64,000 bases of DNA from contig NZ_JAPZSY010000107.1 in assembly GCF_027532025.1 (NCBI RefSeq), positions 1-64,000 of the forward strand. Reading direction: 5' to 3'. Source of the stretch: Inhella sp. Lineage in GTDB: Bacteria; Pseudomonadota; Gammaproteobacteria; Burkholderiales; Burkholderiaceae_C. Shown piece by piece: positions 1 through 64,000 of the stretch. Each line of letters begins with the position of its first letter. Position 1 is the first letter of the stretch. A program made the translations under genes and the position numbers. The notes under the pieces are model-generated. The model did no database searches. It worked only from the letters and a program-made list of their open reading frames with translations, and was not told the DNA's origin.

Positions 1-2806
1 TGCTGCCAGAGCCCAAGTTGTCGTCGTAGTAGGCGCTGAAGGGCGGTGCGTCGTCCAGCAAGTTCTTGATGCCGGCGATCACCTCCATGTTCTTGAAGCC
101 CTTGTACGAAACCGACACGTCGTAGACGGTGTACGGCTGCACCTTCGGGCTCCAGTTTGGCGGGCTGACCCGCCCAGCCACCACACCGGGCAAGACGTTG
201 TCGTTGTAGCCGCTGCTGTAGCGCTGGGTCAGGCTGCTGGTCCATGCGCCCTCGGTGTAGCTGAAGGTGGCGGTGTGCTTCCAGCGGATGCCGGGATCGC
301 CGTAGCGGTTGAACTGCCCAATCTCGCTCGGGCCGTATGGCAGCACGTCGAGCGCGCGCGACTTCTTGCTGAGCAAGTAGGTGCCGTTGACGTTGGCCTT
401 CCAACGGCCGTCGCCCACGCGGAATTGGCCCTCGACCTCCCACTCCAGGCCGGTGGTCTTGGAGCCACCGGTGTTGAACCAGCGTTGGTCGATGGCGGTC
501 ACGTTGCCGGCGCTGTCTCGCACCCAGCGCGACTTGAACAGGTCGTAGTAGCGCGTGAGTTCCGAGATGCCGGGCTTGCGCATCGAATCCTTGAGCTCGA
601 TCGACCACCAGTCGATGGAGGCACGCAGGTCGCGCGTGGGCGAGAACGCCAACCCGACAGAGGCGATGTTGGCCTTTTCAGGCTGCAAGTTGGGGTTGCC
701 ACCGTCGATGGTGTCCGGCGAAATCGACGTGCAGCCAGGCAGGCCGCTGACGACCAAGCTGGGGCACTTCTCCGGGTCCACCAGGGTGGACACGCCCGAG
801 AACGGGCTTTGGGTGACGCCGTTGAGCTGCTGGCTGAAGGTCGGCACGCGGAAACCGGTGCTGTAGCTGCTGCGCACCATGATTTGCTCGCTGGGGAACC
901 AGCGCACCGCCAGCTTCGGGTTGGTGGTGCGGCCAAAGCCGGTGTACTGGTCGGTGCGCACCGCCAGGGTGGCCTCGACGGTTTTCAGCACCGGCATCAG
1001 CAGCTCGCCGTACACGGCCTTCACGTCGCGGCTCTTGCCATCGACGCTGTTGGACTCGTCGAAGGGCGCGGCGATGATGATGCCGCCCGGCGCGCTGGCC
1101 GCTGGCAAGCCGCGGAAGCGGTAGGTCTCACGCCGGAGATCCACGCCCACCGCCGCCATCGCGGTGCCCCCGGGCAACTTCATGATGGGGCCCGAAGCCG
1201 AAGCGTCGGCCTGTTTGACCTCGAACTTGCCGCCGTAGAGCGGCAAACCGCGGGCGTTGATGCCCTCCAGCGCCGCCAAACCCGCGCTCGTCTGGCTCAA
1301 GGTGAACGGGTTCAGCGAGCCATTCGCCAGGATGTTGACCATGCCATCCCGGTAGTAGTAGCCGTTGCGCAGCGCCGACTTGTCCTCGCTGTAGCCCGTG
1401 GACACGCCCACGCGGTAGTCCCAATCGGCGAAAGGCAGTGGGCCGTCGGCACCCAAGAAGAAGCGGCGGGACTCGGTATCGGTCTCGATCTCGCGCGGAC
1501 CGCAGGGCAGGCAGCGCCAACGGAAGTAGATGTCGCGGCCGCGGTTGCCCTCCAGCGTCGGGAAGGCGCCGACCAGCGCATTGAAGACGTCGTTGTAGGA
1601 GCTGTTGGCCGTCGTGATCCGGTAGCGCGCCGTGCTGTTGTTGCCAATCAACTGGACTTCAGAGAAGGCTTTGTACGAGTTGACCTTGGCGCCCACCAAC
1701 TCGGCGCTGATCTGGTGCTCGCCCAGCTTGTACGAGCCACGCAACACCAAGCTGGTGTTCTTCACGGGCTGCTGCAAGGTGGCCGACACCCCGGTGTCCC
1801 AGGCGCAGCCAAAGGCCGTGGCCGGGTTGTTCCAGAGCCGGTCGTCGTACGGGGCCGAGTTCGGCATCGAGCCACAACCTGCGCCCCCGGGCAAGTCCAG
1901 GGTGTTGATCCCGTTGTAGCGAACCGTGTCCCCGGGGCGCAGCACGCCGGTCGACGACGGGCCAGCCGCGCCGAGCGCCGCGATGGGCGAAAAGATGTTG
2001 GTCACCGTGGCCGTCGTGCCCACGGCAAACACCGTGGCGATGGGCGTGCCTCGCGTGTCCACCGACAAACCGCGATCGGGTTGGAAGGTGTTAACGAAAT
2101 CGCGCTGCTGACCGGTCAGGATCTTGTTGTCGGTGTGGGCGGCAGCAAACAGCAGGCTGTAGCCATCCTTGGCTAGGTTACCCAGGCCCCCGCTCACCTT
2201 GACACCGTAAACCTCGCCGCCCTTGCGCGAAGGCACATCCATGAAGCCTTCGAGCTGCAAGCCCGAGAGGTCCTTCTTGGTGATGAAGTTGATGACGCCA
2301 CCGATGGCATCCGTGCCGTAAATCGCCGAGGCACCGTCTTTCAGCACCTCGACCCGCTCGATGGCGTTCATCGGGATGGTGTTCAGGTTCACCGCCGTGC
2401 CATTGAGGCCGTGCGAGGCCACACGACGGCCGTTGAGCAACACCAGCGTGTTGCGCGAGCCCTGGCCGCGCAGGTTGGCAAACGAAGCGCCGTTGTTGCC
2501 TCGCGCATCACCCGCCACCACATCCGACTGGCTGGCCATGTTGTCCACGCCATTGCCATTGCTGGTCAGCAACCCGACGAGTTGCTCGGCGCTGCTGATG
2601 CCGGCGCGGTCGATTTCGGCTCGCGTGAACACCTGCACCGGCAGCGAGCCCTCGTCGCGGAGCCGCTTGATGCTGGAACCCGTGACCACCACTTTTTCCA
2701 GCTTGGCGGTATCGCCGCCGCTGCCGGTGGTGCCTTGGGCCTGTGCCCCCAGGTGGGCCCCCATTCCAAGGGTCAGGAAACACAGGGCTAGGCGGTTCAA
2801 TCGCAT
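1..2806 (-). CDS. TonB-dependent receptor, partial (C-terminus beyond the window)
   Basis: Outer-membrane beta-barrel receptor that imports a ligand with TonB-ExbBD energy. The ATG at 2806 opens an uninterrupted frame of 935 codons that runs off the left edge. Residues 1-24 form a signal peptide ending in GAQAQG. A plug domain follows with VVVTGSSIKR near residue 40, LRGQGSRNTLVLLNGRR, and EVLKDGASAIYGTDAIGGVINFIT. Aromatic-rich barrel strands and the NLLDDAPPFSAYYDDN segment typical of the last strands are visible near the edge. The plug resembles large receptors for oligosaccharides, peptides or other big ligands rather than simple siderophore receptors. It is divergent from dacB with 163 bp between them. 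The ligand is unknown; the neighbourhood makes a cell-wall fragment possible but unproven. Confidence 0.9.
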   Translation of the reverse strand, partial: MRLNRLALCFLTLGMGAHLGAQAQGTTGSGGDTAKLEKVVVTGSSIKRLRDEGSLPVQVFTRAEIDRAGISSAEQLVGLLTSNGNGVDNMASQSDVVAGDARGNNGASFANLRGQGSRNTLVLLNGRRVASHGLNGTAVNLNTIPMNAIERVEVLKDGASAIYGTDAIGGVINFITKKDLSGLQLEGFMDVPSRKGGEVYGVKVSGGLGNLAKDGYSLLFAAAHTDNKILTGQQRDFVNTFQPDRGLSVDTRGTPIATVFAVGTTATVTNIFSPIAALGAAGPSSTGVLRPGDTVRYNGINTLDLPGGAGCGSMPNSAPYDDRLWNNPATAFGCAWDTGVSATLQQPVKNTSLVLRGSYKLGEHQISAELVGAKVNSYKAFSEVQLIGNNSTARYRITTANSSYNDVFNALVGAFPTLEGNRGRDIYFRWRCLPCGPREIETDTESRRFFLGADGPLPFADWDYRVGVSTGYSEDKSALRNGYYYRDGMVNILANGSLNPFTLSQTSAGLAALEGINARGLPLYGGKFEVKQADASASGPIMKLPGGTAMAAVGVDLRRETYRFRGLPAASAPGGIIIAAPFDESNSVDGKSRDVKAVYGELLMPVLKTVEATLAVRTDQYTGFGRTTNPKLAVRWFPSEQIMVRSSYSTGFRVPTFSQQLNGVTQSPFSGVSTLVDPEKCPSLVVSGLPGCTSISPDTIDGGNPNLQPEKANIASVGLAFSPTRDLRASIDWWSIELKDSMRKPGISELTRYYDLFKSRWVRDSAGNVTAIDQRWFNTGGSKTTGLEWEVEGQFRVGDGRWKANVNGTYLLSKKSRALDVLPYGPSEIGQFNRYGDPGIRWKHTATFSYTEGAWTSSLTQRYSSGYNDNVLPGVVAGRVSPPNWSPKVQPYTVYDVSVSYKGFKNMEVIAGIKNLLDDAPPFSAYYDDNLGSGS

Positions 2807-2969
2807 AAGGGTTCCTCGGCGGGTGGGACAACGATAGGGCGCATCATGGCCGGACGACAGGGCACTGGGCACCCGGGACCTGCCCTAGCCACGATGAATG
2901 CTTGGGCCTGAACCATAACCCTGACTCATGCCAATGGCCGAAGCCGCGCGCAGACGCTAGGCTGACGGC

Positions 2970-4424
2970 ATGCGCATCGGCCTGCTGTCGGGCGTGCTGA
3001 GCTTGGCCCTGGTTGTGGCGGGCTGCAGCACGTTGACCGACCCCCTTCCCCGCCCCGTTCACGCTGCCTTGTCGGCCGCCGACCTGCCCGCCGAGGCCTT
3101 GGCGGTCGTGGCATTTCCGGTGCACCGACCCAACACGGGACTGCGTTGGCAGGCCGACCAGGTCATGCAGCCGGGGTCCACCATCAAGGTGCTGACATCG
3201 GCCGTGGCGCTGGACGAATTGGGCCCCCAGTGGCGCGGGCGCACCGACCTGCTGGCATCGGGCACGCTGGTGGATGGGGTGCTGCACGGGCCTTTGGTGT
3301 TGCGCGGGGCCGCCGACGCCGACCTCGACTGGGGCGTTCTGTGGAACCTGTTGCGCCAGGCCCGCGAGGCCGGGGTGCGCGAGGTGCGCGGCGGGCTGTG
3401 GGTGGACCGCAGCCGCTTCGAGCCTGCGCGGGAAGACCAGGTGCCCCCCTTCGACGAGGCCCCCGAGTTCCCCTACAACGTCATTCCCGACGCGTTGCAC
3501 CTCAACGGCAATCTGCTGGACTTGCACCTGCAGGCCGATGAGCAGAGCCTCACGGCGCGCTGGTCGCCCGCTTGGGCCGGCTTGACGGTCGACAGCCGCC
3601 AGGTCGCTCTGGTGGACGCGCCCTGCAACGCTTGGAACGCCCACTGGCGCCCACCCATCGTGAGCCCTCAAGCCGACGGTCTGCAAGTGCTGCTGCAAGG
3701 CGCCTTCCCGCGCGGCTGCACGGTGCGGCAGGCGCTGAACCTGGTGGACCGCGACTGGCTCGACCCGCAGGCGCTGCTGCAGCTGTGGCGCCAGCTGGGC
3801 GGCAAGGCCGAGCAGGCCGGGCTCGGCGGCACGCCTGCCGAGGCCCGCGTGCTGGCCTCCCACCAAGCGCGCCCACTGGCGGAGCTGCTGCGCGGGGCCA
3901 TCAAGCGCTCGGACAACGCGCTGACCCGGCTCGTCTACCTGGAGTTGGGTGCCACCGCGCCCACCCCTGGGGCGGGCCGCAGCACGCGCGAACGCGCCGC
4001 AGCCCGGGTTGAAGCGTGGCTGAAGCGGCACGGCATCGACACGCGCAGCTTGGTGCTGGACAACGGGTCGGGCCTTTCGCGCAGCGAACGACTGAGCCCC
4101 ACGCTGTTGGCCCAGGTCATTTCGACGGCACTGGCCGGTCGGCATGCCCCCGATTGGTTGGCCGGCCTGCCCCTGGTTGGTGTGGACGGCACGATGGGTC
4201 GCCGGCTGCGCGGCACGGCTGCCGAGGGGCGCGCTCGGCTCAAGACCGGCACGCTGAACAACGTCGTCGGCTTGGCCGGCGTGGTGTCCGATGCACGCGA
4301 CCGCCCCTGGGTGGTGGTGGCGCTCTTGAACCACCCGCAAGCCGCAGCGAAGGGGCGTCCGGTGCTCGACGCCCTGATCGCCCTGCTCGCGACCCAAGGC
4401 GGCGCTTCCGAGAACCTGCAGTGA
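2970..4424 (+). CDS. dacB: D-alanyl-D-alanine carboxypeptidase/endopeptidase, PBP4 family (S13), lipoprotein
   Basis: Penicillin-binding protein 4 type enzyme that trims the terminal D-Ala and/or cuts D-Ala-mDAP crosslinks in periplasmic peptidoglycan. All three SxxK-family motifs are present: S70-T-I-K73 in QPGSTIK, S314-D-N316 in KRSDNALTR, and K425-T-G in LKTGTLNNVVG. The large insert between the first two motifs is usual for S13. The 484-residue length fits the family. The N-terminus reads SLALVVAGCS, a lipobox with Cys19, so it is probably membrane-anchored. The start is the first ATG ahead of that signal. It ends 57 bp before murQ on the same strand, so it may be co-transcribed with the recycling operon; its products are that pathway's substrates. 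Confidence 0.92.
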   Translation: MRIGLLSGVLSLALVVAGCSTLTDPLPRPVHAALSAADLPAEALAVVAFPVHRPNTGLRWQADQVMQPGSTIKVLTSAVALDELGPQWRGRTDLLASGTLVDGVLHGPLVLRGAADADLDWGVLWNLLRQAREAGVREVRGGLWVDRSRFEPAREDQVPPFDEAPEFPYNVIPDALHLNGNLLDLHLQADEQSLTARWSPAWAGLTVDSRQVALVDAPCNAWNAHWRPPIVSPQADGLQVLLQGAFPRGCTVRQALNLVDRDWLDPQALLQLWRQLGGKAEQAGLGGTPAEARVLASHQARPLAELLRGAIKRSDNALTRLVYLELGATAPTPGAGRSTRERAAARVEAWLKRHGIDTRSLVLDNGSGLSRSERLSPTLLAQVISTALAGRHAPDWLAGLPLVGVDGTMGRRLRGTAAEGRARLKTGTLNNVVGLAGVVSDARDRPWVVVALLNHPQAAAKGRPVLDALIALLATQGGASENLQ

Positions 4425-4481
4425 TGGCCCCACGATCACCCGGCATGCGCCCAGCACCACGCCACTCCTAGAGTCCCCACC

Positions 4482-5372
4482 ATGCCCGCCCCGCCCCGCA
4501 CCGAGCAACCCGACACCCGACACCCCGAGCTGGACCGCTACGCCAGCGAGGCCCTGGTGCACGCCTTCGTGGACGACCAGTTCGAGGCCGTGCGCGCCGT
4601 GCAGGCCGCCGCACCGGCGCTGGCCCGCGCGGTGGAGGCCGCGCTGCCGCGCATCCAGGCCGGCGGTCGGCTGCTCTACGTCGGCGCCGGCACCTCAGGC
4701 CGTTTGGGCCTGCTGGACAGCGTCGAGCTCTACCCCACCTTCAGCTGGCCGCCCGAGCGCGCCAAGGCCCTGCTGGCCGGCGGCCCGCCCGCGCTGTACC
4801 GCGCCGTGGAAGGCGCCGAGGACGACGCCGACATGGGCGCGCGCGACCTGCACAGCCTCAAGCCCACGCCGCAGGACGTGGTGCTGTGCATCGCCGCCAG
4901 CGGCGCCACGCCCTACGTGATGGGCGCGCTGCACGCCGCAAAAGCCATCGGCAGCCTGACCCTGGGCTTTGCCAACAACGAGGGCGCGCCCGTGGCCGAG
5001 CAGGCCGACGTGGGCGTCACCCTCAACACCGGCCCCGAGGTCATCAGCGGCAGCACGCGCCTCAAGGCCGGCACGGCCCAAAAGATCGCGCTCAACACCT
5101 TCAGCAGCAGCTTGATGGTGAAGCTGCACAAGGTCTACGGCAACCTGATGGTGGACGTGAAGGCCACCAACGCCAAGTTGCGCCGCCGCTCGGTGGCGCT
5201 CACCGTCACCGCCACCGGCCGCAGCGAGGCCGAGGCCACGGCCGCGGTGGACGCCGCCGACGGCTCGGTGAAATGCGCAGTTCTGATGCTGCGCCACGGT
5301 CTGGACGCGCACAGCTCGGCGCAGGCGCTGGCGCGGGTGGACGGCAGCCTGCGCAAGGCGCTGGGCGAATGA
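4482..5372 (+). CDS. murQ: N-acetylmuramic acid 6-phosphate etherase
   Basis: Cytoplasmic SIS-fold lyase that removes the D-lactyl ether from MurNAc-6-phosphate to give GlcNAc-6-phosphate and D-lactate, the key step of MurNAc recycling. The phosphosugar-binding stretch VGAGTSGRLG starts at residue 67. The two catalytic glutamates expected from E. coli MurQ (E83, E114) correspond to E82 (LLDSVEL) and E113 (EGAEDDAD). The 296 residues match the family, and the N-terminal TEQPDTRHPELDR is the usual MurQ opening. It is the first gene of a run in which nearly every gene overlaps the next: its TGA at 5370-5372 overlaps the ATG of the ampG-like gene. No MurR-type regulator adjoins it. Confidence 0.95.
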   Translation: MPAPPRTEQPDTRHPELDRYASEALVHAFVDDQFEAVRAVQAAAPALARAVEAALPRIQAGGRLLYVGAGTSGRLGLLDSVELYPTFSWPPERAKALLAGGPPALYRAVEGAEDDADMGARDLHSLKPTPQDVVLCIAASGATPYVMGALHAAKAIGSLTLGFANNEGAPVAEQADVGVTLNTGPEVISGSTRLKAGTAQKIALNTFSSSLMVKLHKVYGNLMVDVKATNAKLRRRSVALTVTATGRSEAEATAAVDAADGSVKCAVLMLRHGLDAHSSAQALARVDGSLRKALGE

Positions 5373-6652
5373 GCGCCGCACCGATCCGCGTTGGCCCGTG
5401 GGGTTGGATCCCGAGCCTGTACCTACTCCAGGGCTTGCCTTACATGGTGGTGATGTCGCTCAGCGTCACCATGTACAAAAACTTGGGCTTGTCCAACACC
5501 GAAAACGCTCTCTACACGAGCTGGCTCTACCTGCCTTGGGTGATCAAGCCGCTGTGGAGTCCCTTGATCGAGCTCCTAGGCACCAAGCGGCGCTGGATTT
5601 GGCCCCTTCAGTTCCTGGTAGGGGCACTGCTGGCCGGTGTGGCGCTCACCCTGCCCCTGCCCAGCTTTTTCCAGATGAGCTTGGTCGTGCTGTGGCTGAT
5701 GGCGTTCGCCTCGGCCTCCCACGACATCGCAGCCGACGGCTTTTACATGCTGGCTTTGCCAACCCATCAACAGGCCGCCTTCGTTGGCGTGCGGTCCGCA
5801 GCCTATCGGGCGGCCAACATCCTCGGGCAAGGTGGATTGGTTTACCTATCCGGAGTTTGGATCAAGCACTCGGGCAACCCGGTTGAGGCATGGCAAGGCG
5901 TGATGGCTTTACTCGCTGTCATGTTCGGGCTAGGGGCAACCTGGCACTTGATGGCACTTCCCATTCCCACTGCCGATCGCCCAGCTTCTATTCGCAATTG
6001 GCGCGTGTTTGCGCGCGATTCCGTCGACGTCTTCATTGCCTTCTTTCGCAAGCCGGGCGTCGGCGTCGTGCTGGCCTTCTTGCTCTTGTACCGATTTCCA
6101 GAGGCTCAGTTGCTGCGGCTGGTCTCGCCGTTCCTGCTCGACCCCATCGACAGGGGTGGTTTGGGGCTGGACAACCAGCAAGTGGGCATTGCGTATGGTT
6201 GGGTGGGCATTTCGGCGCTGACGCTGGGCGGCATCGTCGGGGGATGGCTCATCTCTCGCCATGGGCTGCGACGCGCCTTGTGGCCCATGGCCTTCGCGAT
6301 CAACCTGCCCAACGTGGTTTACGTTCTGCTTGCATGGCTGCAGCCCCCTGGGATGTGGTGGGTCAGTGCCGCTCTGGCGGTCGAGCAGTTCGGCTACGGA
6401 CTTGGATTCACGGCTTACCTCATGGTCATGATTTGGGCAGCCGACGGGCCGCACAAGACGGCGCACTACGCCCTGTGCACTGGCTTCATGGCCATGGGCA
6501 TGATGGTGCCGGGCATGTGGAGCGGTTGGCTGCAAGACCTGATCGGCTACCTCGCGTTCTTCGCCTGGGTGTTGGTGGCCACCGTGCCCTCGTTCCTGGT
6601 GACGGCCCTGGTCCGCGTGCCCGAAGGCTTCGGCAAGAAGGAGGCCGCGTGA
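5369..6652 (+). CDS. ampG: AmpG-like muropeptide permease (MFS)
   Basis: Inner-membrane major-facilitator protein, probably importing GlcNAc-anhMurNAc and its peptides by proton symport. The ATG at 5369 overlaps the murQ stop (ATGA), giving 427 residues; a longer upstream frame only reads through murQ. About 12 hydrophobic segments are visible. AmpG hallmarks are the opening IPSLYLLQGLPYMVV, LGLSNTENALYTSWLYLPWVIKPLWSPL (TM1-2 loop), and ASASHDIAADGFYM. It lacks the extra C-terminal helices of E. coli AmpG (491 aa), as in many beta-proteobacterial forms. Position between murQ and wall-sugar enzymes supports the role; other sugar MFS carriers remain possible. Confidence 0.87.
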   Translation: MSAAPIRVGPWGWIPSLYLLQGLPYMVVMSLSVTMYKNLGLSNTENALYTSWLYLPWVIKPLWSPLIELLGTKRRWIWPLQFLVGALLAGVALTLPLPSFFQMSLVVLWLMAFASASHDIAADGFYMLALPTHQQAAFVGVRSAAYRAANILGQGGLVYLSGVWIKHSGNPVEAWQGVMALLAVMFGLGATWHLMALPIPTADRPASIRNWRVFARDSVDVFIAFFRKPGVGVVLAFLLLYRFPEAQLLRLVSPFLLDPIDRGGLGLDNQQVGIAYGWVGISALTLGGIVGGWLISRHGLRRALWPMAFAINLPNVVYVLLAWLQPPGMWWVSAALAVEQFGYGLGFTAYLMVMIWAADGPHKTAHYALCTGFMAMGMMVPGMWSGWLQDLIGYLAFFAWVLVATVPSFLVTALVRVPEGFGKKEAA

Positions 6653-7779
6653 ACGCCCGGCTGCAATCGCTCGACGCCTTCCGCGGCTTCACCATCGCCG
6701 CCATGCTTTTGGTGAACAACCCCGGCGACTGGGGCCACCTGTACGGCCCGCTGGCGCACGCCGAGTGGCACGGCTGGACCTTCACCGATTGGGTCTTCCC
6801 CTTCTTCGTCTTCATCAGCGGCATGGCCATGACCATGAGCTTGAGCCGCCGTGCCGCACTGGGCGACGACAAGCTCAAGCTCACGCTGACGACGGTGCGG
6901 CGCGGCGCCGTCATCGTGCTCATCGGCTTGGCGCTGAACTTCATCCCTGCGTTGGACCTCGACACCCTGCGCTGGCCCGGGGTGCTGCAGCGCCTGGGCC
7001 TGTGCACCATGGTGGCCGCGCCGCTGGCGGTGTACCTGGGATGGCGCGGCCAGGCCGCCGTGGGCCTGGGCCTCCTGGGCCTCTACAGCGTGCTGATGCT
7101 GGCCGTGCCCGTGACCGGCGCCGACGGCGTGATCCGCACCGGCTCGCTGCTGCCAGGGCAAGACACCGCCAGCGCGCTGGACCGCGCGCTGATGGACGGC
7201 CACCTGTGGGCCAAGTCCAAGGTGTGGGACCCGGAGGGCCTGCTCAGCACCCTGCCGGCCGTGGCCAGCCAAATCGCCGGCCTGCTGGCGGGCCACTGGC
7301 TCGCCACGCGCCGCAGCGCGGCCGAGCGCACCGTGGGCTTTTTCCTCGCGGGCCTCGTGCTGCTGTGGGCCGGTCAGGTGCTGCACGCCTGGAACATGCC
7401 CATCAACAAAAACCTGTGGACGCCGGCGTTTGTTGCCGCCACCGCCGGCTGGGCCTGCCTGCTGTTCGGGGCCAGCTTTTGGCTCTTGGACGCCGCCCCG
7501 GACGAGGCCTTGCGCCAAGGCGCGCGGCGGCTGGCGCAGCCCTTGGTGGTGTTCGGCATGAACGCGCTGGCGCTGTTCGTGCTCTCCGGCCTCGTGGCCA
7601 AGCTGCTGTACACCGTCAAGGTCGGTGACGCCAGCCTCAAGGCGGCGCTGTACGCGCCCTTGGCGGCCTCGGGCTTGGCCCCGGTCAACGCCTCTTTGCT
7701 GTTCGCCGTGGGGTTCGTGGCCGTGTTCTACGGCGTGGGCCTGTTCTTGTTCAAGCGGCAATGGTTCATCAAAGTCTGA
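6649..7779 (+). CDS. nagX: NagX-like / DUF5009 membrane acyltransferase (HGSNAT-related)
   Basis: Polytopic membrane protein of the heparan-alpha-glucosaminide N-acetyltransferase-like family, called NagX in GlcNAc-utilisation gene sets. The GTG at 6649 overlaps the ampG stop (GTGA), giving 376 residues. The signature is at the N-terminus: RLQSLDAFRGFTIAAMLLVN, then the loop TFTDWVFPFFVFISGMAM. About ten membrane spans follow. Family members are thought to move acyl groups onto amino sugars across the inner membrane; the actual reaction of bacterial NagX is not settled. Here it sits between the muropeptide permease and a periplasmic glycosidase, so deacetylated or partly degraded wall sugars are a reasonable substrate (inference). 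Confidence 0.82.
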   Translation: MNARLQSLDAFRGFTIAAMLLVNNPGDWGHLYGPLAHAEWHGWTFTDWVFPFFVFISGMAMTMSLSRRAALGDDKLKLTLTTVRRGAVIVLIGLALNFIPALDLDTLRWPGVLQRLGLCTMVAAPLAVYLGWRGQAAVGLGLLGLYSVLMLAVPVTGADGVIRTGSLLPGQDTASALDRALMDGHLWAKSKVWDPEGLLSTLPAVASQIAGLLAGHWLATRRSAAERTVGFFLAGLVLLWAGQVLHAWNMPINKNLWTPAFVAATAGWACLLFGASFWLLDAAPDEALRQGARRLAQPLVVFGMNALALFVLSGLVAKLLYTVKVGDASLKAALYAPLAASGLAPVNASLLFAVGFVAVFYGVGLFLFKRQWFIKV

Positions 7780-9266
7780 TGCCCCCCATCAGCCGCCGCC
7801 GCTGGCTCGGCGCCGCAGGCGCCCTGGGCCTGAGCGCTTGCACCACGCTCCCCCAGCCAGCCGGCCCGGTAACGCTGGAAGCCCCCGCCATCCCGCGCGA
7901 GTTCCGCGCCGCCTGGGTGGCCACGGTGGCCAACATCGATTGGCCCAGCCGCAAGGGCCTGAGCACGGCCGAGCAGCAGGACGAGGTGCGCGCCACGGTG
8001 GCGCTGGCCGCCTCGCTGGGCTTGAACGCTTTGATTCTGCAAGTGCGCACCAGCGCCGACGCGCTCTACCCCAGCGCGCTGGAGCCCTGGAGCGAGTACC
8101 TCACCGGCACGCAAGGTCAGGCGCCCGACCCGGCCTACGACCCGCTGGCCCTGTGGATCGCGGAGGCCCACGCCCGCGGCTTGGAGCTGCACGCCTGGTT
8201 CAACCCCTACCGCGCCCGCCAAAGCGCGGCGCAAAGCCCGCTGCACGCCAGCCACCTGAGCCAAACCCGACCCGCCTGGGTGAAGCCCTACGGCAAGCAG
8301 CTGTGGATCGACCCCGGCGAACCCGAGGCCGCCGCCCACACCCTGGCCGTGATGCGCGACGTGCTGAGCCGATACGCGCTCGACGGCCTGCACATCGACG
8401 ACTACTTCTACCCCTACCCGGAGAAAGACGCCGCCGGCAACGAGGTCGACTTCCCCGACGAGGCTAGCTGGCAACGCTTCGGCCTGGCCACCGGCCTGAA
8501 CCGCGCCGACTGGCGGCGGCAGAACGTCGACCGGCTGGTGGAAGCGATGTTCCGGCTCACCCGCGAGGTGCGCCCCGGCACCCAACTCGGCATCAGCCCC
8601 TTCGGCCTGATGCGGCCCGACGCCCGCCCGCCGGGCATCGCCGGTTTCAGCCAATTCGACAAGCTGTACGCCGACGTGGAGCGCTGGCTGCGCGAGGGCT
8701 GGCTGGACTACCTCGTGCCCCAGCTCTACTGGCCGCGCGCGCAAACCGCGCAGGCCTTCGGCCCCCTGCTGCAGGGCTGGCTGGCGCTGAACCCGCAAGG
8801 CCGCCACGTGTGGCCGGGCCTGTTCACCAGCCGCATCAACGCCGAGCCCACCAGCTGGCAGCCCGAGGAGATCGTTGGCCAAATCGACCTCACCCGCCAG
8901 CTGCACCCGGCCAGCGGCCACGTGCACTTCAGCATGGCCGCGCTGACGCAGAACCGCCGTGGCATCGCCGACCTGCTGCGCTTCAGCTACCCCGCGCCCG
9001 CCGTGCCGCCCGCCACGCCTTGGCTGCCCGCCCCCTCGGCGCCCGCGCTGCGCCTGGCCTGGGTGGACCGCCAACACGCCGCCTTGCTGGCCGACGACGG
9101 CAGCCCCCCGCCGCGCGTGTGGCGCTGGTGGCGGGTTCGAGGGCAATGGCGCGGCGAGTTGGCGGGCCCCGGCCTGTTCGCCTGGCCGGCCGACGCCGAC
9201 GCGCTGGTGGCCAGCGCGATCGGCCGCAACGGGCTCGAGGGCCCGCGCCAAGGCTGGTTGAAATGA
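7779..9266 (+). CDS. digH: DigH-like glycoside hydrolase (DUF187 / GHL10, YddW family), lipoprotein
   Basis: TIM-barrel hydrolase of the family containing E. coli DigH (YddW), which cuts denuded peptidoglycan glycan strands. The ATG at 7779 forms a TGATG overlap with the preceding gene and places a lipoprotein signal correctly (RRRWLGAAGALGLSAC); an in-frame ATG at 7761 would add six residues and put charges in the wrong place. Length from 7779 is 495 aa. Family landmarks are EFRAAWVATVANIDWPS, LILQVRTSADALYPS, LHAWFNPYRAR, YALDGLHIDDYFYPYP (acid-rich catalytic loop), LGISPFGLMRP and DYLVPQLYW. The protein should act on the periplasmic side, just upstream of the steps done by AmpG and the kinase. 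Confidence 0.88.
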   Translation: MPPISRRRWLGAAGALGLSACTTLPQPAGPVTLEAPAIPREFRAAWVATVANIDWPSRKGLSTAEQQDEVRATVALAASLGLNALILQVRTSADALYPSALEPWSEYLTGTQGQAPDPAYDPLALWIAEAHARGLELHAWFNPYRARQSAAQSPLHASHLSQTRPAWVKPYGKQLWIDPGEPEAAAHTLAVMRDVLSRYALDGLHIDDYFYPYPEKDAAGNEVDFPDEASWQRFGLATGLNRADWRRQNVDRLVEAMFRLTREVRPGTQLGISPFGLMRPDARPPGIAGFSQFDKLYADVERWLREGWLDYLVPQLYWPRAQTAQAFGPLLQGWLALNPQGRHVWPGLFTSRINAEPTSWQPEEIVGQIDLTRQLHPASGHVHFSMAALTQNRRGIADLLRFSYPAPAVPPATPWLPAPSAPALRLAWVDRQHAALLADDGSPPPRVWRWWRVRGQWRGELAGPGLFAWPADADALVASAIGRNGLEGPRQGWLK

Positions 9267-10177
9267 GCACCGCCTTGTTCGTCGGCCTGGACGCGGGCGG
9301 CACGGCCACCCGCTGGGCCGCCGTGGACGCTGGCGGCGCGCTGGTGGCCGAGGGGCAGGTGGACGGCTTCAGCGGCCTGCACCTGTCGCAGCCCGAGCCG
9401 CGCCAACAGCTGCCACACACCTTGGCCGCGCTGGCCCAGCAACTGCGCCCACACGGCCACGCGGTGGCGGTGGTGGGCGGGGTGACGGGCATCAGCGACC
9501 CGGCCGCTGCACCCACACAAGAACTCAACGGCCTCATCACCCAGGCCCTGGGCACCCCGCGCGTGGCCTGCCACAGCGACATGCACGTGGCCTTCCACGC
9601 CGCTTTTCAGCCCGGCGAGGGCGTCTTGGTCTACGCCGGCACCGGCTCCATCGCCACCCACCTGGACGCGGCCGGCACCCTGCACCGCGCCGGCGGTCGT
9701 GGCTTCGCGCTGGGCGACGAAGGCGGCGGCTACTGGATCGCCAAGGAAGCCCTGGCCGCCATTTGGCGCCGCGAGGACGAGGCCCCAGGCAGTTGGCCGC
9801 ACAGCGGCCTGGCCCGGGCCGTCTTCAACGCCCTGGGCGGCCCCGATTGGGCGCTGACCCGCCAGTTCGTCTACGCCAGCGACCGTGGCGCCGTGGGCCG
9901 CCTGGCCCTGGCCGTGGCCGAGGCGGCCGAGCGGCACGACCCCGAGGCCTGCGCGCTGCTGCACCGCGCCGGCCAAGAGCTGGGCCGCCTGGGCGCCGTG
10001 CTGCGCCGGCGCCTGGGTCCCCAGCCCGTGGTCGCCGCCGGCCGCGTGCTGCTGCTACACCCGCTCGTCACCGAGGGCCTGCGCGCCGCGCTGCCCGCCG
10101 ACTGCCCTTTGCAAACCCGCCAGCTCGCGTCGCACCACGCCGCCGCCCGCCTGGCCTTGAACGCGTTCGCCGCATGA
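9263..10177 (+). CDS. BadF/BadG-type sugar kinase, probable N-acetylglucosamine / N-acetylmuramate kinase
   Basis: ATP-dependent kinase of the ASKHA (actin/hexokinase) fold, 304 residues, beginning at the ATG at 9263 that overlaps the digH stop. Visible motifs are FVGLDAGGTATRW (phosphate-1), HSDMHVAFHAAF, VLVYAGTGSIATH (phosphate-2), GGRGFALGDEGGGYWI and a C-terminal adenosine stretch GPQPVVAAGRVLL. This arrangement is that of eukaryotic NAGK and clostridial MurK, which phosphorylate GlcNAc and MurNAc at O-6. Because murQ in the same operon needs MurNAc-6-P, MurK-like dual activity is likely. The window holds no AnmK homologue, so anhydroMurNAc would have to be handled elsewhere. Confidence 0.83.
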   Translation: MSTALFVGLDAGGTATRWAAVDAGGALVAEGQVDGFSGLHLSQPEPRQQLPHTLAALAQQLRPHGHAVAVVGGVTGISDPAAAPTQELNGLITQALGTPRVACHSDMHVAFHAAFQPGEGVLVYAGTGSIATHLDAAGTLHRAGGRGFALGDEGGGYWIAKEALAAIWRREDEAPGSWPHSGLARAVFNALGGPDWALTRQFVYASDRGAVGRLALAVAEAAERHDPEACALLHRAGQELGRLGAVLRRRLGPQPVVAAGRVLLLHPLVTEGLRAALPADCPLQTRQLASHHAAARLALNAFAA

Positions 10178-11019
10178 AGACCAAGCTCCTCCCCCTGCTC
10201 GCTGCCCTTGCACTGGCCGGCTGCCAAACCACCGGCGTGCGCGTCGACACCACGTACACGAGCGAGAACCAAGACAGCCGCGTGCTGTTCCTGGTGATGC
10301 ACTACACCGTGGGCGACTTCAAGAGCTCGCTGCACACGCTCACCAAGCCGAGCGCCGCGCCCGTCAGCAGCCACTACCTGGTGAGCGAGAACCCGGTGCG
10401 CACCTACCGCCTGGTGGACGAGAGCCAGCGCGCCTGGCACGCCGGCCCCAGCTACTGGCGCGGGCACACGCAGCTCAACGCCAGCAGCATCGGCATCGAG
10501 ATCGTCAACACCGGCGGTACGCGCGGCCCGGACGGCGTCATGCAGTTCAAGCCCTTCCCGCAGGCGCAGATCGACGAGGTCATCGCGCTGAGCAAAGAGA
10601 TCGTCAAGCGCCACAACATCCGCCCCGAGCGCATCGTGGGCCACAGCGACATCCAGCCCCGCAGCAAGCAAGACCCCGGCCCGCTCTTCCCCTGGCGCCA
10701 GCTGGCCGACGCCGGCCTGATCGCCTGGCCCGACGACGCCATGGTGGCCGCCAAGAAGGCGCAGTACGAGCAGGCCCTGCCTGAGCTGACTTGGTTCCAA
10801 GACAAGCTGGCGCAGTGGGGCTTCGCCGCTAGCCGCACCGGCGAGCTGGACGCCTACACGCGCGACGTGCTCACCGCCTTCCAGATGCGCTTCCGCCCGG
10901 CCAAGTACGACGGGCAACCGGACGCCGAAACCGCCGCGTTGCTGTACGTGGTGAACGACCCCGTCGGCATGAAGATCAAGCAGCCGCCAGAGCCCCGCCC
11001 CTACACGAGCCGCTGGTGA
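10174..11019 (+). CDS. amiD: N-acetylmuramoyl-L-alanine amidase, AmiD-like lipoprotein
   Basis: Zinc amidase (Amidase_2) that cleaves the MurNAc or anhMurNAc to L-Ala bond, releasing stem peptides. The ATG at 10174 overlaps the kinase stop (ATGA). The 281 residues start with a lipoprotein signal, LLAALALAGCQ (Cys17). The catalytic domain shows LVMHYTVGDF (first zinc His), RAWHAGPSYWRG, NASSIGIEIVNTG, GHSDIQPRSKQDPGPLFPW (second zinc His, Lys and Asp). A C-terminal peptidoglycan-binding domain follows (FQDKLAQWGF ... VLTAFQMRFRP). Size, two-domain layout and lipobox match E. coli AmiD in the outer membrane rather than cytosolic AmpD. Released peptides would be the cargo of the ABC importer encoded next. 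Confidence 0.92.
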   Translation: MKTKLLPLLAALALAGCQTTGVRVDTTYTSENQDSRVLFLVMHYTVGDFKSSLHTLTKPSAAPVSSHYLVSENPVRTYRLVDESQRAWHAGPSYWRGHTQLNASSIGIEIVNTGGTRGPDGVMQFKPFPQAQIDEVIALSKEIVKRHNIRPERIVGHSDIQPRSKQDPGPLFPWRQLADAGLIAWPDDAMVAAKKAQYEQALPELTWFQDKLAQWGFAASRTGELDAYTRDVLTAFQMRFRPAKYDGQPDAETAALLYVVNDPVGMKIKQPPEPRPYTSRW

Positions 11020-12029
11020 TGAAGGCCCTGCTGCAAAGGCTCTTGATGCTGGTGCCCACGGTGCTGGGCATCACGGTCGTGGCCTTCGGCCTGATCCGCC
11101 TGGTGCCGGGCGACCCCGTCGAGGTCATGATGGGCGAGCGCCGGCTCGACCCCGAGGCGCACGCCGCGCTGGTGAAGCAACTCGGCCTGGACCAGCCCCT
11201 GCCCGTGCAGTACCTGGACTACCTGGGCCAGCTGCTGCAAGGCGACTTGGGCCGCTCCATGGTGTCCAAGGCGCCGGTCAGCGAAGAATTCGCGGCCCTG
11301 TTCCCCGCCACCATCGAGCTGGCCTTCATGGCCTTGTTCTTGGCCGTCGTCGTCGGCCTGCTGCTGGGCATGGCCGCAGCGCTGAAGCGCGGCACCTGGC
11401 TGGACCAAGGCGTGATGGGACTGGCCACCGTGGGCTACTCCATGCCCGTGTTCTGGTGGGGGCTGCTCTTGATCATGACCTTCTCGGTCAACCTGGGCTG
11501 GACGCCGGTGTCGGGCCGCGTGGCCATCGAGTACGAGGTGCAGCGCGTCACCGGCTTCATGCTGATCGACGCCGCGCTACACGACGAGAGCGGTGCCTGG
11601 TGGAGCGCCGTGCGCCACCTGCTGCTGCCGGGCATCGTGCTGGGCACGGCCAGCATGGCGGTGGTGGCGCGCATGACGCGCTCCAGCCTGCTGGAGGTGC
11701 TGCGCGAGGACTACATCCGCACCGCCCGCGCCAAAGGCCTGCCCATGGCGCGCATCGTGGGCGTGCACGCGCTGCGCAACGCCCTCATCCCCGTGCTCAC
11801 CGTCATCGGCCTGCAAATGGGCGGCCTGCTAGCGGGCGCCGTGCTCACCGAAACCATCTTCAGCTGGCCCGGCATCGGCAAATGGATGATCGACGCCATC
11901 GCCCGGCGCGACTACCCCGTGGTGCAGGCCGGCATCCTGGTCACGGCGCTGACCTTCATCGCCGTGAACCTGCTGGTGGACCTGCTCAACGGCATCGTCA
12001 ATCCGCGCCTGCGCGGCGGAGGGCATTGA
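11019..12029 (+). CDS. dppB: ABC peptide transporter permease, DppB/OppB family
   Basis: Inner-membrane permease subunit of a peptide-type ABC importer, 336 residues from the ATG at 11019 (TGATG overlap with amiD; a GTG one codon earlier is possible). It opens with the DppB signature LLMLVPTVLGITVVAFGLIR and RLVPGDPVEVMMG, has six membrane spans, and carries the EAA loop that docks on the ATPase, EDYIRTARAKGLPMARIVGV, ending in the usual RNALIPVLTVIGLQ and LTETIFSWPGIGKW. Coupling to amiD and the wall-recycling genes implies cell-wall peptides as cargo, but general dipeptides cannot be excluded from sequence. Confidence 0.9.
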   Translation: MKALLQRLLMLVPTVLGITVVAFGLIRLVPGDPVEVMMGERRLDPEAHAALVKQLGLDQPLPVQYLDYLGQLLQGDLGRSMVSKAPVSEEFAALFPATIELAFMALFLAVVVGLLLGMAAALKRGTWLDQGVMGLATVGYSMPVFWWGLLLIMTFSVNLGWTPVSGRVAIEYEVQRVTGFMLIDAALHDESGAWWSAVRHLLLPGIVLGTASMAVVARMTRSSLLEVLREDYIRTARAKGLPMARIVGVHALRNALIPVLTVIGLQMGGLLAGAVLTETIFSWPGIGKWMIDAIARRDYPVVQAGILVTALTFIAVNLLVDLLNGIVNPRLRGGGH

Positions 12030-12112
12030 CATGAAACAACCCCCAGTCTCGCGTTCGCTCGCCACCCCCCGAGGGGGCGCTCAGTGGCTTCGGGCGGCCG
12101 GGCGCCACTGAC
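12030..12112. repeat. REP-like palindromic element between dppB and dppC, flanked by a copy of the dppC start
   Basis: This 83-bp spacer interrupts an otherwise fully overlapping operon. It holds a C5/G5 hairpin (GCCACCCCCCGAGGGGGCGC, 12061-12080) and an inverted repeat TCAGTGG/CCACTGA (12081-12087 with 12105-12111). Its left end reads TGACATGAAACAACCCC and the dppC start at its right end reads TGACATGAACAACCCC: the same sequence with one extra A. The element therefore looks inserted with, or copied along with, the translation start of dppC. The ATG at 12031 opens a 26-codon frame ending at 12111, just ahead of the dppC ATG. Confidence 0.75.
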
Positions 12113-12979
12113 ATGAACAACCCCTTCCAAGAGTTCTGGCAAGGCTTCAAGGCCAACCGCGGCGCCTTCGTGGCCCTGCTGGTGTTCGCCACCCTGGTGC
12201 TGGCGGCGGTGTTCGCGCCCTGGCTGGCGCCTTACGACCCCATCCAACAGCACCGCGCCCACCTGCTGGCGCCGCCGGTGTGGATGGACGGCGGCAGTTG
12301 GCAGTTCGTGTTCGGCACCGACGAGCTGGGCCGCGACTTGCTGTCCCGCCTGCTGCACGGCGGGCGTGCCTCGCTGGGCCTGGGCTTGGCTGCGGTCGTG
12401 CTGTCGCTGGTGCCCGGCGTGCTGCTCGGCCTGCTGGCGGCCTTCTACGCCCGCAGCCTGGGACCGGTGGTCATGCGGGTGATGGACATCTTGCTCGCCC
12501 TGCCCAGCCTGCTGCTGGCCATCTGCGTCATCACGGTGCTGGGCCCGGGCTTGGTGAACACGGTGCTGGCCATCGCCATCGGCGCCTTGCCCGGCTTCGT
12601 GCGCCTCACACGCGCCGCCGCCCTGACCGAGCTGCCCAAGGAGTACGTCACCGCCAGCAGCGTGGCAGGCGCCGGCACCCTGCGCCTGATGCTGGTGACC
12701 GTGCTACCCAACTGCATGGCGCCGCTGATCGTCAACGCCTCGCTGGGCTTTTCCAGCGCCATCCTGGCCGCGGCCGGCCTGGGCTTCCTGGGCTTGGGCG
12801 TGCAAGCGCCGCTGCCCGAGTGGGGCACCATGCTGTCCAGCGCCCGCGACTACATCCAGCGCGCCTCTTGGGTCGTCACCCTGCCGGGCCTGACCATCTT
12901 GACCGCCGTGCTGTCCATCAACCTCATGGGCGACGGCCTGCGCGACGCGCTCGACCCCAAGCTGAAGCGGGTGAGTTGA
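12113..12979 (+). CDS. dppC: ABC peptide transporter permease, DppC/OppC family
   Basis: Second permease of the importer, 288 residues. It starts [22 protein letters not shown], followed by the family hallmarks [11 protein letters not shown] and [19 protein letters not shown], six membrane spans, and the EAA loop [20 protein letters not shown] ending in [20 protein letters not shown]. The C-terminus has [16 protein letters not shown], typical of DppC. It is preceded by the REP-like spacer, so unlike its neighbours it is not translationally overlapped with the upstream gene; it overlaps dppD downstream (TGATG). Confidence 0.9.
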
Positions 12980-13989
12980 TGCTCGACATCCAAAACCTGC
13001 GCGTTCGCTTCGGCGCCTTCCCGGCCGTGGACGGCGTGGACCTGCACGTGGACGCCGGCGAGGTGCTGGGCATCGTGGGCGAATCCGGCTCGGGCAAGTC
13101 CGTCAGCATGATGGGCTTGATGGGGCTGATCAGCGCCCCCGGCGTGGTCACCGCCGACCGCTGCCGCTTCCTCGGCCACGACCTGTTGACGCTGTCGGAC
13201 CGCGAGCGCCGCCGCGTGGTGGGCCGCGACGTGGCCATGGTGTTCCAAGACGCGCTGACCGCGCTGAACCCCAGCTACACCGTGGGCTTCCAGATCGAGG
13301 AGGTGCTGAAGCTGCACCTGGGCTTGAAAGGCCGCGCCGCGCGGGAGCGCGCCGTGGCCCTGTTGGAGCAGGTGGAGATCCCCGACGCCGCACGCCGCCT
13401 GCAGGCCTACCCGCACGAGCTGAGCGGCGGCATGAACCAGCGCGTGATGATCGCCATGGCCATCGCCTGTGGCCCGAAGCTGCTCATCGCCGACGAGCCC
13501 ACCACGGCGCTGGACGTGACCATCCAAGCGCAAATCGTCGACCTGCTGCTGCGCCTGCAGCGCGAGCAGGGCATGGCGCTGATCATGATCACGCACGACC
13601 TCGCGCTGGTGGCGGAGCTCGCATCACGCCAGCCCCCACGCGACGCCTTGCAGGCGTCGCTGCCCCCCGAGGGGGCTGCACCGCCTCGGGAGCGGCCCGT
13701 CGGCGGTGCGCGCGTGGCCGTGATGTACGCCGGCCAGGTCGTCGAAACCGGCCCCGTGCCCGCCTTGTTCGACGCCCCCCAGCACCCCTACACCCAGGCC
13801 TTGCTGGCCGCCCTGCCCGAGCACAACCAAGGCGCGCGCCGCTTGCAGGCCTTGAGCGGCATCGTGCCCGGCGCGCACGACCGCCCGGCGGGCTGCCTGC
13901 TCAGCCCTCGCTGTCCCAAGGTCCAGCCCCGCTGCCACGCCGAACGCCCGGCGCTGGTGCAGGGCGTTCGTTGCTTCTTTCCCTCATGA
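12979..13989 (+). CDS. dppD: ABC peptide transporter ATPase, DppD/OppD family, with an in-frame REP-like insertion
   Basis: Cytoplasmic ATPase of the importer, 336 residues from the ATG at 12979 (TGATG). Walker A is GESGSGKS near residue 34, the Q-loop is VFQD, the signature LSGGMNQR is near 148, Walker [13 protein letters not shown] near 168, and the H-loop ITHD near 207. The C-terminal oligopeptide-binding domain has the cysteine pattern [15 protein letters not shown] expected for the family's iron-sulfur/Cys motif. After [12 protein letters not shown] the usual [15 protein letters not shown] is split by about 28 extra residues (about 215-244) encoded by a REP-like palindrome. The frame stays open and all ATPase motifs remain, so the protein is probably functional with a surface loop. 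Confidence 0.9.
13622..13709. repeat. REP-like palindromic element inside the dppD coding sequence
   Basis: Three hairpins lie in a row: CGACGCC/GGCGTCG (13641-13647 with 13653-13659), the GCCCCCCGAGGGGGC core (13662-13676), and GCACCGCC/GGCGGTGC (13678-13685 with 13702-13709). It is read in frame as a proline- and arginine-rich segment absent from ordinary DppD proteins. It shares the C5-n-G5 core with the elements near 12065, 19765 and 29113. Confidence 0.8.
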
Positions 13990-14945
13990 CCGCACCGCTC
14001 CTTCAAGCCGAGGCGCTGACGCGCCACTACCGCGTGCGCCAAGGCTGGTTCGGCAAGGCCACGGTGCGCGCGCTGCAAGACGTGAGCTTCGAGGTCCACG
14101 CCGGCCGCACCCTGGCCGTGGTGGGCGAGTCGGGCTGCGGCAAGTCCACCCTGGCGCGGCAGCTCACGCTGATCGAGCCGCCCACCGCCGGGCGCCTGTG
14201 CTTCGACGGGCAGGACATGACCCAGGCCGACGCCACCACGCGAAAGCGCCTGCGCCAGCAGGTCCAGATGGTGTTCCAGAACCCCTACGCCTCGTTGAAC
14301 CCGCGCCACAGCATCGGGCGCACCCTGGCCGAGCCCCTGGTCATCAACACCACCTGGAGCGCGGCCGAGCGCCGCGAGCGCGTGGCCGCCGCGCTGTCGC
14401 GCGTGGGCCTGCGCCCTGAGCATGCCGGCCGCTACCCGCACATGTTCAGCGGCGGCCAGCGCCAACGCGTGGCCATCGCCCGGGCCATGATGCTCCAGCC
14501 CCGCCTGGTGGTGGCCGACGAACCCGTGAGCGCGCTCGACGTCTCCATCCAGGCCCAGGTGCTGAACCTGTTCATGGACCTGCAAGAGCAGACCGGCGTG
14601 GCCTACGTCTTCATCAGCCACAACCTCAGCGTGGTGCAGCACGTGGCCGACGAGGTGGCCGTGATGTACCTGGGCCGCGTGGTGGAGCGCGGCCCCAAAG
14701 CCACGCTGTTTGCCCAGCCCCTGCACCCCTACACCCAGGCCCTGATGAGCGCCACGCCCGCCCTGCACGCCGCAGACCGGCGAGAACGCATCGTGCTCAA
14801 AGGCGAGCTGCCCAGCCCGCTGAAGCCGCCCAGCGGCTGCGCCTTCCACCAACGCTGCCCGCGCGCCACGGCCCGCTGCGCCGAGGTGCTTCCCGCGCTC
14901 CGCGAGGTGGGCGGAAGGCTGGTGGCCTGTGACGAACTGCGCTAA
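13986..14945 (+). CDS. dppF: ABC peptide transporter ATPase, DppF/OppF family
   Basis: Second ATPase, 319 residues; the ATG at 13986 overlaps the dppD stop (ATGA), which is preferred to an in-frame ATG five codons upstream. Motifs: [12 protein letters not shown] (DppF N-terminus), Walker [15 protein letters not shown] near residue 47, [15 protein letters not shown] (Q-loop and DppF/OppF signature), [15 protein letters not shown] near 155, [17 protein letters not shown], and the H-loop [11 protein letters not shown]. The C-terminal domain has [15 protein letters not shown]. It is the last gene of the recycling operon. No binding protein follows; the nearest candidate is at 18108. Confidence 0.92.
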
Positions 14946-15193
14946 CCCAGGCCCTGGGTGGGCACGAAGCGGGCTTCAAGGTGACTTTCTGCCGGGAAGA
15001 AGGTGGTTCACGCGCTGGTTTTGGGGTTCAATCGACCGCTGATGTCCGCCCAACCAGCGCCTGAAAGCTCCCCCGTCGGCAGCCGCATCGAGCGAATTGG
15101 CTGTCATCGCGCGCCAGCCCGCCCCGCGCGAGATGGTTTGCGTTCACCCCCATGGCGCCGGACCGGTTCGACTCACTGCCTCGACAGCCGCCC
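14946..15193. other. Intergenic region, 248 bp
   Basis: Separates the recycling operon from the GGDEF-EAL gene. A short inverted repeat ACCCAG/CTGGGT (14945-14959) follows the dppF stop but has no T-tract, so I do not call it a terminator. I see no other convincing signal. Confidence 0.4.
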
Positions 15194-17068
15194 ATGAACT
15201 ACCAAGCCCCCGCCCACCTCAGCGTGCCTGCGCGAAGCCAGCGCATGCTGCGCACGTTGCTGTGGAGCGTGGTCGTTTTGGGGCTGATGGCGGGGCTGTA
15301 CACCGCCATTGGACGCCGCACCACCGCCGTCATCATCGCCGTCAGCATCGCGTCCTTGCTGCCCTGTTTTCTGCTGTCTCGGCGTCAACGCCCCGACGCC
15401 GCCGCCGACTGGTTCTTGTTGGTGACGTCTTGCATGGTCGGCGGGCTGGCTCTCCATGGTCATGGCCTGCGCGACACCTCCCTTCTTGCCCTGCCCGCCT
15501 TGTTGGTCTTCGCCGGCATGTTGCGGTCTGCCAGCACCTTGCGTTGGCTGACGGTGATCCAAGGTTTGATCATCGTGGGCGTCGGCTTGGCCTACGCGCC
15601 GCAAAACGCCGCACCGCCCGCCTCCAACACCGTGCTCACCGCCACGTTGCTGGCCATCTTGGGCATGACGGCTTATGCCGTGTGGAACCTGGTGTACGAC
15701 CTGCGCGTGACCCTGAAGCAAGCGCTGGATGGCCAATCCAAGGCCCATTCCTCCATGCAGGCGCTGGAAGCCAATCGGCGCCAAGACGCCCTCACCGGCC
15801 TGCCCAACCGACACGCCGCCCAAGAGGCCTTGGTGCCAGCTTGCATGCTGCCGCGCTCGGGCGAGGCAACGGTGGCCCTCTTCAACGTCGATGGCTTTCG
15901 CTCCATCAACGACGCCTTCGGCCCCCAGGTGGGCGACCGCCTTTTGGTGGCTCTCACCGAGCGCTGGCGGCAAATGCTCGGCCCCGACGAAACGCTCTAC
16001 CGCCTCAGTGGCGACGAATTCCTGGTGACCACCACGGCCAGTCTGGACGATGTGCAAAGCCTGGAATGGGCTCAACGATTCGTCAACGCCACGGGCGAAC
16101 CCATCGACCTGGTGGGCATCGAGGTGCGCTGCACCGTGTCCGGCGGCATCGCGGCCACGCGCGGTGCCCACAGCTATGCCGAGCTGCTGAGTCACCTCGA
16201 CGCGGCCATGCGGCTGGCCCGGGACCGCGGCCGCAATGGCGTGGCTGGATTCGCGCCCAACCTGCAGGAAGACCAGGCCTACCAACTCGACCTGCTGACC
16301 TCCATGCGCAACTGCCTCAAGCGCGGCGAGGGCTTCCAGATGCACTACCAGCCCAAGGTCGATTTGGCCAGTGGCACGGTCGTGGGCGCCGAGGCCCTGA
16401 TGCGCTGGACGCATCCGGTGCACGGGCCGGTGTCCCCGGCGCAATTCATTCCGCTGGCCGAACGCTCGGGCCTGATCGTCGAACTCGGCCGTTGGGGCCT
16501 GCACGAAGCCTGCCAGCAGGCCCAAAGTTGGCGCAAAGCGGGCTGGACCGACTTCACCGTCGCCGTCAACGTGTCGATGGTGCAATGCCGGCGCGACGAC
16601 CTCGCCAACGACGTGCTCACTTGCCTGGCCGAAACCGGTTTGCCCGGCTCGGCCCTGGTGCTGGAGCTCACCGAATCCGTGCTGGTCGACAGCGCCGACG
16701 CCCTGCACGCCGCGCTGCGCCGCCTGAGGGCGCTGGGCGTCACCCTGTCCATCGACGACTTCGGCACCGGCTACTCCAACCTCGCCTACTTGTCGCGGCT
16801 GGAGGTGCAGCAACTCAAAATCGACCAAGGCTTTGTGCGCCGCTTCGTCACCAGCCCGCCCGACCGGGCGATCGTGGAAACTATCATCGCCATGGCCCAC
16901 AAACTCAAGCTCGACACGGTGGCTGAAGGCGTCGAAGAGCCGAGTTGGGCGGAGTCGCTCCAGACCCTGGGCTGCCGCACGGGCCAGGGCTACCACTGGT
17001 CGCGGCCCTTGCCAGCGGCGGATTTTTGGGACCGTTTCAAACCCCGGGCGCTGCTCCCTGCCGACTGA
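15194..17068 (+). CDS. Membrane GGDEF-EAL protein (c-di-GMP metabolism)
   Basis: Inner-membrane signalling protein of 624 residues from the ATG at 15194; a frame from 15152 would add 14 residues. Five or six hydrophobic helices (residues about 15-170) form the sensor region and resemble no named module. The GGDEF domain (about 190-340) carries S272-G-D-E-F instead of GGDEF, so cyclase activity is uncertain. The EAL domain (about 350-610) is intact: E400-A-L-M-R, NVSMVQ, ELTES, D521-D522-F-G-T-G, KIDQGFV, AEGVEE. A c-di-GMP phosphodiesterase is the best guess. It sits between two cell-wall gene groups without overlapping them; a PilZ protein is encoded at 22397. Confidence 0.9.
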   Translation: MNYQAPAHLSVPARSQRMLRTLLWSVVVLGLMAGLYTAIGRRTTAVIIAVSIASLLPCFLLSRRQRPDAAADWFLLVTSCMVGGLALHGHGLRDTSLLALPALLVFAGMLRSASTLRWLTVIQGLIIVGVGLAYAPQNAAPPASNTVLTATLLAILGMTAYAVWNLVYDLRVTLKQALDGQSKAHSSMQALEANRRQDALTGLPNRHAAQEALVPACMLPRSGEATVALFNVDGFRSINDAFGPQVGDRLLVALTERWRQMLGPDETLYRLSGDEFLVTTTASLDDVQSLEWAQRFVNATGEPIDLVGIEVRCTVSGGIAATRGAHSYAELLSHLDAAMRLARDRGRNGVAGFAPNLQEDQAYQLDLLTSMRNCLKRGEGFQMHYQPKVDLASGTVVGAEALMRWTHPVHGPVSPAQFIPLAERSGLIVELGRWGLHEACQQAQSWRKAGWTDFTVAVNVSMVQCRRDDLANDVLTCLAETGLPGSALVLELTESVLVDSADALHAALRRLRALGVTLSIDDFGTGYSNLAYLSRLEVQQLKIDQGFVRRFVTSPPDRAIVETIIAMAHKLKLDTVAEGVEEPSWAESLQTLGCRTGQGYHWSRPLPAADFWDRFKPRALLPAD

Positions 17069-17086
17069 TCCGACCCGGCCCCTGCC

Positions 17087-18025
17087 TTGACCCAATTCGC
17101 TTACCTCCACCACCCTGGCTTCTTGCAATTGCCGCTGGCCCAACCAGGCAGTTCGGCGGCGCCCTTTGCCATCGCCGGCATCGCCTGGGACGGCTCCACC
17201 ACCCACCGCCCCGGCGCCCGCATGGCCCCGGCCGCCATCCGCCGCGCCAGCGCCATGCTGTGCGACGCCCACCACCCCTTGTTCGACACCAGCCCCCAAG
17301 GCCGCGCCGTCGACCTGGGCGACCTGCCCCTGCCCAACACCAGCCTGACCGGCATGCGGCAGGCCCTGGCCCCCATGCTGCCCCCACTGCTGGCCGCGCA
17401 CCACATGGTGTGGCTGGGGGGCGACCACTCCATCACCCTGCCCCTGCTGCGCGCCTACCGCGCCCACCATGGACGGCCCTTGGGTGTGCTGCACTTCGAC
17501 GCCCACTGCGACACCTGGACCAACCACTTCGGCGAACCCAGCGGCCACGGCACCTGGGTGGCCGAAGCCTTCAACGAGGGCCTAGTGCTGCCGGAGTGCT
17601 TCGTGCAAATGGGCATCCGCTCCTCGGCCGAGCGCGCCGCGCGCGAGTTCGTGCGCGACCGCGGCGGCCTGATCTACGAAGCCCGCCGCCTGCGCGGCCT
17701 CGACGGCAGCGCCCTGCTGGACCCGGTGCTGAACGACATCCGCCAGCGCGTGGCCGCCGCCGGCCACCCCCCCCTGTACCTGAGCCTGGACATCGACTGC
17801 CTGGACCCCGCCTTCGCCCCGGGCACCGGTACGCCCGAGCCCGGCGGCCTGAGCAGCAGCCAGGTGCTCACGGTGCTCGAAGACCTGGCCGACCTGCCCT
17901 GGGTGGGGATGGACTGCGTGGAGGTGTCGCCCCCCTACGACCACGCGGAGCTGAGCAGCCAAGCCGCGGCGCACTTCGTCTGGACCTACCTGTGCGGACG
18001 GCTCAAGAGCCATAACCCAGGGTAA
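17087..18025 (+). CDS. Agmatinase / arginase-family ureohydrolase
   Basis: Binuclear manganese enzyme that hydrolyses a guanidino compound, releasing urea. The 312 residues start at a TTG (17087), the only start giving the N-terminal strand. Metal ligands are all present: GGDHS, FDAHCDTW (DAHxD) and SLDIDCLDPAFAP (DxDxxDP). The substrate loop GTGTPEPGGLSS and the final VEVSPPYDH are those of agmatinases and related guanidinobutyrases; the GIAWDGSTTHRPGARMAP opening is also agmatinase-like. Exact substrate (agmatine, guanidinobutyrate, other) cannot be read from sequence. It begins 18 bp after the GGDEF-EAL gene and may share its transcript. It has no obvious link to the wall-recycling genes. 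Confidence 0.85.
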   Translation: MTQFAYLHHPGFLQLPLAQPGSSAAPFAIAGIAWDGSTTHRPGARMAPAAIRRASAMLCDAHHPLFDTSPQGRAVDLGDLPLPNTSLTGMRQALAPMLPPLLAAHHMVWLGGDHSITLPLLRAYRAHHGRPLGVLHFDAHCDTWTNHFGEPSGHGTWVAEAFNEGLVLPECFVQMGIRSSAERAAREFVRDRGGLIYEARRLRGLDGSALLDPVLNDIRQRVAAAGHPPLYLSLDIDCLDPAFAPGTGTPEPGGLSSSQVLTVLEDLADLPWVGMDCVEVSPPYDHAELSSQAAAHFVWTYLCGRLKSHNPG

Positions 18026-18107
18026 TTACCGACCCAAGCAAACGCGCCCCGACCCGGCGGTCGCGTTCCAATAATGGGACGCCCTCCCTGCCGACCGCGT
18101 CACCGCC

Positions 18108-19685
18108 TTGCGACCGCTGCTTTCCGCTCTGTTGATGCTTGCCAGCTTGGCACTGGCGCCTGCGCGCGCCGCGCTGCCCCTGGTCTATTGCGCCGACGCC
18201 AGCCCCGAGGGCTTTGACCCCGGCCTGTGGGACAGCAGCAGCACCAGCAACGCCACCAGCCCCATGTTCCAAGGCTTGGTGGCCTTTCGGCGCGGTGGCA
18301 CCGAACTGGAGCCGCTGTTGGCGGCGTCGTGGACCGTGTCACCCGACGCGCGGGTGTTCACCTTCCAACTTCGCCGCGGGGTGCCGTTCCACACCACGCC
18401 CGACTTCAAGCCCACGCGGCCCATGAATGCCGACGACGTACTGTTCAGCTTCCGGCGCTTCATCGAGCCGCAGCACCCCTGGAACCGAGCCGTTCCCTCC
18501 AACTACATCTACCCGCAAAGCCTGGGCTTGGCCCAGGCCATCGAAAAGATCGAACGCCTCGGCGACCACGAGGTTCGCTTCACGCTGCGCCAGCCCAATG
18601 TCACCTTCCTGAGCGCCTTCGCCATGTCCTTCGCCAGCATCCATTCGGCCGAGTACGCCGAGCAGTTGCTGAAGCGAGGAGAAGGCGCGCTGCTCAACCG
18701 CCGCCCCGTGGGCACGGGACCCTACCGATTCCGCAGCTACGCCAAAGACGATGTGCTGCGCCTGGAGCCGCACCCGGCGTACTGGCGGGGCGTGCAGCGC
18801 ACGCCCAAGCTCATCTTCTCCATCAGCCGCGAGCCCAGCGTGCGCGTGCAAAAGCTGCTGGCGGGCGAGTGCCACATCACCGCCCCACTGCGCGACGTCG
18901 ACGTGGCCGCACTGCAAGGCCGCAAGGGCATCACCTTGCTGAGCCAGCAAGCGCTCAACATCAGCTACCTCGCCTTCAACCTCAAGCGCGAGCCGGTGAA
19001 CCGGCGCGAGGTGCGCGAAGCCCTGGACGTCGCCATCGACCGCAACGCCATCTTCAAGGCCCTGTTCCCGCGCGGCGACGCGCTGCAAGCCACCAGCGCC
19101 TTCCCGCCCGCCATCCCCGGCTTCAACAAGGCGCTGAAGAACGAGTACGACCCCGACAAGGCCAAGCGCCTGCTGGCCCAGGCCGGCTTTCCCAACGGCT
19201 TCGTCATCGACCTCTGGGCCCTGCCCTTGGCCCGCCCTACCAACCCCAACGGGCAGCTGATGGCCCAGCTCATCCAGCAGGACTGGGCGCGCATCGGCGT
19301 CAAAGCCACCATCAAGACCTTCGAGTGGGGCGAGTACCTCAAGCGCGCCAACAACGGCGAGCACCACGTCTACATGAGCGGCTGGAGCGGCGAGACCGGC
19401 GACGCCGACGACTTCCTCACGCCCAACCTCAGCTGCGCCGCCAACCGCACCGGCGTCAAGTTCTGCCACCCCGAGTTCGAGAAGCTCATCGACGAGGCGC
19501 GCGTCACCACCGACCAGGCCAAACGCATCGCGCTCTACGAGCAAGCCCAAGTCGTCTTCAAGCGCGAGCGCCCCTGGATGCCCATGGCCCACAGCACGGT
19601 CTACATCCCAGTTCGCGAGGGCGTCAAAGGCTTCGTCATGGCACCCAATGGCAGTGTGGACTTCGAAGGGGTCGTGCGGGAATGA
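18108..19685 (+). CDS. ABC transporter substrate-binding protein, peptide family (SBP_bac_5, DppA/OppA type)
   Basis: Periplasmic binding protein of a peptide importer, 525 residues. A TTG at 18108 gives a complete signal peptide (RPLLSALLMLASLALAPARA); an ATG at 18135 would leave a truncated one. Family marks are LVYCADASPEGFDPGLWDSS, VFTFQLRRGVPFH, RPMNADDVLFSF, LNISYLAFNLKREP, REALDVAIDRNAIF and AKRLLAQAGFPNGF. No permease or ATPase adjoins it, whereas the DppBCDF-type genes upstream lack a binding protein. The two sets probably form one transporter (inference). It is followed by a REP-like element and a LysR gene on the same strand. Confidence 0.9.
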   Translation: MRPLLSALLMLASLALAPARAALPLVYCADASPEGFDPGLWDSSSTSNATSPMFQGLVAFRRGGTELEPLLAASWTVSPDARVFTFQLRRGVPFHTTPDFKPTRPMNADDVLFSFRRFIEPQHPWNRAVPSNYIYPQSLGLAQAIEKIERLGDHEVRFTLRQPNVTFLSAFAMSFASIHSAEYAEQLLKRGEGALLNRRPVGTGPYRFRSYAKDDVLRLEPHPAYWRGVQRTPKLIFSISREPSVRVQKLLAGECHITAPLRDVDVAALQGRKGITLLSQQALNISYLAFNLKREPVNRREVREALDVAIDRNAIFKALFPRGDALQATSAFPPAIPGFNKALKNEYDPDKAKRLLAQAGFPNGFVIDLWALPLARPTNPNGQLMAQLIQQDWARIGVKATIKTFEWGEYLKRANNGEHHVYMSGWSGETGDADDFLTPNLSCAANRTGVKFCHPEFEKLIDEARVTTDQAKRIALYEQAQVVFKRERPWMPMAHSTVYIPVREGVKGFVMAPNGSVDFEGVVRE

Positions 19686-19705
19686 CCATCATGCACTTGC
19701 GCACA

Positions 19706-19797
19706 GCGGCCCGCGAACGGGCACCGGGCCGCCCCAATCCCGAGAACGGGTCGCTGCGCCCCCCTCGGAGGGTGGCGGAGACCCGCCGGGACGCAGA
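19706..19797. repeat. REP-like palindromic element
   Basis: Lies between the binding-protein gene and lysR. Outer inverted repeat GCGGCCCG/CGGGCCGC (19706-19713 with 19725-19732), then a CCCCTCGGAGGG core near 19761-19772 and a further GC hairpin to 19797. Same architecture as the elements at 12030, 13622 and 29072. It ends just ahead of the lysR start at 19810 and so contributes that gene's leader. Confidence 0.65.
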
Positions 19798-19809
19798 CTG
19801 GAGGCGACC

Positions 19810-20712
19810 ATGAGGTTGCGGCACATCGAGGTCTTCCACGCCATCATGCAGGCCGGCTCCATCAGTGGCGCCGCGCACCTGCTGCACATCTCTCAGCCTG
19901 CCGTCACCAAGGTGTTGCAGCACGCCGAACTGCAACTCGGCATGCCCCTGTTCGACCGCGTGCGCGGCAAGCTGCACCCCACGCCCGAAGCGCGCCGCCT
20001 GTTCGTCGAGATCGACAAGCTCAACCGCGACCTGGTCGCCATCCGCCGCCTCGCGGCCCAGCTCAAAGCGGGCGACCAAGACCAACTGCGCGTCATGGCC
20101 ACGCCCACGCTGGGCGCCTCGCTGCTGCCCGGCGCCATGACCGTCTGGGCCAAGGCCTTCCCCGACAGCCGCTGCGTGCTGGCCACCAACCACACCAAGG
20201 AAATCGTCAGTGCGCTGCTGCTCGGCGAAGCCGACATGGCCCTGTCCCTGCAAGACCCCCACCACCCCGGCATCACCGCCGAGGTGCTGGCCAGCGGCCC
20301 CATGATGGCCTTGTGCCCCTTGCGCAGCCCCGAAGCCCGCCACGACGGCGCCCTGCCCGTGGCCGACATCCTGACCGAACTCATCGCCATGGTGGAAGAC
20401 GATCCACTCGGCGCGCAGGTGATGAACGCCTTTGGCGCGCAGGGCGTGCAGCCACGCACCCGCATCACGGTGCAAACCTACCAACTGGCCCGTGCGCTGG
20501 TCGAGTCCGGCTTGGGCCTGAGCGTCGTCGACCCCTTCACCGCCACCAGCGCCGACCGCCAACTCGTGCGCGTACGCCCCCTCAAGCCCAGCATCCCCGT
20601 GCACCTGCACCTGCTGACCTCGGCCAAAGCGCCCCTGCCGCAAGTCGGGCGCAAGCTGGTCAAAATCCTGGCCGAGCGCACCCAAGCGGCTTTGGCCGCA
20701 CTCAACGCCTGA
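19810..20712 (+). CDS. LysR-family transcriptional regulator
   Basis: DNA-binding regulator of 300 residues. The ATG at 19810 is preferred because RLRHIEVFHAIMQAGSISGA is the normal LysR opening; upstream codons only translate the REP-like spacer. The helix-turn-helix spans residues about 1-60 (SISGAAHLLHISQPAVTKVL, PLFDRVRGKLHPTPEA). The effector domain follows (VMATPTLGASLLPGAM ... VDPFTATSADRQLV). It overlaps the D-Ala-D-Ala dipeptidase gene downstream (TGATG) and probably controls that gene, the LD-carboxypeptidase and perhaps the binding protein. The effector may be an amino acid or peptide from the wall. Confidence 0.92.
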   Translation: MRLRHIEVFHAIMQAGSISGAAHLLHISQPAVTKVLQHAELQLGMPLFDRVRGKLHPTPEARRLFVEIDKLNRDLVAIRRLAAQLKAGDQDQLRVMATPTLGASLLPGAMTVWAKAFPDSRCVLATNHTKEIVSALLLGEADMALSLQDPHHPGITAEVLASGPMMALCPLRSPEARHDGALPVADILTELIAMVEDDPLGAQVMNAFGAQGVQPRTRITVQTYQLARALVESGLGLSVVDPFTATSADRQLVRVRPLKPSIPVHLHLLTSAKAPLPQVGRKLVKILAERTQAALAALNA

Positions 20713-21329
20713 TGAGCGCCATCCCTGGCATCCCTTGCGAAGCCATCCCCGGTCACCCCGATTTCGTTGCCCTCGCAACATTGCCTGGCATCGACGTGGA
20801 CCTGCGCTACGCCAGCGACGACAACTTCGTGGGCCGCCATGTCTACGGCGCGCTGGACTGCGCCTACCTCCGCCGCGATGCTGCCGAGGCCCTCTCGGCC
20901 GCCGCCCAATGGCTGGCCGCCGCCCGCCCCGGCTGGCGCCTGCGCGTGCTGGACGCACTGCGCCCCCAGCGCGTCCAAGAACGGCTCTATGCCGAGTTGG
21001 ACGGCACCCCGCTGGCCATGTACCTGGCGCACCCAGAGCGTGGCTCCATCCACAGCTTCGGCATGGCCGTGGACCTCACACTGCTTGATCCCCACGGCCG
21101 CGAGGCCGACATGGGCAGCGGGTTTGACGAGATGAGCGCCCTCTCCCACCCCGAATACGAAGCCGAGCACCTGGCCCTGGGCCGACTCACCCCCGCCCAC
21201 CTGACCGAGCGCGGTTGGCTGCGCCGCGCCATGCGCGAGGCCGGCTTCCACGGCATCGCCAGCGAGTGGTGGCACTTTGACTTTGGCGACCGCGTCGCGG
21301 TGCGCCGCGACCTCCCGAGGGTGTTGTGA
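20712..21329 (+). CDS. ddpX: D-alanyl-D-alanine dipeptidase, VanX/DdpX family (M15D)
   Basis: Zinc dipeptidase that splits D-Ala-D-Ala into two D-Ala. 205 residues from the ATG at 20712, overlapping the lysR stop. The family sequence is complete: DLRYASDDNFVGRHVYG, LRVLDALRPQRVQ (catalytic Arg), SIHSFGMAVDLTL (zinc His and Asp in SxHxxGxAxD), and EWWHFDF (catalytic Glu and zinc His). VanX in resistance operons has vanHA partners; none is present, so a nutritional or recycling role as in the E. coli ddpXABCDF operon is likely. No signal peptide is visible, so it should act in the cytoplasm on imported dipeptide. Overlaps the LD-carboxypeptidase gene (TGATG). Confidence 0.93.
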   Translation: MSAIPGIPCEAIPGHPDFVALATLPGIDVDLRYASDDNFVGRHVYGALDCAYLRRDAAEALSAAAQWLAAARPGWRLRVLDALRPQRVQERLYAELDGTPLAMYLAHPERGSIHSFGMAVDLTLLDPHGREADMGSGFDEMSALSHPEYEAEHLALGRLTPAHLTERGWLRRAMREAGFHGIASEWWHFDFGDRVAVRRDLPRVL

Positions 21330-22363
21330 TGAAGCTGGACCGCCGCCACCTGCTGGCCACCGCCGCCGCCCTTCCGCTGGCGTCACAGGCTGCGTCCCCG
21401 ATGGGTCCTGTGGGCACTCTTCGCGCGCCGGGCCTGAAGGAGGGCGACACGCTGGGCCTCATCAGCCCGGCCAACGCCACCTTCGAGCGCGAGCCGCTCC
21501 AAATCGCCATCGAATCCCTGCAGGCCCTGGGCTTCAAGGTCAAGCTCGGCCAACACGTGCGCGCCCGCCACGGCCACCTGGGCGGCACCGACGCCCAGCG
21601 CGCTGGCGACCTCAACGCCATGTTCGCCGACCCCAACGTGCAAGGCGTCATCGCGCTCACCGGGGGGAGCGGCGGCACGCGCATGCTGCCGCTGGTGGAC
21701 TACGCCCAAATCCGCCGCACGCCCAAGTTCTTTGGCGGCTTTTCCGACCTGACCGCCCTGGTCAATGCCATCCACCAACAAACGGGCCTCATCACCTTCC
21801 ACAGCCCGATGGCCGGCAGCGAGTGGAACGCTTTCAGCGTGGAGCACTTCAAAGCCCTGGTGATGCGCGGCGAAAGCCCCCTGCTGCGCAACCCCCAGCG
21901 CGAACTGGGCGACCACCTCGTGCAAACGCAATGGCGCACGCAAACCCTGCGCAGCGGCAAAGCCCGCGGCCCGCTCGTGGGCGGCAACCTCACCGTGCTC
22001 ACCGCCATGGCCGGCAGCGCCTACTGGCCCCGCTTCCCAGGCGCCATCCTGTTCCTGGAAGACGTCAACGAGTACATCTACCGCGTCGACCGCATGCTGA
22101 GCACCCTGCGCCTGACCGGCGCTCTCAGCCAAGTCGCGGGCGTCGTGCTGGGTCAGTTCACCAACTGCAACCCTGGCGAGGGCCACGGCACGCTGACGCT
22201 GGACGAGGTTTTCGACGAATACCTGCTGCCCCTCAATGTGCCCGTGTACCGCGGGGCCATGGTCGGTCACATCAAGCGCAAGTTCACCCTGCCGGTGGGA
22301 GCGGTGGCCGAGGTCGATGCCGACGCCGGCACCTTGCAGATGCTGCACCCCAGCGTGTCGTGA
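21329..22363 (+). CDS. ldcA: LD-carboxypeptidase, S66 family (muramoyltetrapeptide carboxypeptidase-like), exported
   Basis: Serine peptidase that removes the terminal D-Ala from murein tetrapeptides. 344 residues from the ATG at 21329; a GTG one codon earlier is possible. Family segments: GDTLGLISPAN, LGFKVKLGQHV, VQGVIALTGGSGGTRMLPLVDY (nucleophile elbow), FFGGFSDLTALVNAIH, GNLTVLTAMAGS, FLEDVNEYIYRVDRML (catalytic Glu) and MVGHIKRKFTLPVGA (catalytic His). Two oddities: the N-terminus KLDRRHLLATAAALPLASQAA looks like a Tat or Sec signal, whereas classical LdcA is cytosolic; and the elbow reads GGSGGTR, with a Gly where most relatives have the residue after GGYG. Activity should be tested rather than assumed. 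Confidence 0.87.
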   Translation: MKLDRRHLLATAAALPLASQAASPMGPVGTLRAPGLKEGDTLGLISPANATFEREPLQIAIESLQALGFKVKLGQHVRARHGHLGGTDAQRAGDLNAMFADPNVQGVIALTGGSGGTRMLPLVDYAQIRRTPKFFGGFSDLTALVNAIHQQTGLITFHSPMAGSEWNAFSVEHFKALVMRGESPLLRNPQRELGDHLVQTQWRTQTLRSGKARGPLVGGNLTVLTAMAGSAYWPRFPGAILFLEDVNEYIYRVDRMLSTLRLTGALSQVAGVVLGQFTNCNPGEGHGTLTLDEVFDEYLLPLNVPVYRGAMVGHIKRKFTLPVGAVAEVDADAGTLQMLHPSVS

Positions 22364-22396
22364 CCCGAGTGCAATGGCGGCGCAAGCCACCTCGTT

Positions 22397-22744
22397 TCAC
22401 GACCTGACGTAAGCGTCGATCGCCTCGATGGTCTGCGTGCTGGCCGACGTGAAAGCCAAGCCGATCGAGAAGCCATCATGCCGACCGCTGAGCACGCTGT
22501 AGACCACCTTGCCCGTGACCTCAATCGGCACCCACCTGGCGCCAGGCATTGGCAGCGTCAATCGCACCGTCATCACCAAGTTGGCCGGCGGATTGGCCGC
22601 GGCCACGAAACCCAGCCCACCACGGCTGATGTCGATCGTCCGAACCGCCAGCGGCGCGTGCCCAGCCACCACCACGTTGGCCGTGGTCTTGAGCAGACGC
22701 CGCCGATCCTTGCGCTGGTCTTTGGAACTGATGGGAGCCGTCAT
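22397..22744 (-). CDS. PilZ-domain protein (putative c-di-GMP receptor)
   Basis: Small cytoplasmic protein, 115 residues from the ATG at 22744 (TAPISSKDQRKDRRRLL...); starts further upstream in frame lack a ribosome site. Both c-di-GMP-binding motifs of PilZ are visible: an arginine cluster KDRRRLLK near residues 11-17 (RxxxR) and DISRGGLGF (D/NxSxxG) about 30 residues later, with beta-strands between. No other domain is attached, so it would act by binding a partner. Convergent with ldcA (33 bp apart). Confidence 0.8.
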   Translation of the reverse strand: MTAPISSKDQRKDRRRLLKTTANVVVAGHAPLAVRTIDISRGGLGFVAAANPPANLVMTVRLTLPMPGARWVPIEVTGKVVYSVLSGRHDGFSIGLAFTSASTQTIEAIDAYVRS

Positions 22745-22909
22745 GGTCAGAGAGACTATGCGCGACACCCTCATCACCCGGCTGCTCACCGGTGGCGAGG
22801 AAGCCGAGGGAGCGTGAAATCCGACACTGCCCAAGCCCCCGAAAACGCAAAGGCTTCCTCACCCCGATCGGCCCCAGCGAGAACGGTTCTTGCCGAGTTT
22901 GAAGCCGGT

Positions 22910-22937
22910 CCAGCCATTTCCAGCCATTTCCAGCCAT
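22910..22937. repeat. Tandem repeat, 10-bp unit
   Basis: CAGCCATTTC twice in full, then CAGCCAT. It lies upstream of the PilZ gene and may vary in copy number between strains. Confidence 0.7.
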
Positions 22938-22969
22938 CGTCGGCCTGAAACCGGCAACGATGGACGTCC

Positions 22970-22998
22970 AAAACAAAACCCGCACGCGGCGGGTTTTG
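22970..22998 (-). terminator. Rho-independent terminator of the tRNA-Lys transcript
   Basis: Perfect 10-bp stem CAAAACCCGC (22974-22983) with GCGGGTTTTG (22989-22998), loop of 5. Read on the minus strand the stem is followed by TTTTGG. It lies 36 bp beyond the 3' end of tRNA-Lys(CUU). Confidence 0.85.
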
Positions 22999-23034
22999 GA
23001 TACCAAGCCAAGTGCTTGGTTGACTGAACGATTT

Positions 23035-23110
23035 TGGTGGGCCCTGTAGGATTTGAACCTACGACCAACGGATTAAGAGTCCGCTGCTCTACCAACTGAG
23101 CTAAGAGCCC
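23035..23110 (-). tRNA. tRNA-Lys (anticodon CUU)
   Basis: 76 nt with encoded CCA. On the minus strand: acceptor GGGCTCT pairs with AGGGCCC, D-arm GCTCAGTTGGTAGAGC, anticodon stem GCGGA/TCCGT around loop CTCTTAA (anticodon CTT, reads AAG), T-arm GTAGGTTCAAATCCTAC, then A and CCA. Second of two adjacent lysine tRNAs. Confidence 0.97.
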
Positions 23111-23188
23111 GAAAGCGAAGCGCCAGATGTTAGCGCACCGTTTTCTTTGCTTCCGTGCCGGCCTGTGGCGCTTGCCACCGGTGTCGGC

Positions 23189-23264
23189 TGGTGGGTCGGG
23201 CGAGACTCGAACTCGCGACCAACGGATTAAAAGTCCGCTGCTCTACCGACTGAGCTACCGACCC
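23189..23264 (-). tRNA. tRNA-Lys (anticodon UUU)
   Basis: 76 nt with encoded CCA. Acceptor GGGTCGG/CCGACCC, D-arm GCTCAGTCGGTAGAGC, anticodon loop CTTTTAA (anticodon TTT, reads AAA/AAG), T-arm with GTTCGAGTC. It shares most of the anticodon arm with the CUU copy, suggesting duplication. It starts 28 bp after the tcdA stop codon on the same strand. Confidence 0.97.
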
Positions 23265-23292
23265 GCCCGGGAAAGCCCGCGAGTATAGACAA

Positions 23293-24108
23293 TCAAGGTT
23301 GCTTCTGCAAGCCTTTCTGGTGATTGCGCAAGCACTGGGCCACCAGGGCCGATGCGGCGCACAGGCCAAAGCTCGCCGTGACCATCACGCTGGACCCATA
23401 GCCTGCGCAGTTCAGGCTGCCATCCACCTCGCAGGCATCGCCCTGCTCCGCCCGAGGTCGCTGCACCGCTTCGCGACTGAAGACGCATCGCACGCCCAGC
23501 CGTCCCTGGCGGGGCGCGCCGTGCTCGCGCCGCAAGCGGGCGCGCAAGCCCGCCAGCAGCGGGTCGTGCGTCACATCCGACAGATCGGCCTCGTCCACCG
23601 CCTGCGCCTGTTGTTTGCCACCCGCCGCGCCCACGCACACGAAGGGCAGGCCGGTTCGCCGCGCCCACGCGGCCATGGCGGCTTTGGCCGACGACTGGTC
23701 GCAGGCATCGATGACACCGTCGAGCTGCGGCGACTCGAGGCCATCGCCCAAGACGGCGGGCCAGTTGTCGGGCTCGACGAATGCATCCACCACGCGCACG
23801 GCGCAGGCCGGGTGGATGGCACCGATGCGCTCGCGCAAGGCTTCGCCTTTGTGCTGACCCAGGGTCTGCGTGGTGGCTTGCACCTGGCGATTGATGTTGG
23901 ACTCCGCCACATGGTCGAGGTCCACCAGCGTGAGCGCTGCCACGCCGCTGCGGGCCAAGGCCTCCACCGCCCAAGAGCCGACGCCGCCCAACCCCACCAC
24001 CGCCACGTGCAAGCCCCGGAGCCGCTGGTAGCCTTCCGGACCGTACAGCCGACGCAGTCCACCAAAGCGACGCTCGGCGTCCATCTCGCCGTCGAGATCC
24101 GCGCTCAT
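23293..24108 (-). CDS. tcdA: tRNA threonylcarbamoyladenosine dehydratase (ThiF/E1-like)
   Basis: ATP-dependent enzyme that cyclises t6A at position 37 of ANN-decoding tRNAs to ct6A. 271 residues from the ATG at 24108, which overlaps the transporter stop. Motifs of the ThiF/MoeB fold: RRFGGLRRLYGPEGYQRL, VAVVGLGGVGSWAVEALARSG (ATP loop), LVDLDHVAESNINRQ (catalytic Asp/Arg), DGVIDACDQSSAK and VGAAGGKQ. The C-terminal CAGYGSSVMVTASFGLCAAS helix is typical of TcdA/CsdL, and there is no rhodanese domain, separating it from MoeB. It is directly upstream of two tRNA-Lys genes, which are among its expected substrates. Confidence 0.92.
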   Translation of the reverse strand: MSADLDGEMDAERRFGGLRRLYGPEGYQRLRGLHVAVVGLGGVGSWAVEALARSGVAALTLVDLDHVAESNINRQVQATTQTLGQHKGEALRERIGAIHPACAVRVVDAFVEPDNWPAVLGDGLESPQLDGVIDACDQSSAKAAMAAWARRTGLPFVCVGAAGGKQQAQAVDEADLSDVTHDPLLAGLRARLRREHGAPRQGRLGVRCVFSREAVQRPRAEQGDACEVDGSLNCAGYGSSVMVTASFGLCAASALVAQCLRNHQKGLQKQP

Positions 24109-25178
24109 CGGTTGACCCAGGCCATTTGCACCCGCAGGCCGATCACGGCGCCCGCCACGATGCCAGCCACGGCGATGAAACTGCCCAGGCTGAGCGTGGA
24201 CACACCGCTCAAGCCCTGTCCCACAGTGCAGCCCAGCGCGGTGACCCCACCCACACCCATGAGCACGGCGCCAACGAGGTGGAACACCAAATCGTCCGTT
24301 CGGCGAAAGCCTTCCCAGCGGAACTCGCGACGCCACAACGCCATCGCCGCCGCGCCGAGCACGACCCCCAACACCGTGACGATGCCCAACTGCAACACCC
24401 GCGAGCGATCGCTGAAAAACTGCAGCCACTCGAGGGTCTGCGCCATCGGCGCGACGAAGCTCAGCGCCTCAGGGCGGTTGCTGACGGTACCCAGGTAGGC
24501 CGGCTCCAACGTGTGGGGATGTTCCGCCACGAAGGCCAATCGGCTGGTCAAGGCCCAGGTGCCCGCCACGACCAGCCCCACCACCGCGCCCCAAGCGATG
24601 CGGCGTCGCTCCCCGCGCAGCCCCAAAGCCCAAGCGGCCAGGGCGAGTGCCACAGCCAAACCGATCCACGGCCATCCGGTCAAACTGGCCACATCTTGTG
24701 CCTTCGGCAGCGTGAGCACCCAGCGGTCCACGCTGGCGTCGCGCGCCACTGCGGTGACGCCGCGCAGGGTCATCGAGGCACTGAGCCCCATCACCAGCAG
24801 CACGACCAGGGCCTTGAGGTTGCCGCCGCCAAGGCGCACCAGGGTCTTGGCGCCGCAGCCCGAGGCCCACACCATGCCCAGCCCGAACAGCAGCCCGCCC
24901 AAGGCATGCGATGCCCACAAGAGGCGCGGGCTGCCGTAAAGCGTTTGGGCTGCGCTCACCCAGCCCATCGATTGCATGAGGGCGAAGGCGCCCATGGCCA
25001 CGGCCACCGCCAAGAGCCACATGCGCGCACGGGTCCAGTCGCCCATGCTCACGACATCACTCACCGCGCCCATCACACAAAAGTGGCTGCGCTGACTCAC
25101 GGCGCCGAGCACCGCCGACAGCGCAAAGGCGCCCCACAGCACCATGTGGCGAAGGGCGGCGAGTTCGGCGTCGGTCAT
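24105..25178 (-). CDS. YeeE/YedE-family membrane transporter (thiosulfate/sulfur)
   Basis: Polytopic inner-membrane protein, 357 residues from the ATG at 25178 (TDAELAALRHMVLWGAFALS); an upstream start at 25232 would place the tol-pal terminator inside the gene. It has the two inverted halves of the YeeE/YedE (TsuA) family, each with conserved cysteines: SQRSHFCVMGA, WASGCGAKTLVRLGGGN, and ALGCTVGQGLSGVSTLSLGSF. In TsuA such cysteines relay thiosulfate. About nine to ten membrane spans are visible. Its stop overlaps the tcdA start (ATGA). The sulfur substrate is inferred from the family only; no TusA/SirA gene adjoins it. Confidence 0.87.
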   Translation of the reverse strand: MTDAELAALRHMVLWGAFALSAVLGAVSQRSHFCVMGAVSDVVSMGDWTRARMWLLAVAVAMGAFALMQSMGWVSAAQTLYGSPRLLWASHALGGLLFGLGMVWASGCGAKTLVRLGGGNLKALVVLLVMGLSASMTLRGVTAVARDASVDRWVLTLPKAQDVASLTGWPWIGLAVALALAAWALGLRGERRRIAWGAVVGLVVAGTWALTSRLAFVAEHPHTLEPAYLGTVSNRPEALSFVAPMAQTLEWLQFFSDRSRVLQLGIVTVLGVVLGAAAMALWRREFRWEGFRRTDDLVFHLVGAVLMGVGGVTALGCTVGQGLSGVSTLSLGSFIAVAGIVAGAVIGLRVQMAWVNR

Positions 25179-25196
25179 GGGCTCATCCACAAGAAC

Positions 25197-25221
25197 AACG
25201 GCCCGCGACTGGCGGGCCGTT
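25197..25221 (-). terminator. Rho-independent terminator after tolB-pal-cpoB
   Basis: Perfect 10-bp stem AACGGCCCGC (25197-25206) with GCGGGCCGTT (25212-25221), loop GACTG. On the minus strand it is followed by GTTCTTG, a weak T-rich stretch. It lies 19 bp after the cpoB stop and just upstream of the sulfur transporter start. Confidence 0.8.
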
Positions 25222-25239
25222 GGGGGCAACACAGCAGGC

Positions 25240-26010
25240 TTACCTCAAGGCCGCCAATCGCTCTTTGGCGGCTTGTGCGGCTTCGGTGCCAGGGTAGGTC
25301 TTGACCACGTCTTCCAGGCTGCGACGGCCGGCCTTCGTGTCTTTCAACTCGATTTGGCAGTTGGCCAGCGCCAGAGCCGCCTCCGCCGCGCGAGGGTGCG
25401 TGGCGTTGGCGCTCAAGAACGCCCGGAACGTGGCGATCGCTTCCCGGTACTGGCGCTGCCCGTACTGGGCATTGCCCAACCAGAAGCGCACCGCGTCGTT
25501 GTAGCCACTGGCCGGGAAGCGGCGCAAGAAACCTTGGTAGGCGGTGGCCGCTTCGTCGAAATCGCCCCGGCGCAGCAGGCCCATGGCGGCTTCGTACTGG
25601 TTGCGCTCTTCGGGGCTGGCTTGGAACTCTTTGCCGTCTTGGTTGACCTTGAGCGGCTCCAGTGGCTTGAGGCGGGCATCGAAGCCCTGCAGGCTGTCCG
25701 ACAGGCGGCGCTGCGTGTCGGCGAAGTCGCGTGCCAACTGTTCGTTGGTGCCGCGCAGGCGCGCCACTTCGGCGCGCAGCATTTCGTTTTGGTTGGCCAG
25801 TTCGGACAGGCTGCGCCGCAAAACCGCCAGCTGATCCTGCAGGTCCTGCGCCGTGGCCATCTTCTTGCTGGCCTCTTCCAGCGCCACCACGCGGGCGCGC
25901 AGGTCGAGGATGGCCTTGCGCGCCTCGTCGTCGGCAAACAAGGCGGCCTGGCTGGACGCCGAAGCGCCCAGGGCCACGGCCGCCACCCAGCTGCGCAAGG
26001 CCAGGGCCAT
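25240..26010 (-). CDS. cpoB: Cell division coordinator CpoB (YbgF), Tol-Pal system
   Basis: Periplasmic protein that links Tol-Pal to septal wall synthesis. 256 residues from the ATG at 26010, which forms a TGATG overlap with pal; a GTG one codon earlier is possible. It has a signal peptide ending in SSQAAL, a coiled coil (about 25-115: ILDLRARVVALEEASKK, LRRSLSELANQNEMLRAEVARLR) that trimerises in the E. coli protein, and TPR-like repeats (about 130-256: YEAAMGLLRRGDFDEAATAYQGFLRRFP, AEAALALANCQIELKD). Last gene of the operon, followed by a strong hairpin. Confidence 0.93.
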   Translation of the reverse strand: MALALRSWVAAVALGASASSQAALFADDEARKAILDLRARVVALEEASKKMATAQDLQDQLAVLRRSLSELANQNEMLRAEVARLRGTNEQLARDFADTQRRLSDSLQGFDARLKPLEPLKVNQDGKEFQASPEERNQYEAAMGLLRRGDFDEAATAYQGFLRRFPASGYNDAVRFWLGNAQYGQRQYREAIATFRAFLSANATHPRAAEAALALANCQIELKDTKAGRRSLEDVVKTYPGTEAAQAAKERLAALR

Positions 26011-26540
26011 CACTTGTCCTTCAGCTCAACGCGACGGTTCTTGGCCCAAACGGCTTCGCCGGTGCCTTGCACGGCAGGACGCTCTTTGCCAAAGCTGACC
26101 GGCTCGGCTTGAGCGGCGGGCACGCCAGCCAGGGTCAATTGCTGCAACACGGCTTCAGCACGCTTCTGGCCCAAGGCCAAGTTGTACTCGCGGCTGCCGC
26201 GCTCGTCGGCGTGGCCTTCCAAGCTCAACTTCTGGGTTTTGATCTGCAGCAGGCGCTTGGCGTGGGCGTCCACCAAGCCGCGGTACTCGTCCTTGACCAC
26301 GAAGCTGTCGAAGTCGAAGTAGACGACGCGCTTGTCGGAGACGGCCTTGGTCAGCTCAGCGCCCAGGTCCACCGGGGCCACGCGGCTCTCGGCCACAGGC
26401 TGGGTCGGCGTGGTGGGCGGCACGGTCGGACGGGTCTCGACCGGCGCGGGGGTGGCCTTGGGCTCCTCCAGCTTGGTGGTGGAGCAACCGGCCAGAGCGG
26501 CGGCGGCCAGGGCGGCCAGGGCAAAACGATGCAGCGTCAT
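26010..26540 (-). CDS. pal: Peptidoglycan-associated lipoprotein Pal
   Basis: Outer-membrane lipoprotein that binds mDAP of the wall and TolB. 176 residues. The lipobox is ALAAAALAGCS, followed by a Pro/Thr-rich linker (about 25-50) and an OmpA-like domain: VYFDFDSFVVKDEYRGLVDAHAK, LSLEGHADERGSREYNLALGQKRA (mDAP-binding Asp/Arg) and VSFGKERP. The size is standard. Overlaps cpoB by TGATG and lies 93 bp after tolB. Confidence 0.96.
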   Translation of the reverse strand: MTLHRFALAALAAAALAGCSTTKLEEPKATPAPVETRPTVPPTTPTQPVAESRVAPVDLGAELTKAVSDKRVVYFDFDSFVVKDEYRGLVDAHAKRLLQIKTQKLSLEGHADERGSREYNLALGQKRAEAVLQQLTLAGVPAAQAEPVSFGKERPAVQGTGEAVWAKNRRVELKDK

Positions 26541-26616
26541 GGTGGAGAGATACGTTTAAAGGGTGGGAAAAGCACGATTGTCGCCGAGGGCGCCATTCCC
26601 CCCGGGTATTTGCTCA

Positions 26617-26643
26617 TTTTCAGCGGGTTCTTTTCAGCGGGTT
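26617..26643. repeat. Tandem duplication of 14 bp at the tolB stop
   Basis: TTTTCAGCGGGTTC followed at once by TTTTCAGCGGGTT. The right copy contains the tolB stop codon (TCA on the plus strand, 26634-26636); the left copy lies just past it in the tolB-pal gap. Confidence 0.75.
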
Positions 26644-27911
26644 AAGGGCCCCCAAGCGGGTTCTCGGATGTCGGCATTGCTGACCACCAGCTTGGCCTTG
26701 ACGCGACCATCCAGGGTGGACGTGACCAGCACGTCGCGCCCCTGGGCCCGGCTGGCATACACCAGCAGCTTGCTGTTGGGCGCAAAGCTGGGCGACTCGT
26801 CGTCTGCGGTGTCGCTGATCACCCGCACCGCCCCCGTCAGCAGGTCCATCAGGCAGGTGCGGTAAGCCCCTTCTTGGCGGCTCACGTAGGCCAACCATTT
26901 GCCATCGGGACTGACGCTGGGGCTCACGTTGTAAGGGCCGTTGAAACTGACGCGCTCCGCCGGACCGCCATCGGCCGACATGCGGTAAATCTGGGGGCCA
27001 CCGCCTCGGTCGCTCACGAAATACAGCGTTCGCCCGTCGGCACTGAAGGCCGGCTCGGTGTCGATGGCCAGGGATTGGGTCAGCCGCTTGAGGCCGCTGC
27101 CGTCGCTGCGCACCATGAACAGCTGCGAGCCGCCGTCGCGGCTGAGCGTCAAGGCCAAGCGCTGGCCGTCGGGCGAAAACGCGGGCGCGCTGTTGGTGCC
27201 GCGGTAGTCGGCCAGGGTGCGGCGCGCGCCCGAGCTGATGTCCTGCACATAGACCACGGCCTTGCCCGTGTGGAAGCTCACATAGGCCACGCTGTGGCCA
27301 TCGGGCGACCAGGCCGGGGAGATGATGGGTTCTGGGCTCGTCACGGCCACACGAGCGCCCTCGCCATCGGCATCGGTCACCAGCAGTTGGTAGCGGGTGC
27401 CGGACTTGGCGACATAGGCCAGTCGGGTGGCAAAGACACCGCGCTCACCCGTCAGGCGCTGGTAGATGTTGTCGGAGATGCGGTGCGCCGCCAGGCGCAG
27501 GTCGTCGGGCGGCACGGGTTGCGATTCACCACCCAAGTCCTTGCCGGCCACCACATCCCACAAGCGGTGGCGCACATCGAAGCGCCCGTCGGCCAGCCGG
27601 GTCACCGAGCCCGCGGCCAAGGCATCGGCCTGCTTCGCACGCCAGTCGGCATAGACAGGGCTGCTGAGCTCCGAGTGAGCGCCCGCACCGGCCGTGTCCA
27701 CCATGCGGAACTGACCCGAGCGCTCGAGGTTGGCGCGCACGATGGCCGAGATGGGTTGAGGGGCGCGCGCTTCCTCGCGGAACTCCGGGATGGCGATGGG
27801 CAATTGCGTGGCGCCCTGTCCCGAGACTTCGACGCGGAACTGCGCCCAGGCCGAACCCGCGGCGGGCAGGGCCAGGGCACTGGCAACAAGGTGGCGGCGG
27901 CGCAAACTCAT
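26634..27911 (-). CDS. tolB: Tol-Pal system beta-propeller protein TolB
   Basis: Periplasmic partner of Pal. 425 residues from the ATG at 27911; a longer frame only reads into the intergenic region. The N-terminus is SLRRRHLVASALALPAAGSAWAQ, a signal with a twin-arginine-like RRR. A small N-terminal domain follows (PIAIPEFREEA, ISAIVRANLERSGQFRMVD), then six WD40-like propeller repeats of the type ISPAWSPDGHSVAYVSF, APAFSPDGQRLALTLS, EPAFSADGRTLYFVSD and SPSVSPDGKWLAYVS. tolQRA, usually just upstream, are absent; tolB is instead divergent from mfd, so it needs its own promoter in the 130-bp gap. Confidence 0.95.
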   Translation of the reverse strand: MSLRRRHLVASALALPAAGSAWAQFRVEVSGQGATQLPIAIPEFREEARAPQPISAIVRANLERSGQFRMVDTAGAGAHSELSSPVYADWRAKQADALAAGSVTRLADGRFDVRHRLWDVVAGKDLGGESQPVPPDDLRLAAHRISDNIYQRLTGERGVFATRLAYVAKSGTRYQLLVTDADGEGARVAVTSPEPIISPAWSPDGHSVAYVSFHTGKAVVYVQDISSGARRTLADYRGTNSAPAFSPDGQRLALTLSRDGGSQLFMVRSDGSGLKRLTQSLAIDTEPAFSADGRTLYFVSDRGGGPQIYRMSADGGPAERVSFNGPYNVSPSVSPDGKWLAYVSRQEGAYRTCLMDLLTGAVRVISDTADDESPSFAPNSKLLVYASRAQGRDVLVTSTLDGRVKAKLVVSNADIREPAWGPLTR

Positions 27912-28041
27912 GGGATCACAGGGTTGGGGCACTGGGCAAAGCGCGAATTCTGCCGCCCCGTGCAAGCCCTGCGCTCAAGCGGGCGAAGGGTGGCCTCAGA
28001 TAATCGCCTGGCCCCACCGCGGGGCTTTCGTCGTTTTTGTG

Positions 28042-31000
28042 ATGCCCCTGCTGCCCCTCGTCGCCCCCGGCAAACGCCACCAAACTCCCCGCCCCTTGGG
28101 CTCTGCCGATGCGCTGCTGCTCGCGCGCTTTGCGCAGCAGCAAGGCAGCGTCACCGCCATCGTGTGCGCCGACCCGAGCGACGCCCAGCGCCTGGAAGCC
28201 GAGTTGCCGCTGTTTGCGCCGGGGCTGCGCGTGGCCGTGTTCCCCGACTGGGAAACCCTGCCCTGGGACCGCTTCAGCCCCCACCACGACCTGATCAGCG
28301 AGCGCTTGGCCACGCTGTGGCGCTTGCTGCAGGCGCAGGGCAAGTCGCGCGAGCAGCGCGACCTGGACGTGGTGCTGCTGCCGGCCACCACGGCACTGAC
28401 GCGCCTCGCGCCGCCCAGCTTTTTGGCCGCCACGACCTTCCATTTCAAGAAGGGCCAGCAGCTGGACGAAGCGGCTTTCCGCGCCCAATTGGTGCTGGCC
28501 GGCTACCAGAACGTCAGCCAGGTGGTGAGCCCGGGCGAGTACGCGGTGCGCGGCAGCCTGATCGACCTGTTCCCCATGGGCTCCTTGGTGCCCTACCGCG
28601 TGGACCTGTTCGGCGACGAGATCGACTCCATCCGCGTCTTCGACCCCGACAGCCAGCGCAGCCTCTACCCCGTGCCCGAGGTGCGCCTGCTGCCCGGCCG
28701 CGAGTTCCCGATGAGCGAGGGGGCGCGGACGGCCTTCCGGGGCCGCTGGCGCGAGCACCTGGACGGCGACCCGAGCAAGGCGCGTCTTTACAAAGACATG
28801 GGCGAAGGCCTGGCCGGCGCGGGCATCGAGTACTACCTGCCGCTGTTCTTCGACGAGACCGTGCCCTTTTTCGACTACCTGGGCCCCGGCGCCAGCGTGG
28901 CGCTGCTGGGCGAGGTGGACGAGGCGCTACAGCGCTTTTGGCAAGACACGCGCGAGCGCCACAAGCTCTTGGTGACCGACCCGGAGCGGCCCATCCTGCC
29001 GCCCGAGTCCATCTTCCTGCGGACCGAACAGCTGTTCGCCTGCACCCAGCCCTTGGCCACGTTGGCGGTGCGGGGCCCCGGAAGCGCAGGACTGCCCCAA
29101 GCTTCCGGATCCCCCTCGGGGGGCGGGCTCGGCGCCGCCGAGACCTGGGGGCCCACATCCGCGGTGGACTACGCCCGCCCCCTGCCCGACGTGAGCATCG
29201 AGCGCGGCGCGCAAGAGCCCTTGGCGCGCCTGGGCCGGCACCTGGACACCACGCCGCACAAGGTGCTGCTGCTGGCCGAAAGCGAAGGCCGCCGCGAAAG
29301 CCTGCTGGACCTGCTGCGCGAGCACAAGCTGGACGCGCCCAGCGTCAAAGACCTCGCCGAGTTCGACGCCAGCGGCGAGAAGTTCGCCTTGCTGGCCGCG
29401 CCCCTGGCGCAGGGCTTCATCTGGATCGAGGGCGACCGCCAGTTGCAGCTGGTCACCGAGACCGAGCTGTTTGCCACCACGCCCAGCACGCGACGCCGGC
29501 GGCGGCAGGAGCAGGCCAGCAACGTCGAGGCCCTGATCAAGGACCTGAGCGAGCTCAAGGTCGGTGACCCGGTGGTGCACCTGAGCCATGGCATCGGCCG
29601 CTACCAAGGCCTGAAGCACATGGACATCGGCCAAGGGGCGAGCGAGTTCTTGCACCTGACCTACGCCGACGAGGCGGTGCTCTACGTGCCCGTGGCGCAA
29701 CTGCACCTGATCCAGCGCTACACCGGCGTCAGCGCCGAAGAGGCCCCGCTGCACCGTTTGGGCAGCGGCCAGTGGGAGAAGGCCAAGCGCAAGGCCGCCG
29801 AGCAGGTGCGCGACACCGCCGCCGAGCTGCTCAACCTCTACGCCCGCCGCGCGGCACGCGAAGGTCACGCTTTCCGTTACAGCGCTCACGACTACGAGGC
29901 CTTCGCCGCGAGCTTTGGCTTCGAAGAAACCGTGGACCAGCGCGCCGCGATCCACGCCGTGATCCAAGACCTGATCAGCCCCCGGCCCATGGACCGCTTG
30001 GTGTGCGGCGACGTGGGCTTCGGCAAAACCGAGGTGGCCCTGCGCGCCGCCTTCGTGGCCGTGATGGGCGGCAAGCAGGTGGCCGTGCTGGCGCCCACCA
30101 CCCTGCTGGCCGAGCAGCACGCGCAGAACATCGCCGACCGGTTCAGCCAATGGCCGGTGAAGGTGGCCGAGATGAGCCGCTTTCGCACCGCCAAGGAAAT
30201 CAAGGCGGCGCAGCAAGGCCTGGAGGACGGCACCATCGACATCGTGGTGGGCACGCACAAGCTGCTGAGCCCCGACACCAAGTTCGCCCGCCTGGGCCTG
30301 GTCATCATCGACGAAGAGCACCGCTTCGGGGTGCGCCACAAGGAGGCCATGAAGGCCCTGCGCGCCGAAGTGGACGTGCTCACGCTGACCGCCACGCCCA
30401 TCCCGCGCACCTTGGGCATGGCCATGGAAGGCCTGCGCGACCTGTCGGTGATCGCCACCGCGCCCCAGCGCCGCCTGGCCATCAAGACCTTCGTGCGCAA
30501 CGAGGGCAGCGGCGTCATCCGCGAGGCCATCCTGCGCGAGCTCAAGCGCGGCGGGCAGGTCTACTTCCTGCACAACGAGGTCGACACCATCGAGAACCGC
30601 CGGCAAAAGCTCGAAGAGCTGGTGCCCGAGGCGCGCATCGCGGTGGCCCACGGCCAGATGCCCGAGCGCGAGCTCGAGCGCGTGATGCGCGACTTCGTGG
30701 CCCAGCGCCACAACCTGCTGCTGTGCTCGACCATCATCGAGACCGGCATCGACGTGCCCAGCGCCAACACCATCGTCATCGCCCGCGCCGACAAATTCGG
30801 CCTGGCGCAGCTGCACCAGCTGCGCGGCCGGGTGGGCCGCAGCCACCACCAGGCCTACGCCTACCTCTTGGTGCCCGAAATCGAAGGCCTGACCAAACAG
30901 GCCGCGCAGCGCCTGCAGGCCATCCAGGACATGGAGGAGCTCGGCAGCGGCTTCTACCTGGCCATGCACGACCTGGAGATCCGCGGCGCCGGCGAGGTGC

Positions 31001-31572
31001 TGGGCGAGAAGCAGAGCGGCAACATGATGGAGGTGGGCTACCAGCTCTACCACGACATGCTGGCCGAGGCCGTGCGCGCGCTCAAGAGCGGCCGCGAGCC
31101 CGATCTGGCCAACCCCTTGCCAGCCACCACCGAGATCAACCTGCACGCCCCCGCCCTGCTGCCCGACGGCTACTGCGGCGACGTGCACGTGCGCCTGAGC
31201 CTGTACAAGCGACTGGCCAGCACCAGCAAAGCCGAGCAGATCGACGCGCTGCTGGAAGAAACCACGGACCGCTTCGGCAAGCTGCCGGCGCAGGGCCAGA
31301 CCCTGTTCGACACCCACCGCCTGCGCGTGTTGGCGCAGCCCTATGGCGTGGTGCGCATCGACGCGGCGCCCGGCGTCATCAATGTGTTGTTCAAGCCCAA
31401 CCCGCCCATCGAAGCCCTTCGTGTGATCCAGCTTGTTCAGAAGAATCCCAACATCAAACTGGTGGGCAACGACAAACTACGCATCGACAAGTCTTTGTCT
31501 GACCCCGCCGACCGCGCGCACTGCGTGCGCGAGGTGCTTCGCCTCATCGGCCCGCCGAAGGAAATGGCATGA
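28042..31572 (+). CDS. mfd: Transcription-repair coupling factor Mfd, with an in-frame REP-like insertion
   Basis: DNA translocase that removes stalled RNA polymerase and recruits UvrA. 1176 residues from the ATG at 28042. Domains in order: UvrB-like module (about 15-370; VFPDWETLPWDRFSPHHDLIS, SPGEYAVRGSLIDLFP), RNA-polymerase-interaction domain (near 507; KVGDPVVHLSHGIGRY), helicase motor with Walker A CGDVGFGKTEVALRAAF near 654 and DEEH near 755, TRG motif region (QLRGRVGRS), and the C-terminal domain (about 1020-1150). About 29 residues at 344-372 (RGPGSAGLPQASGSPSGGG and onward) are encoded by a REP-like palindrome and have no counterpart in ordinary Mfd; the frame and motors are intact. 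Confidence 0.95.
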   Translation: MPLLPLVAPGKRHQTPRPLGSADALLLARFAQQQGSVTAIVCADPSDAQRLEAELPLFAPGLRVAVFPDWETLPWDRFSPHHDLISERLATLWRLLQAQGKSREQRDLDVVLLPATTALTRLAPPSFLAATTFHFKKGQQLDEAAFRAQLVLAGYQNVSQVVSPGEYAVRGSLIDLFPMGSLVPYRVDLFGDEIDSIRVFDPDSQRSLYPVPEVRLLPGREFPMSEGARTAFRGRWREHLDGDPSKARLYKDMGEGLAGAGIEYYLPLFFDETVPFFDYLGPGASVALLGEVDEALQRFWQDTRERHKLLVTDPERPILPPESIFLRTEQLFACTQPLATLAVRGPGSAGLPQASGSPSGGGLGAAETWGPTSAVDYARPLPDVSIERGAQEPLARLGRHLDTTPHKVLLLAESEGRRESLLDLLREHKLDAPSVKDLAEFDASGEKFALLAAPLAQGFIWIEGDRQLQLVTETELFATTPSTRRRRRQEQASNVEALIKDLSELKVGDPVVHLSHGIGRYQGLKHMDIGQGASEFLHLTYADEAVLYVPVAQLHLIQRYTGVSAEEAPLHRLGSGQWEKAKRKAAEQVRDTAAELLNLYARRAAREGHAFRYSAHDYEAFAASFGFEETVDQRAAIHAVIQDLISPRPMDRLVCGDVGFGKTEVALRAAFVAVMGGKQVAVLAPTTLLAEQHAQNIADRFSQWPVKVAEMSRFRTAKEIKAAQQGLEDGTIDIVVGTHKLLSPDTKFARLGLVIIDEEHRFGVRHKEAMKALRAEVDVLTLTATPIPRTLGMAMEGLRDLSVIATAPQRRLAIKTFVRNEGSGVIREAILRELKRGGQVYFLHNEVDTIENRRQKLEELVPEARIAVAHGQMPERELERVMRDFVAQRHNLLLCSTIIETGIDVPSANTIVIARADKFGLAQLHQLRGRVGRSHHQAYAYLLVPEIEGLTKQAAQRLQAIQDMEELGSGFYLAMHDLEIRGAGEVLGEKQSGNMMEVGYQLYHDMLAEAVRALKSGREPDLANPLPATTEINLHAPALLPDGYCGDVHVRLSLYKRLASTSKAEQIDALLEETTDRFGKLPAQGQTLFDTHRLRVLAQPYGVVRIDAAPGVINVLFKPNPPIEALRVIQLVQKNPNIKLVGNDKLRIDKSLSDPADRAHCVREVLRLIGPPKEMA
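29072..29154. repeat. REP-like palindromic element inside mfd
   Basis: Nested inverted repeats: CCGGAAGC/GCTTCCGG (29078-29085 with 29101-29108), core CCCCCTCGGGGG (29111-29122), and CTCGGCG/CGCCGAG (29128-29134 with 29136-29142). GGGGCCCC at the left end and GGGGGCCC at the right end could pair around the whole. It is translated in frame between LATLAV and VDYARPLPDVS. Confidence 0.78.
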
Positions 31573-31958
31573 AAGTTTGGATCACCACCGCCCTGCTCGT
31601 GCTGAGTGCACCGGCCTGGGCCAACAAACCCCTGGTCGTGGCCGACAACGCCTGGCGCAACTCGGCGCTGAACGAAATCGCGCCATTGCTGCGCGTTTGC
31701 TTGATTCGCCCCAATCCTGAAGTGCTGCCCAACCTCCCGGTGGCACCGGCCAATGTCGGCGAATTGGAGGTCAACATCCTTCTGCAAGAGCCCGTCACCG
31801 TGGGGCGCGGTCACTGGTACCGCGTGGGTTGGCGCGCCAAAGACGGCTACGTGTTCATCGTGGCCGCCCGCAGCCCCGACGGGCAACGCACCGTCTTCGG
31901 CCCAGTCACGGGTGCTTGGGGTTGCCTGCCCGCCGACATCCGCAAAGAACTGAAGTGA
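31569..31958 (+). CDS. Small secreted protein of unknown function
   Basis: 129 residues; the ATG at 31569 overlaps the mfd stop (ATGA) and its own TGA overlaps the serB ATG. A clear signal peptide ends at APAWA/N (residues 1-19). The mature part is about 110 residues with two cysteines (LRVCLIRP, GAWGCLPAD) that could form a disulfide, and beta-type segments (GELEVNILLQEPVTVGRGHWYRVGW). I recognise no family. Context gives only co-expression with mfd and serB. Confidence 0.8.
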   Translation: MKVWITTALLVLSAPAWANKPLVVADNAWRNSALNEIAPLLRVCLIRPNPEVLPNLPVAPANVGELEVNILLQEPVTVGRGHWYRVGWRAKDGYVFIVAARSPDGQRTVFGPVTGAWGCLPADIRKELK

Positions 31959-32677
31959 TGAGCCCTGCGATCCCCCCTGCCTTCGAAATCGCCCCGGGCC
32001 TGTGGCTGCGCGGTCCGCGCCCACGGCTGCGGGATTTCGGCTTGGTCGCCTTCGACATGGACTCCACGCTCATCGCCATCGAGTGCATCGACGAGATAGC
32101 TGCGCTGGCTGGGGTGGGCGAGCAGGTGGCCGCCATCACCGAAGCCGCCATGCGCGGCGAGATCACCGACTTTCGCGAGTCCCTCACCCGGCGCTTGGCC
32201 CTGCTCGAAGGCCAACCCGAAGCGCTGCTGGACCGCGTGCTGAACGAACGCCTGCGCCTCAACCCCGGTGCGCGCGAGCTTTGCGCCGCGCTGAAGGCCG
32301 CCGGCTTGACCTTGGGCCTCGTGTCGGGCGGTTTCACCCACTTCACACGCCACGTCGTAGCGGCGCTCGGCATCGACGTCGTGCGCGCCAACGAGTTGGA
32401 GATCGTCAATGGCCGCCTGACCGGCCGCGTGCGCATGCAGGACTGGGGCGACGTGGTGGACGGCGCCGAAAAACGTCGATTCATCGAGCAGCACTGCGCG
32501 CGCCTGGGGCTGGCCAGCACCCAGGCCATCGCCGTGGGCGACGGCGCCAACGACCTGCCCATGATGGGCGTGGCCGGCCTCTCGGTGGCCTACTGCGCCA
32601 AGCCCAGGGTGCGCGAACAAGCCACCGTCGCCATCGACCACGGTGGGCTGGACCGCCTGCTGCTCGCGCTCGACTGA
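31958..32677 (+). CDS. serB: Phosphoserine phosphatase SerB
   Basis: HAD-family enzyme for the last step of serine synthesis. 239 residues from the ATG at 31958 (TGATG). HAD motifs: AFDMDSTLI (nucleophile D33, acid D35), LVSGGFTHFTRHV (motif II), GAEKRRFIEQ (Lys region) and VGDGANDLPMMGVAGLSVAY (motif III/IV). The insert CIDEIAALAGV-EQVAAITEAAMRGE is the SerB cap. It lacks the N-terminal ACT-like domain of longer forms, as is usual in beta-proteobacteria. Confidence 0.95.
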   Translation: MSPAIPPAFEIAPGLWLRGPRPRLRDFGLVAFDMDSTLIAIECIDEIAALAGVGEQVAAITEAAMRGEITDFRESLTRRLALLEGQPEALLDRVLNERLRLNPGARELCAALKAAGLTLGLVSGGFTHFTRHVVAALGIDVVRANELEIVNGRLTGRVRMQDWGDVVDGAEKRRFIEQHCARLGLASTQAIAVGDGANDLPMMGVAGLSVAYCAKPRVREQATVAIDHGGLDRLLLALD

Positions 32678-32764
32678 TCCCGCAGCCGCGGTTCTGCGCC
32701 CCCAAACCGCACTTCGTCTCCGGGCACTGGCACTTCGTCCGCTCGGCGACCTAGCATCCGCCTC

Positions 32765-33859
32765 ATGACGGTCGCCGCTCCCCTGCCCAGCCCCCAGCGC
32801 CCCTTCAAGCGCCTGTGGCTGTCTTACGGCCTGCTGTGTTTGATGAGCTGGCTGCTGTACGCCTTGGCGGGCACCGAATGGCACCGCGATGCCGGCGCCT
32901 TCTGGTTTGGCCTGTACGAAGCCACCTGGAACCTGGGGCCGGCCTTCGCCCTCGGCCCCCTGGCCTGGCCCTGGACGCGCTGGCTGCTCGGCCGGCCGCG
33001 GCGGCTCGCCCGTCGCTTGGGCTGGCACTTGCTGGGCGCGCTGAGCTTCGCGTTGCTGTGGCAAGGCTTGGATGCCCTCACGGCGTGGTTCTTCTTCGGC
33101 GCGGCCCATGCCTGGGCCAGTTTCGAGCAAGGCCTCGTCTGGCGCGCCGCCTGGGGCTGCTTCGTCTATGGCGTGTTGGTGTTCGGCTTCGGTGGCGTCA
33201 TCAACGCCCAACGGGCGCATGCCGCTGCGTTGCAAGCGGCACAGGCCGAGGCGGCCCTGGTTCGCGCCGAGTTGGCGGCCATCAGCGGCAAGCTCAACCC
33301 ACACTTCCTGTTCAACACCCTCAATTCCCTGCTGATGTTGGTGCGCCGCGACGCCGCCCGCGCCGAACACGCCCTGCTCGGCTTCTCGCGGATGATGCGC
33401 TACGTGCTCGACAGCACCCGCCAGCCCGATGCGCACGTGCCTTTGGCCGACGAAATCGCCTTCGTGCGCGACCACCTCGCGTTGGAACAACTGCGGCTGG
33501 GCCCACGCCTGCGCGTGCACTGGGACATCCAGCCCGCCGCCGAAGACGCGCTGGTGCCCCCGCTGACCCTGCAGCCGCTGGTGGAAAACGCGGTAGAGCA
33601 CGGCCTGTCGCCGCAGGTGAACGGGGGCGACCTGCACATCAGCGCCCGCGTGCTCGACGACACCTTGCACCTCAGCGTGCGCGACAACGGCGCCGGTTGC
33701 GCCTGGCCGCCGCCCAGTGACCCCAACGGTCGGCGTGGCGTGGGCTTGTCGGCCCTGCAACGCCGCTTCGAGCTCGAACACGACGGCCGCGCCCGCTTCG
33801 AGGTGGACACCGCCCCGGGCCAGGGCTTCGCCGTCACCATCACCTGGCCCTTGACCTGA
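32765..33859 (+). CDS. LytS/AlgZ-type sensor histidine kinase
   Basis: Membrane kinase of the His_kinase (LytS/YpdA/AlgZ) family, 364 residues. Four hydrophobic segments lie in residues about 15-150, with no separate periplasmic or GAF domain. A short coiled linker (AAALQAAQAEAALVRAELAAISGKLN) leads to the phospho-acceptor box KLNPHFLFNTLNSLLML with H180, the N-box LQPLVENAVEHG, and the G-box VRDNGAG plus GVGLSALQRRFEL. The response regulator starts 13 bp downstream, so the pair is a cognate system. The signal sensed is unknown. Confidence 0.92.
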   Translation: MTVAAPLPSPQRPFKRLWLSYGLLCLMSWLLYALAGTEWHRDAGAFWFGLYEATWNLGPAFALGPLAWPWTRWLLGRPRRLARRLGWHLLGALSFALLWQGLDALTAWFFFGAAHAWASFEQGLVWRAAWGCFVYGVLVFGFGGVINAQRAHAAALQAAQAEAALVRAELAAISGKLNPHFLFNTLNSLLMLVRRDAARAEHALLGFSRMMRYVLDSTRQPDAHVPLADEIAFVRDHLALEQLRLGPRLRVHWDIQPAAEDALVPPLTLQPLVENAVEHGLSPQVNGGDLHISARVLDDTLHLSVRDNGAGCAWPPPSDPNGRRGVGLSALQRRFELEHDGRARFEVDTAPGQGFAVTITWPLT

Positions 33860-33872
33860 ACTCCGCTGCCTC

Positions 33873-34625
33873 ATGCGAACCCTCATCGCCGAAGACGAAC
33901 CCCTGGCCCGCGACGGCCTGGTCGAGTGGGTGCAAGCCCTGCCCCAGTTGCAGCTGCTCGACGCCGTGGGCGATGGCCTGAGCGCCCTCGACGCCATTCG
34001 CACGCAGCGGCCCGACCTCGTGCTGATGGACATCCAAATGCCCGGACTGACCGGCCTGCAAGTGCTGCGGGCCCTGGCCGACGACCCGGAGGCGCACCGG
34101 CCGGCCGTGATCTTCACCACCGCTTACGACGAACACGCGCTCACCGCCTTCGAACTGCACGCGGTGGACTACCTGCTCAAGCCCTTTTCCCAAGAGCGCT
34201 TCCTCGAAGCCGTGCAGCACGCCATGGGGCGTCAATCGGCGCTGGGCGACGACACGCTCCAGGCCCTGGAAGCCGCGCAAACCCCCGTCGACACCGAACC
34301 CCTGCGCCGGCTGCTGGTGCGGGACATGGGCAAGATCATCCCCATCCAGGTCGAGCACATCGAGCACCTGCGCTCCGATACGAAATACACCGCCCTGGCG
34401 GTGCAGGGCAAAACCTACCTGGTGCGCCTGCCCATCACCCACTTTGGCCAGCGCCTGGACCCCCAGCGCTTCCTCAAGGTCAACCGCAGCTGCATCGTCA
34501 ACCTGGACTTCGTTGACGCCATGACCCCCGACGAAAACTCGCAGTTGGTGGTGCAACTGCGCGACGGCAGCCGTTTCACCGCCAGCCGCGAGGTGTCCAA
34601 AGAGTTGAGGGCGCAGTCGCTATGA
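33873..34625 (+). CDS. LytTR-family response regulator (AlgR/LytR-like)
   Basis: 250 residues. Receiver domain (1-120) with IAEDEPLARDG, phospho-acceptor D53 in LVLMDIQMPG, TTAYDEHAL and LLKPFSQERF. C-terminal LytTR DNA-binding domain (about 145-245): IPIQVEHIEHLRSDTKYTAL, HFGQRLDPQRFLKVNRSCIVN, LRDGSRFTASREVSKEL. Such regulators bind direct repeats upstream of cell-surface genes. Its stop overlaps the GIN-domain gene (ATGA), which is the most likely functional partner. Confidence 0.93.
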   Translation: MRTLIAEDEPLARDGLVEWVQALPQLQLLDAVGDGLSALDAIRTQRPDLVLMDIQMPGLTGLQVLRALADDPEAHRPAVIFTTAYDEHALTAFELHAVDYLLKPFSQERFLEAVQHAMGRQSALGDDTLQALEAAQTPVDTEPLRRLLVRDMGKIIPIQVEHIEHLRSDTKYTALAVQGKTYLVRLPITHFGQRLDPQRFLKVNRSCIVNLDFVDAMTPDENSQLVVQLRDGSRFTASREVSKELRAQSL

Positions 34626-35410
34626 AACGACGCCGAGTTTGTGCGGCACTGCTGCTGCCTTTGTGGGCAGCCTCGGTCAGCGCCCAGCCCACGCTCTCGC
34701 CCGTCCCCGGCAGAACCTACGCACCAGGGCCGTTCGACAGCTTGAACTTCAACGGCGCGGCGACGGTGCGCTTTTTCCAAGGCGACCGCGACGAGGTTTT
34801 CGTGGAAGGCCCCACCGACGCCCAGGACAGCGTGGAAATCAGCTTGAAGGGCACGCGCCTGACCGTGGGCACGGCCGGCTCCTGGATGTTCTGGCGCACC
34901 CCGCAACAACGCCTGCGCCTCATCGTGGTGGCCCGCGACCTGCGGGAGCTCACGCTGTCCGGCGCCACCGACTTCCAGGCCCCCGAGCCGGTGCTGCTCC
35001 AGCAACTCAGCATCGACGTGTCCGGCTCCGCCAACACCCAGTTCGACAAGATCAGCACCGAATCGCTGGTATTCAAGGTGGCCGGCGCTGGCTCGGGCCG
35101 ATTCACCGGGCGCGCGCCATCGCTCCTCGTGGACATCTCCGGGCGTGGCGATTTCGAAGGCCACGACCTCAACACTCAGCAGGCCAAGGTCCGGATCACG
35201 GGCTTGGGCAAAGCCAAGCTGTGGGTGCATCAAAGCCTGGATGCGCGCATCTCCGGCATTGGCACCGTGGACTTTTTCGGCAGCCCCACGTTGAAAAAGC
35301 GCACCGCTGGCGCGGGCCGCTTCAACGAGCGGGGCGCACGCACCGGTCCGCCGCCATGGAGCCCGTTCCCGGGCGCCCTGCCACCGGTGCCGTTGGTGCC
35401 CGCCCCCTGA
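34622..35410 (+). CDS. Secreted GIN-domain protein (DUF2807)
   Basis: 262 residues with a signal peptide (RRRVCAALLLPLWAASVSAQ). The body has the repeating beta-helix pattern of the GIN domain: FDSLNFNGAATVRFFQGDRDEVFVEGP, LRELTLSGATDFQAPEP, QLSIDVSGSANTQFDKI, LVFKVAGAGSGRFTGRAPSLLVDISGRGDFEG and VRITGLGKAKLWV. The C-terminus after about 225 is Pro-rich and probably disordered. The family is common in Bacteroidetes and scattered in proteobacteria; molecular function is unknown. Translational coupling to the LytTR regulator suggests it is an output of, or a feedback on, that system. Confidence 0.85.
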   Translation: MKRRRVCAALLLPLWAASVSAQPTLSPVPGRTYAPGPFDSLNFNGAATVRFFQGDRDEVFVEGPTDAQDSVEISLKGTRLTVGTAGSWMFWRTPQQRLRLIVVARDLRELTLSGATDFQAPEPVLLQQLSIDVSGSANTQFDKISTESLVFKVAGAGSGRFTGRAPSLLVDISGRGDFEGHDLNTQQAKVRITGLGKAKLWVHQSLDARISGIGTVDFFGSPTLKKRTAGAGRFNERGARTGPPPWSPFPGALPPVPLVPAP

Positions 35411-35422
35411 TCGCATCGCTGC

Positions 35423-35449
35423 GGCCGCTGAGGCCGCTGAGGCCGCTGC
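35423..35449. repeat. Tandem repeat, three 9-bp units
   Basis: GGCCGCTGA, GGCCGCTGA, GGCCGCTGC, in the 105-bp gap between the convergent GIN-domain and rraA genes. Not in any coding frame I support. Confidence 0.7.
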
Positions 35450-35515
35450 AACTGCTGCAGCCGGCGCCGACCCCAGCCTGTTCCCGCAGCCCCGGCCTTC
35501 AAACCCCTTCAAAGA

Positions 35516-36022
35516 TCATCCAGGTCCGTCCGTCGGGGCCTGGCGCAGCACCACCACGCCGTCGTCGTCGGCCAGCAACCACTCGCCCGGCCGGACGGGG
35601 CTGCCGTCCAGCAGCAAGGGCACGTCGCGCAGCCCTTGTTGCTGGCGCTCGGTCGGCAAGGGCACATGCCCCAGCGCCAAGATGGCGATCGGCTGCTCGC
35701 GCAACTCCGCCAAGTCGCGCACCGCGCCATGCACCCACAAGCCTGCCCACCCGTTGCGGGCGGCGGCGGCGGCCAAGTTGCCACCCAGCAAGGCGCGGCG
35801 CAGGCTGCCACCGCCGTCCACCACCAACACACGGCCTCCGCCCGGGCTCTCCACCGCCTCCTTGACGCGGGAGTTGTCCTCGAAGCAACGCACCGTGCTC
35901 ACCTCGCCGGCCATGCGGCGCGTGCCACCCAAGTGCATCCAGCGGCTGCCCGGCCACACGCGCAAGTCAGCCGGGTCGGCCGCCTTGAAGCGATCGCACA
36001 CATCGCAGGTGTTCCAAGCCAT
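35516..36022 (-). CDS. rraA: RraA family protein (RNase E inhibitor-like / 4-hydroxy-4-methyl-2-oxoglutarate aldolase)
   Basis: 168 residues from the ATG at 36022 (AWNTCDVCDRFKAADPADLRV); the frame extends 26 codons further but without family sequence. Conserved core: GGTRRMAGEVSTVRCFEDNSRVKEAV, VLVVDGGGSLRRALLGGNLA (GxxxxALxG), AARNGWAGLWVHGAVRDLAEL (substrate Arg-Asp). E. coli RraA inhibits RNase E; many beta-proteobacterial members are class II pyruvate aldolases with the same core, so the exact role is open. Divergent from lldD (110 bp). Confidence 0.88.
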   Translation of the reverse strand: MAWNTCDVCDRFKAADPADLRVWPGSRWMHLGGTRRMAGEVSTVRCFEDNSRVKEAVESPGGGRVLVVDGGGSLRRALLGGNLAAAAARNGWAGLWVHGAVRDLAELREQPIAILALGHVPLPTERQQQGLRDVPLLLDGSPVRPGEWLLADDDGVVVLRQAPTDGPG

Positions 36023-36132
36023 CGTCACGACCCCCATTCGCTCTCCAGCCCTCGACAGCGGGCACCCGTTCAGCGCGCCGTCAGGCGCCTGCGGCAACAT
36101 CCGGCCATCTTGCCACCCGAAGGCCCCGTGTC

Positions 36133-37296
36133 ATGCCCGTCATCACCTGCATCGAAGACCTGCGCCGCCTCGCCCAAGCCCGTGTGCCGCGCATGTTTTA
36201 CGACTACGCCGACGCGGGCAGTTGGACGGAGGGCACCTACCGCGCCAACGAGAGCGACTTCCACGCCATCAAGCTGCGCCAGCGCGTGGCGGTGAACCTG
36301 GAGCAGCGCAGCACCGCCACCACCATGGTCGGCACGCCGGTGACCATGCCCGTGGCCCTGGCCCCCACGGGCCTGACCGGCATGCAGCACGCCGACGGCG
36401 AAATGCTCGCCGCCCGCGCCGCTGAGGCCTTTGGCGTGCCCTTCACGCTGTCCACCATGAGCATCTGCTCCATCGAGGACGTGCGCGCCGTCACCACCCA
36501 GCCCTTCTGGTTTCAGCTCTACGTGATGAAGGACCGAGCCTTTGTCGAAGCGCTGATCGCACGCGCCCAAGCCGCGGGTTGCGGCGCCCTGGTGCTCACT
36601 CTGGACCTGCAAATCCTGGGGCAGCGCCACAAAGACCTCAAAAATGGCCTCTCCGCCCCGCCCAAGCCCACGCTGGCCAACCTCATCAACCTGGCCACCA
36701 AGCCGCGCTGGTGCTGGCACATGCTGCACACGCCGCGGCGCCAATTCGGCAACATCGTGGGCCACGCCAAGGGGGTGAGCAACTTGAGCAGCCTGTCCAG
36801 CTGGACGGCCGAGCAATTCGACCCCGCGCTCAGTTGGGCCGACGTCGAATGGATCAAGCGGCGCTGGGGCGGCAAGCTCATCCTCAAGGGCATCCTCGAC
36901 GAGGAAGACGCCCGACTGGCCGTCAACAGCGGCGCCGATGCGCTCATCGTCAGCAACCATGGCGGGCGGCAGTTGGACGGCGCCGAAAGCAGCATCGCCG
37001 TGCTGCCCCGCATCGTGCAGGCCGTGGGCCGCGACATCGAAGTCCACATGGACGGCGGCATCCGCTCGGGGCAGGACGTGCTCAAAGCCTGGGCGCTGGG
37101 CGCACGCGGCACCTACATCGGGCGGGCCTTCCTCTACGGACTGGGGGCCATGGGGCAAGCCGGCGTCACCCGCTGCCTGGAGATCATCCACAAAGAACTG
37201 GACCTCACCATGGCTTTCTGCGGCCACCGGCAATTGGTGGACGTGGACGAGCGGGTGCTGGCCCATCGGGGGGCTGCAACACCCCAGCCCGCTTGA
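36133..37296 (+). CDS. lldD: FMN-dependent L-lactate dehydrogenase (alpha-hydroxy-acid dehydrogenase)
   Basis: Membrane-associated flavoenzyme that oxidises L-lactate to pyruvate and passes electrons to quinone. 387 residues. Landmarks: RVPRMFYDYADAGSWTEGTYR (substrate Tyr), MPVALAPTGLTGMQHADGE, FTLSTMSICSIEDV, FWFQLYVMKDRAF (FMN Gln and Tyr), LVLTLDLQILGQRHKDLKNG, ILKGILDEEDA (Lys), ADALIVSNHGGRQLDGA (active-site SNHGGRQLD with catalytic His and Arg) and EVHMDGGIRSGQDVLKA. It could also act on another 2-hydroxy acid; MurQ in this genome releases lactate as the D form, so a link there is not implied. No lldP or lldR adjoins. Confidence 0.92.
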   Translation: MPVITCIEDLRRLAQARVPRMFYDYADAGSWTEGTYRANESDFHAIKLRQRVAVNLEQRSTATTMVGTPVTMPVALAPTGLTGMQHADGEMLAARAAEAFGVPFTLSTMSICSIEDVRAVTTQPFWFQLYVMKDRAFVEALIARAQAAGCGALVLTLDLQILGQRHKDLKNGLSAPPKPTLANLINLATKPRWCWHMLHTPRRQFGNIVGHAKGVSNLSSLSSWTAEQFDPALSWADVEWIKRRWGGKLILKGILDEEDARLAVNSGADALIVSNHGGRQLDGAESSIAVLPRIVQAVGRDIEVHMDGGIRSGQDVLKAWALGARGTYIGRAFLYGLGAMGQAGVTRCLEIIHKELDLTMAFCGHRQLVDVDERVLAHRGAATPQPA

Positions 37297-37309
37297 ACCC
37301 CCGTCGCGT

Positions 37310-38056
37310 TCAGCGAGGCCCCAGCACGGCCGACAAGGGGGGCACCCAGCGCCCACCACCCGCCAAGCGCTGGTCATGCCGGTAGCCGTCGTGCGGACGC
37401 ACGCGCCACGCCGAGCGCTGGTGCGCCCGCGCTAGGCGAGCAACAAGTTCCGCAAACGTCCAGCCCTCGTCGGCATTGCTGTCCACGTGATGCACGCCTG
37501 GCTGGTCGACCAAGCGCAACAGTGCCCGCGCGGTGTCCGCCATGTAGGAACACGCCGGAATCCAGGCGGTGCTGGCCGCCACCTCGCCCTGCTCGGCCTG
37601 CCACCCATCCAAAGCCCGCAGCATGTTGTTGCCTGTCGCCTCGGGGTCGATCTGCCAGCCAATGCGCACGATGCTGGCGCTGGGGTGGGCGGCCACCACG
37701 GCGTCCTCGGTGGCGGCCTTCCCACGGCCGTAGTCGTCCACCGCGTTGCGGGCATCACCCACGGCATGGGGGCCATCGGGCTCGTGGTGGAACACCATGG
37801 CGGTGCTGGTCATCACGAAAGGCAAGCGCCGCCGAGCGGCCCAGGCGGCCAGCTCCCCCGATGCCTGGGCGTTAGCCATGGCGAGGTGCGCGACGGCGTC
37901 CGGAAGCTGCGCATCCAAGTAGCGCGCGGCGGCGGTCGGTCCCAGGGAGCGCAGGAGGCGGTGGTCCAGCCCCAGCACGCGGTGCCCCCGCGCCCGCGCC
38001 GCGCTCGCTAGCACCGGGGCCAAAGTGCCGCTCAGGCCAGTGATCAGCAGGCGCAT
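37310..38056 (-). CDS. NAD(P)-dependent epimerase/dehydratase-like protein (extended SDR)
   Basis: 248 residues starting RLLITGLSGTLAPVLASAA, a Rossmann fold with the NAD loop in the form TGLSGTLAP. The SDR catalytic pair is visible: MTSTAMVF and YGRGKAATED (YxxxK). VRIGWQIDPEATGNNML and a C-terminal half that looks RmlD/GalE-like follow. It is shorter than sugar-nucleotide epimerases (over 300 aa), so the substrate is probably small. Substrate unknown. Convergent with lldD (13 bp) and 16 bp downstream of the DUF6445 gene. Confidence 0.8.
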   Translation of the reverse strand: MRLLITGLSGTLAPVLASAARARGHRVLGLDHRLLRSLGPTAAARYLDAQLPDAVAHLAMANAQASGELAAWAARRRLPFVMTSTAMVFHHEPDGPHAVGDARNAVDDYGRGKAATEDAVVAAHPSASIVRIGWQIDPEATGNNMLRALDGWQAEQGEVAASTAWIPACSYMADTARALLRLVDQPGVHHVDSNADEGWTFAELVARLARAHQRSAWRVRPHDGYRHDQRLAGGGRWVPPLSAVLGPR

Positions 38057-38072
38057 CGGCGAGGTCCCGCCT

Positions 38073-38813
38073 TCAACGCGCCACGCGACGACAACCGAAG
38101 AAGCCGTTCAGGGTCAGCCGCCCGGTGCGTGGGTCGTCGGTGAGCCGCACCGGCTGCCGAACGCAGCCGGAATGGAACAAGCCACCGTCGTAGAAGATGA
38201 GACGGTTCCAGCGGGCGGGGACCTCGGCCACCTTCTCGAAGTAGTCGTTGCTCTCGGTGAGATAGCCAGGCGCCACGCCGTAGCGATCGGCAAAACGGGC
38301 GTTGTCCAGGGTTTGCGCGTCGTCAACCAACGCTTGGATTTCGGCGGCCGATCGCCGGGGCTCGAAGAAGGCCGTGCCACCGAGCGCCGGATCGTGAAAG
38401 AGGTACAGGACCGAGGCGGCCATCAGAACCGCCGAGGGGTCCAAGGCCGTGCGATCCTTGTGGCACAGCCACTGCCCCGGACGCAACTGCGCCGGCGACA
38501 GCGTCACCATGCTCAGTCGCGCGTACATGTCCAGCGTGCGCCTGGCTCCCATGCGGGTGCGCAGGTGCTGGGCGAAGAAGCCGTCCAGGGCGTCGCGCAG
38601 CGCCTCCGGCACCCCCGTGACCCCGCCGGGGTAGGCATTGGTCTGGGGCGGGTCAAAGCGCACCAGCGCCGCCCAATCTACCACGGCTTGGGGGTCGACC
38701 AGCGCATCGTCAATGACGTGAACCGTGCGGCCACGGCCCAGGTGCAGATCCTGCACCACCGCTTGGGCGTTGAAGAATCGGCCCGCGGCCGGCAGTTGCA
38801 GCGGCCTCACCAT
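38073..38813 (-). CDS. DUF6445 family protein (putative 2OG-Fe(II) oxygenase-like)
   Basis: 246 residues from the ATG at 38813. Segments YARLSMVTLSPAQLRPGQWLCHKD, ASVLYLFHDPALGGTAFFEPR, VPARWNRLIFYDGGLFHSG and LTLNGFFGCR have the layout of a double-stranded beta-helix with a possible H-x-D near CHKDRTALD and a distal His in FHSG, as in prolyl-hydroxylase-like oxygenases. Proteins of this family are commonly encoded beside tryptophan-halogenase-like genes and TonB receptors, as here. Function is unknown. It is 3 bp downstream of the lipoprotein gene, so the two are co-transcribed. Confidence 0.75.
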   Translation of the reverse strand: MVRPLQLPAAGRFFNAQAVVQDLHLGRGRTVHVIDDALVDPQAVVDWAALVRFDPPQTNAYPGGVTGVPEALRDALDGFFAQHLRTRMGARRTLDMYARLSMVTLSPAQLRPGQWLCHKDRTALDPSAVLMAASVLYLFHDPALGGTAFFEPRRSAAEIQALVDDAQTLDNARFADRYGVAPGYLTESNDYFEKVAEVPARWNRLIFYDGGLFHSGCVRQPVRLTDDPRTGRLTLNGFFGCRRVAR

Positions 38814-38816
38814 GCC

Positions 38817-39296
38817 TCACTGACAGGCGGTGAGCGTCTGCGCATTGGGCCCCTGCAGCATTTGGCGACGGCACTCGGGCGAGTTGCGCGCCGCCTCCCG
38901 GCGCAACTCCTCGGCCTTGTCACGGTCGGTCTTGCGGCGCGCCTCCAAGAGCTTGGCTTCGGCGGCCAAGTCCACCTCGAGACCGGGCGCTTTCGCCGGT
39001 CGCTCGATGAGCGCCACCTCGTCGGCGCGAGGTTTCAGGCGCGTCCAGAACACGGCTTTCGCGCCGCTGGGCCACACGGCAGTCACTTCTGGGGTCGTGA
39101 TGTCCGTGGCCCCGGCCGCCCCCCGGTAGGTTTGGGTCTGGGGGGCCACGCCCAGCGACACACCGCCTTGGTACAGCGTGGCGCCTTCGGGCTTGGTTTC
39201 GTAGGTGAGCATGGCTTGGGGCGTGCCGTCGGTGGCGCACGCCACCAAGCCCAATGGCAACAGCCATGTCCAACACACTCGAGCAATTCGCTTCAT
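38817..39296 (-). CDS. Small lipoprotein with a PEGA-like segment
   Basis: 159 residues. The ATG at 39296 is chosen over the one at 39302 because AAAGGA sits 5 bases upstream of it and would abut the earlier ATG. Lipobox LLPLGLVACAT. A beta-type segment, YETKPEGATLYQGGVSLGVAPQTQTY, resembles PEGA repeats of surface proteins. The C-terminal third is a charged helix (EAKLLEARRKTDRDKAEELRREAARN) ending in two cysteines. No named family beyond this. It lies between the halogenase-like and DUF6445 genes on the same strand. Confidence 0.78.
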   Translation of the reverse strand: MKRIARVCWTWLLPLGLVACATDGTPQAMLTYETKPEGATLYQGGVSLGVAPQTQTYRGAAGATDITTPEVTAVWPSGAKAVFWTRLKPRADEVALIERPAKAPGLEVDLAAEAKLLEARRKTDRDKAEELRREAARNSPECRRQMLQGPNAQTLTACQ

Positions 39297-39325
39297 GGTC
39301 ATCCTTTCAGGCTATTGCTGGCGCA

Positions 39326-40837
39326 TCACATCCGGGGCGCCGCGCAATGGTCGGCGATGAACTGGCTGTGCGAGGGCATCACATTGACGCAGGCCTTGAT
39401 GACCCCCGCAATCTCGTCTAGGTAGGTCTGAATTTCTTCCTCGTTCAGCAGGTCCGTCAAGGGGTGGTAGGACTTGGGCTGGATGCGCTGCCCGTACATC
39501 ACCTGCAGCCAGCTCACGGGGCGGAACAACTCCTCGCCCTCCAGGAAGATGCGGCCGCTGGTTTCGAACAGCTTCATCCGGTGCGTCAAGGAGTCGGGCA
39601 CGTCCATCGTCCGACAGTGGTTCCAGAAGGGCGTGTCGGTGCGTTCGGTGGCCTTGTAGTGCAAGATGATGAAGTCGCGCACCCAGGTGTACTCCGCGTC
39701 CATCATGCGGTTGTACTGCTTGCGATCGGACTCGGCGAACCCGGCCGAGGGGAAGTAGGTCAGCAGGTGGGCGATGCCCATCTGGATGAGGTGGATGCTG
39801 GTCGACTCCAAGGGCTCCAAGAAACCGCTGGACAAGCCGATGGACACCACGTTCTTGTTCCAGGCCTGCTTGCGCTTGCCGGTGAGGAACTTGATGGGCC
39901 GGGGGGCCGCCAGGGGCTCGCCGTCCAAGTTGCTCAGCAGCTGGGCACTGGCCTCGTCGTCGCTGATGAACTTGCTGCAGTACACGTGGCCATTGCCCAC
40001 GCGGTGCTGCAGCGGAATGCGCCATTGCCAACCGGCCGTGCGGGCCGTGGCACGCGTGTAGGGCGTGATCTCTTGCGTGGAGGCGCAAGGCACCGCCAAG
40101 GCCCGGTCGCAGGGCAGCCAGTGCGACCAGTCCTCGTAGCCCGTCTTGAGCGCACCTTCGATCAACAGCGCGCGGAAGCCGGAGCAGTCGATGAAGAGGT
40201 CGCCTTCCACCACGGTGCCGTCGTTCAACACGATGGCTTCAACGTGGCCGTCGGCGTCGCGCAGCTTGACGTCCACGATCCGGCCTTCGGTCCGCACCAC
40301 CCCCCGCGCTTCGCTGTACTCGCGCAGGAACTTGGCGTAGAGCGAGGCGTCGAAGTGAAAGGCGTGGGCGATCTGGCCGAGCGGCGAATTCGGCATGTCG
40401 GGCCGGGCCCGCATGAACTTGTTCTGCAAGCAGGCCGCGGTGTTGATCGAGTAGTGGGCGAGGTCCTGGGCCTTGCCGGCCAAGCGTTGCTTCAGCCAGT
40501 AATGGTGGAAGTCCACCGTCCAGTTGAACTGCCCGATGACGCCGAAGCCGTGGATGTAGCGGTCGCCCAAGCGGCCCCAGTTGACGAACTCGATGCCCAG
40601 CTTGAACGAGGCCTGCGTCTTGCGCATGAACTCGTCTTCGTCCAACTCCAGCATGCGGTTGAACAGGCTGATCATGGGGATGGTCGCCTCGCCCACCCCG
40701 ACCGTGCCGATCTCGTCCGACTCCACCAAGCGGATGGCGTACTTGCCCTTGAGCACCTTCGCGAGGGCCGAGGCCGTCATCCAGCCGGCGGTGCCGCCGC
40801 CCACGATGACCACTTGTTTGACTTTGTCTGGTTCCAC
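39326..40837 (-). CDS. Tryptophan-halogenase-like flavoprotein
   Basis: FAD-dependent protein of the PrnA/RebH family, 503 residues from a GTG at 40837. That start has AGGA six bases upstream and gives the usual short N-terminus before QVVIVGGGTAGWM; longer frames start at an ATG (40897) or TTG (40930) without a ribosome site. The FAD loop GGGTAGW is at residues 13-19, VGVGEATIPMI follows, then FKLGIEFVNW (region of the catalytic Lys) and AGWQWRIPLQ (residues about 269-278), the halogenase WxWxIP box. SSGFLEPLESTSIHLIQMGI is also typical. Members beside TonB receptors in Caulobacter and Xanthomonas relatives have no proven substrate. It is 66 bp or more from the receptor terminator upstream. 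Confidence 0.87.
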   Translation of the reverse strand: MEPDKVKQVVIVGGGTAGWMTASALAKVLKGKYAIRLVESDEIGTVGVGEATIPMISLFNRMLELDEDEFMRKTQASFKLGIEFVNWGRLGDRYIHGFGVIGQFNWTVDFHHYWLKQRLAGKAQDLAHYSINTAACLQNKFMRARPDMPNSPLGQIAHAFHFDASLYAKFLREYSEARGVVRTEGRIVDVKLRDADGHVEAIVLNDGTVVEGDLFIDCSGFRALLIEGALKTGYEDWSHWLPCDRALAVPCASTQEITPYTRATARTAGWQWRIPLQHRVGNGHVYCSKFISDDEASAQLLSNLDGEPLAAPRPIKFLTGKRKQAWNKNVVSIGLSSGFLEPLESTSIHLIQMGIAHLLTYFPSAGFAESDRKQYNRMMDAEYTWVRDFIILHYKATERTDTPFWNHCRTMDVPDSLTHRMKLFETSGRIFLEGEELFRPVSWLQVMYGQRIQPKSYHPLTDLLNEEEIQTYLDEIAGVIKACVNVMPSHSQFIADHCAAPRM

Positions 40838-40932
40838 GTCAGGTCCTGCTGTGATGCTTGGGGCGTCCGCCCTCCGGAAGCCCGCTGGCAGCGCCATTCT
40901 TGCGGGTTTCGGCGCTGTGCTCTCACCCAATG

Positions 40933-40959
40933 AAAAACCCCCGGCCGGGGCTGGGGGTT
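40933..40959 (-). terminator. Rho-independent terminator of the TonB receptor gene
   Basis: Stem AACCCCC (40936-40942) with GGGGGTT (40953-40959); on the minus strand it is followed by TTTTT. It separates the receptor from the halogenase-like gene downstream. Confidence 0.85.
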
Positions 40960-40975
40960 GAAGGGATCGTCGAGC

Positions 40976-40999
40976 CGCTCGCCCCCGGGGGAGCGAGCG
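40976..40999. repeat. GC-rich inverted repeat just after the receptor stop
   Basis: CGCTCG (40976-40981) with CGAGCG (40994-40999) around a C5/G5 core. It lies 12 bp after the receptor stop codon and may form the first arm of a two-hairpin terminator or a REP-like relic. Confidence 0.55.
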
Positions 41000-41011
41000 A
41001 CCGAACAGGCC

Positions 41012-43861
41012 TTATTGCAGCTTGTAGTTCACGCGCAAGATGGCCGAGCTGCCCGTCTTGTACGTGTTCACGCCGGTGGCCGTGCGCTCCTTGTACTCGG
41101 GCTTGTTCAGGTTGTTGCCTTCCAAGCGGAACGACAGACCCTTGGCCGGACCCGACTGGAACTCGTAGCCAACCTGGGCCGACACCCAGCTCGAACCCAA
41201 GATTTCCTGCAGGGTGGGGTAGCCACCCACACCGGCCGCCACGCTGCCGACGTACGTCGAGCGGTAGTTCTGCGCGACGAAGGCGCTGAAGCCCCACTTT
41301 TCGAAGTAGATCATCAGCTTGGCGTTCTTCTTCGACAGGCCGGGCATGGGCATCTTGCCGGTCAGCGGCGCCTGCGTCGGGTTTTGGCCCAACACGTTCG
41401 GCAGGTCGACCGAGCTGCTCGTGCCGGCGTAGCTGAAGTTCGCACCGAAGCCATCCAGCCAGTCGGTGAACATGCCGAAGGGCATCGAGGCGGCGATTTC
41501 GTAACCGCTGATGCGGCCACCGTCACCGTTCACGGGCCGGGTCATCTGGCCGATCAGGCCACCAGGAGGCGTGGCCAAGCGCAGGGCTTGGGCGTCCTTG
41601 GTGAAGTCGTAGGCGTTGTTGATGGACTGGGTGATGTAGGTGTCGAGCTTCTTGTAGAACAGCGCGCCACTCACGTAGGCCTTGGTGCCGAAGTACTTCT
41701 CGTACGACAGGTCCAGCGCCCAAGCCTTGAAAGGCTTCAGTTGCGGGTTGCCCGACGAACCGACGAACTTGCCGAAGGTCGAGTCGCCCGTGCAAGTCGG
41801 GTTGGTCGGCGTGCCGCCCGTGGTGCCGTTGCAGAAGTTGTCGACGCCCACGGCCAGCGAGTTGCGCAGGTCGGTCAGCGTGGCGCGAGCGATCTGCTGG
41901 GACACGCCCAAGCGCAGCACGTTGCCCGAACCCAGGTCACCCGACAGGTTCAGCGAAGGCAGCACGTCGGTGTACTTCGTGCCGTCTTGGCTCAGGCCCA
42001 CGGCGGGGTTGGTCAAGGTCACGTCGCTGCCGACGTTGGCGCGGAAGCCGGTCGACGACTGGTAGGTGTTGACGACCTGCAGGCCCATGTTGCCGCGCAC
42101 CGGGATCGACGCCAATTCGGTGTCGATGTCGGCCTTGACGTAGGCCGTCGTGACCTTTTCCTTGATGCCGAAGGACTTGGACAGGATGTCGTCGTTGTAC
42201 TTGCGGATGATCTTCGCGCCCGGCCACAGGTCGGCGGTCGGGTCAAAGGTCAGCATGTCAAAGCCCGTGCCGCCGATGTTGCGCTCGACGTACGAACCCG
42301 CCGGGTAAGCGAACGGCACGCGGCCATCGCCAGCCGCCGACGCGATCACGCCTTCGTCGGTGATGCGGTCCTTGGTGCGGCGGGTTTGGTTGATGCCGTA
42401 CTGCAGGGTGTTGAACCAGCCGCCTTCAAAGGCCTGCTCCAGGTCCAAACGAACGGCTTCCACCTTGTCGTTGATCGTGGGGCCCTTCGAGTAGCCAGCC
42501 TGGGGCACGGGGGCGCCGGTCGGCGAAGCCGGATCGGTCACACCGCTCCAGCCGGTCTGGTCGCGGATGAAGACCGTGGCGGGGTTGGTGTAGTCGGCCG
42601 CGCGGCCCAGCGTGAACTTGGGCGTGCCGGTGCCGACCTTTTCGAACGTCAGGGTGTCGGCGTTCAGGATGCCACCGTAGGCCTCGATGTTGCGCTCCAC
42701 GCGCTTCGAGGTGTTGCGGCTGATGTCCAACACTGCCTTCAGGTTGTCCGACAGGGTCCACTTGTTCTTCCAACCCAGGGAGAACAGCTTGTCGTCGTCG
42801 TAGACGGTTTCGTGGCGGTTGATCAACCCGTTCGGGCTGGCGCCCAGCTGGTAGGTGCCCTTGGTCAGCTCGTTGCCCGCGCCGATGACGGCGTTGGTGA
42901 CGGGGCCACCCAAGCCGCCCTGGATGCGCGCTTCTTTCTTGACGTTCAGGATTTCCGAGACGAACAGATCCAGCTGCGAGCTGAAGCTCTTGTTCGGCTT
43001 GTAGGCCAAGATGGCGGCGGTGCCATAGCGATGATCGGTGATGCGGCGGTTGATGAAGTCAACGCCGTTGCCAAAGTTCGAGACCTTGCCGCCGGTGAAG
43101 GCGCCACCGGAGGCTAGGGTACCGCTGACGTTGTCGTTGGTGCCCCAACCACCTTGGGTGGTTTGGTTGTTGACGCCGTCAGCACGCACCCAGCCAATGG
43201 CCACGCCGATGGTCCGGTCAGCGAACTGATCGATGTAGGTCAGGCTGTAGCGATCGCCCTCGCCCGGCTCAACACCCTCCAGGCCACGCCCGTCTTCGTT
43301 GCGTTGCACGCTACCAGCGATCACGCGGCCCTTAAACGCCAGAGGGTCGATCAAGCGGTTGTCGATGGTGCCGGCCAGGCCAGCGGCCATCAGGCTGGCG
43401 TCGCCGGTCTTGTAGACCACGGCGCCGGCGATCAGTTCGGCCGGGTAGACGCTCAGGTCCACGCCACGGCTGTCACCGGTCGTGCTTTGCTCGCGACCGT
43501 TCAACAGGTAGCCGTTGAAGTCAGGGCCCAGGCCACGGATGCTGATGGTGGACGCCTTGCCGTCGCGGGTGCGCTGCGTGGTCACGCCAGGCAGGCGGGC
43601 GAGCGATTCGGCGATGGTGGTGTCGGGCAGCTTGCCGATGTCTTCGGCCGAAATGGCCTCGACGATGCTGTCTTTGTTCTTCTTGACCGAGATGGCGTCT
43701 TCGATGCCCTTGCGGATACCGGTGACCACCACGGTGTCGAGTTGCTGCGTCTGCGGGGCGGTTTGGGCGTACGCGGCGCCGGTGGCCGCGACCAAAACCA
43801 GGCACCCTGCGGTGACGGCGTTGACGCGGAACAACTCGCGTCCGCTGCGGGAACTCTTCAT
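41012..43861 (-). CDS. TonB-dependent receptor, Caulobacter-type (probable oligosaccharide uptake)
   Basis: Outer-membrane receptor of 949 residues. The ATG at 43861 has AGGAG eight bases upstream and a proper signal peptide (RVNAVTAGCLVLVAATGAAYAQ). The plug starts LDTVVVTGIRKGIEDAISVKKNKDSIVEAISAEDIGKLPDTTIAESLARLPGV in short recognisable pieces (VVVTGIRKGIEDA; SAEDIGKLPD; ESLARLPGV), the form found in the sugar-import receptors of Caulobacter and Xanthomonas. RTATGVNTYKTGSSAILRVNYKLQ is the last strand, ending in a hydrophobic-aromatic pattern. It is divergent from a secreted amylase gene, with a HexR-like palindrome in its leader, so maltodextrin or another alpha-glucan is the likely ligand. 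Confidence 0.93.
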   Translation of the reverse strand: MKSSRSGRELFRVNAVTAGCLVLVAATGAAYAQTAPQTQQLDTVVVTGIRKGIEDAISVKKNKDSIVEAISAEDIGKLPDTTIAESLARLPGVTTQRTRDGKASTISIRGLGPDFNGYLLNGREQSTTGDSRGVDLSVYPAELIAGAVVYKTGDASLMAAGLAGTIDNRLIDPLAFKGRVIAGSVQRNEDGRGLEGVEPGEGDRYSLTYIDQFADRTIGVAIGWVRADGVNNQTTQGGWGTNDNVSGTLASGGAFTGGKVSNFGNGVDFINRRITDHRYGTAAILAYKPNKSFSSQLDLFVSEILNVKKEARIQGGLGGPVTNAVIGAGNELTKGTYQLGASPNGLINRHETVYDDDKLFSLGWKNKWTLSDNLKAVLDISRNTSKRVERNIEAYGGILNADTLTFEKVGTGTPKFTLGRAADYTNPATVFIRDQTGWSGVTDPASPTGAPVPQAGYSKGPTINDKVEAVRLDLEQAFEGGWFNTLQYGINQTRRTKDRITDEGVIASAAGDGRVPFAYPAGSYVERNIGGTGFDMLTFDPTADLWPGAKIIRKYNDDILSKSFGIKEKVTTAYVKADIDTELASIPVRGNMGLQVVNTYQSSTGFRANVGSDVTLTNPAVGLSQDGTKYTDVLPSLNLSGDLGSGNVLRLGVSQQIARATLTDLRNSLAVGVDNFCNGTTGGTPTNPTCTGDSTFGKFVGSSGNPQLKPFKAWALDLSYEKYFGTKAYVSGALFYKKLDTYITQSINNAYDFTKDAQALRLATPPGGLIGQMTRPVNGDGGRISGYEIAASMPFGMFTDWLDGFGANFSYAGTSSSVDLPNVLGQNPTQAPLTGKMPMPGLSKKNAKLMIYFEKWGFSAFVAQNYRSTYVGSVAAGVGGYPTLQEILGSSWVSAQVGYEFQSGPAKGLSFRLEGNNLNKPEYKERTATGVNTYKTGSSAILRVNYKLQ

Positions 43862-43949
43862 GCTTGGAACTCCTAGGCTGTGAAAACGACAGGCGCTCGA
43901 CCCGGCCCACCCAGATCGCCCGCTGTCACGGGGATGACGTCGGAAATTT

Positions 43950-43964
43950 TGTACTAAAACTAGA
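43950..43964. promoter_or_regulatory. HexR-like operator upstream of the TonB receptor
   Basis: TGTACTAAAACTAGA, 13 of 15 positions agreeing with the HexR consensus TGTARTWWWAYTACA. It is about 90 bp upstream of the receptor ATG on the other strand and 157 bp from the amylase start. Confidence 0.6.
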
Positions 43965-44102
43965 TTGCATTCCATGCGCGAAAGGGCCTCCGATACCTGG
44001 GTTCACCCCTGTTTTCGTCGCTAAATCGGCACAAACAAAGGGTTTAACCTGACATGGCTTACCCGGATGCGAGGGGGATTGGGGCCGGCGACGATGCATG
44101 TT

Positions 44103-44117
44103 GGTAGCAAAACTACA
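44103..44117. promoter_or_regulatory. HexR-like operator immediately upstream of the amylase start
   Basis: GGTAGCAAAACTACA, 13 of 15 with the HexR consensus and identical over all 15 bases to the site at 47831. It ends three bases before the ATG at 44121, where a ribosome-binding site would be expected. Confidence 0.68.
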
Positions 44118-44120
44118 GTC

Positions 44121-46733
44121 ATGCGCACTCACTTCCTACACCCATCCGTCGCCGCGTTGCTGACCCTCGTGGTCACGGTGGTCGGTGGCCCGGTCGGGGC
44201 CGCCGAGTGCCCAGCGCCGGCCCCTCGCCCATCCCCCGATTGGCGCGATCAGGTCGTGTACTTTGTGATGACCGATCGCTTCGACGATGGCAACCCTGGC
44301 AACAACGACCAAGGCGCGGGCGAGTACCGCCCCCAAGACGGGCGCTTCTACAGTGGCGGCGACTTCGCCGGCTTGATGCGCCGCTTGGACTACATCCAAG
44401 GGCTGGGCGCAACGGCGCTTTGGATCACCCCGCCCGTACTCAACCAGTGGCGCGACGGCCAAGGCACGGGCTACCACGGTTACTGGGCCAGCCACCTGAA
44501 GGAAGTCGACCCGCACTTGGGCACTTTGAACGACTACCGCTGCTTGGCGCAAGCCCTTCACGCCCGCGGGATGCACCTGATCCAGGACGTGGTCCCCAAC
44601 CACATGGGCAACTTCTTCGGCTATGCGGAGGGCGCCTGGCGGCGGGACGACCCAGCGGCCGGCTGGCAACCCCATGCAGGCAGCGCACCTCACACGCGCC
44701 CCCTACAAGCGCCCTTCGACCAGAACGACCCGCGCGACCCCATCCAACGCGCAGCAGGGGTCTATCACTGGACGCCCGCCATCCGCAACTACGCCGACCT
44801 CGAGCAAGAACTGAACTGGCAGATGTCCGGGCTGGACGACCTGAACACCGAGAACGCCGTGGTGCGCCGCGCCCTGCGGGACAGCTACGGTTTTTGGCTG
44901 CACGAGGTGGGGGTGGACGCGCTGCGCGTGGACACGGCGTTCTACATGCCGCCCACCTTTTTCGAGGACTGGCTGCACAGCAGCGACCCACAAGCGCCCG
45001 GCCTGCTGCGCGTGGCACAGCAAATGGGGCGCCACGACCTGCTGGTGTTTGGCGAGGCTTTTGGCATCGACAAGCCTGGCGAGACCCGGCAGATGCGTCG
45101 CATTCAGGCCTACCAAACGCCGGGACGCATGAACGGGATGCTGAATTTCCCGCTCTACGGCAGCTTGCAGGCGGTGTTTGCACAGGGGCGAGCTCCCGCT
45201 GAGTTGGCCCAGCGCCTGCAGGCCCAGACGGTCGTGTTCGGCGCCCGCCAGCACCGCATGCCGACTTTCTTGGACAACCATGATGTGGACCGCTTCTTGG
45301 CCGGGGGCAGCGAGGAAGCCTTGCAGCAAGCCTTGTTGGCGCTGTTCACCCTGCCGGGCATCCCCACCGTTTACTACGGCACCGAGCAGGGCTTCACCGA
45401 ACCTCGGGCCTCGATGTTTGCTCAGGGGCATGGCAGCGGCGGGCGCGATCACTTCGACCCCCAACACCGGCTGTACCGGCTGATCGCGGACTTGACCCGC
45501 TTGCGCCGCGATGAACCCGCCTTGCGCCGCGGCACGCCCCAGGTGCTGCGCGCCAACGGGGCCGGGCCGGGCGTGCTCGCGTGGCGCACCACGCACGGCA
45601 AGCAGTCCTTGCTCGTGGTGTTCAACACGTCGGACTCGCCGCAGTGGGTCGATCGCTTGCGCGTCGGCCCAGGGGCCATGGCCCTGCGGCCGCGTTTCGC
45701 TTTGCATGGCCAGCCCTCGGCCCTGCAAACGGACGCCTCGGGGCAAGTGGATGTGCTCTTGCCACCTCGCAGCGGGCAGGTGTGGCAACTGGAGCCCAGC
45801 CCCCCTTCCGGGGCACCCAGCACCCCCAAGGCCACGATGGCCGCTCCCCGCATCACCGCCGATGGGCGGTTGGCCCTGCAAGGGCTCGTGCCCCCTGGCC
45901 ACGAGGCCGAACTGCTGGCCGACGGCGACCTGGCCCACGCCATGCCACTGAAACCCGACGCGCGCGGCCGCTGGCTGGCGCACTGGCCCACCGACGATTG
46001 GCTGGACCCCGGCGTGCGGCACCGCTTGAGCCTGCGCCACCGGGCCAGCCCCGACGCGCCGTGGGTGGGCGCCGCTGCGCACGAGGTGCAGGTGCCGGTG
46101 CGCTGGCAGCCCATCGCCGAGCTCAGCGACCCGAAGGGCGACGACCATGGCCCGCTGGGGCACACCACCTACCCGACCGACCCCAGCTGGGGTGCTTCGC
46201 GGCAGATGGACCTGCTGGGCCTGCGCGCGGAGCGAACCGGTCGTGCCCTGCGGCTGACGGTGAAGCTGCACGAGATCACCACCACATGGAACCCGGCGAA
46301 CGGTTTCGACCACGTGGCCTTCACGCTGTTCCTGGAGCTGCCGGGGCAGCCTGGCGGGCAGCGAACGATGCCGTTGCAAGGCGCGGAGCTCCCGGACGGC
46401 ATGGTGTGGCACCGGCGTCTGCGCGTCCATGGCTGGTCCAATGCCTGGTTCAGCGCCGACGGGTCCAGCGCCCAGGATGAGGGGCAGCCCTTCACCCCTG
46501 GTGCCACGGTGTCGGCCCACCCCGAGCGGCGGGAACTGGTGATCACCCTGCCAGCCGCCGCCCTGCCCCCTGGCGCCAGCCTGGAAGGGGCCAGGGTGTA
46601 CCTGAACACCTGGGATTGGGATGGCGGCTACCGCGAGCTGGCCGACACCGCCGGACCGCACACCATGGGCGGACGCCGCAGCCCCGCGGACCCGCGTTGG
46701 ATGGATGCCATCGGGCCGCTCACCTTGCGGTGA
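44121..46733 (+). CDS. Secreted alpha-amylase (GH13) with a C-terminal glucodextranase-like domain
   Basis: Starch- or maltodextrin-hydrolysing enzyme of 870 residues. The ATG at 44121 gives a good signal peptide (THFLHPSVAALLTLVVTVVGGPVGAAE) though it has no visible ribosome site; an in-frame ATG at 44094 is the alternative. The (beta/alpha)8 barrel has region I DVVPNHMG, region II VDALRVDTAF with nucleophile D271, region III LLVFGEAF with acid E312 and region IV FLDNHDVDRF with D388. DRFDDGNPGNND near the N-terminus is a calcium-site segment. A beta-sandwich follows (about 480-570), then a C-terminal DOMON/glucodextranase-C-like region (ELSDPKGDDHGPLGHTTYPTD; HVAFTLFLELPGQ). Probably periplasmic or outer-membrane, feeding the receptor system next door. 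Confidence 0.93.
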   Translation: MRTHFLHPSVAALLTLVVTVVGGPVGAAECPAPAPRPSPDWRDQVVYFVMTDRFDDGNPGNNDQGAGEYRPQDGRFYSGGDFAGLMRRLDYIQGLGATALWITPPVLNQWRDGQGTGYHGYWASHLKEVDPHLGTLNDYRCLAQALHARGMHLIQDVVPNHMGNFFGYAEGAWRRDDPAAGWQPHAGSAPHTRPLQAPFDQNDPRDPIQRAAGVYHWTPAIRNYADLEQELNWQMSGLDDLNTENAVVRRALRDSYGFWLHEVGVDALRVDTAFYMPPTFFEDWLHSSDPQAPGLLRVAQQMGRHDLLVFGEAFGIDKPGETRQMRRIQAYQTPGRMNGMLNFPLYGSLQAVFAQGRAPAELAQRLQAQTVVFGARQHRMPTFLDNHDVDRFLAGGSEEALQQALLALFTLPGIPTVYYGTEQGFTEPRASMFAQGHGSGGRDHFDPQHRLYRLIADLTRLRRDEPALRRGTPQVLRANGAGPGVLAWRTTHGKQSLLVVFNTSDSPQWVDRLRVGPGAMALRPRFALHGQPSALQTDASGQVDVLLPPRSGQVWQLEPSPPSGAPSTPKATMAAPRITADGRLALQGLVPPGHEAELLADGDLAHAMPLKPDARGRWLAHWPTDDWLDPGVRHRLSLRHRASPDAPWVGAAAHEVQVPVRWQPIAELSDPKGDDHGPLGHTTYPTDPSWGASRQMDLLGLRAERTGRALRLTVKLHEITTTWNPANGFDHVAFTLFLELPGQPGGQRTMPLQGAELPDGMVWHRRLRVHGWSNAWFSADGSSAQDEGQPFTPGATVSAHPERRELVITLPAAALPPGASLEGARVYLNTWDWDGGYRELADTAGPHTMGGRRSPADPRWMDAIGPLTLR

Positions 46734-46746
46734 GGCGGGCGGCCGG

Positions 46747-47784
46747 TCAGCTCAGCTGGGTCAGGGCCTGAGCCGCGCCGTCGAGCGCGGCCAGGGTGTC
46801 GGTGATCACCGGCGTCGGGATGGGCTGCAAAAAGGCGCTGAACCGCCCCTTGGCCTCGAACCGCTGCCGGAAGGCGGATCGTGTGAAGCGATCGCCCAGG
46901 CGGGGCACGATGCCACCGCCGATGTAGACCCCACCGCGGGCACCCAAAGTCAGCGCCACCGAACCGGCGAAGCTGCCCAGCATGGCGCAAAACGTGTCGA
47001 GCGTTCGAGTGGCCAAGGCATCGTCGTCGGCCAGTGCCCGTTCCACGATCCACTTGCCATCCACCTCCGGCACGGCGCGCTGACCTGCCACCTGCGCCAC
47101 CGCGCGGTACAAGACCGGCAAACCGATGCCCGACAGGAAGCGCTCGGCCGACACGTGGGGGAACTCGCGACGTGCGGCCGACAACAGCTCGCACTCAAAA
47201 TCGTCCGCGGGCGCAAGGGTGGCGTGGCCGCCCTCACCGGGGATGGCCAGCCAAGTGACTCCTGCCCCACCGCCGGCCCGTTGGTGCGGCATCAAGCCCG
47301 CCACCCCCAAGCCGGTGCCCGGCCCCACCACGGCCATGGGCGCCACCGGGCGGCCCAGCGGCGCGCCTTGCACCTGCTCGGGTCGCAGGCGTGGCAAGGA
47401 CAAAGCGAGGGCCTCGAAATCGTTGAGCACCACCAGGGTCTGGACCCCCAGTTGGTCGGCCAACTGGTGCTGAGAGAAGCTCCACGCACTGTTGGTGAAG
47501 CGCACGACATCCCCCGTCACGGCCGTGGCGACCGCCAGCGCGGCGCTGGCCGGGAGTTCGGCAGAGCCGATGAGGCCCGAGACGGCCAGGCCATTGAGGT
47601 AGGCCCGGGCCGCATCCACCAATTGCGGGTACTCGGCGACGGACAGGGTGCGCACGTGCTGGGGCGCCTGACCCGGACCCGACATCCAAGCGAAGCGGGC
47701 ATTGCTGCCCCCGACATCCGCCAAGAGCCAAGGAAAGGGGGCCAACGAAGTGGAAAGCGCGGACGCGATGGAAGTTTCGACCAT
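46747..47784 (-). CDS. glk: Glucokinase (ROK-unrelated, E. coli Glk type)
   Basis: Phosphorylates glucose released from glucans. 345 residues from the ATG at 47784 (VETSIASALSTSLAPFPWLLADVGGSN); the longer frame crosses the operator. Motifs: LLADVGGSNARFA (phosphate-1), VVLNDFEALALSLP (catalytic Asp), VVGPGTGLGVAGL, IPGEGGHATLAP and GGVYIGGGIVPRL. It is convergent with the amylase (13 bp) and divergent from the glucokinase-RpiR fusion, with a HexR-like site 47 bp upstream of its ATG. The N-terminal extension of about 25 residues is longer than in E. coli. Confidence 0.93.
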   Translation of the reverse strand: MVETSIASALSTSLAPFPWLLADVGGSNARFAWMSGPGQAPQHVRTLSVAEYPQLVDAARAYLNGLAVSGLIGSAELPASAALAVATAVTGDVVRFTNSAWSFSQHQLADQLGVQTLVVLNDFEALALSLPRLRPEQVQGAPLGRPVAPMAVVGPGTGLGVAGLMPHQRAGGGAGVTWLAIPGEGGHATLAPADDFECELLSAARREFPHVSAERFLSGIGLPVLYRAVAQVAGQRAVPEVDGKWIVERALADDDALATRTLDTFCAMLGSFAGSVALTLGARGGVYIGGGIVPRLGDRFTRSAFRQRFEAKGRFSAFLQPIPTPVITDTLAALDGAAQALTQLS

Positions 47785-47830
47785 GACGGCTCGGCTCCTG
47801 CAGCCGGGCAAACAGTGCAATGAACCACAC

Positions 47831-47845
47831 GGTAGCAAAACTACA
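47831..47845. promoter_or_regulatory. HexR-like operator upstream of glk
   Basis: GGTAGCAAAACTACA, the same 15-mer as at 44103. It lies 47 bp upstream of the glk ATG. Confidence 0.68.
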
Positions 47846-48022
47846 AGCCGTCGGCAATGGCGTTTGCACCCGGTTTCACCTGCCATCCCGAATACGAGGA
47901 ACGCGAATCCAGCTTACGAAAAACACAGCAAGTTATTGATGCAGCTCAATTGCACCGAGAAAGACCGCGGCATAGCGCCGTCATGCGCTCGCCAAGCCTC
48001 CCACCCCAACACCCGCCGGTCA

Positions 48023-48037
48023 TGTAGTTGGCCTACA
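48023..48037. promoter_or_regulatory. HexR-like operator upstream of the glk-rpiR fusion
   Basis: TGTAGTTGGCCTACA inside the perfect inverted repeat CATGTAG-TTGGC-CTACATG (48021-48039). The arms match the HexR half-site (TGTAGT/CTACA) though the centre is GC-rich. It lies about 60 bp upstream of the GATAAT hexamer. Confidence 0.55.
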
Positions 48038-48164
48038 TGGCGGCTGGGCTGCGGCCTCTCGCATACCCCCAAGCCGCACAGGGAGACGCTTCTCGATAAT
48101 GAGTTGGTGTACTTCGACAACAGTCCCACCGGGGTTGAACACCTCAACCGGGACGGGAGCCGTG

Positions 48165-50072
48165 ATGACTTTTGAGCGCCCTCGCCTGCTGGCCGACATC
48201 GGCGGCACTTTTGCCCGGTTTGCCGTGGAACCCGAAGCCGGCGTGTTCCTGCACGCCAAGTCGCTGCGCTGCGCCGACCACCCGGATTTCCACGCGGCGG
48301 TCCGCTCCTACCTGGACGGACTGCCGGGTGCCGCCTCGGCAGGCGAGAGCGAGCGGGTTGCTCATGCGTGTGTCGCCATCGCCAACCCGGTAGAGGGCGA
48401 CCAAGTCCGGATGACGAACTACCACTGGCAGTTCAGCATCGAAGAGATGCGCCACCGCCTCGGCCTGGACACCTTGGTGGTGGTCAACGACTTCACGGCC
48501 CTGGCCCAGGCCTTGCCCCGGCTCAAGGCCGACGAGCGCCAGCAGGTGGGTGGTGGGCAAGCCGCGCCCAACCATGTGATCGGTCTGCTGGGCTCGGGCT
48601 CGGGCTTGGGCGTTTCCGGCCTGATTCCGGCGGGCGATGGCTGGATTGCGCTGGGCACCGAAGGCGGCCATACCAGCTTCAGCCCCCGCGACGAACGCGA
48701 GATTGCCATCCTGCGCCACGCTTGGCGCGAGTACTCGCACGTCTCCTTCGAGCGTTTGTTGTCGGGGCCCGGGCTGTCGCTCATCCACCGCGCACTGGCC
48801 GAGCTGCACGGGGTGAGTGCACCCACTCGCCAAGCGCCTGAGATCACGCAAGCGGCCCTCGACGGAAGCGACGCGCTCTGCCAAGAGACGGTCGACGTGT
48901 TTTGCGCCCTGCTCGGCACTGCCGCAGGGAACTTGGCGGTGACGCTGGGGGCGCTGGGTGGGGTGTTCGTGGGCGGCGGCATCGTGCCGCGCCTGGGGCC
49001 CTTGTTCGAGCGCTCGTCCTTCCGCCGCCGCTTCGAAGAGCGCGGCCGCTTCAGCGACTACGTGGCCGCCATCCCCACTTACGTCATCACTGCCGAACAG
49101 GCCACCTTCAAGGGCGCCTCGGCCATCCTGGAAAGCCAGCTCCGCAAGCTGCAAACCAGCCCGGGCGCCGCCATCCTGGAGCAGATCCGTCGCGCCAAGC
49201 CGCAACTCACCCCAGCCGAGCAGCGCGTGGCCGAACAAGTGCTGGCGCGTCCGCGCGCGGTGCTGTCGGACCCCATCGCCGACATCTCCAAGGCCGCCGG
49301 CGTGAGCCAACCCACCGTCATCCGCTTCTGCCGCAGCTTGGGATGCGAGGGCCTGAGCGACTTCAAGCTGCGCCTGGCCTCGGGCCTGACGGGCACCGTG
49401 CCGGTCACCCACACCAAGGTCAACGAAGACGACAGCATGGTGGAGCTGGGTGCCAAGGTGTTGGGCAACACGGCCAGCGCCATCTTGCAGGTGCGCAGCC
49501 AACTCAACCGAGACACCATCGACCGCGCCACCGACATCCTGATGCAAGCCCGGCGCATCGAGTGCTTTGCCGCCGGCCATTACGGCGTGGTGGCGCAAGA
49601 CGCTCAGTTCAAGTTCCTGCGCTTCGGTGTGCCCTCCAGCGCTTACACCGAGCCTCGCTTGGCGCACCTGGCCAGTCAGGTGCTGGGCCCGGGCGACGTG
49701 GCCCTGATCGTGTCCAGTGGCGGCAAGTTGCCCGAGTTGCTGGACGTGGCCGAACAGGCCCGGGCACGCGGCGCCAAGGTGGTGGCCATCACCGCCAGCC
49801 AAAGCCCGCTGGTGCGCAAGGCGGACGTGGCGCTGCTGGTCGATCACCTGGAAGACGTGGCCACCCACCTGCCCATGGTGGGGCGCATCCTGCACCTGCT
49901 GGTGATTGACATCCTGGCGGTGGGCCTGGCCATGCGGCGCGGCACCGTGGAACGCGAAGTGATCGAAGCGCTGGACGAACGCGCAACCCCGGCAGCCCGC
50001 GCAGCCCGCGGTGCGGCGCCGGGGGTCAGCATGGCGTCGCCCATGGCGGCGCTCACGTCGCACAGCCGCTGA
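48165..50072 (+). CDS. Bifunctional glucokinase / RpiR-family (HexR-like) transcriptional regulator
   Basis: 635 residues from the ATG at 48165, with GGGAG eight bases upstream. Residues 1-325 are a complete Glk-type glucokinase: LLADIGGTFARFA, VVVNDFTALAQALP, LLGSGSGLGVSGL, LGTEGGHTSFSP, GGVFVGGGIVPRL. From about 338 an RpiR helix-turn-helix begins (ILEQIRRAKPQLTPAEQRVAEQVLA, ISKAAGVSQPTVIRFCRSLG, FKLRLASGL). From about 450 a SIS domain binds a sugar phosphate (IECFAAGHYGVVAQD, DVALIVSSGGKLPELLDVA). Such fusions are known in Burkholderiales. The regulator half is HexR-like, whose usual ligand is KDPG, so the enzyme that feeds the Entner-Doudoroff pathway carries its own regulator. Confidence 0.94.
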   Translation: MTFERPRLLADIGGTFARFAVEPEAGVFLHAKSLRCADHPDFHAAVRSYLDGLPGAASAGESERVAHACVAIANPVEGDQVRMTNYHWQFSIEEMRHRLGLDTLVVVNDFTALAQALPRLKADERQQVGGGQAAPNHVIGLLGSGSGLGVSGLIPAGDGWIALGTEGGHTSFSPRDEREIAILRHAWREYSHVSFERLLSGPGLSLIHRALAELHGVSAPTRQAPEITQAALDGSDALCQETVDVFCALLGTAAGNLAVTLGALGGVFVGGGIVPRLGPLFERSSFRRRFEERGRFSDYVAAIPTYVITAEQATFKGASAILESQLRKLQTSPGAAILEQIRRAKPQLTPAEQRVAEQVLARPRAVLSDPIADISKAAGVSQPTVIRFCRSLGCEGLSDFKLRLASGLTGTVPVTHTKVNEDDSMVELGAKVLGNTASAILQVRSQLNRDTIDRATDILMQARRIECFAAGHYGVVAQDAQFKFLRFGVPSSAYTEPRLAHLASQVLGPGDVALIVSSGGKLPELLDVAEQARARGAKVVAITASQSPLVRKADVALLVDHLEDVATHLPMVGRILHLLVIDILAVGLAMRRGTVEREVIEALDERATPAARAARGAAPGVSMASPMAALTSHSR

Positions 50073-50097
50073 CCCAGAACCCGACCGACCGACTCGC

Positions 50098-51012
50098 TCA
50101 AGCTGAGCGGGGGCGAGCGGCGCGACTTGCTGCCTTGAGGCGCGGCTTGCGCCGCCACCCGCGCAGCCGGGCCAAGGCGGCGGCGTCCAAGCGACCGGTT
50201 TGGGCAGCCAGCGGCAGCAAAGCCTCCACCAACGCCGCGTACAGCGCCGCGTCGTTGGGCTGCGACCGAGCGGCCAAAGCTTGGGCGTGGGCTTGCAGCA
50301 CCGGCACGTCGCCCCGGGCCACCGGGCCGGACAAGGCGCCCGCCAAGCCCCGCTCGCTCGCGGCCTTCAGGGCCCCGTGCGCCAGGGGCATCAGGGCCCG
50401 CAAGGCCTCGTCGGGCGACAGCCCCAAGGCCTCAGCGCACAGGTGGCTGGCCAATGCCAAGGGCGCCAACAGCCCGCTGGCCGCCGCATTGGCGCCGGCG
50501 TGGTAGGCCGCGCGTTGGGCACCGTCCAGCGTCAGGGGCTGGGCGCCCAGCCTGCGGGCCAGGGCGGCCAGGGCACCGGCTACCTCGCCTTCGCCTTCGA
50601 TGCCAATGCAAATGCCCGCCAAGGCCGAGCGCGCAGCCGCCGCGGTGGGTTCGGGGTCGGCCAGCAGTTGCAGCGGATGAAAGCCCGCCACCTGCGCCCC
50701 GGCCGCGCGGGCTGCGTCCAGGACGCTCAGCGGGCTGGCACCGCTGAGGTGGATGGCAACGTGCCTGGGCGCCCAGGGCAGCGCGGCGCACACGGGGGCG
50801 ATGGCCTCGTCGCGCACCGCCAGCAGCACCCAATCGGCCCGCGCCAGCACCTCGACCGGGGTGCAGGGGGCCACACCCCAACGCCGCGCCAAGGCTGCCG
50901 TGCGCTCGACGTCGCGGCCGCCGAGGGCCACCAAAGGCTCGCCCAAGGCCACCAGCGCCTGCCCCAGGTGCGCCGCCGCCCGTCCAGCGCCGATCAGGCC
51001 GATCTTGTGCAT
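50098..51012 (-). CDS. Rossmann-like / DUF2520 NAD(P)-binding protein
   Basis: 304 residues; the ATG at 51012 overlaps the gcdH stop (TGATG). N-terminal Rossmann domain with KIGLIGAGRAAAHLGQAL, WVLLAVRDEAIAPV and VAIHLSGASPLSVLDAARAAGAQVAGFHPLQLL, the last a DUF2520 hallmark. The C-terminal helical domain has AYHAGANAAASGLLAPLALA and a long helix bundle. It resembles ketopantoate-reductase and pyrroline-carboxylate-reductase relatives; substrate unknown. Translational coupling to glutaryl-CoA dehydrogenase is suggestive of shared metabolism. Confidence 0.85.
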   Translation of the reverse strand: MHKIGLIGAGRAAAHLGQALVALGEPLVALGGRDVERTAALARRWGVAPCTPVEVLARADWVLLAVRDEAIAPVCAALPWAPRHVAIHLSGASPLSVLDAARAAGAQVAGFHPLQLLADPEPTAAAARSALAGICIGIEGEGEVAGALAALARRLGAQPLTLDGAQRAAYHAGANAAASGLLAPLALASHLCAEALGLSPDEALRALMPLAHGALKAASERGLAGALSGPVARGDVPVLQAHAQALAARSQPNDAALYAALVEALLPLAAQTGRLDAAALARLRGWRRKPRLKAASRAARPRSA

Positions 51013-52190
51013 CAAAACGCCGGGATGCCGGTTTGGGCTCGGCCCAGGATCAGGGCGTGGATGTCGTGCGTGCCCTCGTAGGTGTTCACCACTTCCAGGT
51101 TGACGAGGTGCCGCGCCACCCCAAACTCGTCGCTGATGCCGTTGCCGCCAAGCATGTCGCGCGCCAGCCGGGCCACGTCCAGCGCCTTGCCGCAGCTGTT
51201 GCGCTTCATGATCGACGTGATCTCCACCGCCGCGGTGCCCTCGTCCTTCATGCGGCCCAGCCGCAGGCAGCCTTGCAGGGCCAGGGTGATTTCGGTTTGC
51301 ATGTCGGCGAGTTTCTTCTGGATGAGTTGGTTGGCCGCCAGGGGCCGGCCGAACTGGTGGCGGTCCAGCACGTACTGGCGAGCGGTGTGCCAACAAGCCT
51401 CGGCGGCGCCCATCACCCCCCAGGCAATGCCGTAGCGGGCGCTGTTCAGGCAGGCGAAGGGCCCCTTGAGCCCCCGCACTTCGGGGAAGGCGTTTTCCTC
51501 GGGGCAGAACACCCGGTCCATCACGATCTCGCCGGTGATGCTCGCGCGCAGGCCGACCTTGCCGTGGATGGCCGGGGCCGACAGGCCCTGCCAGCCCTTT
51601 TCCAGCACGAAGCCGCGGATTTGGCCGCCGTCGTCCTTGGCCCAAACCACGAACACGTCGGCGATCGGGGAGTTGGTGATCCACATCTTCGAGCCGGTCA
51701 GCTCGTAGCCCCCCGGCACCGCTCGGGCGCGGGTCACCATGGAGCCGGGGTCGGAGCCGTGGTTGGGCTCGGTCAACCCAAAGCAGCCGATCCATTCGCC
51801 GGCCGCCAGCTTGGGCAGGTACTTCTGTTTGGTGGCTTCGCGACCGAACTCAAAGATCGGCACCATCACCAGCGACGACTGCACGCTCATCATCGAGCGG
51901 TAGCCCGAGTCGACGCGCTCGACCTCGCGGGCGATCAGGCCGTAGCTCACGTAGTTCAGCCCCGCACCACCGTAAGCGGTCGGGATCACCGGCCCCAGCA
52001 GCCCCAGTTCGCCCATCTCTCGAAAGATGCCCGGGTCGGTGCGCTCGTGGCGGAAGGCCTCCAGCACGCGGGGCGCCAAGCGGCCCTGGCAGTAGGCAGC
52101 GGCGGCCTCGCGAACCATGCGCTCGTCGTCGCTGAGTTGGGCGTTCAGCAGCAGCGGATCGTCCCATTGGAAGTTGGCGCGGTCGGTCAC
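51012..52190 (-). CDS. gcdH: Glutaryl-CoA dehydrogenase (acyl-CoA dehydrogenase family)
   Basis: FAD enzyme converting glutaryl-CoA to crotonyl-CoA plus CO2 in lysine and aromatic catabolism. 392 residues from a GTG at 52190 (GGAG eight bases upstream); an ATG at 52259 would add 23 unconserved residues and run into the lysR promoter. [20 protein letters not shown] is the GcdH N-terminus. [14 protein letters not shown] (FAD), [54 protein letters not shown] and the catalytic Glu in [21 protein letters not shown], which is diagnostic of GcdH. Divergent from the lysR at 52278. Confidence 0.93.
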
Positions 52191-52277
52191 GGCGGAGTCT
52201 CCGGGTGCAGGGGTGGCCCGAGTATTGCGAGGCAGTCGATTCGTGTCCAATTCATCCATCCACTTCGACGATTCGCC

Positions 52278-53180
52278 GTGCCTATCGAAACCCTTCCCCG
52301 GTCGCTGGAGTTCCGGCACCTGCGCTGTTTCGCCGCCCTGGCCGAGGAGCTGCACTTCGGCCGCGCGGCCCAGCGGCTGGCCATGTCGCAACCGCCCCTG
52401 TCCGTGGCCATCCAGCAACTGGAAGCCAGCGTGGGCGCCCGCCTGTTCGAGCGCGACAGCAAAGGCGTGCGCCTCACGCCCGCCGGTCTGGCCTTCCGCA
52501 CCAGCGCCAAAGCCCTGCTGGAGGGCGCCGAGCAAGCCTGCGTGCGCGCCCGCGAGGTGCAAGCCGGCGAGGTGGGGCGCTTGCGCCTGGGCTTCGTGGG
52601 CTCGGCCCTGCAACACGGGCTGGCCACTTGGCTGCAGGCGTTTCAGGCCCAGTCCCCGCGCGTGCAGGTGGTGGTGGTGGAGCTGAATTCGCAAGACCAG
52701 ATCGACGCCTTGCTGCGCGAGGAGTTGGACCTGGGCCTGCTGCACACCGACCGCCTGCCGCCCGCCTTGGCCTGCCAAGCGCTGTACGCCGAACCCTTTC
52801 TCGCCTGTTTGCCAGCCGGCCATCCCGAGGCCCGGCGGCGCCGGGTGCCGCTCAGCGCCTTGGCCGAGCAGCCCTTCATCCTGTTTTCACGCAAAGGCTC
52901 GCCGGACTACCACGCCCGCATCGTCGACATCTGCCGCCAGCACGGCTTTTACCCACGGCTGCAGCACGAGGGGCGGCATTGGTTGTCCGTGGTGTCGTTG
53001 GTGGCGCAGGGCTTGGGGGTCTCCATCGTGCCCGCCGCCTTCGAGCGCGCGGGCATCCAGGGGGCGGTGTTCCGGCCGCTGGTCGAAAAACCCGACCCCT
53101 CGGCCGTGTTCGCGGCCTGGCGCCGCGACGGCCATGCCGTCTTGCGCGACGCTTTTCTGGCTGCGCGCCCCCTCGTTTGA
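52278..53180 (+). CDS. LysR-family transcriptional regulator, divergent from gcdH
   Basis: 300 residues from a GTG at 52278 ([20 protein letters not shown]). Helix-turn-helix in residues about 8-68 ([40 protein letters not shown], in parts). Effector domain with [18 protein letters not shown] and [16 protein letters not shown], of the BenM/CatM subtype that senses small acids. With 87 bp between its start and that of gcdH it most likely controls gcdH and the DUF2520 gene; a CoA-transferase gene follows 30 bp downstream. Confidence 0.92.
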
Positions 53181-53210
53181 TCCGATCCGTCCTCACCAGG
53201 AGCCCACCCC

Positions 53211-55130
53211 ATGTCCACCCCCCGCGAATTGCTCGACGGATTGCGCGCCTACGAAGGCGGCAAGCTCGTCTCGGCCGACGAGGCCCTGGCCCTGGTGCAA
53301 GACGGCGACACGGTCGCCAGCAGTGGCTTTGTGGGCATCGGCTTCGCCGAGTCCTTGGCGCTGGCGCTGGAGCGCCGCTTTCTGGCCGCCGGACACCCGC
53401 GCGACCTCACCCTGGTCTACGCCGCCGGCCAGGGCGACGGGGGCGAGCGCGGGCTCAACCACCTGGGCCACGAAGGGCTGGTGAGCCGCGTCATCGGGGG
53501 CCACTGGGGCCTGGTGCCCCGGTTGCAGCGCCTGGCCGTCGAGGGTCGGATCGAAGCCTGGAACCTGCCCCAGGGCGTCATCGCCCACCTGTACCGCGAC
53601 ATTGCGGCCCACCGGCCGGGGCACCTCACGCGGGTCGGTTTGGGCACCTTCGTGGACCCGCGCCATGGCGGCGGCAAACTCAACGAGCGCACCCAGGCCG
53701 ACTTGGTGCAACTGCTGGAAATCAACGGCGAAGAAGCCCTGCTGTACCAGGCCTTCCCGATCCAAGTGGCGCTGATCCGTGCCACCACGGCCGACCTGGA
53801 CGGCAACCTCACGATGGAGCGCGAGGCGCTCACGCTGGAAACCCGGGCCCTGGCCATGGCCGTGCACAACAGCGGCGGCATCGTCATCGCCCAGGTGGAG
53901 CAGGTGGCCGAGCGCGGCAGCCTGAACCCGCGCGAGGTGGTGGTGCCCGGCGTGCTGGTGGACTGCGTGGTGCGCGCGGAATGCGCCGAGCAGCACCCAC
54001 AAGCCTTCGCCACGCCCTACTCGGCCGCCTTCGCCGGTCGCCTGCGCGTGCCCCTGACGCAACTCCCGCCCATGGCGGCCGGGCCGCGCAAGGTCATCGC
54101 CCGCCGGGCGGCGCTGGCGCTGCGCGCGGGCGAGTTGGTGAACTTGGGCATTGGCATGCCCGAAGGCGTGGCCGCCGTGGCGGCCGAAGAGCGGGTGATC
54201 GACCTCATCACCCTGAGCACCGAACCCGGCGTGATCGGGGGCATCCCGGCGGGCGGACTCAACTTTGGCGCGGCGGTGAACACGCAGGCCGTGATCGACC
54301 AACCCGATCAGTTCGACCTGTACGACGGCGGCGGCCTCGACCTGGCGGTGCTGGGCATGGCGCAGTGCGATGCCCAGGGCAACATCAACGTCAGCCGCTT
54401 CGGCAGTCGCCTGGCCGGCGCCGGGGGCTTCATCAACATCTCTCAATCGGCCAAGCGCCTGGTGTTCACCGGGCTGTTCGGTGGCGAAGGTTTGCGCAAG
54501 TTCGTGCGCCAGGTGGAGCACCGCACCTTCAGCGGCCCGCACGCGGTGGCCCGTGGGCAGCCGGTGCTCGTCGTGACCGAGCGCTGCGTGCTGCGCCTGG
54601 TGCCCGAGGGGCTGGAGTTGGTGGAGCTGGCGCCCGGCCTGGACCTGGAACGCGATGTGCTGGCGCACATGGCGTTCCAACCGCGGGTGAGCGCAACGTG
54701 GCAAACGATGGACCCCGCCCTCTTCGCCCCCGAGCCCATGGGCCTGCGCGAGCGGCTGCTGCATCGCCCCCTGGCGCAACGCATCGTGTTCGACGCCCAA
54801 CACGGCGTGCTCTTCCTCGACTTCTCCCACCTGCGCTTGAACACGCCCACCGACCTTGCGACCCTGCAAGCCGCCGTCGAGGACAAGCTGGCGGGCCTGG
54901 GCCAGCCGGTCGATGGCATCGTCAACTACGAGCAGTTCGACCTCGCCCCCGAACTGGCCGACGCCTACACCGCCTGGGTGGCGCGGGTGACGGCGCGGCA
55001 CTACCGACGCATCACACGCTACGGCCAGTCGGCGTTCTTGCGGGCGCAACTGGTGCCGCGCTTGGCGCTGCAAGGCCTGGCGGGCACGCTGGCCAACGAT
55101 GCCGCAGCCGCCGTGCAGAGCCTGAAATGA
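53211..55130 (+). CDS. Acyl-CoA:carboxylate CoA-transferase (propionate CoA-transferase type, fused subunits)
   Basis: 639 residues with both halves of family I CoA-transferases in one chain. N-terminal (alpha) half: [77 protein letters not shown]-terminal (beta) half: [22 protein letters not shown] and [20 protein letters not shown] with catalytic Glu338. The layout is that of Clostridium propionate CoA-transferase and E. coli YdiF. Substrates could be acetate, propionate, acetoacetate or glutarate; adjacency to gcdH makes glutaryl-CoA or 3-oxoacid activation possible (inference). Confidence 0.88.
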
Positions 55131-55208
55131 CGCACCGCGCCGCAGAACGCCGGACTGTCTGAAACAACCGACACCACGCCCCCGCAACCCTCGCTATGGT
55201 GCGCGCCC

Positions 55209-55841
55209 ATGCCCTCTCCTCGCCTGTGGGACCTGTCTCCCCCCGTCTGTGCCGAATCGCCCGTCTTCCCGGGTGACCAGCCTTTCGCCCTGCAATGGAC
55301 GGCCCGCCTGGGCGCCGATTGCCCGGTCAACCTCAGCGCCGTGACGACCAGTCCGCATGTGGGCGCACACGCCGACGCCCCGCTGCACTACGCCGACGGC
55401 GCGCCCGCCATCGACGCGGTGGACCTGGCGCCTTACCTCGGGCCGTGTCGGGTCATCCACGCCATCGACGTCGGCCCGCTCGTGCGGCCCGAGCACCTCG
55501 CCCACGCGGCCCAGAACCTGCCACCCCGCGTGCTGGTGCGCACGGCACGCCGGGCCGACCGGCATTGGCGCGACGACTTCAGCGCCTACGCCCCCGAAAC
55601 CCTGGCTTGGCTCGCGGGCCTGGGCGTGCGCTTGGTGGGCATCGACACGGCCAGCGTCGACCCCGCGAGCAGCAAATCGCTGGACGCCCACCAGCAACTG
55701 CGCCAGCATGACCTGCGCGTGCAGGAAAACCTCGTGCTCGACGACGTGCCCGAGGGCGACTACGAACTCATCGCCCTGCCCCTGAAATGGGTGGGCGCCT
55801 GCGCCAGCCCCGTGCGCGCCATCCTTCGGAGCCTGCCATGA
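55209..55841 (+). CDS. kynB: Kynurenine formamidase KynB
   Basis: Metal hydrolase converting N-formylkynurenine to kynurenine. 210 residues. Signature: LWDLSPPVCAESPVFPGDQPF and SPHVGAHADAPLHY, which is the HxGxHxDxP zinc motif; RTARRADRHWRDDFSAYAPE and VRLVGIDTASVDPA follow. First gene of a kyn operon; its stop overlaps kynU (ATGA). 78 bp separate it from the CoA-transferase, so it may have its own promoter. Confidence 0.95.
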   Translation: MPSPRLWDLSPPVCAESPVFPGDQPFALQWTARLGADCPVNLSAVTTSPHVGAHADAPLHYADGAPAIDAVDLAPYLGPCRVIHAIDVGPLVRPEHLAHAAQNLPPRVLVRTARRADRHWRDDFSAYAPETLAWLAGLGVRLVGIDTASVDPASSKSLDAHQQLRQHDLRVQENLVLDDVPEGDYELIALPLKWVGACASPVRAILRSLP

Positions 55842-57091
55842 ACCGACACGACGCCGAACAACTCGACGCCCAAGACCCGCTCGCCCCACTGCGCCAGCAC
55901 TTTCACCTGCCGGAAGGCTTGGTTTACCTGGACGGCAACTCCCTCGGCGCCCTGCCCAAGGCCACGCCAGATCGGGTGCGGCGCACCATCAAGCAAGAGT
56001 GGGGGCAAGACCTCATCGGCAGTTGGAACACCGCCGGCTGGATCGACATGCCGCGCCGCCTGGGCGACCGCATCGCCCCCTGGATTGGCGCCCGCGCCGG
56101 CGAAGTCTTGGTGGCCGACTCCACCTCCGTCAACCTCTACAAGGTGCTGCACGCCGCCCTGCAACTGCAGCAGGGCCAGCGCAAGCGGGTGGTCAGCGAG
56201 CGCAGCAACTTCCCCACTGACAACTACATCGCCCAGAGCGTGGCCCGCGCCCACGGCAGCGAACTGGTGCTGGTGGACACCCCCGAGGACATCCCCTCCC
56301 TGCTCGACGAGCGCTGCGCGGTGCTCATGCTCACCCACGTCAACTACCGCAGCGGCCGCATGCACGACATGGGCCTGCTCACCCGCTGGGCTCAGCAGGC
56401 TGGTGCCCTGGCCGTCTGGGACCTGGCCCACAGCGCTGGGGCCGTGCCGGTCGACCTGCTGGGCAGCGCCGCCGACTTCGCCGTCGGCTGCGGCTACAAG
56501 TACCTCAACGGCGGCCCCGGTGCCCCCGCCTTTGTGTGGGCGCACCCGCGGCACCAGGGCCAGGTCTGGCAGCCGCTCACCGGCTGGCTGGGGCACGCCG
56601 CCCCGTTCGCCTTCACACCGGACTACCAGCCGGCACCCGGCATCCAGCAGTACCAGTGCGGAACTCCCCCCATCCTGGCCCTGGCCGCCCTGGAAAGCGC
56701 GTTGGACGTCTTTGACATCGCCCGCCAACTGGGGGGCATGAGCGCCATCCGGGCCAAGTCGGTGGCGCTGACCGAGGCCTTCATCGCCGCCGTGGACGCC
56801 GCCCTGCCCCAGGTGCGGGTGGAGTCGCCTCGCGCCAGCGCCCAACGCGGCAGCCAAGTCGCGCTGTCCTTGCCGGCCGAGGTCGACACCTACGCCGTGA
56901 TGCAAGCCCTCATCAGCCGCGGCGTGGTGGGCGACTTCCGCGATGGCGAGCCACCGCTGCTGCGCTTCGGCTTCACACCGCTGTACACGCGCCACACCGA
57001 CGTCGTTGACGCCGTGGCGGCCCTGCAAGACGTGCTCACCAGCGGCGACTGGCAAGCGCCCGGCTTCCAGCGCAAGGGCAAGGTGACGTGA
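55838..57091 (+). CDS. kynU: Kynureninase KynU
   Basis: PLP enzyme splitting kynurenine into anthranilate and alanine. 417 residues from the ATG at 55838. Marks: [87 protein letters not shown] (PLP Asp) and [15 protein letters not shown] with the Schiff-base Lys221. Overlaps kynA downstream (TGATG). Confidence 0.96.
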
Positions 57092-57921
57092 TGAGCGACA
57101 CCCTGCAACACCACGGCGCCCAGCTGGATTTCAGCCGGGACATGAGCTACGGCGACTACCTGGGCCTGGACGCCATCCTCGGCGCGCAAAAGCCGCTGTC
57201 CCCCGCACACGACGAAATGCTGTTCATCGTGCAGCACCAAACCAGCGAGCTGTGGATGAAGCTGGCCCTGCACGAACTGATGGCAGCGCGCGCGCGCGTC
57301 GCCACCGACCGCCTCCCCGAAGCCTTCAAGATGCTGGCCCGCGTCAGCAAAATCTTCGAGCAGCTGGTGCACGCCTGGGACGTGCTGGCCACCATGACGC
57401 CACCCGAGTACACCGCCTTGCGCCCCTACCTGGCCAAGAGCAGCGGCTTCCAAAGCCACCAGTACCGGCAAATCGAATTCCTGCTCGGCAACAAGAACGC
57501 CGCCATGCTGCAGCCCCATGCGCACCACCCCGAGCGCCTGGCGGCCGTGCAAGCGGCCTTCGACACCCCCAGCCTGTACGACGAAGCGCTGCGCCTGGCC
57601 GGCCGGCGTGGCTTTGCCCTGCCCGACGAGGTGCTGGCCCGCGATTGGACCCAGCCCTACAGCGCCCACCCCGCCGTGCTCGCGCTGTGGCAGCAGGTCT
57701 ACCGCGAGCCCCAAGCCCACTGGGACCTCTACCAAATGGCCGAAGAGCTGGTCGACCTCGAAGACGCGTTTCGCCTTTGGCGCTTTCGTCACGTCACGAC
57801 CGTCGAGCGTGTCATCGGCTTCAAGCGCGGCACCGGGGGCACCGCCGGCGTCAGCTACCTGCGCAAGATGCTCGACGTGGTGCTGTTCCCCGAGCTGTGG
57901 TCGGTGCGCACCGAACTCTGA
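57091..57921 (+). CDS. kynA: Tryptophan 2,3-dioxygenase KynA
   Basis: Heme dioxygenase that opens the tryptophan ring, first step of the kynurenine route. 276 residues from the ATG at 57091; a GTG one codon earlier is possible. Marks: [42 protein letters not shown] (substrate and heme-pocket residues), [17 protein letters not shown] and [24 protein letters not shown] (heme His and substrate loop). The order kynB-kynU-kynA differs from the common kynB-A-U or A-first arrangements. No kynR-type regulator adjoins. Confidence 0.97.
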
Positions 57922-57989
57922 CTTTTTGGCGGCCCGCCAGGGCGCCGGACAATGACCACCTCTCCGATCACCCCCAAGGGCTGACGACC

Positions 57990-59801
57990 ATGGACACCCG
58001 CACCCACCCCGCCCGCGCCCGCGTGGCCGCCCTGCAAGCCGAACTCCGCCGCCTGGACCTTCACGGCTTCCTCGTGCCCTCGGCCGACCCCCACCTGAGC
58101 GAGTACCTGCCCGAACGCTGGCAAGCGCGCCAATGGCTCAGCGGCTTCAGCGGCTCGGCCGGCTTCCTCGCCCTCACCCAAGACGCCTGCGCCGTCTTCG
58201 CCGACACGCGCTACTGGGAACAAGCCGAACACGAGTTGGCGGGCAGCGGCATCGAGTTGGTCAAGGTCATGAAAGCCGGGCTCGACGAGCCCTTGGCCTG
58301 GTTGCTGGCTCGGGTGAAAACGGGCCAAGCCCTGGGCGCCGACGCCCAGGTTCTGGGCCTGGCCCAGGCCCAGCAGATGCACAGCGCCGCCCAGGCCGCC
58401 AGCGTGCGCGTAGTCACGGCCCACGACCCCATCGACGCCGCTTGGCCCGACCGCCCCGCGCTGCCGGCCCGTCCCGTTGTGGCCCACGCAGCCCCCCATG
58501 CCACCCAGAGCCGCGCCGCCAAACTCGCCAGCCTGCGTCAGGCCCTGGCCGCCAAAAGTGCCACGCACCATCTCGTCAGCACCTTGGACGACATCGCCTG
58601 GCTGCTCAACCTGCGCGGCCGGGACGTGCCCTACAACCCGGTGTTCGTCGCCCACCTGCTCGTCGCGCCCCAGCAGGCCACGCTCTTCGTCAGCGAGGGG
58701 CAAATCGACGCGCCATTGGCGCAAGATCTGGCGGCCGACGGCGTGCACCTGGCCCCCTACACCCGCGTCCATGCCGACCTGGCCACGCTGCACGCCGACG
58801 CCACCGTCTGGCTCGACCCCAAGCGCGTCACGCTCGGGCTGCGCCAGGCCTTGCCCCACGGCGTTCGCCTGGTGGAGGCCATCAACCCCAGCACCCTGGC
58901 CAAGAGCCGCAAATCCGACGCCGACGCTGCCCATGTGCGCGAGGCCATGGCCCAAGATGGCGCGGCGATGTGCGCGTTCTACGCCGCCTTCGAAGCGGCA
59001 CGCGCCCGCGGCGAACGCCTGACCGAGTTGACGGTCGACGAGATGCTCAGCGCCGAGCGCGCCAAGCGCCCGGGCTTTGTCAGCCTGTCCTTCAGCACCA
59101 TCGCCGGCTGGCGCGCCAACGGCGCCCTGCCCCACTACCGCGCCACCGACGACAGCCATGCCGTCATCGAAGGCGATGGCCTGCTCCTCATCGACAGCGG
59201 CGCCCAGTACCTGGGCGGCACCACCGACATCACCCGCGTCTGGGCACTGGGCGACGTCGGTGCCCAGGAAAAGGCCGACTACACCCGCGTGCTCAAGGGC
59301 ACGCTGGCGCTGTCACGCACGGTGTTCCCACGGGGCACCTTGAGCCCCATGCTCGACGCCATCGCCCGCGCGCCCCTGTGGGCGGCCGGACTGGACTACG
59401 GCCACGGCACTGGGCACGGGGTGGGCTACTACATGAACGTGCACGAGGGCCCTCAGAGCATCTCCAAGGCCATCCCGGAGCCCAACATGGCCATGGAGCC
59501 CGGCATGATCACCAGCATCGAACCGGGCGTGTACCGCCCGGGCCGCTGGGGCGTGCGCATCGAGAACCTCGTGCTCAACGTGCCCCTGAGCACCCCCGAA
59601 GGCGGCGCCTTTGGCGACATGCTGGCCTTCGAGACGCTGACCTTGTGCCCCATCGACACCCGAGCGATCGAACGCAGCCTGCTGGATGCCGCCGAAATCG
59701 ACTGGCTCAACCGCTACCACGCCACCGTGCGCGAGCGCCTGCTGCCCTTGGTGGACGGCGCAGCGCGCGACTGGCTGCTGACCCGCACCGAGCCCTTCTG
59801 A
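57990..59801 (+). CDS. Aminopeptidase P family protein (Xaa-Pro aminopeptidase, M24B), long form
   Basis: Metallopeptidase that removes an N-terminal residue before proline. 603 residues from the ATG at 57990; the longer frame reads through kynA. Three-domain layout as in eukaryotic APP1 rather than E. coli PepP (441 aa): two creatinase-like N-terminal domains (LRRLDLHGFLVPSADPHLSEYLPERW; STLDDIAWLLNLRGRDVPYNPVF) and a pita-bread domain with metal ligands LLIDSGAQYLGGTTDITRV (two Asp), YGHGTGHGVGYYMNVHEGPQ (His) and ITSIEPGVYRPGRWGVRIEN (two Glu). 68 bp after kynA, possibly the same transcript. Confidence 0.93.
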   Translation: MDTRTHPARARVAALQAELRRLDLHGFLVPSADPHLSEYLPERWQARQWLSGFSGSAGFLALTQDACAVFADTRYWEQAEHELAGSGIELVKVMKAGLDEPLAWLLARVKTGQALGADAQVLGLAQAQQMHSAAQAASVRVVTAHDPIDAAWPDRPALPARPVVAHAAPHATQSRAAKLASLRQALAAKSATHHLVSTLDDIAWLLNLRGRDVPYNPVFVAHLLVAPQQATLFVSEGQIDAPLAQDLAADGVHLAPYTRVHADLATLHADATVWLDPKRVTLGLRQALPHGVRLVEAINPSTLAKSRKSDADAAHVREAMAQDGAAMCAFYAAFEAARARGERLTELTVDEMLSAERAKRPGFVSLSFSTIAGWRANGALPHYRATDDSHAVIEGDGLLLIDSGAQYLGGTTDITRVWALGDVGAQEKADYTRVLKGTLALSRTVFPRGTLSPMLDAIARAPLWAAGLDYGHGTGHGVGYYMNVHEGPQSISKAIPEPNMAMEPGMITSIEPGVYRPGRWGVRIENLVLNVPLSTPEGGAFGDMLAFETLTLCPIDTRAIERSLLDAAEIDWLNRYHATVRERLLPLVDGAARDWLLTRTEPF

Positions 59802-59810
59802 ACCAGGGCC

Positions 59811-59999
59811 TCAGGCGGTGGAGAACAGCAGGATCACCCCGCCCAAGGCCACGCAGCACAGGCCCACGAAGCGCAACTGCCCATCGTTCAGGCGCAGCAG
59901 GCGCGCGAACAGGTCGCGCCAGCCCCGAGGATTGACGAGGGGCATCAGCCCCTCGCACACCAGCACCAAGCCCAAGGCCGGCCACAGCCAATCGGGCAC
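59811..59999 (-). CDS. DUF2065 (YjeT-like) small membrane protein
   Basis: 62 residues, two hydrophobic helices (LWPALGLVLVCEGLMPLVNP; FVGLCCVALGGVILLF) around the conserved GWRDLFARLLRLNDGQLR. The family routinely follows hflC in beta- and gamma-proteobacteria, as here. No function is known. Convergent with the M24 gene (9 bp). Confidence 0.9.
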   Translation of the reverse strand: MPDWLWPALGLVLVCEGLMPLVNPRGWRDLFARLLRLNDGQLRFVGLCCVALGGVILLFSTA

Positions 60000-60004
60000 G
60001 GTGT

Positions 60005-60895
60005 CTACTGCTTGGGCGCTGCGCCCGCCGGACCGCCGGTGCGCAGGGTCTTGAAGAACTCGCTGCTCGGGTCCATGACCATCACGTCGTTCTTGGTGCG
60101 GAAGGTCTCGCGGTAAGCCTGCAGTTGTCGGTAAAACTGGGCGAACTGCGGATCGCGTCCGAAGGCATCGGCGTACAGGGCCGACGCCTTCGCATCGCCC
60201 TCGCCCTTGATGCGCTGGGCCTGGGCATAGGCCTCCGCCACCAGGATTTCACGCTGGCGATCGGCATCGGCGCGGATCTTCTCGGCTTCGGCGGCGCCGG
60301 TGGATCGCAATTCGCTGGCCACGCGCTGACGCTCCGACACCATGCGGCGGTACACCGAGTCGGTGATCTCGCGCGAGAAATCCACGCGCTTGACGCGAAC
60401 GTCCACGATTTCCACCCCGAACTGCTTGGCGTCTTCCGTCAAGCGGCGCAACACGCCACGCATCACGGCATCGCGTTCGGCCGACAACACGCCCTGCACC
60501 GTGCGCTTGGTCACTTCCTCGTTCAGCGCCGCCTGCACGATGGGCGCCAAGCGGGTTTCCAGGTTCGCCATCGTCGTGCCGCTGTTGCGGATGAAGGCGC
60601 GGGCGTCGGTGATGCGCCACTTCACCAACCAGTCCACCACCACGCTCTTTTTCTCGGCGGTGAAGATGGCTCGCGGCTCGCGGCTTTCCAAGGTTTGGAT
60701 GCGACGGTCCATGAACACCACGTTCTGGAACGGCGGCGGCATCTTGAACTTCAGACCGGGCTCGGTGATGACGCTCTTGATCTCGCCCAGGGCATAGACC
60801 ACGGCGAATTGACGCTGGTCCACGATGAACAGGGTGGAACTGGCGACGAACAAGCCCAGGGCCAGCGCCAGCAAGAAGGGGATGATGCGGTTCAT
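60005..60895 (-). CDS. hflC: HflC, FtsH protease modulator subunit
   Basis: SPFH-domain membrane protein that forms a large cage with HflK around FtsH and limits its activity. 296 residues. One N-terminal membrane helix (PFLLALALGLFVASSTLFIV), then the SPFH domain (VDQRQFAVVYALGEIKSVITEPGLKF, in parts), DWLVKWRITDARAFIRNSG and a long coiled helix (RMVSERQRVASELRSTGAAEAEKIRADADRQREILVAEAYAQAQRIKGEGDAKA, in parts) that builds the cage wall. 23 bp after hflK. Confidence 0.96.
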   Translation of the reverse strand: MNRIIPFLLALALGLFVASSTLFIVDQRQFAVVYALGEIKSVITEPGLKFKMPPPFQNVVFMDRRIQTLESREPRAIFTAEKKSVVVDWLVKWRITDARAFIRNSGTTMANLETRLAPIVQAALNEEVTKRTVQGVLSAERDAVMRGVLRRLTEDAKQFGVEIVDVRVKRVDFSREITDSVYRRMVSERQRVASELRSTGAAEAEKIRADADRQREILVAEAYAQAQRIKGEGDAKASALYADAFGRDPQFAQFYRQLQAYRETFRTKNDVMVMDPSSEFFKTLRTGGPAGAAPKQ

Positions 60896-60918
60896 GTCAG
60901 GGTCCTTGGCGGCGCGGG

Positions 60919-62148
60919 TCAGCGGCTGTCACGGTCGCGGGAGCGCGCGGCATCGCGCGAGCGCATGTCCACCGGCGGCGCGGTCGTCGGTGCCGGCGCC
61001 TCTGGCGCTGGGGCCGCCGCGGCGGGCGCGGGCGTCGGGGCGCCGGCAGCCTGCATCAGCTTGTCCAGGGGCAGGTACAGCAGGTTGGAGCCGGCCTTGG
61101 CGTCCACCATCACCTTGCTGACGTTGGCATACACCTGCTGCATGGTTTCGGTGTAGAGCCGGTCGCGCGTCACGGCGGGCGCCTTCTGGTACTCGGCCAA
61201 CACCGAGCGGAAGCGCTGCGTGTCACCCTGGGCCACCGACACCACCCGGGCTTTGTGGCCCTCCGCCTCTTCGAGCAAGCGCGCGGCCGTGCCCTTGGCG
61301 GCCGGGATCACCTGATTGGCGTAGGCCTCGCCCTCGTTCTTGGCCCGCTCGCGGTCGGCCCCGGCCCGCACGGCGTCGTCGAACGCCGCCTGCACCTGCT
61401 CGGGCGCCATCACGCTGCTCACGTTCACGTTGACCACCTGCACGCCGGCCTTCAGCGTATCGAGTTGGGTTTGGATCGACTTGACCAAGTCGTTGGCCAG
61501 GGCATCGCGCTGCTCGTAGAGCACCGAATCCATGGTCGAGCGCCCCACGATCTCCCGCACGGCCGTCTCCGCCGCTTGGTCCACCGCGAAATCGGCACGG
61601 TTGTTCTCGAACAGGTAGTCGCGCGAATCCTTCAGGCGGTACTGCACGGAGAAGCGGATGTCGACGATGTTCTCGTCCCGCGTCAGCATGGCGGAATCCC
61701 GCAGACCGGTCGATGAATCGACCTGTGTCGCGCCAATCTCGCGCGTTTGCACCTGGCTGAATTGAACCGCTTCGTGCGCTTGGAAGGGGTACGGCAGCCG
61801 CCACTGGATGCCCGCTTCCACGGTCTTGCTGTAGCGGCCGAAGGAGGTGATCACCGCCTGCGAGCCTTCCTGCACGATGAAAAAGCCACTGCCCAACCAG
61901 CCCAAGCCCACCACCGCAACGGCCAACCCGAGGCCGGCGCCCGCCGCTTTCATGCCGTCTGGCGAGCCGCCGCCCCCCGCGCCCGGGCGCAATCCGTTCG
62001 GCCCTTGGGGACCTCCCGGCATCAGGTTGCCCAGCTTGCGCTTGAAGTCGCGCCACAGTTCGTCGAGGTCAGGCGGGCCATCCTGCTGGGCTTTGAGACC
62101 CGGCAGGCGGGCCAGCAGGCGAGCGGCGGTGGAATGCAAGTCGCGCAT
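60919..62148 (-). CDS. hflK: HflK, FtsH protease modulator subunit
   Basis: Partner of HflC. 409 residues from the ATG at 62148. A Gly/Pro-rich cytoplasmic N-terminus (LMPGGPQGPNGLRPGAGGGG), a single membrane helix (LGLAVAVVGLGWLGSGFFIV), then the SPFH domain (EGSQAVITSFGRYSKTVEAGIQW; VDIRFSVQYRLKDSRDYLFEN) and a helical coil (DDAVRAGADRERAKNEGEAYAN). The C-terminal tail is Ala/Pro-rich. It lies 16 bp after hflX on the minus strand. Confidence 0.96.
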   Translation of the reverse strand: MRDLHSTAARLLARLPGLKAQQDGPPDLDELWRDFKRKLGNLMPGGPQGPNGLRPGAGGGGSPDGMKAAGAGLGLAVAVVGLGWLGSGFFIVQEGSQAVITSFGRYSKTVEAGIQWRLPYPFQAHEAVQFSQVQTREIGATQVDSSTGLRDSAMLTRDENIVDIRFSVQYRLKDSRDYLFENNRADFAVDQAAETAVREIVGRSTMDSVLYEQRDALANDLVKSIQTQLDTLKAGVQVVNVNVSSVMAPEQVQAAFDDAVRAGADRERAKNEGEAYANQVIPAAKGTAARLLEEAEGHKARVVSVAQGDTQRFRSVLAEYQKAPAVTRDRLYTETMQQVYANVSKVMVDAKAGSNLLYLPLDKLMQAAGAPTPAPAAAAPAPEAPAPTTAPPVDMRSRDAARSRDRDSR

Positions 62149-62164
62149 GGGGGATGGTGGGAAG

Positions 62165-63355
62165 TCAGAGAGTGGGTTCGGGCACGGGCCACGCAGTAGA
62201 TGCGGGCGCCGCGTCAGGGATCAAGGGCTCGTCGAGCGATGCGCGGACGAGCAATTGGCGCAGATCGGCCAAACCTTCGCCCGAGTGTGCGCTTAGGAAG
62301 ACGCGTGCCACGCGCGTGCCGTCGGGACGCTCCACCCAATCCAGACGCGAACGCGGCTGCTGGCCCTCGGGCAAGGCATCGATCTTGTTGAACACGACCA
62401 CCTGCGGCGTGCCAGCAACCCCGATTTCATCCAGCACGCGCTCCACTTCAGCCCACTGTTCGTGCAGCTTGGGGGAGGTGGCGTCGATCACGTGAAGCAG
62501 CAACTGGGCATCCGCCGCCTCTTGCAGGGTCGCCTTGAAGGCCTCGACCAACTTGTGCGGCAAATCTCGGATGAAGCCCACGGTGTCGCTCAGCGCCACC
62601 TGGGGCACGCCGTCGCCCAGGTAGAGCGAACGGGTGGTGGTGTCCAGCGTCGCGAACAGCTGGTCGGCGGCGTAAGCGCCGGCCTTGGTCAGGGCATTGA
62701 AGAGGGTGGACTTGCCGGCGTTGGTGTACCCCACCAGCGACACCCGCAAGCTGTCCCCGCGGGCACGGGCGCGGCGCTGGGTTTGCCGCTGGCGCTCCAC
62801 CTTGCCCAGGCGCAGCTTGAGTTGCTTGATGCGCTGGTCGATCATGCGCCGGTCCAGCTCCATCTGCCGCTCGCCCGGTCCTCCTCGCGCCCCAATGCCA
62901 CCGCGCTGGCGCTCCAAGTGGCTCCAGCGGCGCACCAAGCGCGTGGCCAGGTATTGCAACTGGGCCAACTCAACCTGCAACTTGCCCTCGTGGCTGCGGG
63001 CGCGCTGCGCAAAGATCTCCAAGATCAAGGCCGTGCGGTCGGCCACCGACACGCCCAGCACCTGCTCCAGGTTGCGCTGCTGCACGGGCGACAGGGCTTG
63101 ATCGAACAAAACGCCTTCGGCACCATGCCCGGCCACCAGGGCCTTGATTTCCTCGGCCTTGCCGCTGCCCACGAACAGGGCCGCATCGGGCGCCTTGCGC
63201 CGGGCGATCACGCGGGCCACGGCGTCGTCACCCGCCGTGGAAGCCAACAAGGCCAGTTCGTCCAGGGTGTCGTCGAAGTCCGGATCGCGGCCGAAATCCA
63301 CGCCCACGAGCACCACCCGGGCGCGCTCGGGCGCGAGATCGTGAGTCGCCGTCAC
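62165..63355 (-). CDS. hflX: GTPase HflX, ribosome-splitting factor
   Basis: Heat- and stress-linked GTPase that separates stalled ribosomes. 396 residues from a GTG at 63355; no in-frame ATG precedes the domain. N-terminal HflX domain (LLASTAGDDAVARVIARRKAPDAALFVGSGKAEEIK; LFDQALSPVQQRNLEQ), coiled linker (RMIDQRIKQLKLRLGKVERQRQTQR), then G1 GYTNAGKSTLFNALT, G3 DTVGFIRDLPH and G4 FNKIDAL. 34 bp after hfq. Confidence 0.96.
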   Translation of the reverse strand: MTATHDLAPERARVVLVGVDFGRDPDFDDTLDELALLASTAGDDAVARVIARRKAPDAALFVGSGKAEEIKALVAGHGAEGVLFDQALSPVQQRNLEQVLGVSVADRTALILEIFAQRARSHEGKLQVELAQLQYLATRLVRRWSHLERQRGGIGARGGPGERQMELDRRMIDQRIKQLKLRLGKVERQRQTQRRARARGDSLRVSLVGYTNAGKSTLFNALTKAGAYAADQLFATLDTTTRSLYLGDGVPQVALSDTVGFIRDLPHKLVEAFKATLQEAADAQLLLHVIDATSPKLHEQWAEVERVLDEIGVAGTPQVVVFNKIDALPEGQQPRSRLDWVERPDGTRVARVFLSAHSGEGLADLRQLLVRASLDEPLIPDAAPASTAWPVPEPTL

Positions 63356-63389
63356 GTGGTCATCCCGGCGGCCGAGCCGCGTTGGAGGC

Positions 63390-63629
63390 TCAAGCCGACG
63401 ACGTTTCGGACGGGTTGAAGCTCACAGCCCGACTCGGCACCACCGTGGAAATGGCGTGCTTGTAGACCATTTGCGTCACCGTGTTGCGCAGCAACACGAC
63501 GTACTGGTCGAACGACTCGATCTGCCCCTGCAACTTGATGCCGTTGACCAGGTAGATGGAGACGGGCACGTGCTCTTTGCGCAGCAGGTTGAGGAAGGGG
63601 TCCTGCAGCAGTTGGCCTTTGTTGCTCAC
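63390..63629 (-). CDS. hfq: RNA chaperone Hfq
   Basis: Hexameric Sm-like RNA chaperone for small RNA pairing. 79 residues from a GTG at 63629 ([21 protein letters not shown]); GGAA lies seven bases upstream, and the frame's extra 15 codons are not conserved. Sm1 [29 protein letters not shown] (in parts) and Sm2 [15 protein letters not shown] are intact, with the proximal-face Gln and KH motif present. Short C-terminal tail as in other beta-proteobacteria. Confidence 0.97.
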
Positions 63630-63689
63630 GATATGTTCCGTGTTCGTTGGAGTAGAAGCATCTGACCTTAACACAGCGAGGGAAAGCCC

Positions 63690-64000
63690 TCAGCGTTCAC
63701 GATCATCGAAAGGGTTGTCGGCCGAACGCATCTCGATGCGCAGCGGCGTGCCAGTCAGACCAAAGTGCGCCCGGATGCGCGCCTCGAGGTAGCGCTTGTA
63801 GCTGTCGTCGATGTGATCCAGTGAGTTGCCGTGGATCACCACGATGGGCGGGTTCATGCCCCCTTGGTGCGCGTAGCGCATCTTGGGGCGGAACGAACCG
63901 GAGCGCTTGGGCGCTTGGTGCTGCGCGGCATCGTGGATCAAGCGCGTCAGCACCGGCGTGCTGAGCTTCTTGAAAGCCGAGCCATAGGCCTCACCCAGCG
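63690..64000 (-). CDS. der: Ribosome-associated GTPase Der (EngA), C-terminal part, cut by the window edge
   Basis: The frame is open from the right edge to the TGA at 63690, 103 codons. The sequence is the KH-like C-terminal domain of Der: [33 protein letters not shown] in the form [38 protein letters not shown] and [23 protein letters not shown]. The two GTPase domains lie beyond the window. It starts the der-hfq-hflX-hflKC run. Confidence 0.95.

Follow-up and report, generated by a model that had tools for sequence, protein, structure and literature searches.

A flavin-dependent halogenase and a predicted 2-oxoglutarate/Fe(II) oxygenase encoded beside carbohydrate-type TonB-dependent receptors in Proteobacteria

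In Inhella sp. a flavin-dependent halogenase, a small lipoprotein and a DUF6445 protein are encoded downstream of a TonB-dependent receptor of the carbohydrate type, and halogenases of this kind are found downstream of such receptors much more often than chance predicts. The recurrent combination of a receptor with two predicted oxidising enzymes points to a chemical modification of either the receptor or its cargo. We tentatively regard the module as serving a maltodextrin-type TonB receptor as an oxidative accessory, in which the enzymes would modify the receptor polypeptide, and we favour this reading over a modification of the cargo.

The four genes are real and lie together on the minus strand of the analysed stretch of 64,000 nucleotides (the window), where the module faces a GH13 amylase gene. 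The relevant features are:

37310..38056, minus strand: RmlD-like SDR, encoded by the gene that follows the module; outside it, and conserved as a flank in a congener
38073..38813, minus strand: DUF6445 protein (PF20043, 228 bits), predicted 2-oxoglutarate/Fe(II) oxygenase with prolyl-4-hydroxylase fold
38817..39302, minus strand: small lipoprotein with lipobox LVAC (by eye) and conserved AVW(P/V)SGAK segment, without a Pfam family
39326..40930 (TTG start at 40930 or ATG start at 40897), minus strand: flavin-dependent halogenase of the BrvH/Xcc4156 group (PF04820, 666 bits)
41012..43861, minus strand: TonB-dependent receptor, TIGR01782 Xanthomonas/Caulobacter carbohydrate type (493 bits; AF2 model; Foldseek)
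44067..46733, plus strand: GH13 alpha-amylase carrying a C-terminal glucodextranase module, transcribed divergently from the receptor; conserved flank, outside the module
46747..47886, minus strand: glucokinase; conserved flank

This arrangement, including the amylase that it faces, had been given in a preliminary description and is confirmed by Pfam and NCBIfam matches, for the lipoprotein by eye. The amylase beside the receptor points to an alpha-glucan as the sugar. The absence of a biosynthetic gene cluster, likewise claimed before, is supported for the surroundings of the module, where none of the scanned ORFs was identified as a biosynthetic gene. The G+C content of the module (0.63–0.69) is slightly below that of the flanks and is not taken as a sign of transfer. 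A terminator-like hairpin between the receptor and halogenase genes was considered and discarded (5 sites in the window compared with 5.3 in shuffles, fold z of -1.46).

The receptor ORF is open to 43975; with the likely start at 43861 the protein carries a signal peptide, as judged by eye. Its match to TIGR01782 lies well above the NCBIfam cut-off of 310 bits, a plug domain (PF07715) is found by Pfam, and the AF2 model (pLDDT 83.9) leads to the TonB receptor fold in Foldseek.

The halogenase matches the Pfam family Trp_halogenase. Its closest solved relatives are 9luq (554 bits), Xcc4156 (6y1w, 543 bits) and BrvH (6frl, 498 bits), followed by PrnA with 292 bits. The FAD motif GxGxxG (from G44 onward), K110, the motif W301xW303xI305P306 and E375 are all present. 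Counted along the alignment, K110 and E375 correspond to K79 and E346 of PrnA, which we take to be the catalytic Lys and Glu. The two residues, whose presence the preliminary description had left to be checked, are also kept in 135/136 (Lys) and 133/136 (Glu) aligned halogenase sequences. Judged by these residues, the protein is a catalytically complete halogenase of the BrvH/Xcc4156 group.

For the DUF6445 protein no other Pfam family was found at E<=0.001. A search of solved structures with the single sequence gave no match at E<=1, and the profile gave one match at chance level. The AF2 model (pLDDT 94.2, pTM 0.91) has a double-stranded beta-helix fold, with a best Foldseek E of 5.3e-5 and a TM of 0.47 by query. 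Comparison by VIA places OGFOD1 at the top (Z 14.7; 182 residues aligned, 3.2 Å) and PasI next (13.6). Many protein hydroxylases are among the fold neighbours, including, besides OGFOD1, LH3 (13.5), Tpa1 (12.9), PHD2 (12.5) and the EF-Tu prolyl hydroxylase (12.6); PolD (13.0) and PiuC (9qn4, 11.5) are matched as well. Residues H118xD120, GGT145-147, H214 and R232 were located in the sequence, and the HxD...H...R set (H118, D120, H214, R232) is present in 45/46 aligned DUF6445 sequences, the remaining one being a fragment. R232 probably binds 2-oxoglutarate. From the model and these residues we predict that DUF6445 is an oxygenase with prolyl-hydroxylase fold that uses 2-oxoglutarate and Fe(II); consequently, the module would hold two oxidising enzymes. 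Neither the halogenase nor the DUF6445 protein has a signal peptide by eye, and both would therefore act in the cytoplasm before export and not, as envisaged earlier, at the outer membrane.

Of the "small PEGA-like lipoprotein" in the preliminary description, the lipoprotein stands (signal peptide and lipobox, both by eye), but "PEGA-like" reflects a short motif resemblance seen by eye, without Pfam support for a PEGA domain. The protein matches no Pfam family at E<=1 and its homologue in locus L007 none at E<=0.1. In the loci examined, the Trp of the AVW(P/V)SGAK segment is kept in 8/8 homologues found by phmmer. Since the lipoprotein profile also matched other-frame ORFs inside halogenase genes, counts are given as these 8 phmmer matches and as 7/80 halogenase loci. 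Within the family, 3/150 genomes have a match (one of them weak), compared with 27/150 for the halogenase; the copies of Inhella sp. and of genome G353 adjoin a halogenase.

A receptor homologue is present in 71/80 halogenase loci, and 58 of the 80 have one that ends within 3.5 kb upstream of a halogenase on the same strand. In whole genomes at least 19/33 halogenases have a receptor among the matches listed at a distance of up to 5 kb, whereas 0.51 would be expected, and in all 19 linked pairs the receptor is upstream on the same strand. The recurrence of the partners in other proteobacteria, as previously claimed, is thus confirmed and exceeds chance. Two of the three refuting conditions named in the preliminary description, a missing Lys or Glu and a lack of co-occurrence, therefore did not arise. 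For 14/33 halogenases no receptor was found within 5 kb among the receptor matches listed. DUF6445 occurs with a receptor in 18 of the 23 places examined (of 26), whether a halogenase is present or absent; in 4/23 there is no receptor in the stretch examined (one at a contig end) and in 1/23 it is about 11 kb away. Fusions of halogenase and DUF6445 were found in three genomes from two genera. The receptor linkage of both enzymes is seen with varying gene order in alpha-, beta- and gammaproteobacteria, and receptor/DUF6445 adjacency was also met in plasmid records. Neighbours in related loci are mostly carbohydrate genes, and a receptor-linked module with a catalytically complete halogenase in such surroundings is supported. 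The sugar enzymes at linked loci vary (GH13, GH3, GH30, GH1, GH43, GH115). Hence, the common partner is the receptor and not the glycan.

In a congener the flanks and the start of the receptor are conserved, whereas the receptor barrel is different, as are the halogenase and the genes that follow it. The differing stretch looks as if it had been exchanged as a block; it could also result from fast divergence in place. No RmlD match was found in congener G363, so that a third comparison of the locus was not obtained.

No strictly conserved Trp was detected in the receptor: no column reaches 85% Trp among 88 halogenase-linked receptors, and the best one holds Trp in 72% of these and in 0/11 DUF6445-only receptors. 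Trp halogenation, like the existence of a conserved receptor Trp as its target, is therefore possible but unsupported, and the same applies so far to bromo- or chloro-Trp in outer-membrane proteins as considered in the preliminary description. The pair R161 and D417 occurs in 85/89 halogenase-linked, 8/34 unlinked (one of the eight in a genome without a halogenase) and 0/11 DUF6445-only receptors. It marks linked receptors but could be ancestral, and was discarded as proof of receptor modification: NGR in the plug is common among TonB receptors, so the pair is possibly an old receptor feature lost elsewhere.

We propose that the halogenase and DUF6445 would share one substrate, on which they act successively or as a complex; the receptor polypeptide prior to Sec export is the most likely candidate. 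The flavoenzyme may halogenate or hydroxylate a receptor side chain and DUF6445 would act as a hydroxylase; the mark could adjust how the exposed barrel binds ligand, how stable it is or how it is recognised, with the lipoprotein as an optional outer-membrane partner. For this reading we count the linkage, the fusions, the varied sugar enzymes, the protein hydroxylases among the fold neighbours, the congener pattern and R161/D417. Against it we count the lack of a strictly conserved Trp, the possibly ancestral R161/D417, the 14 halogenases without a listed receptor, the high fold rank of the small-molecule enzyme PasI, the ligand-centred models for CciT-CciO and a possible divergence in place of the congener locus; moreover, gene linkage does not distinguish receptor from ligand as the substrate. 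In its favour, according to the authors of the Xcc4156 paper, a peptide or a larger Trp derivative could fit (PMC7336383).

Somewhat doubtful in our view, and the main competitor, is a transformation of a receptor-linked small molecule: the enzymes would produce, break down or detoxify a ligand, inhibitor or by-product of aromatic or indolic nature that accompanies plant or algal glycans, as has been suggested for the oxygenases next to iron receptors (CciO, PiuC, YbiX). Against this, receptors next to alpha-glucan, beta-glucan and xylan enzymes are all accompanied by members of a single halogenase family, an aromatic ring is absent from glycans, and we know of no common aromatic cargo of these receptors. 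The fold of DUF6445 is compatible with a small substrate, since PiuC, PolD (which presumably acts on a small molecule) and the small-molecule enzyme PasI are among its matches, PasI ranking next after OGFOD1. CciT specifically needs the cytoplasmic oxygenase CciO according to passages in PMC12004947 and PMC12004943, and the models put forward there by the authors concern a ligand or inhibitor, not the receptor (PMC12004947). BrvH and Xcc4156 are reported as active on indole derivatives in vitro (PMC5945002, PMC7336383), but the activity of BrvH on indole is low and its authors therefore doubt that indole is the natural substrate (PMC5945002).

It is improbable that the enzymes act on some other exported protein encoded at the locus, such as the lipoprotein with its AVW(P/V)SGAK segment or a secreted glycoside hydrolase, with the receptor merely sharing the operon. 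The invariant segment Trp and the two genomes in which the lipoprotein adjoins a halogenase would agree with this, but the lipoprotein is far rarer than the halogenase and cannot be the general substrate. We assign a similarly low probability to an unrelated housekeeping or stress role of enzymes that are only co-regulated with sugar uptake or hitchhiking. The halogenases without a listed receptor within 5 kb and the DUF6445 genes lacking one nearby fit such a role; strand and adjacency kept in several arrangements across three classes, the halogenase-DUF6445 fusions and the apparent block exchange do not. A classical pathway to a halogenated natural product is very improbable: the halogenase is catalytically complete, which would agree with it, but in the ORFs scanned nearby no biosynthetic genes were recognised and related loci are flanked mostly by carbohydrate genes.

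Returning to receptor modification, a further-reaching version, which we consider unlikely, is a widespread undescribed system in which the halogenase and the prolyl-hydroxylase-like oxygenase put halogen or hydroxyl groups on the co-encoded sugar receptor before export. The BrvH/Xcc4156 halogenases would then have this modification as their native function. Phages with distant halogenases beside 2-oxoglutarate oxygenases may use the same chemistry. No description of a receptor-halogenase module was found in the open-licence literature, a corpus mostly without subscription journals and without bioRxiv preprints. The nearest approach in print is a passage in PMC11337851, whose authors suppose that an unknown flavin-dependent Trp halogenase of phages may have a part in virus-host receptor interactions.

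BrvH and Xcc4156, two of the three closest solved relatives, share the catalytic Lys and Glu and the WxWxIP motif with the Inhella sp. halogenase. In the relevant sections of PMC7336383 and PMC5945002 they are treated as enzymes, and "TonB" has 0 occurrences in the main text of both papers; the finding in Inhella sp. is the set of genomic partners. The native substrate of Xcc4156-type halogenases is stated as unknown in a passage of PMC7336383. For indole-type halogenases, the genomic context reduces the candidates for the substrate to a receptor, the cargo of that receptor or a partner protein. It also supplies DUF6445 as a named co-enzyme, now with a predicted class. QhpG and LodB, maturation flavoproteins of quinone-cofactor enzymes that act on peptidyl Trp, are matched weakly by the halogenase in NCBIfam, far below the cut-offs (27.8 bits versus 240 and 19.4 bits versus 400, respectively). 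The ribosomal prolyl hydroxylases OGFOD1/Tpa1 and the bacterial EF-Tu prolyl hydroxylase, which give the best Foldseek and high VIA matches of DUF6445, share about 14–18% identity with it. CciT-CciO (Caulobacter), Fiu-YbiX (E. coli) and PiuA-PiuC (Pseudomonas) combine a TonB receptor with an adjacent 2-oxoglutarate/Fe(II) oxygenase like the present module, but theirs are iron receptors in contrast to the carbohydrate-type receptor of Inhella sp., and PiuC has only the fold in common with DUF6445. No halogenase is mentioned in PMC12004947. CciT-CciO is the closest known case, with which receptor and DUF6445 share conserved gene adjacency, as the 18 of 23 places show. Why TonB receptors require oxygenases in the cytoplasm is an old puzzle, to which the present module adds a case that bears a halogenase.

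Four adjacent minus-strand genes, encoding a TonB receptor, a flavin halogenase, a lipoprotein and a DUF6445 protein, lie opposite a GH13 amylase gene in the following arrangement.

43861-41012, minus strand: TonB-dependent receptor (493 bits to TIGR01782; the modelled structure has a TonB receptor fold)
40930 (TTG) or 40897 (ATG) to 39326, minus strand: flavin-dependent halogenase
39302-38817, minus strand: small lipoprotein
38813-38073, minus strand: DUF6445 protein
38056-37310, minus strand: RmlD-like SDR, next after DUF6445
44067-46733, plus strand: GH13 amylase with a glucodextranase C-terminal module, divergent from the receptor
46747-47886, minus strand: glucokinase, next after the amylase
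48099-50072, plus strand: glucokinase-HexR fusion

Downstream of the halogenase the genes are separated by 23 and then 3 bases. The genome contains a single full-length Trp halogenase match and a single DUF6445 match. The module named in the preliminary description is confirmed and strengthened; the Trp halogenation suggested there is a candidate role. The two glucokinase genes are adjacent, one being joined to a HexR-type regulator, and the stretch 32765-35410 holds a LytTR-type two-component pair with a DUF2807 protein after it. A terminator-like hairpin with a T run (40936-40952) lies between receptor and halogenase; a perfect-stem version is found at 15 of 67 receptor-halogenase junctions of related loci and perhaps sets the receptor level above that of the enzymes. 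Terminator-like hairpins in the window show no excess over shuffles.

The catalytic Lys and Glu, which the preliminary description had named for checking, are both present. Counting positions along the PrnA alignment, K110 corresponds to PrnA K79 and E375 to E346. Among 136 aligned halogenases from related loci the Lys is kept in 135, the Glu in 133, W301 in 136 and W303 in 132. Judged by its residues, the halogenase is catalytically complete. The nearest solved structures are 9luq, Xcc4156 (6y1w) and BrvH (6frl), with PrnA and RebH far behind.

DUF6445 is named in no paper found by our search of the open-licence literature. Its residues H118, D120, G145-G146-T147, H214 and R232 are invariant across 12 proteins, and the H, D, H and R are retained in 45 of 46 sequences of a larger set, the sole exception being a fragment. 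Foldseek ranks OGFOD1, Tpa1 and a bacterial prolyl hydroxylase closest to the AlphaFold model (pLDDT 94.2, pTM 0.91), with E-values from 5e-5 to 1e-4 and query-based TM scores of 0.34-0.47. VIA-align gave a Z of 14.7 for OGFOD1 (182 residues, 3.2 Å), followed by PasI (13.6), LH3 (13.5), PolD (13.0), Tpa1 (12.9), the P. putida prolyl hydroxylase (12.6), PHD2 (12.5) and PiuC (11.5). From fold and motif, DUF6445 is a predicted oxygenase.

Co-occurrence of the families, likewise left for checking, is above chance. In the family sample of 150 genomes a halogenase above 300 bits occurs in 27 and DUF6445 in 21; the halogenase is present in 15 of the 21 DUF6445 genomes versus 12 of the 129 others (Fisher p 3e-9). 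DUF6445 occurs in 6 of 232 genomes of a wider sample of the class. Sixty genomes were also searched for receptors. These gave 33 halogenase rows scoring over 300 bits, among which one gene broken into pieces is counted once, by a single piece. Nineteen of the 33 have a listed receptor no more than 5 kb away (0.51 expected), in every case upstream and on the same strand, and the remaining 14 have no listed receptor at this distance; up to 10 halogenase and 12 receptor candidates were scored per genome, so that unlinked counts are upper and receptor counts lower bounds.

Among the best 80 of at least 572 halogenase relatives in the genome collection, a set skewed to close relatives and with many stretches terminating at contig ends, a receptor homologue is present in 71 loci, DUF6445 in 13 and the lipoprotein in 7; in 58, a halogenase has upstream of it, on its own strand, a receptor whose end is no more than 3.5 kb away. 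The linked sugar varies, since representatives of the neighbour gene clusters include many glycoside hydrolase families (GH13, GH3, GH30, GH1, GH31, GH43 and GH115) and MalF-type and MFS transporters, besides LacI, Cupin_8 and S9 and M2 peptidases. Such peptidases recur near the halogenase (L250, 2391-4364; L033, 13134-15038; L028, 11431-13536).

Of 26 DUF6445 places, 23 were inspected. Twelve directly adjoin a receptor, 11 of them without a halogenase in the stretch (L223, L227, L229, L234, L261-L265, L267 and L268); at L233 a halogenase and a second receptor lie farther along. An HGSNAT-like acetyltransferase and a sub-threshold GH16 match are among the neighbours at DUF6445-receptor places. 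The places without halogenase perhaps serve another sugar. Six places, counting the window, have both halogenase and receptor, at L207 the receptor is about 11 kb away, and none is seen at L260, L266 (contig end), L272 and L273.

The gene order is not constant between loci (ARRANGEMENTS). The window and L007 share the order receptor, halogenase, lipoprotein, DUF6445 on one strand, and L010, L011 and L013 differ by an inverted DUF6445. Two Sphingomonas plasmids have receptor, DUF6445 and halogenase, the ends of the latter two overlapping; in Catenovulum DUF6445 faces halogenase and receptor, and two Asticcacaulis plasmids carry it amid glycoside hydrolases, without a halogenase in the stretch. 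In L219, L220 and L259, from three genomes of which two belong to one genus, halogenase and DUF6445 form a single open reading frame, verified by Pfam for L219. This locus holds, in order, a receptor (9998-13063), a divergent halogenase (8313-9977), SapC (7604-8296), a JmjC-like Cupin_8 protein (6291-7286) and the fusion (4047-6281). SapC has 82 copies in 63 of the 150 genomes, 12 of them no farther than about 1.1 kb from a halogenase, and may belong to the same chemistry; in the window's genome it is located elsewhere.

In the congener G250 the flanking proteins are 85% (RmlD), 74% (GH13), 83% (glucokinase) and 94% (glucokinase-HexR) identical to those of the window, and its DNA is collinear with 43368-59801, gaps aside, at 77-85%. 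Between the flanks, identity is 43% for the receptor and 61% for the halogenase, and the position of lipoprotein and DUF6445 is taken by an S9 peptidase. For both receptor and halogenase of the window, Inhella is the closer match (70% and 81%). Receptor residues 1-50 are 76% identical to the congener versus 62% to Inhella, and each later block of 50 is nearer to Inhella. These identities would be most simply explained by a recombination joint close to the receptor gene start, barrel, halogenase, lipoprotein and DUF6445 having come in as one; rapid divergence in situ is also possible, and the G+C content of the module gives no clear signal on transfer.

On a tree of 133 receptors (88 halogenase-linked, 11 DUF6445-linked, 34 unlinked; 15 further receptors near stretch ends excluded), linkage labels cluster, changing 10 times versus at least 35 (mean 40.6) in 200 shuffles. 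The receptor residues R161 and D417 are both present in 85 of 89 linked receptors, the window's included, in 8 of 34 unlinked and in none of 11 DUF6445-only receptors, and 6 changes of this marker are counted over the tree. The exceptions are a receptor on the opposite strand from its halogenase (L039), two loci with another receptor (L233, L051) and a receptor cut by the stretch end (L269). In 15 genomes, among up to 12 receptor candidates scored in each, the pair is found in 25 of 52 receptors of halogenase genomes and 1 of 12 in the three without. In the top Trp column, 72% of linked and 24% of unlinked receptors have this residue, as does no DUF6445-only receptor.

Relatives of the halogenase are present in 82 phage records, of which 71 bear the names of cyanobacteria or cyanophages. 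Among the records listed, most are 29-35% identical, and two unannotated human faecal records, which may both be bacterial DNA, reach 54%. In one such record, MT835646, probably bacterial, a DUF6445 relative (1204-1893) directly precedes the halogenase relative (1941-3392, 54%). Pelagibacter phage HTVC008M and Synechococcus phage syn9 carry halogenases next to or close to genes annotated as 2OG-Fe(II) oxygenase; this pairing is suggestive only, because both stretches carry several such oxygenases. Pelagiphage and cyanophage halogenase-oxygenase stretches lie near structural genes (L282, 5421-7380; L283, 4485-12425).

By eye, neither halogenase nor DUF6445 has a signal peptide, and the substrate should therefore be met in the cytoplasm. 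Since the sugar varies and offers no ring to halogenate, the common factor would be the receptor or a shared small molecule. We tentatively favour the receptor chain, on which both enzymes would act in the cytoplasm prior to export, because barrel and enzymes seem to change in step, because DUF6445 resembles protein hydroxylases and because the fusions suggest one substrate common to both. The rival is, by analogy, the ligand-based model proposed in passages of PMC12004947 and PMC12004943 for CciO, the cytoplasmic 2OG-Fe(II) oxygenase of Caulobacter on which, according to the same passages, the function of the receptor CciT specifically depends. For the oxygenase deletion, receptor protein is described as lowered in a passage of PMC12004943 and as raised in membranes in one of PMC12004947. 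Concerning the nearest halogenases, part of PMC7336383 states the native substrates of BrvH and three Xanthomonas enzymes as unknown; in part of PMC5945002, indole turnover by BrvH is low and the authors doubt that indole is its natural substrate.
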